Shown: one piece after another, positions 1-41,500 of the stretch
How the letters are laid out: each line of letters begins with the position of its first letter
Numbering within the stretch: position 1 is the first letter of the stretch
Source of the DNA: an uncultured Ruminococcus sp.
Lineage (GTDB): Bacteria; Bacillota; Clostridia; UBA1212
Length of the DNA: 41,500 nucleotides
NCBI GenBank assembly: GCA_902782645.1
Contig: CACZNV010000034.1
Coordinates: 1-41,500 of the forward strand
Reading direction: 5' to 3'
The notes under the pieces: generated by a model
What the model saw: the letters and a program-made list of their open reading frames with translations, nothing else
Databases searched by the model: none
Told to the model about the DNA's origin: nothing
Translations under genes and position numbers: made by a program

Positions 1-2
1 AT

Positions 3-227
3 CTTGCAGTCCTTCCTGCATATAGGCATAGCGGATTTGGTAAAAGATTATTGGAGCATGCATATGAAACTGCAGGAAATCAAGGATGCAAGCTCATAAA
101 CATAGGGATTGTTGAAGAAAACATACGGCTTAGGAAATGGTATGAACAGAACGGAGCTATACATACCGGAACTAAAAAGTTTGATTTCTTTCCGTTTACA
201 TGCGGATATATGGTAAAAGAACTATAA
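3..227 (+). CDS. GNAT family N-acetyltransferase, C-terminal part (5' end outside window)
   Basis: An open frame enters from the left edge and ends at the TAA at 225-227, giving the last 74 residues of a protein whose start is not in the window. Early in the fragment is a typical acetyl-CoA-binding motif A (a P-x-Y-R-H-S-G-F-G-K-R-L-L sequence, matching the R/Q-x-x-G-x-G/A pyrophosphate loop). It is followed by an N-I-G-I-V-E-E-N-x-x-x-R-K-W-Y-E-Q-N-G motif B stretch typical of GNAT enzymes. The family transfers an acetyl group from acetyl-CoA to an amine; the substrate cannot be read from this end. The next gene starts 17 nt after the stop and shares its orientation, so the two may be cotranscribed. 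Confidence 0.8.
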   Translation, partial: LAVLPAYRHSGFGKRLLEHAYETAGNQGCKLINIGIVEENIRLRKWYEQNGAIHTGTKKFDFFPFTCGYMVKEL

Positions 228-244
228 GGAGTGGCTTTAAGATA

Positions 245-706
245 ATGATAAAAGTTTTATTCGTCTGCCACGGCAACATCTGCCGCAGCCCTATGGCGGA
301 GTTCTGCCTGAGAGATCTATTGGCGAGAAACAACATCGCCAATGTCTCCGTGAGTTCCGCCGCCACCAGCGCCGAGGAAATCGGCAACCCTGTCTATCCG
401 CCTGCCCGGCAGAAGCTCCGGGAGCAGGGCATTGACCCCTCCGGAAAGCGTGCGAGGCAGATATCAAGGAATGATTATGAAAAGTATGATATAATCGTTG
501 CGATGGAGCGCTACAATCTGCAGAACATGCTGAGAATCATTGGCGGTGACCCGGAGAACAAGTTCAGGCTCCTGATGGACTACACAGACACGCCGGGGGA
601 CGTTGCCGATCCGTGGTACACGGGCGATTTTGACGAGGCCTGGCGCGACATCGAAAAAGGCTGCTCGGCGATGCTCGAGCGGATTAAAACGGGCAAGCCG
701 CTCTGA
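245..706 (+). CDS. Low-molecular-weight protein-tyrosine phosphatase
   Basis: The 153-aa product has the normal length of the LMW-PTP family. The P-loop CHGNICRS lies at residues 8-15, with nucleophile Cys8, the conserved second Cys13 and phosphate-binding Arg14. The general-acid Asp is D122 in D-P-W; most family members have D-P-Y/F. I chose the ATG at 245 because the conserved M-I-K-V-L-F-V-C strand begins there and AAGGAG (226-231) precedes it; an in-frame ATG at 200 would add 15 unconserved residues and overlap the upstream gene. These enzymes dephosphorylate tyrosine residues, or in Firmicutes also arginine residues (YwlE type). Which activity applies here cannot be decided from the sequence. 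The gene sits 21 nt ahead of the DUF3810 gene. Confidence 0.93.
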   Translation: MIKVLFVCHGNICRSPMAEFCLRDLLARNNIANVSVSSAATSAEEIGNPVYPPARQKLREQGIDPSGKRARQISRNDYEKYDIIVAMERYNLQNMLRIIGGDPENKFRLLMDYTDTPGDVADPWYTGDFDEAWRDIEKGCSAMLERIKTGKPL

Positions 707-727
707 CGGCCCCGCGGGAGACACAGC

Positions 728-1915
728 TTGAAAAAGTTTTTTGAGTTTTTCAAAAAGAACAGGGTGCGGAAGATATTGGCGGCAGTGCTGGGCTTCTCGC
801 TGATAAGGCTTCTTGCCTCCTTCGCGGTCTACCTGCTGGCGGCGGGTCACGGCAGCTTTGTGCGCTCGGTCTACACCGAAAAGATATTTCCCGTGATCAC
901 ATCGCCAATGAAATTCGTCGCCTCCCTCTTCCCCTTCTCCGTGGGCGAGGTCCTTCTGATCGCTGCAGCTGTGCTTGCCCTCTCAGGGCTCGTCTTTTGC
1001 TTTGCCCGCTGGATTTACCTTGGCGTGCGCAAAAAAAAAGGGACCAAGGGCTTTCTGCGGCTTCTTGCCGTTGTGCTGACGGTCGGAATTCTTGTCGGCG
1101 GCAACTTTTTTGTCTACGGCGCGCTCAACTACCGCTCGCTCACGTTCAAGGAGGTCACAGGCATTGAGGTGACCCCGGCAAAGACAGACGAGCTTGAGCA
1201 GCTTTGCCTATATTTAGGGAGAAAAGCCACGAAAGCGCGGAGCGTTCTCACCGAGAACGATGAAGGTGTGATTTGCGACGCGCGCTCCGACTACGACATT
1301 CTGAAGGCTTCGACAAAGGGTTTTGCGACCGCCTCAAAGGAATTCCCCTGCCTAAAGGGCTACCTCGTTGCCCCCAAGCCGGCAATTTTTTCCGAGATGA
1401 TGGCCTGCGAGCAGATTGCCGGCATCTTCCCCATCGTCTACACCGAATCCATCGTCAACGTAATCGCCCCGGTCTACGACACGCCCTTCACTGCCTGCCA
1501 CGAGCTTGCCCACCAGCTTGGCTTTGCCCAGGAGGACGAGGCGAATTTCATTGGCTTCATCGCCGCAATCGCCAATGACGACCCTCTCTACGTCTACAGC
1601 GGCTACTACAACGGCTTCTCCTACGCCATGAACAAGCTCCGCTCCTACGACCAGGACAAATGGGCCGCCGTCTGGAGCGACCCCGACATCGACAGCGAAG
1701 GCATTTCTCGCGACATGCGACACGCCAATTCAATCTGGGACGCCTACAAAAAGAAGGCCCCGGTGATCAGCAGAATCTCCGAAGCCGTCAACGACACCTA
1801 CCTCAAAGCCAACGACATCAAAGACGGCACCTACAGCTACGGCAGGATGGTCGACCTGATGCTGGCCTACTACCGCAGCAAACTCCCCGCTGCAGTCAGC
1901 GGTTCCGAAGACTGA
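728..1915 (+). CDS. DUF3810-family membrane protein with HELAH zinc-peptidase-like motif
   Basis: The 395-aa protein starts with TTG at 728, preceded by GCGGGAG seven bases upstream. Three hydrophobic segments fall in the first ~135 residues (about 16-40, 55-95 and 110-130), followed by a long extracytoplasmic or cytoplasmic domain. That domain carries H-E-L-A-H at residues 258-262 and, a few residues on, Q-E-D-E-A-N-F, an arrangement of zinc-metallopeptidase type (His258, His262, Glu259 as catalytic base, a downstream acidic residue as third ligand). This matches the architecture I know as DUF3810, whose function is undescribed. It is probably cotranscribed with the phosphatase gene. No clear terminator is visible after it. 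Confidence 0.8.
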   Translation: MKKFFEFFKKNRVRKILAAVLGFSLIRLLASFAVYLLAAGHGSFVRSVYTEKIFPVITSPMKFVASLFPFSVGEVLLIAAAVLALSGLVFCFARWIYLGVRKKKGTKGFLRLLAVVLTVGILVGGNFFVYGALNYRSLTFKEVTGIEVTPAKTDELEQLCLYLGRKATKARSVLTENDEGVICDARSDYDILKASTKGFATASKEFPCLKGYLVAPKPAIFSEMMACEQIAGIFPIVYTESIVNVIAPVYDTPFTACHELAHQLGFAQEDEANFIGFIAAIANDDPLYVYSGYYNGFSYAMNKLRSYDQDKWAAVWSDPDIDSEGISRDMRHANSIWDAYKKKAPVISRISEAVNDTYLKANDIKDGTYSYGRMVDLMLAYYRSKLPAAVSGSED

Positions 1916-2000
1916 TTATTTCCATTCAGTATTTTAAACCATCTTCTTTCTGTACCCCGGTCAAATATGCATGAATGCGATGTTGGCTCCTACTTTTTTG

Positions 2001-2029
2001 TTGACAATATAACGGTATGCCGTTATAAT
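2001..2029 (+). promoter_or_regulatory. Consensus promoter with embedded 20-bp operator palindrome
   Basis: TTGACA (2001-2006) and TATAAT (2024-2029) are both perfect and spaced 17 bp. The spacer and -10 hold a perfect inverted repeat, TATAACGG-TATG-CCGTTATA (2008-2027). The downstream gene starts at 2051 and encodes an XRE-type DNA-binding protein, so autorepression through this palindrome is the natural reading. Confidence 0.85.
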
Positions 2030-2050
2030 TTAGTGAGGCAGGTGATAAGA

Positions 2051-2620
2051 ATGACTTTAAGCGAAATAATCAATCAAAAGAAGATATCTAAATACCGCGT
2101 AGCAAAAAACTGCGGAATTCCCTACACCACGCTGAATGATATCTGCAACAATAAAACTGTGATTGCCAAATGCAGCGCCGAAACAGTGTATAAACTCGCA
2201 AAAGAGCTTGGCGTATCCATGGAAGCCCTACTTGAGCCTTATCTCATACCCCGGCCGGATTTCGACCTCTTTAAAAGCAATGTTTGTCACCGCTTGAAAG
2301 AGCTGGGAGATATCACTTTTTTAATTGAAACAATTCAAAGCGGCGATATTATGACCTATTACAACCGATCGTGGTATCCTGAAAGTCTGTACCTGCTCGC
2401 CATGGTTGATTACATCAGCAGAATCAATAAAATACCCCTTTGCGATTCATACAACGAACTCCGCAAGGCAAAACTGAAAAAGCCGGTTTACCCGTCAAGT
2501 ATTATTGCCGCATACGCCGTATCAAAGGACGACAGTGTCAAGGAAAAGGCAAAAACCGCATCAATCCCGGAATTTTTGCGTTTTAACATCATCGAAAGCG
2601 AGGTAAGAAATGTCTACTGA
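2051..2620 (+). CDS. XRE-family HTH regulator (antitoxin-like partner of DUF6036 protein)
   Basis: The 189-aa protein has an N-terminal helix-turn-helix at about residues 1-60 (L-S-E-I-I-N-Q-K-K-I-S-K-Y-R-V-A-K-N-C-G-I-P-Y-T-T-L-N-D-I pattern). The C-terminal region of ~120 residues has no motif I recognise. The ATG at 2051 is chosen because AGGTGAT stands just upstream and the HTH starts there; the frame is open further upstream but crosses the promoter. The gene ends inside the next one (11-nt overlap with 2610), a translational coupling typical of two-gene toxin-antitoxin units. The 20-bp operator in its own promoter supports an autoregulated antitoxin role. Its partner is truncated, so the unit is probably no longer a working pair. 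Confidence 0.8.
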   Translation: MTLSEIINQKKISKYRVAKNCGIPYTTLNDICNNKTVIAKCSAETVYKLAKELGVSMEALLEPYLIPRPDFDLFKSNVCHRLKELGDITFLIETIQSGDIMTYYNRSWYPESLYLLAMVDYISRINKIPLCDSYNELRKAKLKKPVYPSSIIAAYAVSKDDSVKEKAKTASIPEFLRFNIIESEVRNVY

Positions 2621-2957
2621 GAACTCAACTGTATTTAAAAAAGACAATCTTGACTTTTACTTAAAAGAACTCGCAAAAGAATACAAAAAACTTGTCGGCA
2701 AAAAAATGCCTGCAGAAATTATATTGATTGGCGGCGCAGCAATTGTCGAAAGCTATGGCTTTAGGGATATGACAACCGATGTTGATGCTATCATCACAGC
2801 ATCCTCTGCAATGAAGGACGCAATTAATCTGACAGGCGACCGTTTTAATCTTCCTAACGGATGGTTAAACATGGATTTTCAAAAGACCGCTGCATATAGC
2901 GGTGCCGTTGAACACCTCGGCCGTTCTGAATTGAACACCTTCGTCGCTCAAAACTGA
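2610..2957 (+). pseudogene. DUF6036-like nucleotidyltransferase fold protein, truncated by IS21 remnant
   Basis: The N-terminal ~97 codons contain the nucleotidyltransferase-like core: I-L-I-G-G-A-A followed by a T-T-D-V-D-A-I metal-binding strand (residues ~44-66), as in the DUF6036/AbiEii superfamily of toxin-like proteins. From about 2901 the frame runs into the end of the IS21-family remnant, so the last ~18 codons are element sequence and the C-terminal half is missing. No continuation was found on the right side of the element. The ATG at 2610 overlaps the XRE gene, with GAGGTAAG just upstream. A truncated protein of this fold is unlikely to be active. Confidence 0.78.
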
Positions 2958-3085
2958 ACACCTTCGTCGTTGCTGCTGTACATTGACAAATTAATGATTT
3001 TGGAGCATCATAGAGTTGCTTTTAGCCGTACGGGGGGATAGGGCAACGCTGAGGAGCGACCTGAGCACCTGATACGGGATTTGGC

Positions 3086-3165
3086 GGGAAGAGTGATACT
3101 GTACGCCGCTCACGGCAGAGAATCGCTCTTCTTTTTTTGACCTGTCATACAACATCACTCTTCCC
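3086..3165. repeat. 12-bp inverted repeat inside the IS21 remnant
   Basis: GGGAAGAGTGAT (3086-3097) is exactly complementary to ATCACTCTTCCC (3154-3165), around a 56-nt loop that contains a small hairpin with a T-run (about 3118-3138). It lies in the non-coding part 3' of istB. It could be a transcription stop within the element; its function is not established. Confidence 0.6.
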
Positions 3166-3224
3166 GGAAAATCTTAATGCGTTAAACCTCGGGTTCGGGC
3201 AGAGCCCGATGAGCCGTAGGCTCC

Positions 3225-3509
3225 TTACGCTTTTTCCTCTTTGACTCCTTTTCGCTTACGCATAGATTCTTTACAGTCAATTACGATATTATATGAGTCA
3301 TGAACGATGCGGTCGCATATTGCGTCTGCGAGTATTGGATCTCCGATTTTGTCCCGCCAACCAGGAACATCAAATTGAGAGCAGAAGATTGTTGACGCCT
3401 TTTTGTATCTCGCCTCAATTATTTCAAGCAGATCACGAGCTTCAGTTTCCTTTAACGGGTAAAGCAACCACTCATCAAGAATGAGCAATTGGTCATATTC
3501 TTGACCTCC
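3225..3509 (-). pseudogene. istB: IstB (IS21 helper ATPase), C-terminal fragment
   Basis: The frame encodes L-L-I-L-D-E-W-L-L (the Walker B strand of IstB), then E-A-R-D-L-L-E-I-I-E-A-R-Y and F-C-S-Q-F-x-x-x-G-W, ending in a basic tail. This is the last ~90 residues of the IstB helper ATPase, which is normally ~250 residues; the Walker A domain is absent. The coding frame is open only up to 3509. Just before it stands a ribosome binding site and an ATG in another frame (RBS near 3505-3510, ATG at 3494-3496). This suggests that the deletion joined the start of the upstream istA gene to the middle of istB. It cannot support transposition alone. Confidence 0.85.
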
Positions 3510-3690
3510 TTATGTTGTATTCACGCTCTTGCGTGTAGCAACATATTACCGCCTGTATTATCGGTGTTCAACTTTTCCGACGATACTGTTCAGTTTTGAA
3601 CGACGAGGGTGTTCAGTTTTCGGCGTTGCAACTGTTCAATCAGTGCGGCCGAAGTGTCCAGTTTGGTGCGCTATATTCAGCTTTTATTCC

Positions 3691-3742
3691 CTTGATTTTC
3701 GCCACAGAGTACATTTTTTTATACTCTGTGGCGAAAATCAAG
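3691..3742. repeat. Perfect 21-bp inverted repeat at the AbiEii truncation point
   Basis: The 21 bases at 3691-3711 are exactly complementary to those at 3722-3742, with a 10-nt loop containing seven T. The right arm contains the stop codon and last codon of the truncated AbiEii gene. The T-run sits in the loop rather than after the stem, so it is not a standard terminator. A hairpin end of a lost mobile element, or an inverted duplication formed when the locus was deleted, fits better. Confidence 0.85.
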
Positions 3743-3854
3743 CGTTTATTTCAGAAATAGCCTTCAGCACGATATCCTGACCAACCTTTAATTGAGCATT
3801 CTGCTCGTTGTATCCGGATGCTTTATTCTTTTCGATTTCTTCATATAGATTCAT
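3738..3854 (-). pseudogene. AbiEii-type nucleotidyltransferase toxin, 38-codon N-terminal stump
   Basis: The frame starts with an ATG at 3854-3852 that overlaps the stop codon of the preceding AbiEi-like gene (T-G-A-T-G). It reads M-N-L-Y-E-E-I-E-K-N ... L-K-V-G-Q-D-I-V-L-K-A-I-S, the usual N-terminus of AbiEii-like type IV TA toxins, which are normally ~280-300 aa. It stops after 38 codons at the arm of the 21-bp inverted repeat. The nucleotidyltransferase core is gone, so the toxin is dead. Identification rests on the N-terminal pattern and on the gene order with AbiEi. Confidence 0.7.
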
Positions 3855-4339
3855 CAGAGCACCTCCAATTGTATCATGTTCATAATCCTGGCGCTGCTTT
3901 TAAACATAGCTGCATAATCCTCAACAAGTCCGAAATCCATCTCGAAGGAAATCTTGCGGTAGTTACCTATGATCTCCTTATAATAGTCCATCGGTATTCT
4001 GGACTTAAGCCTCATAAGTTCAACCAGCATTCGCTCCTTATCATATATACGGATGCTGGAGTTATTGTATTGTATCTCTGTGATACCGGTGTAAATGTTA
4101 GTATAAATGTTGGTTTCAAACATTTCATCTTTCATGAAGAACTGCACGACACGTGGATCCTTTATCCTTGTATCCGTTCGTTTGGTCGCGAGATAGTAAC
4201 GGTCCGGGATTACGTCAGTCAGCGAATGGTAGTAAAATGCACTTTCTCCGGTGAAGACAGTTTTAGGGTATTTTCGCATGATTATATCTGTTTCGGAAGC
4301 ATTCCTCTTGGTAGAATGTATTCCTGATTCCGCTTTCAA
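3854..4339 (-). CDS. AbiEi-like type IV antitoxin, possibly 5'-damaged
   Basis: The 161-aa product contains the antitoxin-like stretch F-T-G-E-S-A-F-Y-Y-H-S-L-T-D-V-I-P and later Y-D-K-E-R-M-L-V-E-L, which I associate with AbiEi-type proteins. These neutralise AbiEii and repress their own operon. Its stop overlaps the AbiEii stump start by 1 nt. The start is doubtful: the frame begins with TTG at 4339, about 29 nt from the nearest good ribosome binding site (AGGAGG at 4369-4374). A closer ATG at 4350 is out of frame and stops after five codons. A frameshift or loss of the native start is therefore possible. The gene sits just downstream of the RiPP cluster on the same strand. Confidence 0.6.
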   Translation of the reverse strand: MKAESGIHSTKRNASETDIIMRKYPKTVFTGESAFYYHSLTDVIPDRYYLATKRTDTRIKDPRVVQFFMKDEMFETNIYTNIYTGITEIQYNNSSIRIYDKERMLVELMRLKSRIPMDYYKEIIGNYRKISFEMDFGLVEDYAAMFKSSARIMNMIQLEVL

Positions 4340-4388
4340 TTTCTTAACATATACAAATGAACGCTATTCCTCCTATAATATATCTATT

Positions 4389-6194
4389 TTAGGGTAAATC
4401 GTCTGCTTTGAAATAAAACTTTTTAATCGTACACTCATAATCTTCATTTTCAATGAAAGGGCAATCTCCATTGTAATCAGCAGGATCAAAACGGATTCCA
4501 CCTACATACCCAAACCAATTTGTGTTGGTGCTCATGTCAATTCTATACGTATGGAACTCACCATCCGGCAATGTTTCGAATTCAACCATCCAATCATTAC
4601 GCCATATACTGCTAGCAACACTCGTAAAAAAAATCTGTGCCTTGTTACTCGTCCCTGTTATCTTCATTTCTATAAATATATTTTTAAAATGATTCGCATT
4701 TATACCGTACCCTAATTTAAACAGGTATGGATCCTCATCTGTTATAATAAAGTTTAACTCTCGGTTAATGCTTTTTGCAGATTCCATTTGGTGAACGTTG
4801 TCAAATATTTCACAGAGTTCTGGGTCATATACTGATTTTGAAACATCCTGCCCTGGGAGAGGAATAACATTTACGGTGAACTCAACAGGAGTCATTGATT
4901 GGCATTCAATTTTACGAATTATCATTGGCGGAATAGAAATGCTCTTAAGAACACGATATTGCTCTAAATCGGTTTTAATATTATAAACATATTTGTCATT
5001 CACAATCATGACAACATCATGACATGGATAATCGTCCATCCCGTTTATAAAATCTATTTTGCAAGAGTATACCTCAGGATTTACTATTATTTGTTGATCA
5101 AATTTATCATTATTATGAGTATTAGTCTCATTATCAAGTTTAATCTGATAACTGAGTATAAATTGATTATTCAGCTCTTTTTTTGAATACGTCAAAGATT
5201 TCAGCTTATACAAAATGTGGGGTAACACATCAAGTTCGACACTGTATCCATGTTCCAATGCTTTCTTTAATTTGCATCTATATTCGTCATCCTGACAAAG
5301 AACCGATGGGAAACGGCCACTTTTAGTCTGATACTTCATGTTTAACAGTCTGATTTTCTCTAAATCATCTGCAACTTTTCCAAACTTATCTATCAATTCA
5401 TGTAGCAACGGCTCAAGATTGTACTCATTTTCAATATAAAGCAATCTATCGTGTAAGTGTTTTTTATGCTTTATGAAATCATGTATAGTCTTATAGGATA
5501 AACTACATTCGGATGAATTTAGTTTATCCAGGAGCATTTGGTATATCTGAATTCCATAACAAATATTGGGATTATTATACAATTCTCCTCTAGGTGAGCT
5601 GTACCACTCGCACTCTTTTTCACAGCTGATATAATGCGATAGGTTTTTAATGAAAAGATCCGGATGGAAATCTCCTTGAAAAGAAACTTTTGGTTTAATT
5701 GTTGTAAATGTTTTATGCAAAGCATCTATACTGCCACCTTGCATATAATGATTCCTTATTTCGTACGCAGCTTTTACTAGTTCATTTGCATCAATATCAA
5801 CTATAACTTGTCCTCTCATTATATCAAAGAAAATGCTTTTAAACTTTTTTTTGTCCTTATCGTATTCATATATGATTAGTGGATGAACAAAATGATTGCT
5901 AAAATATCTTTTCGATGCTGATATGTAAAACTCATCCACCCAAAGTATTACAAATTTATCAAACATAATTTCTTGTTCTAATAATTCTTGCATATTCCTA
6001 ATGTCACCTATTTTATATTGTGCTATAGTATCAAACAGACCATAAAAATCTACATTGTCGACATAGTCAACAATGTCACCATACATCATAATATTGACAA
6101 ATCTCTCAAGAATCCATCCCTCTTGGCTAGACCGACTGAGGAACGCCAATAAAGGATTAATTTGCATGTAAGTACTCTTATTCGTATGACTCAT
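4389..6194 (-). CDS. BtrH_N-like protein with C-terminal beta-sandwich domain, end of RiPP operon
   Basis: The 601-aa protein is the last gene of the proposed cluster. Residues ~80-150 read W-V-D-E-F-Y-I ... H-F-V-H-P-L-I-I-Y-E-Y-D-x-x-x-x-x-F ... I-D-A-N-E-L-V-K-A-A, the pattern of BtrH_N-type papain-like folds. In butirosin biosynthesis BtrH moves an acyl group from an ACP to its acceptor. The His of H-F-V-H (101-104) is present, but no Cys occurs before residue 191, so the usual papain-like nucleophile seems missing or replaced. Residues ~300-460 are unassigned. Residues ~465-601 look like a carbohydrate-binding type beta-sandwich (G-E-F-H-T-Y-R-I-D-M ... W-x-G-Y-V-G-G-I-R-F-D-P). An ACP gene two genes upstream supports an acyl-transfer role, which is inference. 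Confidence 0.55.
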   Translation of the reverse strand: MSHTNKSTYMQINPLLAFLSRSSQEGWILERFVNIMMYGDIVDYVDNVDFYGLFDTIAQYKIGDIRNMQELLEQEIMFDKFVILWVDEFYISASKRYFSNHFVHPLIIYEYDKDKKKFKSIFFDIMRGQVIVDIDANELVKAAYEIRNHYMQGGSIDALHKTFTTIKPKVSFQGDFHPDLFIKNLSHYISCEKECEWYSSPRGELYNNPNICYGIQIYQMLLDKLNSSECSLSYKTIHDFIKHKKHLHDRLLYIENEYNLEPLLHELIDKFGKVADDLEKIRLLNMKYQTKSGRFPSVLCQDDEYRCKLKKALEHGYSVELDVLPHILYKLKSLTYSKKELNNQFILSYQIKLDNETNTHNNDKFDQQIIVNPEVYSCKIDFINGMDDYPCHDVVMIVNDKYVYNIKTDLEQYRVLKSISIPPMIIRKIECQSMTPVEFTVNVIPLPGQDVSKSVYDPELCEIFDNVHQMESAKSINRELNFIITDEDPYLFKLGYGINANHFKNIFIEMKITGTSNKAQIFFTSVASSIWRNDWMVEFETLPDGEFHTYRIDMSTNTNWFGYVGGIRFDPADYNGDCPFIENEDYECTIKKFYFKADDLP

Positions 6195-6353
6195 AGACGA
6201 TTTTACACCTATTAAAGATGTTTAACCTCCCTCTTCCTTATGATTACTTGACGTAGAGATTGACTGCTATCTTAGAGCTAACTTTTTATACATTCTAAAG
6301 TCCACTCGAAGACCATTGTTTTGATGATCTGGATAATTCGTCTTAGCATATTC

Positions 6354-7784
6354 TTACCCCAAAATATTTTTGTTAAGCCACTCAAGGAAAGAATCATTTT
6401 TGCCAGTCCTGCCTTGGATAATTTCAGAAATATGAGTTGTTCTCTTTAGATATTCTATCATTTGTTCTTCAACACTTCTTCCAATCACTCGACAAGAGAC
6501 CGAGAACAACATAAGAGTGTTCCCATCTACTACCATTGTTCCTATCAATCCATAATCATTAATACTATCTCGGTAGTATACAGAATAGGTTTGACCTATA
6601 CGATTTGAAAGCTCCCTTATAGTTAATCGAGATCCATTTGTCCTTTGGTTTGTCCTCATAGACAACTCTGATATCCTACTTAGTTCAAAATCCCGTGCAA
6701 TATGGATATCTACCAGACCAGCAGAATCCTTTCCATAATGCTTCATGCTTTGCATATTTCTATAGTTTGAAACCCTAATGTCTGCAAGAGCTTGCTTCTT
6801 GGGATTAAGTTTAAAGCACGATAACTGTTCGTAAATGGTGTACGAATCAAACAAAATTGACTGAACATCTGGAACTAAAGATGTCATCTCATTTATCTCA
6901 CACTCTGAATCATCAATAAACACAATACTATCCAATGAAAGATTTAAAATGGTGGAGATTTCCTGAATATTCTCTGCTTTATTCCTATAATTCGCTTTAA
7001 TAACAGAAAAAAGCTCTTCTCGTAATATCATTCCATTATGGTGGGCAAGGACATCGCGAATGCTTTTTTCGCTATTTTTTGTGCAAAGACATAGAATTGT
7101 TCCGCTATTGTACATCTGTAGAATAAACTTCTGAAAAGTTGAGTATTTTTTCGATATCATTATTCCTTCTATCCCGTTCTCATTTAAAACTCCATCCCAC
7201 AGCACTCCATCACAGTCAAGTACTATGCACTTGGGTGTTCTACAGTAAGTTACGCAGTACTGACAATAGATTTCCCTAACTATCTCCTCGATAGTTCTTT
7301 TTGAATATGGTGAACTCCAGCGATACCAGCCTTTATCATTGTAAGCGTTTTTAATCCCGATGCCAGCTATAATTCTCTTAAAATCTAGAAAAGAGTCATC
7401 TGCATCAATAATATCTGCCAGAAATAGATTCAGCTTATCCACTATACCATTGCAGGGAAGAATGTTTCCAAATATAAACCTATCCTTTCGGTTATAATCA
7501 TCAAAGCCTAGCCACATTATTTTTCCTTTACTCTTCTTTCTTACGCTGTCATATATTTCTTTGCACTTATCCATAATAATGTCAAACTGTTCCAGACTAG
7601 GATTGCCAGACAATTCTTCAAGGTTAATATGCAACAGCACCAGTTCACTCTCTACAGTGTCTACCATGCTGAGATTGTTTAGATATATAAACGTGAATTT
7701 AGATTTGTCTAAAAAATAGAATCTAAACGCATTTTTTAGATACGGTTCAAAATAGATATTGCTTATAACTGAAATACTTAACAC
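6354..7784 (-). CDS. FkbH-like HAD-family enzyme (glyceryl/acyl-ACP formation)
   Basis: The product of 476 aa has the FkbH core: L-D-C-D-G-V-L-W-D-G, with the two HAD aspartates at about residues 190 and 192, and F-I-D-D-S-E-C-E-I-N-E-M downstream. A C-terminal GNAT-like segment includes S-C-R-V-I-G-R-S-V-E. Known FkbH proteins dephosphorylate 1,3-bisphosphoglycerate and load the glyceryl group on an ACP phosphopantetheine. An ACP gene lies directly upstream, which fits. The frame can start at TTG 7793 (overlapping the ACP stop), but GGAGG at 7795-7799 is correctly spaced for the GTG at 7784, which I prefer. About 160 bases without a convincing gene separate it from the BtrH-like gene. Confidence 0.85.
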   Translation of the reverse strand: MLSISVISNIYFEPYLKNAFRFYFLDKSKFTFIYLNNLSMVDTVESELVLLHINLEELSGNPSLEQFDIIMDKCKEIYDSVRKKSKGKIMWLGFDDYNRKDRFIFGNILPCNGIVDKLNLFLADIIDADDSFLDFKRIIAGIGIKNAYNDKGWYRWSSPYSKRTIEEIVREIYCQYCVTYCRTPKCIVLDCDGVLWDGVLNENGIEGIMISKKYSTFQKFILQMYNSGTILCLCTKNSEKSIRDVLAHHNGMILREELFSVIKANYRNKAENIQEISTILNLSLDSIVFIDDSECEINEMTSLVPDVQSILFDSYTIYEQLSCFKLNPKKQALADIRVSNYRNMQSMKHYGKDSAGLVDIHIARDFELSRISELSMRTNQRTNGSRLTIRELSNRIGQTYSVYYRDSINDYGLIGTMVVDGNTLMLFSVSCRVIGRSVEEQMIEYLKRTTHISEIIQGRTGKNDSFLEWLNKNILG

Positions 7785-7789
7785 CGCAA

Positions 7790-8038
7790 TCAATCCTCCA
7801 GTATTTCGCAGATGACTTGAATTATTTTTGATACTGATTCAAGCTCTAGAATCGACAACCTGTCATCCGGAAACTCAATATTGAAAGTCTTTTCTAGTTC
7901 AACAATTATCGCAATAAACTCAATTGAATCTACTCCTAACTCTATCAAACTATCTTCGTAATTTGATTCAGTTATAACTGCATTTTCGATGCAAGAGTTT
8001 ATTATTTCAACTACATTGATTATTGATGGTTTTTCCAT
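7790..8038 (-). CDS. Acyl/peptidyl carrier protein
   Basis: The 82-aa acidic protein carries the phosphopantetheine attachment motif E-L-G-V-D-S-I-E-F with Ser38, followed by helix II-like I-V-E-L-E-K-T-F-N-I-E-F-P-D. Size and motif placement are typical of stand-alone ACP/PCPs. GGGAGG just upstream of its ATG lies inside the previous gene. Its stop falls beside the FkbH-like start. Standing next to FkbH, it is the likely carrier of a three-carbon glyceryl unit or a related acyl group. It is not a fatty acid synthase ACP by context, since no fab genes are nearby. Confidence 0.92.
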   Translation of the reverse strand: MEKPSIINVVEIINSCIENAVITESNYEDSLIELGVDSIEFIAIIVELEKTFNIEFPDDRLSILELESVSKIIQVICEILED

Positions 8039-8040
8039 TG

Positions 8041-8940
8041 TCAGCCTCCCATGAAGATTTGTTTGTTTAGTTGTATCTTTCTTCTATCCCTTTCCGTCAA
8101 ATACCCTTCTATGTAATCATTTAAATCATTTGATTCAAGTCTTGTCCTAAAGTCTACTGTCCATTCTTTTCGTTCTTTTTTGCAGAGGCCGTAAGCATTA
8201 AGCAGTTTTTCTCCTTCTGGCGTGCGAAATGCTTCCAAATACTCCAATAAAAAAGAATCGCCAAATATTTGTTTTGTATAAAAAAGAACATAAAAAACAT
8301 AAGGTATAATTTCGTATTCCTTACTGATTCTAAGCAAGTTTTGCACTGAAATATCCTCTATGTTGTTTTTTAGCAAGAAATAGATATCTTTAAACATTTC
8401 AGATCTAATTGTATTTCTTGTTGCAAGAAGAAATATACTGTTCATGTCCTTGTAATGGTGTAACACCAATTGCACCATCGCTTTTAAAGGCGGCAATGTT
8501 TTAACTTTTGTACCATATATGTCCATCTCTATAGCATCAGCCAAGAACTGCTCCATATTTATTTTTTTCCCTTCGTATTCTCCCCAAAAAATATCAAAAT
8601 TGACATCTATCACAATGGATTGATTCCCGATAGTTCTAACATATGGAATGATCTGGTGCGAAGAAGACAAACATAGAATTCGCTCCAGCCGATAATCCTT
8701 CATTGAACTAGGTCTACTATGAAAACCCATTTGTAGCAAATGATTCTCAAGGTCGCCTAAAAACGCTTTTGGCACAAGCAGATCAATATCATTGTATCTT
8801 CTTTCACTCTCATTGCCATAGCATTGTTTGGATAATGCAGCTCCCTTTACAAGAGAATATGGCATGTTCCTAATCTTTGAAAAAAAATCCAAATGATTCA
8901 GAAATGCAAAGACGGCTCCGTTACGTACTTCTTCTAACAC
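8041..8940 (-). CDS. NTP_transf_5-type nucleotidyltransferase, RiPP tailoring
   Basis: The 299-aa protein begins with GTG at 8940, preceded by GGAGG inside the previous gene. It shows L-V-K-G-A-A-L-S near residue 30 and R-R-Y-N-D-I-D-L-L-V at about 47-56, a nucleotidyltransferase-fold signature (the D-x-D metal site) of the uncharacterised family often called NTP_transf_5. Members are frequent in RiPP clusters. In the pseudomycoidin lasso-peptide pathway such a protein was reported to act on a phosphorylated Ser to give a sugar-type modification after a HprK-like kinase. Here too the kinase gene is directly upstream (5-nt gap). The specific reaction in this cluster is unknown. Confidence 0.8.
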   Translation of the reverse strand: MLEEVRNGAVFAFLNHLDFFSKIRNMPYSLVKGAALSKQCYGNESERRYNDIDLLVPKAFLGDLENHLLQMGFHSRPSSMKDYRLERILCLSSSHQIIPYVRTIGNQSIVIDVNFDIFWGEYEGKKINMEQFLADAIEMDIYGTKVKTLPPLKAMVQLVLHHYKDMNSIFLLATRNTIRSEMFKDIYFLLKNNIEDISVQNLLRISKEYEIIPYVFYVLFYTKQIFGDSFLLEYLEAFRTPEGEKLLNAYGLCKKERKEWTVDFRTRLESNDLNDYIEGYLTERDRRKIQLNKQIFMGG

Positions 8941-8944
8941 TTTT

Positions 8945-9811
8945 CTAACCTCCTAATACTAAAGATTCTATGTCGTTTTTAACTTTTTTTAATGTTTCAA
9001 AATTGCTTGGTATATGCAGGAAGGAAACTGGAATATCCGAAAACAGAGATTCCATATCGATCCTTTTTATAATACTGTAAGGTAAAACACCAATCCCAAC
9101 TATGTTGTGATAGAGCATGCCTTTCTTTATTGCAGGGAGTTTGATTGGCTCTACCCATGGTTTGTTGTCGCTTGTTCTTCTAAGGAAAATAATACTTTCA
9201 ATCCTAGAAGGCTTTATTTTTGTATCATCAATACTATAATATCGTTTTCCGATAATATTCCGTTCCTTATTTACGTCAAATATATTAAGTTCAGAGACTG
9301 ACTGGTCCGTCAGTTTCATCAAATTATGCGCCCTAAACGGACGAGTTTTGGATCTTATCAACAGAGTATCATCGGAATACAATTTGAGTTGGTCTCCAGC
9401 TAAAAGATATGAAAGCGTGGTTTTTCCAACTCCCTTATCTCCTGAAATGCATATCACAGTTTTTTCCCGTAATAATGAACATGCATGAAATAAGCACCAC
9501 CCCTTACTCGCAAAGAATAAAGAGAATGGTATGTTAAAGAGTGTAGAAAAGAAAGACTCAAAAGAAGTTGCAAGACATCTTATCCTGTTGTCTTTCCCAT
9601 CTACATAATAGATTGCATAATCTCCTAATTTTATGATAAATGTATTATTATCTAGTTCTTCAACTGATATACCCTGGCAAGTGACTTTTCCTATTTCAAC
9701 ATGAAGATTCATAAAAAATGATTCGTTCGTATCCGTAGAAGAAAACTCACTTAAAAGCGGCATTTTTATATTTGAATATACAATTATTCCGTATATCTTA
9801 TAAATCCACAT
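8945..9811 (-). CDS. HPr-kinase-like ATPase/kinase, likely peptide kinase
   Basis: The 288-aa protein has a Walker A loop G-D-K-G-V-G-K-T-T at residues 124-132 after a hydrophobic strand, and a D-D pair at 147-148 (L-Y-S-D-D-T-L-L-I). This is the HPr-kinase/phosphorylase-like layout, without the N-terminal HprK domain. Such short HprK homologues are known in lasso-peptide clusters, where they phosphorylate the C-terminal Ser of the precursor. The precursor in this operon ends in Thr-Ser, so the same reaction is plausible. No clear Shine-Dalgarno stands before the ATG at 9811, so translational coupling to the ABC gene 17 nt upstream is likely. It is AT-rich, unlike that gene. Confidence 0.8.
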   Translation of the reverse strand: MWIYKIYGIIVYSNIKMPLLSEFSSTDTNESFFMNLHVEIGKVTCQGISVEELDNNTFIIKLGDYAIYYVDGKDNRIRCLATSFESFFSTLFNIPFSLFFASKGWCLFHACSLLREKTVICISGDKGVGKTTLSYLLAGDQLKLYSDDTLLIRSKTRPFRAHNLMKLTDQSVSELNIFDVNKERNIIGKRYYSIDDTKIKPSRIESIIFLRRTSDNKPWVEPIKLPAIKKGMLYHNIVGIGVLPYSIIKRIDMESLFSDIPVSFLHIPSNFETLKKVKNDIESLVLGG

Positions 9812-9828
9812 ATTCTTGACTGAAACGT

Positions 9829-11625
9829 TTATTGCACGTAGTGCTTCGCCTGTGCATGATACATTTTTGAATAGTTGTCGCAGCTCGCAAGCAGCTCGTC
9901 ATGTGAGCCGACTGCCTCCACGGTGTGGTTGTGGAGAAAAATAACGCTGTCTGCGTACTTGGCGACAGAAAGCCTGTGAGAGATGTAGAAAATCGTTTTT
10001 CCTTTGAGCGTCCTGTTGAATGTCTGTATCAGTTCGTCTTCGGCAAATGCATCCAGCGCCGACGAAGGCTCGTCAAGGATTACTATCGGCTGATCCTTAA
10101 ACAACACCCTGGCAAGGGCAAGTTTCTGAAGTTCGCCGCCGGAAAGGAGCACGCCGTTCTCGTCAAATATCCTGCCAAGCTTTGTGTCAATTCCGTTAGG
10201 CAGTCCGTCGATTTTTTCCTTCAGACCTGCATTGCACAAAGCATCATATATTTTGGCACGTACCTCCTCAGTGTCCCTGTAGTCATTCATCGCAACGTTT
10301 TCTGCAATAGACAGCGCGTAATACTTGTAGTCCTGAAAGACAATGCCTATCCGGTTTCTGTAGCTTCTGTAGTCAATTGACCGCAGGTCCACACCGTTGT
10401 ACATAATGCTGCCGTCGTTTACGTCATAGAGGCGGCAGATAAGCTTGCAAAGTGTGGTTTTTCCTTCGCCGTTTTCACCTACAATAACGTAAAATTTATT
10501 CTTCTCGATTTCAAGATTCACATTGCTCAGGACGTAGTTTTCACTGCCCGGATACTTGAAGCAGGCCTTGTCGAGCCTGTAGATATTAGCGGTTTCCGGA
10601 ATCTCATCGGCATTGCAGCCCTTGCCGTCAACCGCAATAGTATTCTCAGTCTCCATAAGCTCCCTGAAGGCTTCGATGTAAATCGAATTCTCGGCAAGGG
10701 TAATTATGTTGCCCGCAATTCCCGTCACCTGGGAGGAGAAAGTCGTCAGGGCAGTCAGAACCATTGTAAAGTCCGCCACGCTGAGGCCGAAAAAGACCAT
10801 GCGTATCGCAAGGAAAACGTAGTACAAGCCAAGTTCAATCGTGCCTATCGCATGCCTGATCGATCCGTTGGCTGTCGTTTTGTTGAGCAGGCGCCTTCCC
10901 AGCTTCTGAGACTTGTCAACGGTCTTTTTATACTTGGCGATAACCCAGTCCGAGATGGAATACATGCGCATGTCATTGGCGTAGTTTTCATCCACAAGCA
11001 TGGTCATGTAGTACGAAATCTCCCGGTTCACTTCCGTCAGTTCAAGCCTGTTCCTGTACTGTGCGCGCTTGTCAAGGCAAATCGTAATGATTTTCGTCAC
11101 CGTCAGCACCGCCATGACAACATAAACCCACTTGGAAACGATTGACAGGACCACGCCAAGGGACACAATCGAAACACCCGACGAAATAGCCGCAAAAGTC
11201 GCATCAAGAAATCCTGTCGCCACATTACTCTGCACCGCCTGCGTCGCCAATTCTTTGGTCTTAAGCGTTTTCGGGGAAAACAAAACCGCATAGTCAAGAG
11301 TCACAATTTTTGCCTGTATATCGAACAAAAGCGCATTTCTGTACAAATCGCCAATGATTCCAATCTTCCTGTTGAGCAGCAGCACAGCCTGCCCTTTCAC
11401 GTAGGAGGCCCCCACGATAATCAGTATTATCATCAGCGCCCCGTCCCAGCTCTTACCCAGCAGCTGCTCAATCAGCAGCTTTGAAAACAGGGCATTGAGC
11501 GCCGGCATAACACCATTTAGTAAAGCAATTAAAAACCTGCAAATAAAAAACATTTTGCTGAATTTCCATGCTTTTTTTATCATAAAAAGCTGATTACTCA
11601 TCAGTCCTTTAAATTTTAGTTTCAT
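9829..11625 (-). CDS. ABC exporter, fused permease-ATPase half-transporter
   Basis: In the 598-aa protein the first ~320 residues form a type I exporter membrane domain. The ATPase follows: Walker A G-E-N-G-E-G-K-T-T (383-391), Q-loop F-Q-D (430-432), signature L-S-G-G-E (494-498), Walker B V-I-L-D-E-P (515-520) and switch His550. There is no N-terminal C39 peptidase domain, so leader removal must be done elsewhere. Placed directly after the precursor, it is the likely peptide exporter. Its GC content and codon choice are visibly higher than those of its neighbours, and it holds three ATTGGCG words (10975, 11245, 11349), whereas the other cluster genes hold none. It therefore looks host-like or separately recruited. 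Confidence 0.92.
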   Translation of the reverse strand: MKLKFKGLMSNQLFMIKKAWKFSKMFFICRFLIALLNGVMPALNALFSKLLIEQLLGKSWDGALMIILIIVGASYVKGQAVLLLNRKIGIIGDLYRNALLFDIQAKIVTLDYAVLFSPKTLKTKELATQAVQSNVATGFLDATFAAISSGVSIVSLGVVLSIVSKWVYVVMAVLTVTKIITICLDKRAQYRNRLELTEVNREISYYMTMLVDENYANDMRMYSISDWVIAKYKKTVDKSQKLGRRLLNKTTANGSIRHAIGTIELGLYYVFLAIRMVFFGLSVADFTMVLTALTTFSSQVTGIAGNIITLAENSIYIEAFRELMETENTIAVDGKGCNADEIPETANIYRLDKACFKYPGSENYVLSNVNLEIEKNKFYVIVGENGEGKTTLCKLICRLYDVNDGSIMYNGVDLRSIDYRSYRNRIGIVFQDYKYYALSIAENVAMNDYRDTEEVRAKIYDALCNAGLKEKIDGLPNGIDTKLGRIFDENGVLLSGGELQKLALARVLFKDQPIVILDEPSSALDAFAEDELIQTFNRTLKGKTIFYISHRLSVAKYADSVIFLHNHTVEAVGSHDELLASCDNYSKMYHAQAKHYVQ

Positions 11626-11664
11626 AAGGTAATCGCTCCCATCATAACTGCTTCAGTGTTGCAA

Positions 11665-11683
11665 GGCAGGATTTTGTCCTGCC
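11665..11683 (-). promoter_or_regulatory. mRNA hairpin between precursor and exporter genes
   Basis: GGCAGGA (11665-11671) and TCCTGCC (11677-11683) form a perfect 7-bp stem with a 5-nt loop, 15 nt after the precursor stop on the minus strand. No T-run follows, so it is not a full terminator. A stem here would stabilise the short precursor transcript or reduce read-through into the exporter, an arrangement common in RiPP operons. Confidence 0.6.
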
Positions 11684-11697
11684 CCGCTTTTCAAGAA

Positions 11698-11832
11698 TTA
11701 GCTTGTTGCTATGCAATTGTTGCAACCAACATTAATCTCCGGGCATCCAGCGTTTGGACAGACTTGTGGGCATACGCAATCACATCCTAGGCCAAGACCA
11801 AGTGGCTCTAATCCTGCTTGAATAATTTCCAT
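11698..11832 (-). CDS. RiPP precursor peptide, 44 aa, Cys-rich
   Basis: A short frame runs from the ATG at 11832 to the TAA at 11698-11700, with AAAGGAG eight bases upstream (complement of 11841-11847). The first 16 residues (M-E-I-I-Q-A-G-L-E-P-L-G-L-G-L-G) form a short leader without Cys. The remaining 28 contain seven Cys at 17, 19, 21, 25, 30, 37 and 40, four Gly or Pro-rich turns, and a C-terminal Ala-Thr-Ser. It lies between a radical SAM/SPASM gene and an ABC exporter, the standard place for a precursor. I expect Cys-based crosslinks (thioethers or disulfides). Resemblance to the Clo7bot-type or ranthipeptide-type Cys-rich substrates is possible but cannot be shown here. Confidence 0.85.
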   Translation of the reverse strand: MEIIQAGLEPLGLGLGCDCVCPQVCPNAGCPEINVGCNNCIATS

Positions 11833-11877
11833 TTTTTCTTCTCCTTTCACTATATTTGTTGAAATACGAATGTCAAG

Positions 11878-13200
11878 TCAATAATACTTCTTTATCATCT
11901 CCTCTATTTCGCATTTCACAACATCTAAATCACAGTCCATTTCTCCATATGCCATTCTAGCTTTAGGACATCTTTTTCCGAAACACAAAGGAAGAGCACT
12001 ACATTTTTTGCACTTGTTTGAAGACAAATAATCCGAATATACCCATTTGGAGTATAACGATTCGTTTATTTCAACGGTACCATCGTCTTCTATCCTTCCC
12101 AGATTATTTGTTTCATTGTCAAGATCAAACGAGCACTTTAACAAATATCCCTGATCGTCAAACACAAAGTAATTAGGTTTTGAAGCATAACAAACCCTGC
12201 TACACGGGAGGCTACGGCTAGTGACATTATTGCAAGATAATGCATATTCTTTAAGCATTCCCACAATTTCAACATTAATGAATAGTGATTCAATCTCACC
12301 TAAAAGTTGAGGAGTTTCACTATTTCCCTGATCCTTGATAGTCTCAAAGTATATGCCGATACGTTTGTCGTTTAGCTTTTCTGAAACATATTTATAAAAT
12401 TCCTGCAAACTATCCGCAACATCAAAATTAAAGTTAGTTCGAAGTGCTACCTTAAAGAGAGCAGTAGTTGTAACCATGTAACTTAGATTATTGATAATGG
12501 TCTGCCACGTAGGCTGCCCTCCCACAAGAGGCCTTGTTTTGTCATGTGTATAGCTCATTCCATCTACGGATATTTGATAAAATGAGCAATTCAGTGAAAC
12601 TAACTTGTCAAAATGATTAGGAGTTAACAGATAACCATTGGTTGACATTCCAGATTCCATATGTATGCCGGGAAAATCGGTATCTAGCATCGACTTTAGT
12701 TTTTCTAAAAACCATATTATATTATTATACTCTACGAGAGGTTCTCCACCAAAAAAAGTAACTCTGACATTTGAATAACCTCTCAGCAGCAATTGGTTTC
12801 GTACGAATGCGATGACGGAATCATAAGTCTCCTTTTCCATTTTACGATCCAAGTGAGGCTGACCACAGTACACACATCTAAAATTGCATTGCCGCGTAAC
12901 TATTAACATTATGTCGAGTGTGCTGTTTCGAATAACCCCTTCCTCATATAAGCACCTAACTAATAAATCCTCATCCGCATCAACATCTACAAATAACTTT
13001 TTATTGTAGAGAACAGATATAATATCATTTTTCTCATCAAATTCGATTTCTGGCTGAGACAATAATTGATTCAATCGATCAATATAGGTAATTTCCCGAA
13101 AAGCAATTATTGCCCCACTAAGAGAGCTATAAGCTATAACTGATCCATCGTCCTTGTTGATAAAGAAAGCATATCTGCTTCGCTTAAGTTTTTTACTCAT
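11878..13200 (-). CDS. Radical SAM/SPASM peptide maturase
   Basis: The 440-aa enzyme has an N-terminal ~90-residue region resembling a RiPP recognition element, then the radical SAM cluster motif C-N-F-R-C-V-Y-C (Cys105, 109, 112). The F-F-G-G-E-P-L SAM-binding motif follows. The C-terminal ~100 residues hold a SPASM-type set: C-x-x-x-C ... G-Y-L-L-K-C, then C-K-K-C-x5-C-x4-C and further Cys, enough for auxiliary Fe-S clusters. Such enzymes install thioether or C-C crosslinks in precursor peptides. I place the start at ATG 13200, where AAAGAGG precedes it and the conserved N-terminus begins. A second in-frame ATG at 13296 would add 32 residues. The precursor gene follows 45 nt downstream. Confidence 0.92.
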   Translation of the reverse strand: MSKKLKRSRYAFFINKDDGSVIAYSSLSGAIIAFREITYIDRLNQLLSQPEIEFDEKNDIISVLYNKKLFVDVDADEDLLVRCLYEEGVIRNSTLDIMLIVTRQCNFRCVYCGQPHLDRKMEKETYDSVIAFVRNQLLLRGYSNVRVTFFGGEPLVEYNNIIWFLEKLKSMLDTDFPGIHMESGMSTNGYLLTPNHFDKLVSLNCSFYQISVDGMSYTHDKTRPLVGGQPTWQTIINNLSYMVTTTALFKVALRTNFNFDVADSLQEFYKYVSEKLNDKRIGIYFETIKDQGNSETPQLLGEIESLFINVEIVGMLKEYALSCNNVTSRSLPCSRVCYASKPNYFVFDDQGYLLKCSFDLDNETNNLGRIEDDGTVEINESLYSKWVYSDYLSSNKCKKCSALPLCFGKRCPKARMAYGEMDCDLDVVKCEIEEMIKKYY

Positions 13201-13715
13201 AATAAGCCTCTTTCTAAATTCGTACTCGATTTTAATCAAAACGGAACAATCTGTTGAATAAATGTGTATAAAAAGGAGTCTTTTACGCACATTCATTCAA
13301 ACCATCTCTTTCAGGAAACAGGTATTCAATCAAAATAAGCCATATGCTTACAATGAGAGAATAAACTCAAGTAGTGAAACCCTCGTGTGCTAATCACAGC
13401 CTACATGAAATGAGCCGAGAAAGATGTTGTTAGATACACCTCATACCATTACATGCTCATTTCTCATTTGAACAACACACCCCGTCCTTAATACAACTCA
13501 ACTGTAATAGCAGAATAATCATGGCATCGAATTGTTCAATGTCTTAAATATACTCTGTTTACACGCCTTGCTATAATCTACTACATTTCGAGAAAGAATC
13601 TAATACAGAAACAACTTAAACCCAATGACGACGCTTAAAAGTGAAAAACATTGAACTATATGCTTCTGTATTAATTGCCAGCGTTAGTGGCAAGCATCCC
13701 CTTCTGTCATGAACC
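13201..13715 (-). other. Long leader region of the RiPP operon, no gene recognised
   Basis: About 500 bases lie between the putative transcription start near 13708 and the radical SAM start. All frames read there give only peptides of about 10 codons, none with a convincing ribosome binding site. One small stem is visible (TTGCCA at 13675-13680 and its partner TGGCAA at 13688-13693). No known riboswitch pattern was recognised. Confidence 0.5.
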
Positions 13716-13745
13716 ATTATACAGCTGTTCAATATCTGTTGTCAA
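13716..13745 (-). promoter_or_regulatory. Consensus promoter for the RiPP operon
   Basis: On the minus strand, TTGACA (complement of 13740-13745) and TATAAT (complement of 13716-13721) are both perfect and separated by 18 bp. It points at the radical SAM gene, and no other gene lies between. The surrounding 300 bases are strongly AT-rich. Confidence 0.8.
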
Positions 13746-14022
13746 GTATTATTTTTAATAAAAACCGTGTGAAATTTGACTGTATTTCAGTATTTTGTAA
13801 GTTTTTGTTGAATTATTAACAGATCATCTTGTGGTCATTCCCAGTTTATGATAAATACGTTTTATCGACTGTTGCATACATCTGTCGACATCTTCTAAAT
13901 AATTAAAGCCTCTCTGCAGCGCTTTGCATTAATTCACCTCTCAATGAATCCTTCTCTTTAAATACAATTTATACAAGCGTGATTCATGGCCTTTAATGCA
14001 AAAACTTAAAACTGAGCGTTTT
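13746..14022. other. AT-rich intergenic region
   Basis: No gene is supported between the RiPP promoter and the end of the first ZIP transporter. A minus-strand open frame without a start (13824-13928) encodes about 33 residues ending in I-Y-H-K-L-G-M-T-T-R, faintly like the C-terminal DNA-binding part of sporulation regulators. It may be a gene relic. Confidence 0.4.
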
Positions 14023-14808
14023 TTAACCCAGGGCTACGTCCAGGGCCATCATAAGTGTAAAGCCTAATGCGAACATCACAACGCCTGAGTGCGCATGCTC
14101 GCCCGAAGACATCTCCGGAATCAGTTCCTCCACAACGACATACATCATTGCGCCTGCGGCAAATGAAAGCAGGTAAGGCATTGCCGGCACCACAAGGCCC
14201 GCAAAAACCACCGTTAGAGCTGCCGCAACCGGTTCAACAACGCCTGAAAGCACACCGTCAAGGAACGCCCGGCCCTTGGTCTTGCCCTCTGCGTGGAGGG
14301 GCATGGAGATGATGGCACCCTCGGGAAAGTTTTGAATTGCGATACCGATTGCAAGCGCCAATGCACCGCTCATGGTTATATTGGCGGAGTGGGAGAGAAC
14401 GCCCGCATAAACAACACCCACAGCCATGCCCTCAGGGATGTTGTGCAGCGTGACCGCAAGCACCATCATTGTTGTCCTTTTGACTTTGCTTCTCGGACCC
14501 TCGGCCTTGTCGGCAAACATGTGCAGGTGAGGCACCACATTGTCAAGCAGCAGCAGGAAAAGTATCCCGAGCCAGAAGCCAATGAAGGCGGGGGCAAAGG
14601 CCCATTTTTCCATTGGCGATTCCTCCTGCTCTATCGCCGGTATGATCAGGCTCCAGATGGATGCAGCGACCATCACCCCCGCCGCAAAACCCGTCAAGGC
14701 CTTTTGAACTTTTTCGTTTAGTTTTTTTCTCATGAAGAACACGCAGGCCGAACCCAGCGCTGTTCCCGCAAACGGAATCCCTATTCCCAATATAACTTCC
14801 GGCAGCAT
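14023..14808 (-). CDS. ZIP-family divalent metal transporter (first paralog)
   Basis: The 261-aa membrane protein has about eight hydrophobic segments. It carries the two metal-pathway helices of ZIP proteins, H-N-I-P-E-G-M and N-F-P-E-G-A with the following S-M-P-L. The ATG at 14808 is preceded by AGGAGGTG at ideal spacing; the longer frame upstream crosses the TA terminator and is not coding. The family imports zinc, iron or manganese down a gradient. A near-identical paralog lies 1.3 kb away on the same strand, and the two share downstream sequence (ACTGAGCGTTTTTTA). A palindrome 24 bp before its start (14832-14849) suggests metal-responsive repression. Confidence 0.92.
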   Translation of the reverse strand: MLPEVILGIGIPFAGTALGSACVFFMRKKLNEKVQKALTGFAAGVMVAASIWSLIIPAIEQEESPMEKWAFAPAFIGFWLGILFLLLLDNVVPHLHMFADKAEGPRSKVKRTTMMVLAVTLHNIPEGMAVGVVYAGVLSHSANITMSGALALAIGIAIQNFPEGAIISMPLHAEGKTKGRAFLDGVLSGVVEPVAAALTVVFAGLVVPAMPYLLSFAAGAMMYVVVEELIPEMSSGEHAHSGVVMFALGFTLMMALDVALG

Positions 14809-14831
14809 AAGGCACCTCCTCAGCAGGCTTT

Positions 14832-14877
14832 TGTTAGCCTGCGCTAACATACTATATCGGAAACAGCCGCTTGTCAA
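14832..14877 (-). promoter_or_regulatory. Operator palindrome and promoter of the first ZIP gene
   Basis: TGTTAGC-CTGC-GCTAACA (14832-14849) is a perfect 7+7 palindrome between the gene start and a minus-strand promoter-like pair. That pair is TTGACA (complement of 14872-14877) and TATAGT (complement of 14851-14856), with short 15-bp spacing; an alternative -10 overlaps the palindrome. The T-T-A-G-x6-C-T-A-A core resembles DtxR/MntR-type sites, which would fit metal control. Confidence 0.6.
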
Positions 14878-14960
14878 TCGCCAAATGCCTTTTTTAAGGG
14901 AAAAAGTTAAAAAATCGGTAACTTGTTTGCTGCCGCCAATGAAATCCGCAACTTGCTTAT

Positions 14961-14997
14961 AATCAAAAATGATTTCGCATCTTGACGAAATCATTTT
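14961..14997 (-). terminator. Rho-independent terminator of the toxin-antitoxin operon
   Basis: A perfect 12-bp stem (AAAATGATTTCG at 14966-14977 with its complement at 14986-14997), 8-nt loop, followed on the minus strand by TTTTTGATT. It lies 10 nt after the antitoxin stop. Confidence 0.85.
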
Positions 14998-15006
14998 CAA
15001 AGTTCT

Positions 15007-15321
15007 TCATGCGGTTACAATCACGCCGGATTTTTCAGGAAATGAAGGATCTTTTTGCGTCATCGTGAGCAATCGGCAGGCTGTGCCCTCCGGGTGATTT
15101 CTTCCGGACTCCCATGCTTCCACCGTTTTAGGAGAAACACCCATATATTTTGCGAAGAGCACCTGTGTCAACCCGGTTGCAAGGCGAATACTCTTTATAT
15201 CCTCTGCGGTGAAAGACTCCAACGGCTGAATTGAAAGAACCGTGACCTTTGCTTTTCCACGGCCTTTTTCATAGTCGATTGCCTGGTTCAACCCAGTTTT
15301 CAAATCTTCAAACAAACTCAT
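15007..15321 (-). CDS. HigA/NadS-like XRE antitoxin
   Basis: The 104-aa protein has a C-terminal XRE helix-turn-helix at about residues 42-85 (I-R-L-A-T-G-L-T-Q-V-L-F-A-K-Y-M-G-V-S-P-K-T-V-E-A-W-E-S-G-R). The conserved N-x-P-x-G and R-L-L segment of HigA-type antitoxins follows. The ATG at 15321 overlaps the toxin stop by 4 nt (ATGA), so translation is coupled. The toxin-first order matches HigBA. It most likely binds and blocks the toxin and represses the operon through the palindrome in the promoter. A terminator follows directly. Confidence 0.88.
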   Translation of the reverse strand: MSLFEDLKTGLNQAIDYEKGRGKAKVTVLSIQPLESFTAEDIKSIRLATGLTQVLFAKYMGVSPKTVEAWESGRNHPEGTACRLLTMTQKDPSFPEKSGVIVTA

Positions 15322-15680
15322 CTTTTTTCTCCTTTCCGTGCATTCTCGTACAGTTGGGCCTCTAATTCCATAATCAACCCCCGAAGTTCGTTGCACTCTT
15401 CATCAGATAAGTTTTCTTTTTCATTCTTAGCATATGCGGTCAATAAATAGATTATCTCAAAAACCTCAAAATCCACGTATACAACACGCACACTTCCGCT
15501 TTTTCCTCGCCGTTCAAATGCAAAACGCATTTTCCGTATTCCACCGGTTTTCCGCATCACTGCACCGGTTTTCGGATTAATCACCAATTCTTCCTGAAGT
15601 CTGCGCAAATCGTCGTCTGTGAATCCAAGTCGTTTCCATTTTGAACTGAATTGAGGGAGTTCAATAAATGTTCTTGTCAT
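15318..15680 (-). CDS. RelE/HigB-family mRNA interferase toxin
   Basis: The 120-aa basic protein starts at ATG 15680. It has the RelE-fold pattern seen in HigB2-type toxins: F-I-E-L-P-x-F near the start, the L-Q-x-x-L-x-x-N-P-x-x-G-x-x-x-x-x-T-G-G-I-R-K-M-R-F-A stretch, then R-V-V-Y-V-D-F and I-I-Y-L-L-T-A-Y-A-K-N-E-K-E-N-L. Such toxins cleave mRNA on the ribosome. The C-terminal Y-A-K-N-E-K segment and the basic strand are intact, so the gene looks functional. The antitoxin gene follows with a 4-nt overlap. Confidence 0.9.
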   Translation of the reverse strand: MTRTFIELPQFSSKWKRLGFTDDDLRRLQEELVINPKTGAVMRKTGGIRKMRFAFERRGKSGSVRVVYVDFEVFEIIYLLTAYAKNEKENLSDEECNELRGLIMELEAQLYENARKGEKR

Positions 15681-15702
15681 AATAAACTCCTTTTTCTTTT
15701 TC

Positions 15703-15731
15703 ATTTTACCCTATTAAATAGGGTTTGTCAA
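15703..15731 (-). promoter_or_regulatory. Toxin-antitoxin promoter with embedded operator
   Basis: TTGACA (complement of 15726-15731), 17-bp spacer and TAAAAT (complement of 15703-15708). The spacer is filled by the inverted repeat ACCCTAT-TAA-ATAGGGT (15708-15724). The design equals that of the promoter at 2001: an antitoxin operator between -35 and -10. Confidence 0.82.
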
Positions 15732-15792
15732 CGCTCTTTTGAAGAAAAAGGAGATTATTCTTTTCGGGTCAAACTGTCTCAGCCTCTTTGTC

Positions 15793-16058
15793 AGACACCT
15801 TGTGTGCTTTCAGAACTATCGTTGGTTGTTATAGTTCTTTTCGCGACCTGCGTAAAGAGCCAAAACGAGCATTAAACAAAAAACGCTCAGTTTTGAGCTA
15901 TTTTTTCGCGTACGGACCCGATGATGTACGAAGGTACTTCGAGCGGTCCGTACACGAAAAGCAGGTCGCGAGTTAATTGTCGTAAGACACCTTGTGTGCT
16001 TTCAGAACTATCGTTGGTTGTTATAGTTCTTTTCGCAACTTGCGTAAAGAGCCAAAAC
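15793..16058. repeat. 74-bp direct repeat, two copies (15793-15866 and 15985-16058)
   Basis: The two copies start 192 bp apart and differ at only two positions by eye. Each contains an 8-bp inverted repeat (AGAACTAT ... ATAGTTCT, 11-nt loop). Between them lie further stems: CGCGACCTGC (15843-15852) pairs with GCAGGTCGCG (15961-15970), and GTACGGACC pairs with GGTCCGTAC inside it, around a small CGAAG-CTTCG hairpin. The 388-bp stretch between the toxin start and the second ZIP gene holds no gene. Confidence 0.85.
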
Positions 16059-16068
16059 TGAGCGTTTT

Positions 16069-16860
16069 TTACCCTAAAGCGACGTCTAAGGCCATCATCA
16101 GTGTAAACCCAAAGGCGAACATCAGCACGCCTACATTGGAGTGTTCGCCCGCGGACATTTCAGGTATAAGCTCCTCGACAACCGCGTAGAGCATTGCGCC
16201 TGCGGCAAAAGCCAGAAGGTAAGGCATTGCCGGGACCGCCAGCCAGGCGAAAAGGACAGTGAAGAGTGCGGCCACAGGTTCGACGGCGCCGGAAAGGAAA
16301 CCGTCGAAGAAGGCCCTGCCCTTGCTCTTGCCCTCTGCGTGGAGTGGCATGGAGATGATGGCGCCCTCGGGGAAGTTCTGGAGGGCCATACCGATTGAGA
16401 GTGCCAGTGCGGCGCCAAAGGATATGCCGGTGCCGGAGACCAGGCCTGCGTAGACGACGCCAATGGTCATGCCCTCAGGGATGTTGTGGATCGTCACGGC
16501 GAGGAGAAGCATTGTCTCTCGCTTGGCGCGGCTTTTGAGACCCTCGGCCTCTTCGGCGAAGCGGTGGAGGTGAGGGATGATCTTGTCGAGAACGAGAAGG
16601 AAAATAATACCGACCCAGAAGCCTATAAATGCGGGGATAAATGAAAGTTTGCCCTTAAAATAGGAGGGAACCATGTTTTCGCTCATGGCGGGGATCAAAA
16701 GACTCCAGATTGAGGCGGCAACCATGACGCCTGCGGCAAATCCGGTGAGCGCCCGCTGTACGGAGCGGCTCAGATCTCTTTTCATTAAGAAAACGCATGC
16801 GGAACCGAGGGTGGTTCCAACGAGAGGGATGGCAATTCCGAGCAGAACATTAAGCCACAT
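16069..16860 (-). CDS. ZIP-family divalent metal transporter (second paralog)
   Basis: The 263-aa protein is a close paralog of the ZIP protein at 14023-14808, sharing long blocks such as T-G-F-A-A-G-V-M-V-A-A-S-I-W-S-L and H-N-I-P-E-G-M with N-F-P-E-G-A-I-I-S-M-P-L-H-A-E-G-K. The start is ATG 16860, preceded by AGGAG eight bases upstream; the frame upstream is the promoter region. Differences concentrate in loops, e.g. the segment after the second helix. It is transcribed from its own TTGACA promoter with a different operator-like repeat, so the paralogs are probably expressed under different conditions. Confidence 0.92.
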   Translation of the reverse strand: MWLNVLLGIAIPLVGTTLGSACVFLMKRDLSRSVQRALTGFAAGVMVAASIWSLLIPAMSENMVPSYFKGKLSFIPAFIGFWVGIIFLLVLDKIIPHLHRFAEEAEGLKSRAKRETMLLLAVTIHNIPEGMTIGVVYAGLVSGTGISFGAALALSIGMALQNFPEGAIISMPLHAEGKSKGRAFFDGFLSGAVEPVAALFTVLFAWLAVPAMPYLLAFAAGAMLYAVVEELIPEMSAGEHSNVGVLMFAFGFTLMMALDVALG

Positions 16861-16901
16861 ATGGAGTCTCCTGTTTGGGTTTTGTATTGGCGGCAAGGGG
16901 T

Positions 16902-16947
16902 AAAACTTGCCCTTCAAGTTTTTACTATTTGAAAGGTTTTTTGTCAA
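16902..16947 (-). promoter_or_regulatory. Promoter and inverted repeat of the second ZIP gene
   Basis: TTGACA (complement of 16942-16947), 17 bp, TAAAAA (complement of 16919-16924). AAAACTTG-CCCTT-CAAGTTTT (16902-16922) is a perfect 8-bp inverted repeat overlapping the -10, an operator candidate. It is unrelated to the palindrome of the first ZIP gene. Confidence 0.65.
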
Positions 16948-16962
16948 TAGGCGCCTTACACC

Positions 16963-16991
16963 AAAAAAGCAGGCCTCCGGGGGAAGCCTGC
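16963..16991 (-). terminator. Terminator of the 1009-aa lipoprotein gene
   Basis: On the minus strand GCAGGCTTCC and GGAGGCCTGC form a 10-bp stem with one U-G pair and a 3-nt loop, followed directly by TTTTTT. Confidence 0.88.
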
Positions 16992-17011
16992 AGAAATCTT
17001 GTCAATTTAAA

Positions 17012-20000
17012 TCATTGAACTGTCACTCTGAACGTCACCGTGTCGTCGGGAGTCTCTGCCTCGTAGACGAATGAGTAGGAGTAGGTGCCGTCCCTGCCCA
17101 GGTGTACCGCGTAGCCGTCATACTCCTTGACGGCTGTGTTGTAGGGCGTTGCGTTGCCGTTGGCGTCAATAATTTCGATTACGGGCCTTACAAGTTTGGT
17201 GAAGCCGTCAACCCTCACCACGTTTCTGTTGCGGCCGCCTGTGACCGTGAACTCAGCCTCGTTGTCTTCGCAGAGAACTCTCGCGAGGTAGGGCTCGTCA
17301 AGGGCGGTGCCCTTCTTTACATTGGCGACTGTGAGGGGCTTCAGAACTGAATCCTCAAATACCAGGCGTATGTTCTCGTCGGAAGTGAGATCACGGTTTG
17401 CCCAGGGGAGCATCAGGAATTCGATGTAGATGTAGTCGCCCTTCTTGAAGGTGGTCTTGCCAAGGTCAAGGGAAAGAGCGGAGAAGTTCAGATCGCCGCC
17501 AAAGCTGTCCCGGAGGATCAGGTTGCCTTCCCACTTCTTGCCGCCAATGACTATATCGGTGTCCTTGATGATCACCGCGTAGTTCATCGGGTCATCCTCG
17601 CCCTCCACCTGCTCCGGAACGGGCTTGTTGCTGTGGTAGTATGCGTACCAGCTCTGCTTGCCGTGGAGTGTGTAGTAGGTCACGCCCCTTGTGGTGGTCT
17701 TGAGGTCAACGTGCTGCCTGTTGCCGTCGGGATCCCTGTAACTGAGTTCTGCAAAATACTGGTTTCTGCTGTCCTGAGAGACTATCGAGAACTGCTTCTT
17801 CACATCGTTAATCGTCAAATCCTTGAGGAATGTGAGCTTTATGACGGAATAGGTTCTGTTCTCGTCCGTCTGAGGGAACTCACTGTGGCGTATCGTGTAT
17901 TTGAAGGCGCCGCCGTCGTCAATGTAGGAATACTCAAGGTCTGCGTACGAAGGACCCGAGCTGTTGATTTTGGAGCCCGTGTACTCGTTCATGATGAGCT
18001 TGTTGCTGTTGTCCCTGTAGGAAACAGCTTTCGACGTGGCAACCGACGTGAACTGCGGGTCTGTGTTCCATCTGATTCCGCTGTGTCCTCTGAAGTCGGG
18101 GAGCAGGAATCCGTCTTTTCCGAATACGCCGTAGAAGCTGATGCAGTTCGACTCGCTGCAGCCTGTGGAGAGGTGGTAGTAGGAGACGAAGAACTGGATT
18201 GACGAGAGCTGCTTAATCTGGAAAATACCCCAGTTGACGTAGAGGTGAACATCCGAGAATGTGACGCTGCTGCCTGATTTAATTGAAATCGGGAATATCG
18301 AGTTTCCGTAGGAGACATCCTCGGGGTCGTATACCTTTTCCTCTTTCTCGCAGTCGAAGTTCTTGCAGACCTGCATCGGAATAGGTACCTGCATCTGGTC
18401 CTCGTCAAGAAGGACGGCGCACTCCAGGGTTCCGGGGTATGTTTTCACGCACATGTAGATATTTCTGTCGTTGTAGTCTGAATCGACGGTTATATTTGAA
18501 ATGAAGTAGTCGTTTCTGCGGCCCTCCTTGAAAACCGTAGGCCAGACAGTTCCGTTGACGGACGTGCAGTAGTAGCCCTTAATCGGGTCATAGCCAATGA
18601 TTTTGGCGCCGTTTGAGCCCGGATTTACCGTGAAATTCTCAGCAGGCACCGGGTTGCGCTCCTTCCATGCCACATCGTCAAGGGCATTGAGGTTGCCGTC
18701 TTTGTTGGTGTAGATTCTGTGGCCGAAAATGCAGTCCTTGCCCGCCTTCAGGTTAAGATTACCGCTTGCGACCTGTTTGACAACATATTTTCCGTTCTCA
18801 AGAGTCACGCTGGTCTTGAGGGTCGAGCCGTCGTCGGGAATGATGATTGCAATAACGCCTGCGTCTTTTACCTTGAAGGCGACGTACTGCACCGTGTCGG
18901 GGTCGATATCCGTGTCGTCATGGGCGCCGGCCAGGTCGCGAATCTTGATTGCCTCAACCTTGTCCTTCGGCATCTCCCAGATCATACCGAACTCGCTGAC
19001 CGCCTCGTAGTTCTGCCTTGCCAGCAGTCTGAAGCTCTGGTGGAGCTTGTCGGGGTAAACGTCAAGGGTTCTCTCGCCAAGCGCTGCGATGCACTCGCCA
19101 ATGGTAACCGCCTTGATGCCCGTAACCGTGTATTTTTCTCCGGAAATCTTTCCTGCGTCGATTCTGACGCCTGTGAGATCGTCCTTAAGAAGGCCCGAAA
19201 TGTCCAGCACATAGGTGTGGGGCTTGCCGTCGCAGGCCAGTTCAAAGTCCAGCATCTGTTCGGCATTGAAGTTTCCGGTCTTTTTGTCGCAGATGAAAAG
19301 CTGTGTTCTGCCCGCAGAGCCCTCCGCCGCAATGGTCAACGCAATGTGTGTGGCCTTTTCACGTGGAACAGGCGTCTCCAGGTACCTGGCAATGTAGGGA
19401 TCGAGGCCCTCCGTGAGCTCCATGGTCACGGATTTGCCCTTTTCGTAGGTCGCTTTGCAGTGGCTTGAAGCCAGCCAGTCGTTGTCGAAAACAGAGAGCG
19501 AGGTCTCGTCGGCGAAGGCGAAGCTGCCGTTTTCCTTGGTTCCGAAGCCCTGATCTCTCATAAAAACTTCGTAATAGTAGTAGCCCAGCCTGGTGGTGTT
19601 GATTCGTCCCACCGTTGTCGAGTAGTTGTCCTGCCAGACCTTGCCGTTTTTGTCAACGACATACGAATTCATCGTGTTGGTCAGGTATGTGCCTCCGCAG
19701 ATCTCGCTGATGCTCTCAATTCCCATCTTTCCGTCGGTGTCAAGGGTCTCCACAATCCTGATCTGCTTGTTCAGAACCTCATATTTGGCTCTTCCAGTTC
19801 CGTTGATATACCTTGCCTGAACACCATTGGCGACTTGATTCGCGTACAAAATGGAATCGGCAAGCTTAGAATCGTTTGAAATATCTCTCATCTCAACAGG
19901 CTCCTCCGTAGGTTCAATGATTGGGATATCCGTTCCGCCTGAGGAGTTATTCGTGCACCCGGAAAATAAACTGACAACCGCCAATGCCACAAGCAGCAGC

Positions 20001-20041
20001 GCCGCAACACCGCATGCACCTTTTCTAACAAACCTTTTCAT
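17012..20041 (-). CDS. Large secreted lipoprotein of unknown function
   Basis: The 1009-aa product starts with a basic stretch, a hydrophobic segment and the lipobox L-F-S-G-C (Cys29), so it should be lipid-anchored outside the cell membrane. A Ser/Gly/Thr linker follows. The rest looks entirely beta-rich. Residues ~170-310 contain a carbohydrate-binding-like sandwich (K-P-H-T-Y-V-L-D-I-S-G-L ... L-T-G-V-R-I-D-A-G), and later parts include S-V-T-F-S-D-V-H-L-Y-V and ordered tandem beta segments. I recognise no catalytic motif and no LPXTG or dockerin. AGGAGG precedes the ATG. It is a single-gene unit between two terminators, so its partner genes are unknown; a glycan-binding or surface role is a guess. 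Confidence 0.75.
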   Translation of the reverse strand: MKRFVRKGACGVAALLLVALAVVSLFSGCTNNSSGGTDIPIIEPTEEPVEMRDISNDSKLADSILYANQVANGVQARYINGTGRAKYEVLNKQIRIVETLDTDGKMGIESISEICGGTYLTNTMNSYVVDKNGKVWQDNYSTTVGRINTTRLGYYYYEVFMRDQGFGTKENGSFAFADETSLSVFDNDWLASSHCKATYEKGKSVTMELTEGLDPYIARYLETPVPREKATHIALTIAAEGSAGRTQLFICDKKTGNFNAEQMLDFELACDGKPHTYVLDISGLLKDDLTGVRIDAGKISGEKYTVTGIKAVTIGECIAALGERTLDVYPDKLHQSFRLLARQNYEAVSEFGMIWEMPKDKVEAIKIRDLAGAHDDTDIDPDTVQYVAFKVKDAGVIAIIIPDDGSTLKTSVTLENGKYVVKQVASGNLNLKAGKDCIFGHRIYTNKDGNLNALDDVAWKERNPVPAENFTVNPGSNGAKIIGYDPIKGYYCTSVNGTVWPTVFKEGRRNDYFISNITVDSDYNDRNIYMCVKTYPGTLECAVLLDEDQMQVPIPMQVCKNFDCEKEEKVYDPEDVSYGNSIFPISIKSGSSVTFSDVHLYVNWGIFQIKQLSSIQFFVSYYHLSTGCSESNCISFYGVFGKDGFLLPDFRGHSGIRWNTDPQFTSVATSKAVSYRDNSNKLIMNEYTGSKINSSGPSYADLEYSYIDDGGAFKYTIRHSEFPQTDENRTYSVIKLTFLKDLTINDVKKQFSIVSQDSRNQYFAELSYRDPDGNRQHVDLKTTTRGVTYYTLHGKQSWYAYYHSNKPVPEQVEGEDDPMNYAVIIKDTDIVIGGKKWEGNLILRDSFGGDLNFSALSLDLGKTTFKKGDYIYIEFLMLPWANRDLTSDENIRLVFEDSVLKPLTVANVKKGTALDEPYLARVLCEDNEAEFTVTGGRNRNVVRVDGFTKLVRPVIEIIDANGNATPYNTAVKEYDGYAVHLGRDGTYSYSFVYEAETPDDTVTFRVTVQ

Positions 20042-20090
20042 AATAAATCCTCCTGTTTTCCTTTAATCCCCTATTTTTCCCCAAATTTTT

Positions 20091-20138
20091 AAAAAACAGG
20101 GCAGCGCATTCACTCCATTAAAGCAATGCCCTGCCCTG
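20091..20138 (-). terminator. Terminator of the tgt-yajC operon
   Basis: CAGGGCAG pairs with CTGCCCTG (20131-20138 and 20097-20104), extended by C-A-T-T/A-A-T-G across one mismatch, followed on the minus strand by TTTTTT (20091-20096). It lies 12 nt after yajC. Confidence 0.9.
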
Positions 20139-20149
20139 ATTGCAACTAA

Positions 20150-20686
20150 TTATTTCGCGTCGTCCTTTGTGGCGACCTCGGTTTTTTTCACTTCTCTGAT
20201 TGCCCAGTTCTTGACCTCAACAAGTGAATTGTCAAGGGAAGTCTGGATGGTGATATTGTCATCCTTAATGTTCACGATGGTACCGACGATACCGCCAATG
20301 GTGACAACTTCCTGTCCGAGAGTGATTGAGTTCTTCATTTCGGCTTCTTCCCTCTTACGCTTCTTCGACGGGCGAATGATCAGGAAATAGAACATTGCGC
20401 CAAGAATAGCGACGTAAACAAGGATGATCCACCAACCGCCGCCACCCATGCAGCCCGCATTTGTGTTGGTGGGCTCGGGAGTCGCATTGGGGTCTGCAGT
20501 CGCTGCCGCAGGATTTGCAGTTGCGGCAGTTCCGTCTGTGGCGCCAACAGTAATAACTTCGCCGGTGGTGTCAACCGCACCCGGCGCATCGTCATCTGCA
20601 AAAGTCAGAATCGTTCCGAACAAGCATGATACCACAAGGCTGAGTGTCAGCACAATCGCCAACAGGCTAATTCTCTTCTTTGTCAT
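20150..20686 (-). CDS. yajC: YajC, Sec-DF-YajC translocase accessory subunit, extended N-terminus
   Basis: Residues 85-175 are a standard YajC: one membrane helix (W-W-I-I-L-V-Y-V-A-I-L-G-A-M-F-Y-F-L-I-I-R-P), the basic stretch S-K-K-R-K-R-E-E, then N-S-I-T-L-G-Q-E-V-V-T-I-G-G-I-V-G-T-I. The first 84 residues are unusual. A second hydrophobic segment with a signal-peptide look (1-30, ending L-T-F-A-D-D-D) is followed by an Ala/Thr/Pro-rich linker of ~50 residues and a G-C-M-G-G-G-G stretch. Most YajC proteins are only ~90-110 aa. The context, directly after tgt, is the classical one. YajC supports SecDF in protein export. Confidence 0.92.
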   Translation of the reverse strand: MTKKRISLLAIVLTLSLVVSCLFGTILTFADDDAPGAVDTTGEVITVGATDGTAATANPAAATADPNATPEPTNTNAGCMGGGGWWIILVYVAILGAMFYFLIIRPSKKRKREEAEMKNSITLGQEVVTIGGIVGTIVNIKDDNITIQTSLDNSLVEVKNWAIREVKKTEVATKDDAK

Positions 20687-20850
20687 AGTTACCTCCAGTT
20701 TGCATTGGCGGCAACAATGCCGCCTTGTTTATTTGTTTGAGGCGCCGCGTCAAATACCCTTTTGCGGCGCCGCTTTCCCGCAATTTTAGCGAATAAACAT
20801 TGAATAATCTTGTAATAACCGGGCCCCGCGTGCTGCGCCGCCCCGGCGTT
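20687..20850 (-). other. Structured tgt-yajC intergenic region
   Basis: Two perfect stems lie between the genes: GGCGGCA/TGCCGCC around 20707-20724 and GGCGCCGC/GCGGCGCC around 20742-20772. Neither is followed by a T-run on the minus strand, so they look like processing or stability elements rather than a terminator. Confidence 0.5.
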
Positions 20851-21993
<1,143 letters not shown>

Positions 21994-22012
21994 TTATTGC
22001 GTATGCTTTTGA

Positions 22013-22041
22013 ATTTTAACATTTTTAGTTTTGTATATCAA
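22013..22041 (-). promoter_or_regulatory. Promoter of tgt-yajC
   Basis: TTGATA (complement of 22036-22041), 17-bp spacer, TAAAAT (complement of 22013-22018), 38 bp before the tgt ATG. Confidence 0.7.
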
Positions 22042-22111
22042 TTGAAAAACAAGAAGCAGAAGCCTTGAAGCCTTGAAGCATCTGCGGTGGTAAACAAGAT
22101 TTACAATCTGT

Positions 22112-22687
22112 TTATATCGGCCATATCTCCCTGTCAAATATATTATTGGCGTTTTGAACATCCGCATTGTTATATCCGATTCGCCAAAGTGCTTTAGCAT
22201 ATTTTCTGGGCAAATCGATATCTCCGTCCCGTATCATTATCACAACATCTCTGATACGGAGGCATCTGATATCAGTCCTCCCATTATTCAGTTTTTCATC
22301 AATAATGTTCTGAAGCCTGGATTCATCCGTTGCAAAAATAGGAATACCGGTAACTTTTGCAAAGGCCAGCGAACAGGTTTCTCCTTTGTTTTTGTTGGGA
22401 TTATTCGGATTAATCATGACCTCTTCTAGCAGACGATATGTCATATCGTATACAGCTCTGTCAGAAGGATTAAGAACGGTTTGATCGACTATTTTGATAA
22501 TTCCCGATGCCGCCAAGGCAGAGAGCTGCTTTCTTGCGCTGGCAGGATACAGCACCTCTCCATAGGCATGTGTATGCATATAAATATCTGAAGCTATTAG
22601 AGGAAGCACTTTAAATAAAAAATCATATTTATCGCTTCCGCCGAGCTTTACACAGAAATCAGCATCGACAATTATTTTTTCCAGCAT
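22112..22687 (-). CDS. PIN-like protein, third gene of the XRE/ImmA module
   Basis: The 191-aa protein shows a PIN-like arrangement of acidic residues: I-I-V-D-A-D near the start (Asp8, Asp10), N-K-G-E-T (Glu103) and I-F-A-T-D-E (Asp121). In PIN ribonucleases such residues bind the catalytic metal. The last ~50 residues are not typical for short VapC toxins. The ATG at 22687 overlaps the region of the previous stop, with GGAGGG inside that gene, so translation is coupled. In context (repressor, ImmA-type peptidase, PIN-like) it may be the effector of a stress- or phage-responsive unit, but that is inference. Confidence 0.7.
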   Translation of the reverse strand: MLEKIIVDADFCVKLGGSDKYDFLFKVLPLIASDIYMHTHAYGEVLYPASARKQLSALAASGIIKIVDQTVLNPSDRAVYDMTYRLLEEVMINPNNPNKNKGETCSLAFAKVTGIPIFATDESRLQNIIDEKLNNGRTDIRCLRIRDVVIMIRDGDIDLPRKYAKALWRIGYNNADVQNANNIFDREIWPI

Positions 22688-22689
22688 TC

Positions 22690-23523
22690 TTAGCCCTCCA
22701 TGATTTCATCGAGTTCACCATCTGACGGAAATGCATTTCTCGCAGAATCAGGAATACCAACATCTGGCGGACATAATCTGCTGAATGAAAGCAGATATTC
22801 AAGCTTTTCAAAAGTTATGCGTTTATTTTCATAAGCTTCAACAGCCAGTTCTGTGAGATTGTCTATTGCAATTCGCTCATCGGCCGACGGCGCAACGATG
22901 GCATATCTGTTTCTTGCAGCGGCAATCTCCTCATCGGTTATGCTGAGATACTTGTTCCTGTCTGCTTTTGAAATAACGTTTACCTCATAGAGGCGCTTTA
23001 CCATTGTTCGGAAAGGAACTAAAAATACATTGGCGAGTTTGAGAACATCTTTAATGTCGATTTTTGCTGTGTCTATAGAGTTGAGATGAAGCTCCCTAAG
23101 GAGAAGCTCCTCCTCAACAAGAAACTCCGCGGCAAAACGATTTGCCTTGAGCTCATTTCTGTCCTCAACAGGCTCACTTATAATGTTCGCAGGTATCACA
23201 TCCGCTTTTTCATCATAGCGAATATGGTAAAGCTCATGCGCCGCAGCAAACACCTGACAGTCCAACGGAACAGAGGAATTGATGGCAACAAAAGGTTTGC
23301 CCTCTTGATTCCCCTGCGTTGAACCTTTGATTCTTGTAAATCCCCACACTGCGTCTCCACCCAGCGGATAATATATAACGCGTGCATAACGGCCGAGAAT
23401 CGAGAATATCTGGCGTCCTATAATATCATTTTGCTTTTTGCATACGCCAAGCATCTCTGCCGCTTTTTCCTTTACCTTTGAAATTTCGGCTTCGGTTAAT
23501 TCCGGAATCTTTTTATCAGTCAC
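22690..23523 (-). CDS. ImmA/IrrE-family zinc metallopeptidase
   Basis: The 277-aa protein has the zinc motif H-E-L-Y-H at residues 96-100 in the A-A-H-E-L-Y-H-I-R-Y-D context of COG2856 (ImmA/IrrE). It then has N-x-F-A-A-E-F-L-V (the third-ligand helix with Glu), and a helical C-terminal region. The GTG at 23523 is preferred because GGAGG stands upstream and it overlaps the repressor stop by 8 nt; an ATG at 23553 is also in frame. Family members cleave XRE-type repressors to induce mobile elements or stress genes. The XRE repressor directly upstream is the obvious substrate. Confidence 0.88.
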   Translation of the reverse strand: MTDKKIPELTEAEISKVKEKAAEMLGVCKKQNDIIGRQIFSILGRYARVIYYPLGGDAVWGFTRIKGSTQGNQEGKPFVAINSSVPLDCQVFAAAHELYHIRYDEKADVIPANIISEPVEDRNELKANRFAAEFLVEEELLLRELHLNSIDTAKIDIKDVLKLANVFLVPFRTMVKRLYEVNVISKADRNKYLSITDEEIAAARNRYAIVAPSADERIAIDNLTELAVEAYENKRITFEKLEYLLSFSRLCPPDVGIPDSARNAFPSDGELDEIMEG

Positions 23524-23860
23524 AGGCAAGCTCCTCCAACAATTGAATCTCATCGATAGCAGTTTGAATCAGTTCAACCTTCTCTCTGGTCTTTTCATCC
23601 TTTATGGTCCCCATAAAAGCCATGCTGTCGATAGTATAGTTATCCATGTTCGTCGTAAGAAGAGCATCGGTGGTCGTTCCAAGAACATCTGCTATTCTTT
23701 TAAGCTCGCCGACATTGATTGCCTTAGCACCCTTGATGATTTTACTCATCACTTGTTTCGAGACAGACAAAGCATCGGCTAGACTCTGTTGAGTCATAGC
23801 ATTCCTTTTCAGTTCTTTTTGTATATTTGCCCCAACCTGAGCAAAATTCATTGCATACAT
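23516..23860 (-). CDS. XRE-family transcriptional repressor
   Basis: The 114-aa protein carries an HTH at about residues 8-62 (Q-K-E-L-K-R-N-A-M-T-Q-Q-S-L-A-D-A-L-S-V then S-K-I-I-K-G). A C-terminal helical tail may be the cleavage or oligomerisation region. The ATG at 23860 has GGAGGT seven bases upstream; the longer frame would lack this. A GTCAAC/GTTGAC repeat overlaps its own -35, supporting autorepression. It heads the three-gene unit with ImmA and the PIN-like gene. Confidence 0.9.
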   Translation of the reverse strand: MYAMNFAQVGANIQKELKRNAMTQQSLADALSVSKQVMSKIIKGAKAINVGELKRIADVLGTTTDALLTTNMDNYTIDSMAFMGTIKDEKTREKVELIQTAIDEIQLLEELACD

Positions 23861-23895
23861 GAAAGTAACCTCCGTTCGTTTTCCTTTCATCGCCA

Positions 23896-23937
23896 ATTAT
23901 ATCAAAGGCGCCGCCCGTTTGTCAACGTTTTGTTGAC
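23896..23937 (-). promoter_or_regulatory. Promoter and operator of the XRE-ImmA-PIN operon
   Basis: TTGACA (complement of 23920-23925), 18 bp, TATAAT (complement of 23896-23901). The inverted repeat GTCAAC-GTTTT-GTTGAC (23921-23937) covers the -35, and an ATTGGCG word (23891-23897) abuts the -10. Confidence 0.82.
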
Positions 23938-24033
23938 TATAGCATTAAGATAGCTCTACCCAGCCCTACTTCGAGCCCTATTACAAAAGAACAAAGTTTT
24001 TCCAGTTAACTGGATTTTCTATAGACCTGTTTT

Positions 24034-24084
24034 TCCGCAAAAAAACAGCTGCAACTCTCAAACCTGATCAAGCCGCAGCTGTTT
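24034..24084 (-). terminator. Terminator of the pseudopilin operon
   Basis: AAACAGCTGC (24043-24052) and GCAGCTGTTT (24075-24084) form a perfect 10-bp stem with a 22-nt loop. On the minus strand a T-run (TTTTTTTGCGG) follows. It lies 57 bases after the stop of the 1953-aa gene. Confidence 0.85.
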
Positions 24085-24141
24085 CCCTTCCCGGAGCCTT
24101 TTCACAGCCCCTTATCGGTTATTCACCTTATCGCCAATGTT

Positions 24142-24807
24142 CTACTCGGTAAACCCGCCGTACCTCTCAATCAGGTACGCAAGGTAGTCCTCGGTCAGTA
24201 TGCCCTTCCCCAAAGCCACCTTGAGGTACTGTCCGTTGTAGGCGTTGAACATTATCTCCGTGACGCCAATTACTTCCATCTCTTCAGCAGTGAAGAGTCC
24301 GTAGGTTGCGATGTCTTCATTCTTTGATGCCTGATTGTACTTGAGGTCATCATCATAGTCAAAGATGTTGAAGAGGCCTGTAATACCGCCGGGCATGGAA
24401 AGCATACCCTCAGTGAAATAGTTCAGGGTCGAGTATGTTACAGGCGAGTAGACAGCCATCGTCTCGTAGGTAAGGAACGCACTGTCGAGAGTGTAAACTC
24501 CTTCAATTCCGTAGAAACGGTGCCCCACAAAGTCTGCATAGTTCTCTGCGTCGATGTAAACATACTTGTTGAGATTCAAATCAAAGAATCCGTGCTCACT
24601 GATGACCTTCACTCGCTTGCCGTTGCTGAAATCGAGGTTGATAACCTCACACTGCTGTTCTTCCTCAACATCGTTGAAGAGAACGAATGAAGTCTCAACT
24701 TCTCCTGTTTCGTGGTTGAAAACAAGGAGTTCGTCCCCGGAAACCACATATTGGACCTGCTTCTCAGTGCCGTCAGCCATGAGGATGAGCGTGTCGGGGG
24801 CAAGGCA
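24142..24807 (-). other. Hint autoprocessing domain of the giant pseudopilin
   Basis: This part encodes Cys1733 to the C-terminus: a Hint N-terminal block (C-L-A-P-D-T ... V-V-S-G-D-E-L-L-V-F-N), an E-H-G histidine block and about 120 further residues. No C-terminal His-Asn of true inteins is seen, so cleavage or ester transfer at Cys1733, rather than splicing, is expected. Residues before it end K-S-C after a Ser-rich linker. Confidence 0.75.
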
Positions 24808-27800
24808 GCTTTTAGAAGAAGAATTAATAGTAACGTCACCGTCAGGCATTTTGAAATAGTATGTTCCCGCAGCAGCTGAAGTTGTCGTCGAAGTGCATGC
24901 TTCATTGCTGTAGAGAGTTACACTTGAACTGCTCTTTTTAACAGTGAATGTCTTTGATTCGGATTCTGAATAAGACAGCACAACCTTAACGACACTATTG
25001 TATGGAACAGAGCCGCCACTGTTCACAGCTGTTCCATTCACAGTTACTGCTGTAGTACTGTTGCTTGTTATAATCGTTATCTTGTATGATTTCACAGTCC
25101 ACTGTGCGTACAAAGTTACATCTCCGGTCGGGGTATATGCTGCGCCGCCGTTGCCGATTTTGGTTCCGCCGCTTGCTGCAGTATACCAGCCGTTAAATGT
25201 ATAACCTGTTCGCGTTGGCGTCGGCAAAGTAACACTTCCGTTAGTACCTGCAGTCAAAGCAGACGGATTGGAAGCTCCGTTGCCGTCAAATGATACCTTA
25301 TATGCAGTCCATTGTGCATAGAGAGTGATGTTTTCGGCAGGAGTATATGATGTGCCGGCGTTTCCGACTTTTGTTCCGCCGCTCGCCGCAGTATACCAGC
25401 CATTGAACGAATGTCCCGCCCAGGTTGCATCCGGCAAAGTAATAGGCGTTTCACCATCATACGTCGCACTACTTGTTCCGCAGGATCCGCCGTTAGCATT
25501 AAATGTGACCGGTATATTTGTCGACCACTGCGCGTAGAGAGTGACGTTTGCAGTTGGAGTATAGTTAGCTCCCGAGGTGCCAACCTTCTCGCCGCCGCTT
25601 GCAGCCGTAAACCAACCTTCGAATGTGGGCTGAGATCCCGGAGTTGCGGTAGGGAGTATAATCGCAGTGCCCTCGTATGTAGCGGCCTCGATATTGCACG
25701 TTCCCCCGTTTGTCATATCAAACGTGACAGTGTATTTGGGAGACCAGTGGGCTGTCAATGTGATGTTTCTTTCAGGCACCGTGTAGCTGTCGCCGCCCCT
25801 TCCGACTTTTGTCTCACCGTCATACCAGCCTTCCAACCATTGCGTTGTTTGCGTTGAAGCAGGCAAAGTAATCGTGTTGCCTGAATCGCTCTTTATTGAG
25901 GATGAAGATGTACCGCCGTTTGCATCGAACGAAACTATGTACGGCTCCTTCCAGTGAGCATACAAGGTTTCAGAAGCAGATGGCTTATACCCATCAGTTC
26001 TCTTTGTTCCACCGGTTGCTGCAGTATACCATCCGTCAAATAAATAACCCGGCCTCGTAGGAGTCGGCAGTGAGACGGTGGTGGCTGATGAAGTGGTGTA
26101 CCCTACAGACTGTCCGCACTTACCGCCGTTGGGATCAAACGTAATCGTATATTTAATAGACGGCGAAAATGAAGTGGTTGGCTTTGTTTCGGTTGACGGC
26201 TTCGTATATGTTCCATTATATAATCCACAGGAAACAACATACTTTTCATCACTTGTCACCTGTTTACCGCTGTGGCCCGTAAACTTGTAATCGTATATTC
26301 TATACGAACATGCAAACGTTCTACCGCTCATGGCAGAGCTAACCCCGGAACTACCCGCAGGAGAATTAGTAACATAGAATAGAGACGTTTTCGATGAATC
26401 GATATTCAAATTTACCTTTTTTGTGCCCCCTGGAGAATTAGAACATCCAGTTCTTACCATCGACAAAGTCAATATTCTGCCGTCGTTAAGGGTAATTGTT
26501 ACTGTGGTCGCTGTGTTATAATTCGTAGAACCGCCCAGCAGGTCTCCCGAAGGGCTTACCGAAACGATTTTGGCAACAAAATTCTTTTTGCTGGTTGAAT
26601 TACTGCCGTCCAATACAACTGTCGGATTACCGTCTTTATCGAAGTCCGTAATCGTAAGACCGTCAAATATATCGAACCAATAGTATCTGTCTCCGCTGCC
26701 GTTTATTTTCACACCTGTTGTGTTTACCGCAGTATCCACGGTTATCTCCGCATCTTTCCATGCGCGGTCCGGAGTTAACACTTCAACAGGGACAGTAACA
26801 GTATATGATGTTTTACCTATAGGTGAACCGTTTAAGCCAAAAACAGTTGCATTCGATACATTGATTACGATGCCGGTAGAGCCGGAGTTTTCGAATGTAA
26901 TAGTATTTCCATTTATTGTTGTGCCTTCGCAAGAAAGAGAAACACTCTCCGAATCTCCCGAATACCTGCCGAAACGAATGTACTCATTGACATTAAAATC
27001 ATAGGAAGATCCCAAAGGAAACTGTATTCTTACAGTTCCGTTGTCGTTCCAGCAATGCGTTTCATCATCAGGTAGCGTAGTCGGCAAACCTTCAATTTTG
27101 CATACAGGCACATACAAACCGTTACTGCTTGAGCTGTACATATAACTTGAATCTTTAAGTTCGACTGATCCGGAATCTGCAGACAAAGAATAAACCTGAC
27201 CATCGCCAATCCCGGTAGATATAGTGCCCAATGTATAACCGTGATTCTCCCGATTATCCGTAATCGTCGCTAAAGCACCGTTTAAATACAGTACACCCAT
27301 ATTTACATATGATTTGCCATTGTAAGAGTGTACATATCCATTTTGTTTGAGTGCATGGTTGGCTATCGTGCTTGCTACTTTTGAGCTGTCAATTGCCTCT
27401 GCATCAGCAGAACAGATCCAGTTGTATTGATTAAAATAACCGTCTATTATCAATCTCGGATTGGATTCGCTCTCCTCGGTTCCGACTAAAACACCAAAGC
27501 CTTCAACATCATTTCCAACCTCAAACTCATCTTTTGAAAGATATTGGATAGTGGTTACATCCTCCAAAGTTATAGTGTAGTCACTAGAACTCTTGATATG
27601 TACATTTGTGAGCGATCCTCTGTCGCAAACTGTGTTTTTTATCGTGACGTTGCCGGAATTTACAAGAATATTATTTCTTGCCCCTTTTATGTAACAGTTT
27701 GATATGGTACTGTCGCCTGAAATGGCAACGGCCGAGTACTGATAAGCATAATATTTTTTCTCTCCGTTCGTTTCAACCAAGTTTCCGCTTTCAGTAACAT

Positions 27801-30003
27801 AGTAGTCCCAGCCGCCTGTGGCATATAAATAGGCTTTCGGAAAAACTTTGCAATCCAGAATCACGTTGTCAAGGGTCCCTCCGCTTGTGATTTGAATGAA
27901 ACCTGAGTTTAATCCTCCGGTATTTAGAGATCGCCCGTCGCTTCTGTTCGTTATTTTAAAACCGTTTCCGTAAAAAGAATAACCGTTCGAAATGTTAATC
28001 GAGCTGTTGCCTGTGCTGATGTCGCACAAAAGACAGACATTTCTGTCAGTGGCGTTCATAGCGCCCGTGGCATTGTAGGCATCCACAACCTCAAGGTATA
28101 GGTCAACCGAATCGGCTGCAGACATTTTAACAACGCCTGTACCGTTGAAGGTGACTTTTTTATCTTGGCTGATTGAGCCGTTGGCGGTGCCGAAAATATT
28201 GGTTACCGTAAAGTTGGTATCGTTGCTGTAGCCTGTGAAGAAATAGGAAATAGCAACTCCGCCGCCCTGATTTCCGACCCTGTATAAATACTTGTCGGTA
28301 TGAGGGAAGACAACGCTGATTGAATGAGCGCCGCAGACTGTGCAGGGGTTTCCTATGTGTCCGGTTGCAAGGACACGCGCACTCTCATAACTGTCGCCGC
28401 ATCTTGAGCATGTGCACATGGTATACCCCTGCTCCGTGCATGTCGGTTCGGTGACTGACTCTTCATAGTTGTGCCCAAGGGCCTCAAGGACCTCTTCTGA
28501 AGGGCTTTCGCTTGCAAATCCAACCTCGTGGTGGGTCAGAGTTGCAGTGTATCTTCTTAATCCGGTCTCGGTGCAGGTTGGCTCGGTGGTTACAACAGAT
28601 GAAATATACCCGCTTATGTCGGGGATAATCACGGTTTCGACGCGGTTGCAGTCAGCGTCGGTGCATTCAAATCTTGCCGAGGCAGATTCGTAACCGTCCC
28701 AAAGCCAAACCGGATCGCCGAAGGAGTGGTCGTGAGACCTTATAATCGTCGTTTCGCCGTCCTCGTTTCTTATGCAAATATAGACTCTTTCTGCAATTTC
28801 GAGTAATTCGGGGCTGTCTGCATTAAGCGTCTCTGAAATCCTATACTCATAGGCGCTGCAACGGGTGCATACCTTAACCGAAGAACCGGCAATCGTAATA
28901 AAGTCGTGGCCGTCGCCGCAAACTGATTCCGATCCCGGGGCTGTGCTGTCGTTCTTTCCCTTGGTTTCTCCGATACCTGTAACTAATACCTTCTTGGAAT
29001 TTGTGTTTGTCACATCACAATCATGTGTATTTGCATAATACGGCTGTGATTGAAGTTTTACGGTTAACTCGCCGCCATCGGTGTTGGCCTCAAAGTAAAC
29101 CGTTGTTACTTTGGAACCGCCGTAAATTTCAACATTGTGGCTTAAATTGGTGTTTTTAACTGTGCCCTGTATGGACCCGCTCTTCAGGTCTACACGCACG
29201 TTGCCTTCGGTTGCGCTTGCGTTGAGGACAGATACTATAGATCCTTTTTCCTGAGCATAGTGTCCTTTTCGCACTTCAACCGCCAATGCGGCTCCGTGCT
29301 CATGAAATGAATCGTCGGCGCAGTATACGACCTGATTGCCGGAATCTCCATAGTGGTGGATTATGTCTCCTTTTTTTGAGTTGGAGGAATTGACAAAGCC
29401 GGTGAACTTGCAGTTTGTTCCGTTGTCGTTTGTACGGATAATGACCCTTTGCCCCGTGCTCGCTTCCGATCTGTCATACGTTAAGTTCCTGACATAATGG
29501 TTTGTGCCTGCATCAAATCCGACTGCAATCGAGACATCGGCGTCCCTGGCCTCGTCGCTGAGGTAAATGGAATAACTCTGCTCCTCAAGGGGAGGAACAG
29601 AGTCATATATCACGAAGTACTCGTATTTATTGGCGATAACACCTTTGTCATCGCCGGATTCAGGCTTGGGGTATTCGATTTTATCGCTTTTTGTGTTGAT
29701 GTAGACAAACCTGTCGTTTATGCTGTCCCATGCGATAACACGGTCTTCAAGTTCGCAGTTCTTGATCAAGTTGAGCTTGAATCCGCTGCTGACAACAGAC
29801 GACACCGCATCATACATTGTGGCATGTCTTCCGTCGTCAAGCGATAAAGTGTTATTCAGGCTGCGGACCAGTTGAGTGTCATTCGACTCCTTTGTCCTGT
29901 TGTTAAAGTAAGAAAACATAGGTACCATAACCGCAGCAAGTATACCTAAAACTGCGAGTACGATAATCAATTCTATAATTGTAAACCCGTGTTTCCTTTT
30001 CAT
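24142..30003 (-). CDS. Giant pseudopilin-like surface protein with InlB-type repeats and C-terminal Hint domain
   Basis: The 1953-aa protein begins M-K-R-K-H-G-F-T-I-I-E-L-I, a type IV prepilin signal (cleavage before Phe, Glu at +5) and one membrane helix. The next ~100 residues are homologous to the neighbour at 30050. The long ectodomain contains Cys-x-x-Cys repeats with E-P-T-C-T-E-Q-G-Y-T (residues ~460-580), a beta-helix-like central part, and five InlB/flg_new-type repeats ending G-W-Y-T-A-A-S-G-G-T-K ... L-Y-A-Q-W (about 25100-26155). The last 221 residues, from Cys1733 (C-L-A-P-D-T-L-I-L-M-A-D-G), form a Hint (Hedgehog/intein) domain with E-H-G-F-F. GGAGG precedes the ATG at 30003, which I prefer to an ATG 18 bases upstream. 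Confidence 0.85.
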   Translation of the reverse strand: MKRKHGFTIIELIIVLAVLGILAAVMVPMFSYFNNRTKESNDTQLVRSLNNTLSLDDGRHATMYDAVSSVVSSGFKLNLIKNCELEDRVIAWDSINDRFVYINTKSDKIEYPKPESGDDKGVIANKYEYFVIYDSVPPLEEQSYSIYLSDEARDADVSIAVGFDAGTNHYVRNLTYDRSEASTGQRVIIRTNDNGTNCKFTGFVNSSNSKKGDIIHHYGDSGNQVVYCADDSFHEHGAALAVEVRKGHYAQEKGSIVSVLNASATEGNVRVDLKSGSIQGTVKNTNLSHNVEIYGGSKVTTVYFEANTDGGELTVKLQSQPYYANTHDCDVTNTNSKKVLVTGIGETKGKNDSTAPGSESVCGDGHDFITIAGSSVKVCTRCSAYEYRISETLNADSPELLEIAERVYICIRNEDGETTIIRSHDHSFGDPVWLWDGYESASARFECTDADCNRVETVIIPDISGYISSVVTTEPTCTETGLRRYTATLTHHEVGFASESPSEEVLEALGHNYEESVTEPTCTEQGYTMCTCSRCGDSYESARVLATGHIGNPCTVCGAHSISVVFPHTDKYLYRVGNQGGGVAISYFFTGYSNDTNFTVTNIFGTANGSISQDKKVTFNGTGVVKMSAADSVDLYLEVVDAYNATGAMNATDRNVCLLCDISTGNSSINISNGYSFYGNGFKITNRSDGRSLNTGGLNSGFIQITSGGTLDNVILDCKVFPKAYLYATGGWDYYVTESGNLVETNGEKKYYAYQYSAVAISGDSTISNCYIKGARNNILVNSGNVTIKNTVCDRGSLTNVHIKSSSDYTITLEDVTTIQYLSKDEFEVGNDVEGFGVLVGTEESESNPRLIIDGYFNQYNWICSADAEAIDSSKVASTIANHALKQNGYVHSYNGKSYVNMGVLYLNGALATITDNRENHGYTLGTISTGIGDGQVYSLSADSGSVELKDSSYMYSSSSNGLYVPVCKIEGLPTTLPDDETHCWNDNGTVRIQFPLGSSYDFNVNEYIRFGRYSGDSESVSLSCEGTTINGNTITFENSGSTGIVINVSNATVFGLNGSPIGKTSYTVTVPVEVLTPDRAWKDAEITVDTAVNTTGVKINGSGDRYYWFDIFDGLTITDFDKDGNPTVVLDGSNSTSKKNFVAKIVSVSPSGDLLGGSTNYNTATTVTITLNDGRILTLSMVRTGCSNSPGGTKKVNLNIDSSKTSLFYVTNSPAGSSGVSSAMSGRTFACSYRIYDYKFTGHSGKQVTSDEKYVVSCGLYNGTYTKPSTETKPTTSFSPSIKYTITFDPNGGKCGQSVGYTTSSATTVSLPTPTRPGYLFDGWYTAATGGTKRTDGYKPSASETLYAHWKEPYIVSFDANGGTSSSSIKSDSGNTITLPASTQTTQWLEGWYDGETKVGRGGDSYTVPERNITLTAHWSPKYTVTFDMTNGGTCNIEAATYEGTAIILPTATPGSQPTFEGWFTAASGGEKVGTSGANYTPTANVTLYAQWSTNIPVTFNANGGSCGTSSATYDGETPITLPDATWAGHSFNGWYTAASGGTKVGNAGTSYTPAENITLYAQWTAYKVSFDGNGASNPSALTAGTNGSVTLPTPTRTGYTFNGWYTAASGGTKIGNGGAAYTPTGDVTLYAQWTVKSYKITIITSNSTTAVTVNGTAVNSGGSVPYNSVVKVVLSYSESESKTFTVKKSSSSVTLYSNEACTSTTTSAAAGTYYFKMPDGDVTINSSSKSCLAPDTLILMADGTEKQVQYVVSGDELLVFNHETGEVETSFVLFNDVEEEQQCEVINLDFSNGKRVKVISEHGFFDLNLNKYVYIDAENYADFVGHRFYGIEGVYTLDSAFLTYETMAVYSPVTYSTLNYFTEGMLSMPGGITGLFNIFDYDDDLKYNQASKNEDIATYGLFTAEEMEVIGVTEIMFNAYNGQYLKVALGKGILTEDYLAYLIERYGGFTE

Positions 30004-30049
30004 TGTGGTTTCCTCCGGCAAGTAATAGTCTTAAAATTTTTTCCCGATC

Positions 30050-31993
30050 TCACTTTACAGGAGCTTCAAGCACATAAGAGATGGTTCCGCATTCAACCTT
30101 GTTGCCGGTTTCAACGCCGTTTTCATCTGTTTCGTAGATAAAGAGTCTAACTGTGATGGTTTTGCCTGTGTTGGCTTCAGACAGGTTGGAAACACCGCAG
30201 GTGAACGTCTTCACATAACCGCATATTGCGGCAAAGTTCATGTGAAGGTCTTCATTGGCGTGTCCGATGAGGTTCTCTGCATACTTGTAAGCCGTGTCAA
30301 GAAGTCTTACCGACTGGCCCGCCTTCAAAGTCACGGGAGTTCCTGTTTCTTCCATATCTGACAGTCCGAAGCCAAACCATGCGCCGTTCCAGAAGTTATC
30401 CGCAAATGTGGAGTAGTGACCGCCAAGAGCAACAGTTCCGACTTCAATGTCGCCGTCAAAAGATACCTCGTAGTCCACAAGCCATGTGAAATACTCGCGT
30501 CTTACTTTCAGGAGTTCTTCAACTCTTGCTGCGGCATCATCGCCGTAGAGGTTCTTTACAACGTTGAGCGCCTTGGCGATTTTCTCTTCATTGGCGTAGT
30601 CTTCGATATGGTCGGTGAAAATCGGCTCTCCGTCTTCTGTAGCTGCTATGAAGGCATCGATGATTGTCCTGTCTTCGGGAGCAAACGCATTAAATGTGGC
30701 AGCCCTTTGGAGAGTTGCAATCTTGGCGATGTTGTCGTTGAAGTACAGGCTGAACTGTATGCCGTCCACATCCGGAACATCGGTGACGTACGCCTTTATG
30801 TTTTTGATGACGTCCACTGTCTTCTTGGTTTCGTCTATTGTTTTAACCTTGCTGTCGGCAACACGGGAGAAAACGGTCGCATCGGGAATGTCCTCCTGCG
30901 CCTGGGCTCTGCCCTCTCCGGAGAGCGCCTCCACGATGAGAAGGCTAAGGTCGGTAACCTTGAAGCCAAGTACTTCCTCTTTTACATCGCTTGCGGCGTA
31001 CAGATAAATATTCTCTACTTTTTCGGCATTATCGCCAATGGCATCAACATTTGTCTGGACTATCGCAACAAGCTTTTTGCCTTCTGTGGGAATCGAAACT
31101 CTCTCTCTTGTGACGATTAAAGGCAGCTTGGTTCCGTTCTGAGTCGCAAGAATAATCTGATTGTAGTTGTCGTCGGTTGCCACGAGATAAATAGCTTCGA
31201 CCATGGCTCCGTCGTCAGCTGTTATAACGAGACGGCCGTTGGCGATGTCAAGCAGCAGTACCGTGCCGTGCTCGAAATATGAGTTGGGGCTGACTGATAT
31301 CAAACTGACATATTTTGCGGCTCCGTAGTGATCAATCTTATCATTGGGAGCCGTAACAGCCAAATCTCCGCCGTTGGTGCGGACAATTGCGTCCTTGGCG
31401 ACAGTGTTTTCATACTTGACCAGCCCTATGGACACCGTCTTTCCCACATCCACGCCTGTTGAAGCCAGCACTGTGTCAACCCCTTTGGGCGTTGCTGCAA
31501 GGTAGCAGGACCAGTCCATGCCCTTCATGCCGCAGGTAAGAGTGGTAACTCCGTTGGCGTCTGTTTTGAAGGCGTCGTCCATGTTCTTTGATGTGATAAT
31601 ACGCCAATACTTATGGGAGCCTTTATCCAGCCTTACGGAAATGTTGGTCTCAGGTATGTATTTGACCGTGTTTTCTTTTCCTTCGTAATAGCAGAAAACA
31701 TCGTTTGCGATGTCGTAAAGGATCTCATTGCCGACTTCCGATGCGTTGATCTTGGAAACATCGTATCCGAATGCCTCTGCAGCAGCAAGAGCGTCTGTCA
31801 TCGTATTGTGAGCTCTTGTATCGGCCCTGAGGGATTTGTTAAGGTTCCGGATCAACTCCGAATCGTTGCCTATGCGGTCTTTTTTCAGGAGTGATGCAAT
31901 GAATGGAATGAGTATTGCTGCGAGAACAGCAATGACGACCATTACTACAACCAATTCCACAACGGTAAAACCTTTACGTGTCCGTCTATTCAT
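30050..31993 (-). CDS. Pseudopilin-like large surface protein
   Basis: The 647-aa protein starts M-N-R-R-T-R-K-G-F-T-V-V-E-L-V, a prepilin leader with Glu at +5, then a hydrophobic helix. Residues ~35-120 match the same region of the giant protein downstream (R-N-L-N-K-S-L ... T-M-T-D-A-L-A-A-A-E-A-F-G-Y). The remainder is beta-rich with no motif I know. GGGAGG precedes the ATG at 31993, and the next gene begins 46 nt downstream, so the two are cotranscribed. No prepilin peptidase, assembly ATPase or platform protein is in the window, so they would rely on machinery elsewhere. Confidence 0.85.
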   Translation of the reverse strand: MNRRTRKGFTVVELVVVMVVIAVLAAILIPFIASLLKKDRIGNDSELIRNLNKSLRADTRAHNTMTDALAAAEAFGYDVSKINASEVGNEILYDIANDVFCYYEGKENTVKYIPETNISVRLDKGSHKYWRIITSKNMDDAFKTDANGVTTLTCGMKGMDWSCYLAATPKGVDTVLASTGVDVGKTVSIGLVKYENTVAKDAIVRTNGGDLAVTAPNDKIDHYGAAKYVSLISVSPNSYFEHGTVLLLDIANGRLVITADDGAMVEAIYLVATDDNYNQIILATQNGTKLPLIVTRERVSIPTEGKKLVAIVQTNVDAIGDNAEKVENIYLYAASDVKEEVLGFKVTDLSLLIVEALSGEGRAQAQEDIPDATVFSRVADSKVKTIDETKKTVDVIKNIKAYVTDVPDVDGIQFSLYFNDNIAKIATLQRAATFNAFAPEDRTIIDAFIAATEDGEPIFTDHIEDYANEEKIAKALNVVKNLYGDDAAARVEELLKVRREYFTWLVDYEVSFDGDIEVGTVALGGHYSTFADNFWNGAWFGFGLSDMEETGTPVTLKAGQSVRLLDTAYKYAENLIGHANEDLHMNFAAICGYVKTFTCGVSNLSEANTGKTITVRLFIYETDENGVETGNKVECGTISYVLEAPVK

Positions 31994-32338
31994 AGTAAAC
32001 CTCCCATAAAGCACTCTCATTTCTCATTGTTGTTTTATAATTGCCGCCAAGGCTTTTTTCATATGCTCCGCCGCAATTTTCATAAACAAATCAAAGGAAG
32101 TAGCTGATGCTTATTCAGTTCGGCGATTAATGTTTTTAATGCGCCTGTCGGTGATAAAGACGTCCGCCCCGTTATTTAGGACGAACCTGTTCCATAAGAC
32201 AAAAATGCCATGTTAACGAATTATAACGGGTGTTAGGTAACAAATAAGCCACAAAATAAAAATAAACCTTCTTTATCGTAAATAAAAATAAAGTTTCTAC
32301 CCTTCAAAAGCCTTTTTTTAGTTTTTCCCCTTCAAAAA
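31994..32338 (-). promoter_or_regulatory. Structured ~340-nt leader and possible -10 before the pseudopilin genes
   Basis: On the minus strand TATAAT (complement of 32220-32225) stands without a good -35. Downstream are a CGTCC/GGACG stem and a GGCG-ATTAA/TTAAT-CGCC stem (about 32120-32190). I compared it with the c-di-GMP riboswitch consensus sequences and saw no match. No gene is present. Confidence 0.4.
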
Positions 32339-32374
32339 CGAAATCTGCCGGGCCAATCCGGCCCGGCAGGTTTC
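32333..32374 (-). terminator. Terminator of the DUF4353 lipoprotein gene
   Basis: A 16-bp stem (CTGCCGGGCC and its complement, extended by C-G-A-A-A across a G-T pair) with a 5-nt loop, 32339-32374. On the minus strand it is followed by TTTTTG. Confidence 0.93.
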
Positions 32375-32419
32375 GTTATCTGTTATCTATTGTGTTAAAT
32401 CGGTGCCCCGCATCTCGTT

Positions 32420-34555
32420 TTACCATCTGCCGCCGGGTCTGAAGCCGCCGGAGCCGGAGCTTCCCTCGGACTGTTTGGACTGGGTCCAGCTGAGGACGTT
32501 GGATGAGCCGTTGCTCAGGACGTAGGAGCCGTTCAGTTCGATGCAGTCGGAGGCGATCCAGACCGACTGGTATGAGGAGCTGAGGGTGAAGGACAGGATG
32601 CTGTCGCCGCCCTTTACCGCCAAGGTGTATGAGCCGGCCGAGAAGGATGTGCCGCTTGAGACGTAGACGTTGACGGAGCCGGAGCCCGGAGTTTCGCAGA
32701 TGCCGCCAAAGGCAATTATCGTGCCGCCGGTGACGGATATGCTGTTGTCCACGTCAACTGAGCCTGCCATCATGCCGTTGGAGGCGCCGCCCTTAATGAT
32801 TGCAGTGCCGCCGGTCATCACGAAGCTGCCGTTGGAGTCCACCGCGTCGGTGTCGCCGGAGGGGGTGGTGACGTCAAGGTAGCCGCCGGAGATCTTGATC
32901 ATTGGCGTTTTTGAGGAGCCCTTGCAGGCGTTGAGGCCGTCGTCCCTGCCGTAGACATATGTTTCGCCGCCTTCGATGCTTATGATGTTTGCTTCAAGGC
33001 CCTCGTAGGCGTTTTTGACGTTGACGGTGCCGCCGCTGATTGTGAGGGTGCCGTCGGCGTGCATGCCGTCGTCAGCTGCGTCGACGGTGACTGAGCCGCC
33101 GGAGACGGTGATGTTGCCAAGGGGTGCGGAGCCGTTTTCGAGGGTGGCATCTGCATTGGCGTGTATGCCGTCGTCCATGGACTTGATTGTGACCGTGCCG
33201 CCGGATACGGTTACGGCGTTTTCGGCTTTGATGCCTTTTGAGGAGTAGGCGGTCTTGCCGGAGCCGCTTTTGCCGTCGTTGCCGCCGGTGGAGAGCTGCA
33301 CCCATTCGCCGTCAAGGGAACCCGAGGAAGTGACCAGGTAGCCGTTCATCTCGGTATTGATGGCCTGTCCGTCTGACGCCAATGTGAAATTGGTGCCGTC
33401 AGGAGTGGTGCCCGTCGGGACGGAGCAGAAGGCGATATTGGCGTATCCCGAGGGAACTTTGAAGACCAGACCGTAGTAGCTGGTGCGGCCGCTTCTGACG
33501 GTTGTCTCGTAGGTGCATTTTGCGTAGACGCCGTCGTCCGAAGCGTTGTAGAGATATGCGTAATAGTCGCTGTTTTTCGAGTAATTCGAGGTTGCGACAA
33601 TAAGGTACTTTTCGGTGGTGGCGCCCTGGGACGCACTGCCCGCATAGGTTGCAGTGAAGATGTTGACGGTGGGCTCACCATCCTCGCCGGTTTGAATCAC
33701 CACGTCATAGGCGGCGCTGATACCGTCCTGTGCGGAGTAAATGTCCACGCTTCCGCCCTCAATCGTGATGATGCCCCGCTGGTTGCCCTTGGAGGATACG
33801 TCCGACTTTTCGGTTTTGATGCCGTCGGAGGATGTGGAAATCAGTATAAGCGAGCCTGATTTAATCGTAATTGAGTCGTTGCCTTTAAGGGCATTGCCCG
33901 CGGCGGTGACCTTGAGGGTGACCTTTTTCACCGAGAGGTCGTCCTTGGTTTTGATGCCGTTGTCGTAGTTGCCGTTTACGATCAGAGTGCCTGTGCCGGC
34001 AATATTCAGGTCGCAATCTGCGTAAATTGCGGCGTCGTAATTTTCGCCGCTGCCTGACGCCGCGTCTGCGCTGCCCTGCCTGTCGTCGGTTATAACGTTG
34101 TATGTGTCCTTGGCGGCATTGACAATGAGTTTACCCGCATTTTTAGCCAGTATCGGCGCGTCATAGGAACAGCTCACCGAGCAGTTTGAAAGCACGAGTT
34201 TGACCTCGTCTTCGTCGCCGGCGTCGATAATTATCTGACCGTCCGAAAGCTTTCCGGTGAGCTCATACTCGCCGGCGCTTGTAATGGTATACACCGAGCC
34301 GCTCTTTGAGGGCTCCTTAGCTCCGTCAACCGGAGTTATTGAAAAATCGTCTGTAGTCTCTTTGTCTTCGTCCGAAGGGTCTTCCAGGACGTCGACAACC
34401 GTTTCTTCATTATTACTGACGGGCACCACGTTTGTTGTGCCTCCGTTTACGGGGTCGGAGGTTCTTACAATTACGGTACCCGTGCATGCGGAAAAGGCCA
34501 AAGCCGCCGCAAGTGTTAAGCAAATCAAGCCGATGGTTTTGAATCTTTTTTTCAT
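32420..34555 (-). CDS. DUF4353-type carbohydrate-binding lipoprotein
   Basis: The 711-aa protein has a lipoprotein signal with lipobox A-F-S-A-C (Cys24). It then consists of many short repeats of I-S-G-G-T/S-V-x-V-x-x-x-x-D-G-I/L-x-A type (e.g. I-T-V-S-G-G-S-V-T-V-D-A-A-D-D-G-M-H-A-D-G), which form a parallel beta-helix in the family I know as DUF4353. A Gly/Ser-rich tail ends the protein. The start ATG 34555 is preferred over GTG 34558; AGGAGG precedes both. It lies 58 nt downstream of the CBM9-like gene on the same strand and may share its transcript. Membership in cell-surface glycan binding is inferred from the family. Confidence 0.85.
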   Translation of the reverse strand: MKKRFKTIGLICLTLAAALAFSACTGTVIVRTSDPVNGGTTNVVPVSNNEETVVDVLEDPSDEDKETTDDFSITPVDGAKEPSKSGSVYTITSAGEYELTGKLSDGQIIIDAGDEDEVKLVLSNCSVSCSYDAPILAKNAGKLIVNAAKDTYNVITDDRQGSADAASGSGENYDAAIYADCDLNIAGTGTLIVNGNYDNGIKTKDDLSVKKVTLKVTAAGNALKGNDSITIKSGSLILISTSSDGIKTEKSDVSSKGNQRGIITIEGGSVDIYSAQDGISAAYDVVIQTGEDGEPTVNIFTATYAGSASQGATTEKYLIVATSNYSKNSDYYAYLYNASDDGVYAKCTYETTVRSGRTSYYGLVFKVPSGYANIAFCSVPTGTTPDGTNFTLASDGQAINTEMNGYLVTSSGSLDGEWVQLSTGGNDGKSGSGKTAYSSKGIKAENAVTVSGGTVTIKSMDDGIHANADATLENGSAPLGNITVSGGSVTVDAADDGMHADGTLTISGGTVNVKNAYEGLEANIISIEGGETYVYGRDDGLNACKGSSKTPMIKISGGYLDVTTPSGDTDAVDSNGSFVMTGGTAIIKGGASNGMMAGSVDVDNSISVTGGTIIAFGGICETPGSGSVNVYVSSGTSFSAGSYTLAVKGGDSILSFTLSSSYQSVWIASDCIELNGSYVLSNGSSNVLSWTQSKQSEGSSGSGGFRPGGRW

Positions 34556-34613
34556 CACTTTGTACCTCCTGTCGTTATGATTTTAAGTTTCAAAACCATT
34601 TTACCGATTATGC

Positions 34614-35219
34614 TTAAATTTGCCCAAAATTGATTATTCCAAAATACTCCGGTTTATGAAAGTCGGGCTTTTCGGCGATAATATTACTCCAGCACTGGAA
34701 ATGCATTTTTTCCGGCAGGTACTCCTGGCACTTGTAAAAGTTCCCGCGCGGCTCGAAAATCCCGCCAATGAAACTCTTCGGGATTCTGTAAGTCACCCTG
34801 AAGAAATCGCCAAGGACCTCCGCCTTTATGTCAAAAAACTCTTTGCTGCCCCCTTCCGGTGTGACCCGCTCCCGCATCTTTCTTTGAGTGCCCTTGCCCA
34901 CAAGCATGCAGGCGTTGGCGTTGCATTCAAAGTTGTAGTAGACGCCCATGCGGGAGTCGGGCATGAAGAAAAATTCGAGGCAGCTGTCAGTCCAGATTTC
35001 GCCCCGGTCGTCTAAAACGCGCCTCACGGGGTCGCTTTCGTATGACGTGAGGCGCACAAACAGAGCGTCCTCCGTTTCCATAAGCTTTGCGTTGGAAACG
35101 AATTTTGCGGGGTAGGCGGCCTCCCAGGGCGAGCAGGCTATATTGGCGGTTTCGGCGGCTGCCCAGTCGGCCTCATCCGGCAATGCCTTGGCGATTTTTT
35201 TCACGTTGTAAACAGTCAT
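34614..35219 (-). CDS. CBM9-like carbohydrate-binding protein
   Basis: The 201-aa protein has no signal peptide. It shows the CBM9-like pattern: a W-x-x-A-x-x-A-N-I-x-x-S-P-W opening, L-F-V-R-L-T-S-Y-E-S-D, W-T-D-S-C-L-E-F-F-F (residues ~75-85), Y-Y-N-F-E-C-N-A-N and a closing F-H-K-P-E-Y-F-G-I-I-N-F. Stand-alone proteins of this kind are found next to glycosidases in gut Clostridia. AAGGAG precedes its ATG. It diverges from the PHP gene across 115 bases that hold a promoter. Confidence 0.85.
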   Translation of the reverse strand: MTVYNVKKIAKALPDEADWAAAETANIACSPWEAAYPAKFVSNAKLMETEDALFVRLTSYESDPVRRVLDDRGEIWTDSCLEFFFMPDSRMGVYYNFECNANACMLVGKGTQRKMRERVTPEGGSKEFFDIKAEVLGDFFRVTYRIPKSFIGGIFEPRGNFYKCQEYLPEKMHFQCWSNIIAEKPDFHKPEYFGIINFGQI

Positions 35220-35248
35220 TTCAAACTCCTTCCGGGCCTCCTTTGCGG

Positions 35249-35277
35249 TTTACAGGGACCCTGTTTTCGTGTATAAT
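35249..35277 (+). promoter_or_regulatory. Promoter of the PHP-GH36 gene row
   Basis: TTTACA (35249-35254), 17 bp, TATAAT (35272-35277). The inverted repeat ACAGGG-A-CCCTGT (35252-35264) overlaps the -35 and spacer and may be an operator. Confidence 0.72.
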
Positions 35278-35334
35278 CCGCATAGAACTTCAGGGCACAT
35301 TGGCGTGTCCTCAATCCTAATTAAAGAGGTTTTT

Positions 35335-36087
35335 ATGATTCAGGATCTTCACTCCCATACTTACTATTCATTCTGCGGCAAAGACGCTCCGGAGGCGGTC
35401 GCGGAGGCGGCCATCGAAGGCGGCATTGAACTTCTGGGCTTCACGGACCATAACTACGGTATCGGCTTTCAGCGCATCGAGATGTTCTTTCTGCCCACCG
35501 ACGCGTTCGCGGGGAAGGACTACGGCCGCTGCCTTCAGAGGTACTTCGACCACATAAATCTCATTCGCGAGAAATATGCGGACAAGATCAGGATTCTGCG
35601 CGGCATCGAGCTCAACACGCTGCCCAACACGAACCACGCTCTTCCCGATAATTGCGACATTTCGTACTACGACTACTGCCTCATCGAAAACCTGGACTGG
35701 GAGGGTTCGATCACGGGCGGCGACCTTTTCGGTTACGCCAAGAAACTCCGCTGCTATGCGGGCGTGGCCCACACGGATCTGTTTGCATATGCGCAGCGCA
35801 TTGGCGTCGACCCCCTGGACTATTTCAAGCGGATGGCTGACGAAAACATTTTCTGGGAGATGAACGTGAACTACGATTCGACCCACAATTTCCACCAGCA
35901 CAAGTACGTTCTGGACTTTTTCATGGACCCCGCCAAGCAGGAGATCGTCCGGAAGTCAGGCGTCAAGGTCAGCGTCGGTTTCGACGGCCACAAGGTCGAG
36001 GATTACCTGCCGGCAAGGATCGCAGCATACTGCAAGGCCCTGACCGAAATGGGCATTCCCATGCCTTTTGAAAAGGATTTTAATTGA
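35335..36087 (+). CDS. PHP-domain metal-dependent phosphoesterase
   Basis: The 250-aa protein starts M-I-Q-D-L-H-S-H-T-Y-Y-S, the PHP motif I (H-x-H), then F-T-D-H-N (motif II), G-I-E-L-N (motif III) and later A-H-T-D and G-F-D-G-H, which match the remaining metal ligands. The family covers histidinol-phosphate phosphatase and other phosphoesterases; HisK-type activity is possible but no his gene is near. AAAGAGG precedes ATG 35335; an in-frame ATG further upstream at 35269 would overlap the promoter. An ATTGGCG word lies in its leader (35299). Confidence 0.88.
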   Translation: MIQDLHSHTYYSFCGKDAPEAVAEAAIEGGIELLGFTDHNYGIGFQRIEMFFLPTDAFAGKDYGRCLQRYFDHINLIREKYADKIRILRGIELNTLPNTNHALPDNCDISYYDYCLIENLDWEGSITGGDLFGYAKKLRCYAGVAHTDLFAYAQRIGVDPLDYFKRMADENIFWEMNVNYDSTHNFHQHKYVLDFFMDPAKQEIVRKSGVKVSVGFDGHKVEDYLPARIAAYCKALTEMGIPMPFEKDFN

Positions 36088-36166
36088 TAAAACCCGCCAA
36101 TGCAAGCAGCTGCTCTGCCTTGGCCAGGTAACTTGCGCAAAGAACAAAAAAAAATAAGGAGTAAAA

Positions 36167-38434
36167 ATGAGTCTGTACTTTTTACGGTTGGGTATACTCT
36201 GCCTGTGCGGCGCCTGCCTGGGCATTTCATCCCGTTTTTTTAACACAGAAGAGATAATCTCCAACCACCCTCTGTTCGCAGCGACGCTAATGATGGACGC
36301 CGTCATTTTTATCGTTGCCGTCATAATGCTTGTATTGATTCTCAGAGCCAGAAAACATCCGGAGAAGTACGGGGCGGATGCACAAATATCCGCCGACAAA
36401 TTCGCCAAGGTAATGATTCTGTTAGTCCTGTCATTAGGGTCTGCGGCTCTGTGCATTTGGCTGGGACGTTTGGTCCTGGCGGACAGATTTGTATTGGCGT
36501 GTCGGATTATGTCCCTTTCGCTGGCAGGCCTGGCGGTTTCGGTATTTTTGGTTGAGAGAATAATTGGCGGTGTACAGGAAAAAAAGATGTCCCGCATGAG
36601 CGTTCGCGAGATTCAGCAGTACGTTCTGAATCACCGTGATGAGGCAGAAAAGAAGTTTGCCGAAAAAGAGAAGCTGCTGTGCAGGATGAACCGTCTCTTC
36701 GACTTGCAGGATCTGCTCATTGCTCTGATCGGCGCAGGCGCGGCCTTTTTGTTCGGCGGAGTGGGTCCGGTCTGGGACTGGTTCTATGTTCCTTTCGGTA
36801 TTTTGTGCGCGGCGCTTATACTCTCCTCCCTTTTCAGCGTCAGGCTGCCCTTTTCCCGTAAGGCGAGACCGAAGGATGATTCAGTCCTAAAAAAAGCGGA
36901 TTTCCCCGAACTGTTCGCAACCGCCGAGCGGGCAATGGAAGCTCTCGGTGTGAAGGGGAATTTTGATATTAACGTTGTGGACGGAGCAGGTGCGGGCATT
37001 GAGCATTCAGGCGATTATTATATACTTCAACTCGGGCAAATTTTGTTGTCCATTCTTTCAAAAGAGGAATTGTTTAACGTTCTGCTGCACGAGTTTGCCC
37101 ACGTGACCGGTAAAAATTCGAAAGTCAACCGCCTTGCAGAGTTAAAGATACGTTTTGCAGAACCGAAAGGAGTGCCTTTTGCGGACTTGCTGTTCCGCAA
37201 CACACACACTTTATATCCCTTCTTTTTCTTTCACCACCAAATGTATATCTTTGCAGGCTCCCTTGCGCTGGAATACGCATCTGACCTGGCAGCCGCGGAG
37301 CACGGAAATGCGAAAGCTTTTATCTCTGCGCTTTTCAAGATGAAATATTATGAGTTTTACGCCTGGGAATACACGGCTTACGATCATCCGCCGCTGTTTG
37401 CCGCAAAGACGCCTGAGGAAGTTGCCGCCGCAACAGACGATGTGCAGCTTTTCCTGTCCAGACTGGCTGAAAGGAAGTCATTCTGGCATGAGCTGATTCT
37501 GAAGGAGCTGCCCGGACGAACCGATTCCCACCCTACTGCTCGGATGAGGGCAGAAGCGCTGGGTCTTGCGGATACGGATATCCTTTCTGCGGACCATGAC
37601 GAGTCCTATGCCCGGGAGGTGGAGCAGGCGGTGGCTCATTTCAGGAAACAGTTCATTGATTCCCTCAGCCCCCAATTCAAATCACTGCGGAAAGAATACT
37701 ACTTAGATTACATGGAGCGGGTTGCAAACTGGGACAACGAGGGAAAGCCGCTGGACCCCATAAACTATCCGGACACCCTTGGCGATCTCAAAGCTTTGGG
37801 CAGGATTACGGATGCACTGGAGCTGTGCGACCGTGCTCTTAAGGAGACTGAAATACCGACCCAGGGGCACGCCGCATGCTTTGTCAAAGGAACTCTTCTC
37901 CTGCACAGGTTTGATGAGGCCGGCGTGGAACTGCTCTACAAAGCAATTGAAAACAACACAAACTACATCGATGAAGGGTTGCCTGTCCTGGGCTACTATT
38001 TCTGTCAAACGGGCAGAACAGAGGAGCTGGAAGAATACCGGGAAAAGGCGCTGAAAAAAACCGAAGAACAAAGTGATTTATACAGCAAGATGGAATATCT
38101 GGCTCCCGAAGACAATCTGGTGCCGGAGTCGCTTCCGGAGGGACGGCTGGACGACATTTTGAACTATATCAAAAGCATTTCCGACAACTGCGTTGCAGAG
38201 GTCTTTCTGGTACGCAAGGTCATCACAGACGAATTCTTCTGCAGCCCGTTTGTTATCCGGTTCAACAAGACGGCTCCGGAGGAGAAAAGGTTCAAGATAA
38301 TGCATCTGATTTTCAACTATCTGGATAACTGTCCCTACGACTGGCAATATGCCCTTTTCGATTATGATGAGGTTCCTAAAACCCATCAGGCAATCAAATC
38401 CGTGGAAGGCAGCTCTGTCTGCCGTTTTGAATGA
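36167..38434 (+). CDS. Membrane M48-type metallopeptidase with C-terminal helical repeats
   Basis: The 755-aa protein has about six hydrophobic helices in the first ~250 residues. The M48 catalytic region follows: H-E-F-A-H (His308, Glu309, His312) and L-E-Y-A-S-D-L-A-A (third ligand Glu369, Asp373). The C-terminal ~220 residues look like TPR-type helical pairs (I-T-D-A-L-E-L-C-D-R-A-L-K-E-T-E). This is larger than HtpX (~290 aa), so it is a fused family member. AAGGAG stands at the correct distance before the ATG. M48 enzymes degrade misfolded membrane proteins; no specific substrate can be given. It follows the PHP gene after 79 nt. Confidence 0.88.
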   Translation: MSLYFLRLGILCLCGACLGISSRFFNTEEIISNHPLFAATLMMDAVIFIVAVIMLVLILRARKHPEKYGADAQISADKFAKVMILLVLSLGSAALCIWLGRLVLADRFVLACRIMSLSLAGLAVSVFLVERIIGGVQEKKMSRMSVREIQQYVLNHRDEAEKKFAEKEKLLCRMNRLFDLQDLLIALIGAGAAFLFGGVGPVWDWFYVPFGILCAALILSSLFSVRLPFSRKARPKDDSVLKKADFPELFATAERAMEALGVKGNFDINVVDGAGAGIEHSGDYYILQLGQILLSILSKEELFNVLLHEFAHVTGKNSKVNRLAELKIRFAEPKGVPFADLLFRNTHTLYPFFFFHHQMYIFAGSLALEYASDLAAAEHGNAKAFISALFKMKYYEFYAWEYTAYDHPPLFAAKTPEEVAAATDDVQLFLSRLAERKSFWHELILKELPGRTDSHPTARMRAEALGLADTDILSADHDESYAREVEQAVAHFRKQFIDSLSPQFKSLRKEYYLDYMERVANWDNEGKPLDPINYPDTLGDLKALGRITDALELCDRALKETEIPTQGHAACFVKGTLLLHRFDEAGVELLYKAIENNTNYIDEGLPVLGYYFCQTGRTEELEEYREKALKKTEEQSDLYSKMEYLAPEDNLVPESLPEGRLDDILNYIKSISDNCVAEVFLVRKVITDEFFCSPFVIRFNKTAPEEKRFKIMHLIFNYLDNCPYDWQYALFDYDEVPKTHQAIKSVEGSSVCRFE

Positions 38435-38455
38435 AACACAGGGAAGGAGAAGAAT

Positions 38456-39694
38456 ATGAACACAAGGATGGACCGCAACAAGCTTAACATCGGAACCTAT
38501 ATTTTGAGGCCTTATGCACGAACCGAGCAGCATGTGAAAGACCTTGCCGGCTGCGGGATCGACTTTGTGGTCTGCGCAGATTACGACCTTCCCATGCTGG
38601 ATCTTTTCGAGAAATACGGTGTGGGCGCCGTGGTGACGGGAATTCTTCCCCACTGGTGGGGCGGCGACGGCGAGAATGCGGGAAACCTCCGCAAGGCCAT
38701 CTCCCGGGACGGCATTCTTGAAGCCGCCAATAAATTCAAGGACCACCCGGCAATATGGGGCATTGACATCGGCGATGAGCCCTCAGCTCTGGATTTTCCC
38801 TATTACGGCGAGCTTTTCGGCATTGTGAACACCCTGTTCCCGAAGCAGTTTCCCTACCTGAACCTCTACCCCAACTACGCCTCGGTCTCCCAAAACAGTG
38901 AAGACGAGACCACCTGCCAGCTGGGCACCAAAACCTACGACGAGCACATTCAAAAGTACTGCGAAAACGTTCCGGCAGATTATCTGAGCTACGATTTCTA
39001 CGTTTACTGCACCACTGTCCGCAAGGCCTATGAGAACCTGATTACAGTTGCCGATGCCTGCCGCCGCTCCGGCCGCTCCGTCTGGATCGTTCTCCAAGTC
39101 AACTCCCACGTGCCCCAGGGGTGGATTTCCGAAAACATGCTGAGGTTCCAGGCTTACAGCGCCATGGCCTTTGGCGTTGAGGCCATCACCTGGGCCTGCT
39201 ACACCGCCGGCTGGTGGTACAACCAGGTCCTCGACGAAAAGGGCGAAAAGACCGTCCAGTATGACCGCCTCCGCAACGTCAACGGCGAAATCCGCGCGAT
39301 GGCGCCCCTTTACATGAAGTACCTCTCCACCGCCACCCACTTTGTAGGGTTCGACACGGTCGCCGACATCGATGGCTCTTCGATCGTTTCCGTCAAATCA
39401 CTGAACACCGGTTATTTCCGCAATCTCAAAGCGGACGACGGCCTGCCGCTGGTGGTGGGCGAAATGAATTCGCGCGAAGGCGACGGCTCCAGGGCACTGT
39501 TCATTTTCGCGGCCGACGACTGGAAGGGCGAAAACAGGAAGCACCGCAGAGTCACGTTCGAGACAACCGGCGCCGCACCCGCCCTCTCCGCCTTCTGCCC
39601 CGAAGGCATCAAACAGCTGGACAGAAACCCCGACGGCAGCTATTCCTTCGACATCGACTCCAACGGCTGCTGCATGATAACAATAAGACCGTAA
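38456..39694 (+). CDS. Putative TIM-barrel glycoside hydrolase-like protein
   Basis: The 412-aa protein, without signal peptide, has a barrel-like start (L-N-I-G-T-Y-I-L-R-P), H-P-A-I-W-G-I-D-I-G-D-E-P-S at residues ~100-112 (a GH5/42/DUF4434-like acid-base Glu), Y-L-S-Y-D-F-Y-V, and A-F-G-V-E-A-I-T-W-A-C-Y. A beta-sandwich end follows (A-L-F-I-F-A-A-D-D-W). I cannot name the GH family. AAGGAG precedes the ATG. It lies 21 nt after the peptidase stop and 20 nt before the GH36 gene, so it probably belongs to a sugar-degradation transcript. The last ATTGGCG word (38725) lies here. Confidence 0.7.
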   Translation: MNTRMDRNKLNIGTYILRPYARTEQHVKDLAGCGIDFVVCADYDLPMLDLFEKYGVGAVVTGILPHWWGGDGENAGNLRKAISRDGILEAANKFKDHPAIWGIDIGDEPSALDFPYYGELFGIVNTLFPKQFPYLNLYPNYASVSQNSEDETTCQLGTKTYDEHIQKYCENVPADYLSYDFYVYCTTVRKAYENLITVADACRRSGRSVWIVLQVNSHVPQGWISENMLRFQAYSAMAFGVEAITWACYTAGWWYNQVLDEKGEKTVQYDRLRNVNGEIRAMAPLYMKYLSTATHFVGFDTVADIDGSSIVSVKSLNTGYFRNLKADDGLPLVVGEMNSREGDGSRALFIFAADDWKGENRKHRRVTFETTGAAPALSAFCPEGIKQLDRNPDGSYSFDIDSNGCCMITIRP

Positions 39695-39714
39695 TTTCTG
39701 AGAGGTGCCGGAAT

Positions 39715-41500
39715 ATGAACAAAAACGCACTGAACGTTAAAGCGGGCCGCAGGCTTTTCGACGAGGTCGTCGCGAATCCCGCGCAGATGCCGTTTTCTTT
39801 TAAGTATGACGGAAAGACCTTCCGCGGGCTTGAGGCTCTCGCTCCCCGCAAAATGACGGTCGGCCGCGGAGGCGCCACAAACGTTATTTTCGACGCGAAA
39901 GTCGACGAAAACCTCTCTATCCGCGTGGACGCGACGTTCGTTCACGAATTCGGACAGTCGGAGTACACCGTTTATTTCGAAAACACGGGCAAAAAGCCCA
40001 CCGGCGTCATTTCGGCCGTCCGCTGCCTCGACACGGTTTTCGAGGGCAAAAATCCGCTCCTCCGCGGCAACATGGGCGACCACGACAACTGGTACGCGGA
40101 CTACGTTCACGACCTCGCGAACGGCGACCAATACTTCCGCTCGGACGGCGGCAGGGCGACGCACATAGTGTTCCCCTATTTCGACCTCGTGCACGGAAAC
40201 GGCGGCACGATGATTGCCCTCGGCTGGGCAGGCACCTGGGAGGCTCTTTTTTCTCCGGGCGACGGCAAAACACGCGTCTCGGCGGGAACGGACAACAGCC
40301 TGAACACCGTTCTGCTTCCCGGCGAGAAGATCCGCACAGGCCTTGTCGTGCTGCTCCCCTATAAAGGGCGGAACCGCGACGACGCCTCCAACCTCTGGCG
40401 CGCCTGGTTTATGAAGTACAATCTCCCGAAGGCCGACGCCGCAGGGAACCCCTTAAAGCCGCTCTCAACCGCGGGTTTCGCGAACGACACCGGCCTTCCC
40501 AACTCGGACGGCAGCATTTCAGAGCGGTATTTCACGTGGAAGCCCACGCTCGACAAGGTCGTTTCCGAGAAGATCGTTCCCGACTTCAGGTGGTTCGACG
40601 CCGGCTGGTACAGCGACCCCTCCGGGAAAACGGTCGAAGCCGACTGGTGGGGCACCGTGGGCAGCTGGGAGCTCGACCGCGAAAAGTGGCCGGGAAACAC
40701 CTTTGCCGAGTCAAACGAGGCCTGCCACAGGGCTGGAATGAAGGTCCTCTGCTGGTTCGAGCCCGAACGCGTCACGAACGTTCCCGAGCTCGTCAAAAAC
40801 TACGGTTACAAAGAGGAGTGGAGCATCGGCACCGGACTCGTCCGCACGAACAACCTCGGCGACCCCGACTGCCTGAAATGGACGCTCGGCCGCGTAACGA
40901 AAATGATGCTCGACCACAAGGTCGACATGTACCGCGAGGACAACAACAGCGACCCCGGCTTCGCCTGGCCCTACCGCGACGGCATCGAAGCGCAGCAGCT
41001 CGGTCTGCCCAGGTCGGGAATCACCGAAAACAAGTGCATCTGCGGCCACTACGCGCTCTGGGACGGCATTATCGACTTCTGCCGCCAAAACGGAAAGTGC
41101 ACCTTCGTGGACTCCTGCGCGTCCGGAGGCGGCCGTAACGACATCGAATCGATGCGGAGAGGCTTCCCTCTGATGCGCTCAGACTACGACAGAACGACGT
41201 CGTCAATGCGCCTCTCGCAGACCTCCACCCTGTGCCGCTGGCTTCCCTTCCACGGCTCGTCGACAAAAGAGACGGAGCACCAGCTTGAAGCGAGCAAAGG
41301 CGCGGGCTCCTCAGTCTACGTCGCCCGCGCCTCCTACCTTCCGATCTACAACTTCGGTGAGGCCTTCACACACAACAAATCACTCGATTTTGACCTGATG
41401 CGCCGAAACCTCAACGAGTGGAAATCCGTCCGCCACCTTCTGACTAAAGACATGTACGTGCTCACCCCCTGGCGCCACAACCTCGACCGCGGCCACTGGA
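39715..41500 (+). CDS. GH36 alpha-galactosidase-like enzyme, 3' end outside window
   Basis: The open frame from ATG 39715 (AGAGGTG upstream) gives 595 residues to the edge. An N-terminal beta-sandwich domain (~1-230) precedes the barrel. GH36 landmarks include R-W-F-D-A-G-W-Y, L-C-W-F-E-P-E-R-V, the nucleophile region D-M-Y-R-E-D-N-N and the acid-base region D-S-C-A-S-G-G-G-R-N-D with M-R-S-D. The enzymes cleave alpha-galactosides such as melibiose and raffinose. In this gene K-x-D of the usual nucleophile strand (K-W-D-Y) reads V-D-M-Y-R-E-D, an unusual variant. The coding sequence is more GC-rich than the preceding genes and lacks the ATTGGCG word. Confidence 0.92.
   Translation, partial: MNKNALNVKAGRRLFDEVVANPAQMPFSFKYDGKTFRGLEALAPRKMTVGRGGATNVIFDAKVDENLSIRVDATFVHEFGQSEYTVYFENTGKKPTGVISAVRCLDTVFEGKNPLLRGNMGDHDNWYADYVHDLANGDQYFRSDGGRATHIVFPYFDLVHGNGGTMIALGWAGTWEALFSPGDGKTRVSAGTDNSLNTVLLPGEKIRTGLVVLLPYKGRNRDDASNLWRAWFMKYNLPKADAAGNPLKPLSTAGFANDTGLPNSDGSISERYFTWKPTLDKVVSEKIVPDFRWFDAGWYSDPSGKTVEADWWGTVGSWELDREKWPGNTFAESNEACHRAGMKVLCWFEPERVTNVPELVKNYGYKEEWSIGTGLVRTNNLGDPDCLKWTLGRVTKMMLDHKVDMYREDNNSDPGFAWPYRDGIEAQQLGLPRSGITENKCICGHYALWDGIIDFCRQNGKCTFVDSCASGGGRNDIESMRRGFPLMRSDYDRTTSSMRLSQTSTLCRWLPFHGSSTKETEHQLEASKGAGSSVYVARASYLPIYNFGEAFTHNKSLDFDLMRRNLNEWKSVRHLLTKDMYVLTPWRHNLDRGHW

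Follow-up and report, generated by a model that had tools for sequence, protein, structure and literature searches.

A radical SAM peptide gene cluster joined to a candidate HprK–NTP_transf_5–ACP–FkbH tailoring cassette

The window, which is the whole 41,500-nt stretch of DNA that we analyzed, contains a minus-strand row of eight genes between positions 13200 and 4389 (Table 1). In 5′ to 3′ order, these genes code for a radical SAM/SPASM protein (rSAM), a 44-residue peptide with seven cysteines, an ABC exporter, an HprK-like kinase, an NTP_transf_5 protein (NTP5), an acyl carrier protein (ACP), an FkbH-type protein, and a BtrH_N-like protein. All eight gene types named in a first-pass annotation of this DNA are present, and in the order given there. 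The host of the cluster is a gut-type anaerobe. The same annotation described most of the last six genes as coupled or less than 20 nt apart. This is correct for ABC through FkbH, with gaps of 17 nt (ABC–HprK), 4 nt (HprK–NTP5), and 2 nt (NTP5–ACP) and a 4-nt overlap between ACP and FkbH, but not for the BtrH-like gene, which lies 159 nt beyond FkbH and is therefore not tightly coupled. The rSAM–peptide and peptide–ABC gaps measure approximately 45 and 72 nt. Since gene order and families are seen again across many genomes, the association of these genes is, judged from sequence, more than chance.

Table 1. Features of the minus-strand row (positions refer to the window)
Feature	Position	Strand	Basis or remark
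Sigma-70-type promoter, TTGACA-18-TATAAT	13716..13745	-	12/12 match; presumed operon start
Radical SAM/SPASM peptide maturase, 440 aa	11878..13200	-	PF04055 5.2e-17; SPASM TIGR04085 39 bits (cut-off 27)
Precursor peptide, 44 aa, MEIIQAGLEPLGLGLGCDCVCPQVCPNAGCPEINVGCNNCIATS	11698..11832	-	RBS + position; relatives in L067, L161
ABC exporter (fused TM + ATPase), 598 aa	9829..11625	-	PF00005 1.1e-28
HprK-like kinase, 288 aa, Walker A GDKGVGKT, invariant H109	8945..9811	-	HprK_rel_B E 4.8e-4; AF2 model; alignment
NTP_transf_5 nucleotidyltransferase-fold protein, 299 aa, KG(A)...DID motif	8041..8940	-	PF14907 1.5e-20
Free-standing acyl carrier protein, 82 aa, DSI phosphopantetheine site	7790..8038	-	PF00550 5.7e-10
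FkbH-type protein (HAD-IIIC phosphatase + C-terminal transferase)	6354..7793	-	TIGR01686 157 bits
BtrH_N/CcbD/AziU3-fold protein, 601 aa, C-terminal carbohydrate-binding-like domain, last gene	4389..6194	-	PF14399 partial; AF2 model

The promoter upstream of the row was previously called perfect. Its 12/12 hexamer match bears this out, with an 18-nt spacer, but the window holds three perfect TTGACA-N15–19-TATAAT matches, including the one at 13745–13716, and the transcript leader downstream of it is about 500 nt long. For these two reasons we regard the promoter as suggestive only. To see whether this long leader holds a riboswitch, we searched the window against Rfam; no hit reached the gathering threshold.

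For the rSAM gene, the most likely start is the ATG at 13200, which follows AGAGG, and not 13296, up to which the frame is open. The encoded protein contains the CxxxCxxC motif (CNFRCVYC, residues 105–112) and the SPASM Cys cluster of rSAM-SPASM RiPP enzymes. The peptide ORF (11832–11698) is preceded by GTGAAAGGAG. Its seven cysteines (positions 17, 19, 21, 25, 30, 37, and 40) all fall within the C-terminal 28 residues and include a GCxCxC motif; the C-terminus reads IATS and thus ends in Ser. In two more genomes of the same class (L067 and L161), the rSAM, Cys-rich peptide, and ABC genes, which we call module A, occur without the other genes. The rSAM homologues in these genomes are 38–39% identical, and in both, the two closest relatives, a Cys-rich MEI/MDI peptide with an M[DE][IV][ILV] leader and a CxCxC motif lies between rSAM and ABC. 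The small ORF next to the maturase is therefore conserved in the cluster and both homologous loci. These sequence comparisons support the earlier proposal of a RiPP cluster in which a radical SAM enzyme would crosslink a Cys-rich precursor. The five module-A relatives without HprK have peptides that, unlike that of the cluster, do not end in Ser.

The HprK assignment is weak by sequence (Table 1), but the AF2 model of the protein matches structures of HprK and PEPCK, the two namesakes of the superfamily. The catalytic motif of NTP5 is kept in 28 of 29 homologues, and a sequence search of the PDB with this protein returned no relative. An HprK-fold kinase, a PF14907 protein, and a precursor ending in Ser make up the set of lasso-type HprK/NTP5 tailoring genes, and the cluster has all three. 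PsmK phosphorylates pseudomycoidin, and PsmN then hexosylates its C-terminal phospho-Ser (PMC9266682). By analogy, this pathway is the best precedent for the kinase and nucleotidyltransferase of the cluster, and it favors the earlier suggestion that the HprK-type enzyme may phosphorylate the C-terminal Ser.

The next two genes support the carrier-protein acyl branch that had been proposed for this cluster. FkbH scores above the NCBIfam cut-off (157 versus 146.65 bits), has the motifs DCDGVLW at 193 and SCRVIGR at 433, and is partnered by the ACP. It is also the most divergent of the FkbH proteins scored (201–266 bits for the others), and a loop that three relatives keep contains a gap here. 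Because of this gap and the low score, its substrate is only putatively glyceryl.

The match of the last protein to BtrH_N is below cut-off (19.5 versus 29.7 bits). Its AF2 model (mean pLDDT 64) has the predicted BtrH_N/cysteine-protease-like fold and matches AziU3 (E 7e-8) and CcbD (1.7e-4). Homologues occur in same-genus genomes (52% and 43%). Alignments of 4 and 12 sequences contain no conserved Cys, and so the Cys-His-Glu triad of CcbD is not present; His104 and Glu320 are invariant. The ABC exporter has no C39 peptidase domain and the cluster encodes no leader peptidase. We considered the BtrH-like protein for this role because of the missing C39 domain, and disfavor it since the subgroup lacks the Cys.

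HprK, NTP5, ACP, FkbH, and often a BtrH-like gene form a second unit, module B, which we found in Clostridia, Bacteroidales, Anaerolineaceae, Paenibacillus, and Margulisbacteria. A scan of 84,980 species genomes for FkbH, in which many of the contigs compared are short, placed NTP5 at 19 of 28 loci with a close FkbH and at 3 of 51 with a distant one (Fisher p 7.5e-9), and HprK at 14 of 28 and 2 of 51 (p 2.5e-6), where the close/distant split was set after the ranking had been seen. The partners are practically always on the FkbH strand, and NTP5, ACP, and FkbH are often contiguous. Of the 391 genomes of the class, 3 have the NTP5 type of the cluster, each time adjoining FkbH. It is NTP5 that accompanies ACP–FkbH most constantly, more so than BtrH, a point that the first-pass annotation overlooked. 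Its proposal that BtrH transfers the acyl group is weakened by the missing Cys, by the distance of this gene from FkbH, and by its absence from several module-B clusters (L077, L090, L093, L096, L100, L111, and L118). The same three observations, together with the frequency and contiguity of NTP5, speak for a scheme in which ACP–FkbH serves NTP5: NTP5 or the C-terminal transferase domain of FkbH would put the glyceryl group on the phosphopeptide, and the BtrH-like protein would be an accessory (for binding, immunity, or carrier docking) or a relic. However, the BtrH-like gene is only 3–24 nt from FkbH in L076, L084, and L092 (Paenibacillus silagei) and within about 1 kb in others, its predicted fold is common to carrier-protein-dependent enzymes, and acyltransfer activity is not known for PF14907. 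We consider this scheme a serious contender, albeit somewhat doubtful.

Module B lies next to genes of other RiPP pathways: those for lasso peptides (cyclase, PqqD, and B2 peptidase), YcaO with rSAM (L091, also with S24), or S24 with rSAM and in part PqqD (L085, L093, and L111). For example, Paenibacillus cymbidii (L118) combines NTP5 (1e-33), HPr_kinase_C, ACP, and FkbH (266 bits) with a lasso cyclase-like protein (NF033535, 196 bits), PqqD (1.8e-15), a B2-type Transglut_core3 protein, and a lasso-like precursor with a C-terminal Ser; L077 and L100 are lasso-like, too. Other precursor candidates end in ..ACPY, ..DEII, ..ADFG, ..SRD, or ..YSG. We rejected the idea that a C-terminal Ser marks module-B precursors in general, since only some carry it. 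Thus, in relatives, ACP, FkbH, NTP5, and HprK do occur without the peptide family of the cluster, but they stand beside other RiPP precursors and enzymes, which argues for a portable tailoring module that is not peculiar to this peptide. Among the loci found, modules A and B are joined only in the cluster described here.

Could the two modules be adjoining but functionally separate, with an rSAM/Cys-rich peptide exporter operon followed by an ACP–FkbH operon that modifies glycans or lipids and leaves the peptide untouched? The occurrence of module A alone and the carbohydrate-binding-like domain of the BtrH-like protein would fit, and so would the host-like composition of the ABC gene at the junction. 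Its GC3 of 0.60 makes it the sole outlier among the A and B genes tested, which suggests that the row was put together in more than one step. The idea that ABC was brought in with module B was rejected, as its best matches among the loci compared are the module-A exporters of L067 (35%, 5e-116) and L161 (34%, 1e-111). Yet six low-GC genes of both modules have GC3 values of 0.29–0.34, against 0.49–0.75 for the other window genes tested, as expected for one acquired unit. Furthermore, the ABC–HprK gap is short, a terminator between the modules is not above chance, and module B accompanies RiPP precursors and enzymes in unrelated phyla, lasso clusters included. Two separate pathways are therefore improbable.

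We favor a RiPP cluster of two modules, in which module A crosslinks and exports the peptide and module B is a portable cassette that tailors it, with a probability of roughly 0.6. Counting against this reading are the single A+B locus, the varied C-termini of other module-B precursor candidates, the lack of a conserved Cys in the BtrH-like family and its absence from several module-B clusters, the divergence of FkbH, the want of a leader peptidase, and the deviating ABC composition. The gene module is well supported; its chemistry we infer. The SPASM enzyme would bind the M-E-I-I leader and use several of the seven cysteines for thioether-type crosslinks. Following the paeninodin and pseudomycoidin precedents, the kinase would phosphorylate the C-terminal Ser and NTP5, like PsmN, would add a sugar or nucleotide to this phosphate. 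FkbH, in a reaction established for the family, would convert 1,3-bisphosphoglycerate to glyceryl-S-ACP. In the weakest step, the glyceryl group may pass to the peptide-linked sugar or phosphate or to the peptide itself, helped or catalyzed by the CcbD-like fold protein, whose C-terminal domain perhaps holds the sugar. The ABC exporter would secrete the product, which by analogy is likely a crosslinked peptide with a phosphate-linked terminus, possibly glycosylated and glyceroylated. Of the first-pass interpretation, the RiPP, rSAM, HprK, and acyl-branch parts thus stand, and the acyl-transfer role of BtrH is weakened. Alternatively, kinase and nucleotidyltransferase could provide self-protection or maturation control through a transient phosphate or sugar tag completed by the C3 branch, while the secreted product is the unmodified crosslinked peptide. 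An immunity role has been suggested for lasso C-terminal phosphorylation (PMC7533575), but no gene in the cluster resembles a dedicated de-tagging enzyme, and FkbH/ACP would seem a costly route to a temporary tag. We consider such a tag very unlikely.

Returning to the two-module reading, we surmise, at slightly less than even odds, that HprK–NTP5–ACP–FkbH(–BtrH-like) is a cassette for tailoring RiPPs independently of their class and joins an ACP-delivered C3 acid (glyceryl) via phosphate or phosphosugar to several peptide classes. If true, this would be a widespread route for a glycolytic intermediate, via ACP, into RiPPs. Were such a cassette to move among lasso, YcaO, and rSAM backbones across several phyla, it would be a tool for modifying end groups that can be used again and again. 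Descriptions of RiPPs tailored with acyl groups bound to carrier proteins are rare (lipolanthine/goadvionin-type hybrids are examples), and we know of none with FkbH chemistry. In agreement with the first-pass annotation, the open-access literature searched, a scope on which absence is weak evidence, contained no described pathway with an rSAM peptide, HprK, NTP5, ACP, FkbH, and BtrH.

Parts of the cluster do resemble known systems. CefB, TIGR04463, Clo7bot, geopeptide, and PapB-type systems likewise have a small Cys-rich precursor beside an rSAM-SPASM maturase. The first three of these are the best-scoring families for the cluster rSAM, which nevertheless falls far under every curated cut-off (156/600, 151/525, 129/600, and 95/340 bits for CefB, TIGR04463, Clo7bot, and PapB), and no model of NCBIfam or Pfam recognizes the precursor. 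The cluster brings to light a new family of rSAM/Cys-rich peptides that can now be studied. Glyceryl-ACP loading by FkbH is known from tetronates and methoxymalonyl-ACP, with OzmB as an example. The cluster shares with these systems the HAD-IIIC domain, the SCRxxGR motif, and an adjoining free-standing ACP with DSI, but has no polyketide genes, a shortened conserved-looking loop in FkbH, and NTP5, HprK, and RiPP enzymes as partners. The BtrH-like protein shares its predicted fold with CcbD/LmbD (lincosamides), AziU3 (azinomycin), and BtrH (butirosin), of which CcbD catalyzes a carrier-protein-dependent condensation onto an amino sugar (PMC12945683); in contrast to these, its subgroup lacks the catalytic Cys and has a C-terminal carbohydrate-binding-like domain. 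As to HPr-rel-A systems (HprK-related kinase A, TIGR04352), the HprK of locus L046 scores 48 bits, under the cut-off of 200, and the cluster kinase 16 bits. Pseudomycoidin and paeninodin have in common with the cluster an HprK-like kinase (PsmK/PadeK) adjoining a nucleotidyltransferase (PsmN) in a RiPP operon and a substrate with C-terminal Ser (PMC9266682). In contrast to these lasso peptides, the cluster backbone would be an rSAM-modified Cys-rich peptide, and the genes of the row include no Asn-synthetase-like cyclase, PqqD-type B1, or transglutaminase-like B2 protein. The cluster instead has ACP, FkbH, and the BtrH-like protein in addition, and its cassette offers a concrete handle on the role of the nucleotidyltransferase in phosphorylated RiPPs such as pseudomycoidin (PMC9266682).

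Family searches bear out the minus-strand gene row, with clear matches for the radical SAM (rSAM)/SPASM protein, the ABC exporter, the NTP_transf_5 protein (NTP5, 1.5e-20) and the ACP (5.7e-10), and an FkbH score (157 bits) that exceeds the cut-off. Predicted structures were used to check the HprK and BtrH_N assignments, which were weak. The model of the HprK-like protein (pLDDT 70) matches HprK and PEPCK structures, and His109, Gly129 and Lys130 are invariant among 16 homologues. The BtrH-like model (pLDDT 64) matches AziU3 and CcbD; its carbohydrate-binding-like C-terminal domain is common to many ~1000-aa proteins in genomes of the order. The leader of the row gave no Rfam match and no convincing small ORF.

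Within a sample of 391 genomes from the class, and among 249 from the order to which the best match belongs, the closest homologues of the window rSAM (39% in G167, 38% in G553) lie in L067 and L161. Both loci carry Cys-rich peptides between the rSAM and ABC genes, so the small ORF that the first-pass annotation took for the precursor is conserved beside homologous maturases. On sequence, the window peptide (MEIIQ...GCDCVC) fits their pattern. Of the exporters in all loci compared, theirs are likewise the ones that the window's ABC protein matches best (35% and 34%). Neither locus contains HprK, NTP5, ACP, FkbH or BtrH-like genes. The maturases fall nearest the CefB/TIGR04463/Clo7bot/PapB neighbourhood with scores under all cut-offs, and the precursors match no family model. 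Elsewhere in the class, ACP-rSAM pairs in L070, L072 and L073 (three more genomes, with ABC genes, an S8-like protein in two and no FkbH) possibly belong to a broader rSAM + ACP peptide class.

Positions of features in the window, and peptides and features of related loci
Locus	Positions	Feature
Window	4389-6194	BtrH-like gene; C-terminal domain, residues about 465-585
Window	13201-13715	~500-nt untranslated leader, perfect promoter to rSAM start
Window	14023-15000; 16069-16947	pair of ZIP-family zinc transporter genes with host-like composition, upstream of cluster
Window	24142-32020; 32420-34558	very large protein, N_methyl signal and Flg_new (Listeria-Bacteroides) repeats; second N_methyl protein; adjoining Cthe_2159 carbohydrate-binding protein
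L067		between rSAM and ABC: MDIIRDEKNNGISIMASGAGCGCGCGCGCGCGTKA; MEIVRNSCFN...GCGCGC
L067		past ABC gene: MEILRDERS...
L161		between rSAM and ABC: MDILRENSKQ...GCGCGC; MDVLREGNQN...GCGCGC
L161 (G553)	3480-5054	second rSAM, RumMC-like (493 bits, cut-off 720), downstream of Cys-rich peptide/ABC genes
L048 (same-genus G006)	1290-13255	further RiPP-like cluster: ACP, adenylation-domain protein, rSAM, 54-aa Cys-containing peptide (..GACRSGACSCACYG..), S8 protease, ABC genes; divergent AMP-ligase + BtrH-like pair (53% to window protein)
L070	9943-10257	free-standing ACP adjoining CefB/TIGR04463-like rSAM gene
L072	1348-1629	same arrangement
L073	9617-9874	same arrangement

The remaining genes (HprK, NTP5, ACP, FkbH and often BtrH-like) form a second module. 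A profile scan of genome contigs with an FkbH alignment gave 79 loci, on all ORFs of which HMMs were built. NTP5 occurs in 19 of the 28 closest loci versus 3 of 51 distant ones, and HprK in 14/28 versus 2/51 (Fisher tests); the split was drawn after the ranking was seen, and short contigs make these counts lower bounds. Distant loci have glycan, polyketide or other settings; two of the three NTP5 exceptions, L118 and L120, also contain HprK and an ABC pair. Nearly all neighbours share the strand of FkbH, and NTP5-ACP-FkbH are often contiguous. Hosts include Clostridia, Bacteroidales, Anaerolineaceae, Paenibacillus silagei, P. cymbidii and one Margulisbacterium. Within the window's class, the window NTP5 type is found in 3/391 genomes, each time near FkbH. 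One G018 contig (C13; L045/L085) has two divergent NTP5-FkbH sets, the second with an in-frame stop in NTP5 and a short FkbH.

Elsewhere the ACP/FkbH genes occur without the window peptide family, yet beside other RiPP enzymes and precursors. L118 is a lasso cluster (MKYTKPEATKVGNIMEITH/GSGSQIIEYIIDPDTGYVYYETYS) with a cyclase-like Asn synthetase, PqqD, transglutaminase-type B2, HprK, NTP5, ACP and FkbH; L077 has PqqD, B2, a GATase_7 protein, rSAM and a lasso-like precursor (MYCKPQLIEYGNLFDTTHAAGAGSFCDVSGSMYNNYSG), and L100 a lasso cyclase-like protein. L091 (G013) combines YcaO and rSAM with an S24 peptidase and a precursor of YxxP type; L085 (G018), L093 and L111 contain S24 + rSAM, with PqqD in the first two. 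The module is thus part of RiPP clusters and, given its lasso, YcaO + rSAM and S24 + rSAM settings, a cassette portable between peptide classes.

The rSAM, peptide and HprK to BtrH-like genes have GC3 of 0.29-0.34 versus 0.60 for the ABC gene and 0.49-0.75 for other window genes tested. This composition suggests that the AT-rich genes were acquired and that the ABC gene had a separate origin or was replaced. Same-genus genomes gave no FkbH or rSAM match at the thresholds used; two have a BtrH-like gene (53% and 43%) within different clusters. The open-access literature searched describes neither the eight-gene set, for which the first-pass annotation knew of no described pathway, nor the HprK-NTP5-ACP-FkbH cassette. 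The parts are of known kinds, and their combination and portability look new.

PsmK, the HprK-like kinase of the pseudomycoidin pathway, phosphorylates that peptide at its C-terminal Ser, and PsmN, an annotated nucleotidyltransferase, is required for the phospho-Ser to carry one or two hexoses (PMC9266682). Rumen lasso clusters commonly contain kinases and nucleotidyltransferases (PMC7533575). Because of the PsmK/PsmN precedent, and because the window peptide ends in Ser, unlike the five Cys-rich peptides of L067 and L161, where HprK is absent (A, N, E, N, T), we expect that the peptide would be crosslinked, then phosphorylated at Ser44, after which NTP5 would add a sugar or nucleotide. By analogy with the FkbH family (OzmB), the FkbH branch would yield glyceryl-S-ACP. 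With its suitable predicted fold and C-terminal domain, the BtrH-like protein is a candidate transferase, although not every cluster with this cassette encodes it. CcbD joins a carrier-protein-bound amino acid to an amino sugar by a Cys-His-Glu triad (PMC12945683); in alignments of the window protein with its relatives no Cys is conserved, whereas His (104) and Glu (320) are kept.
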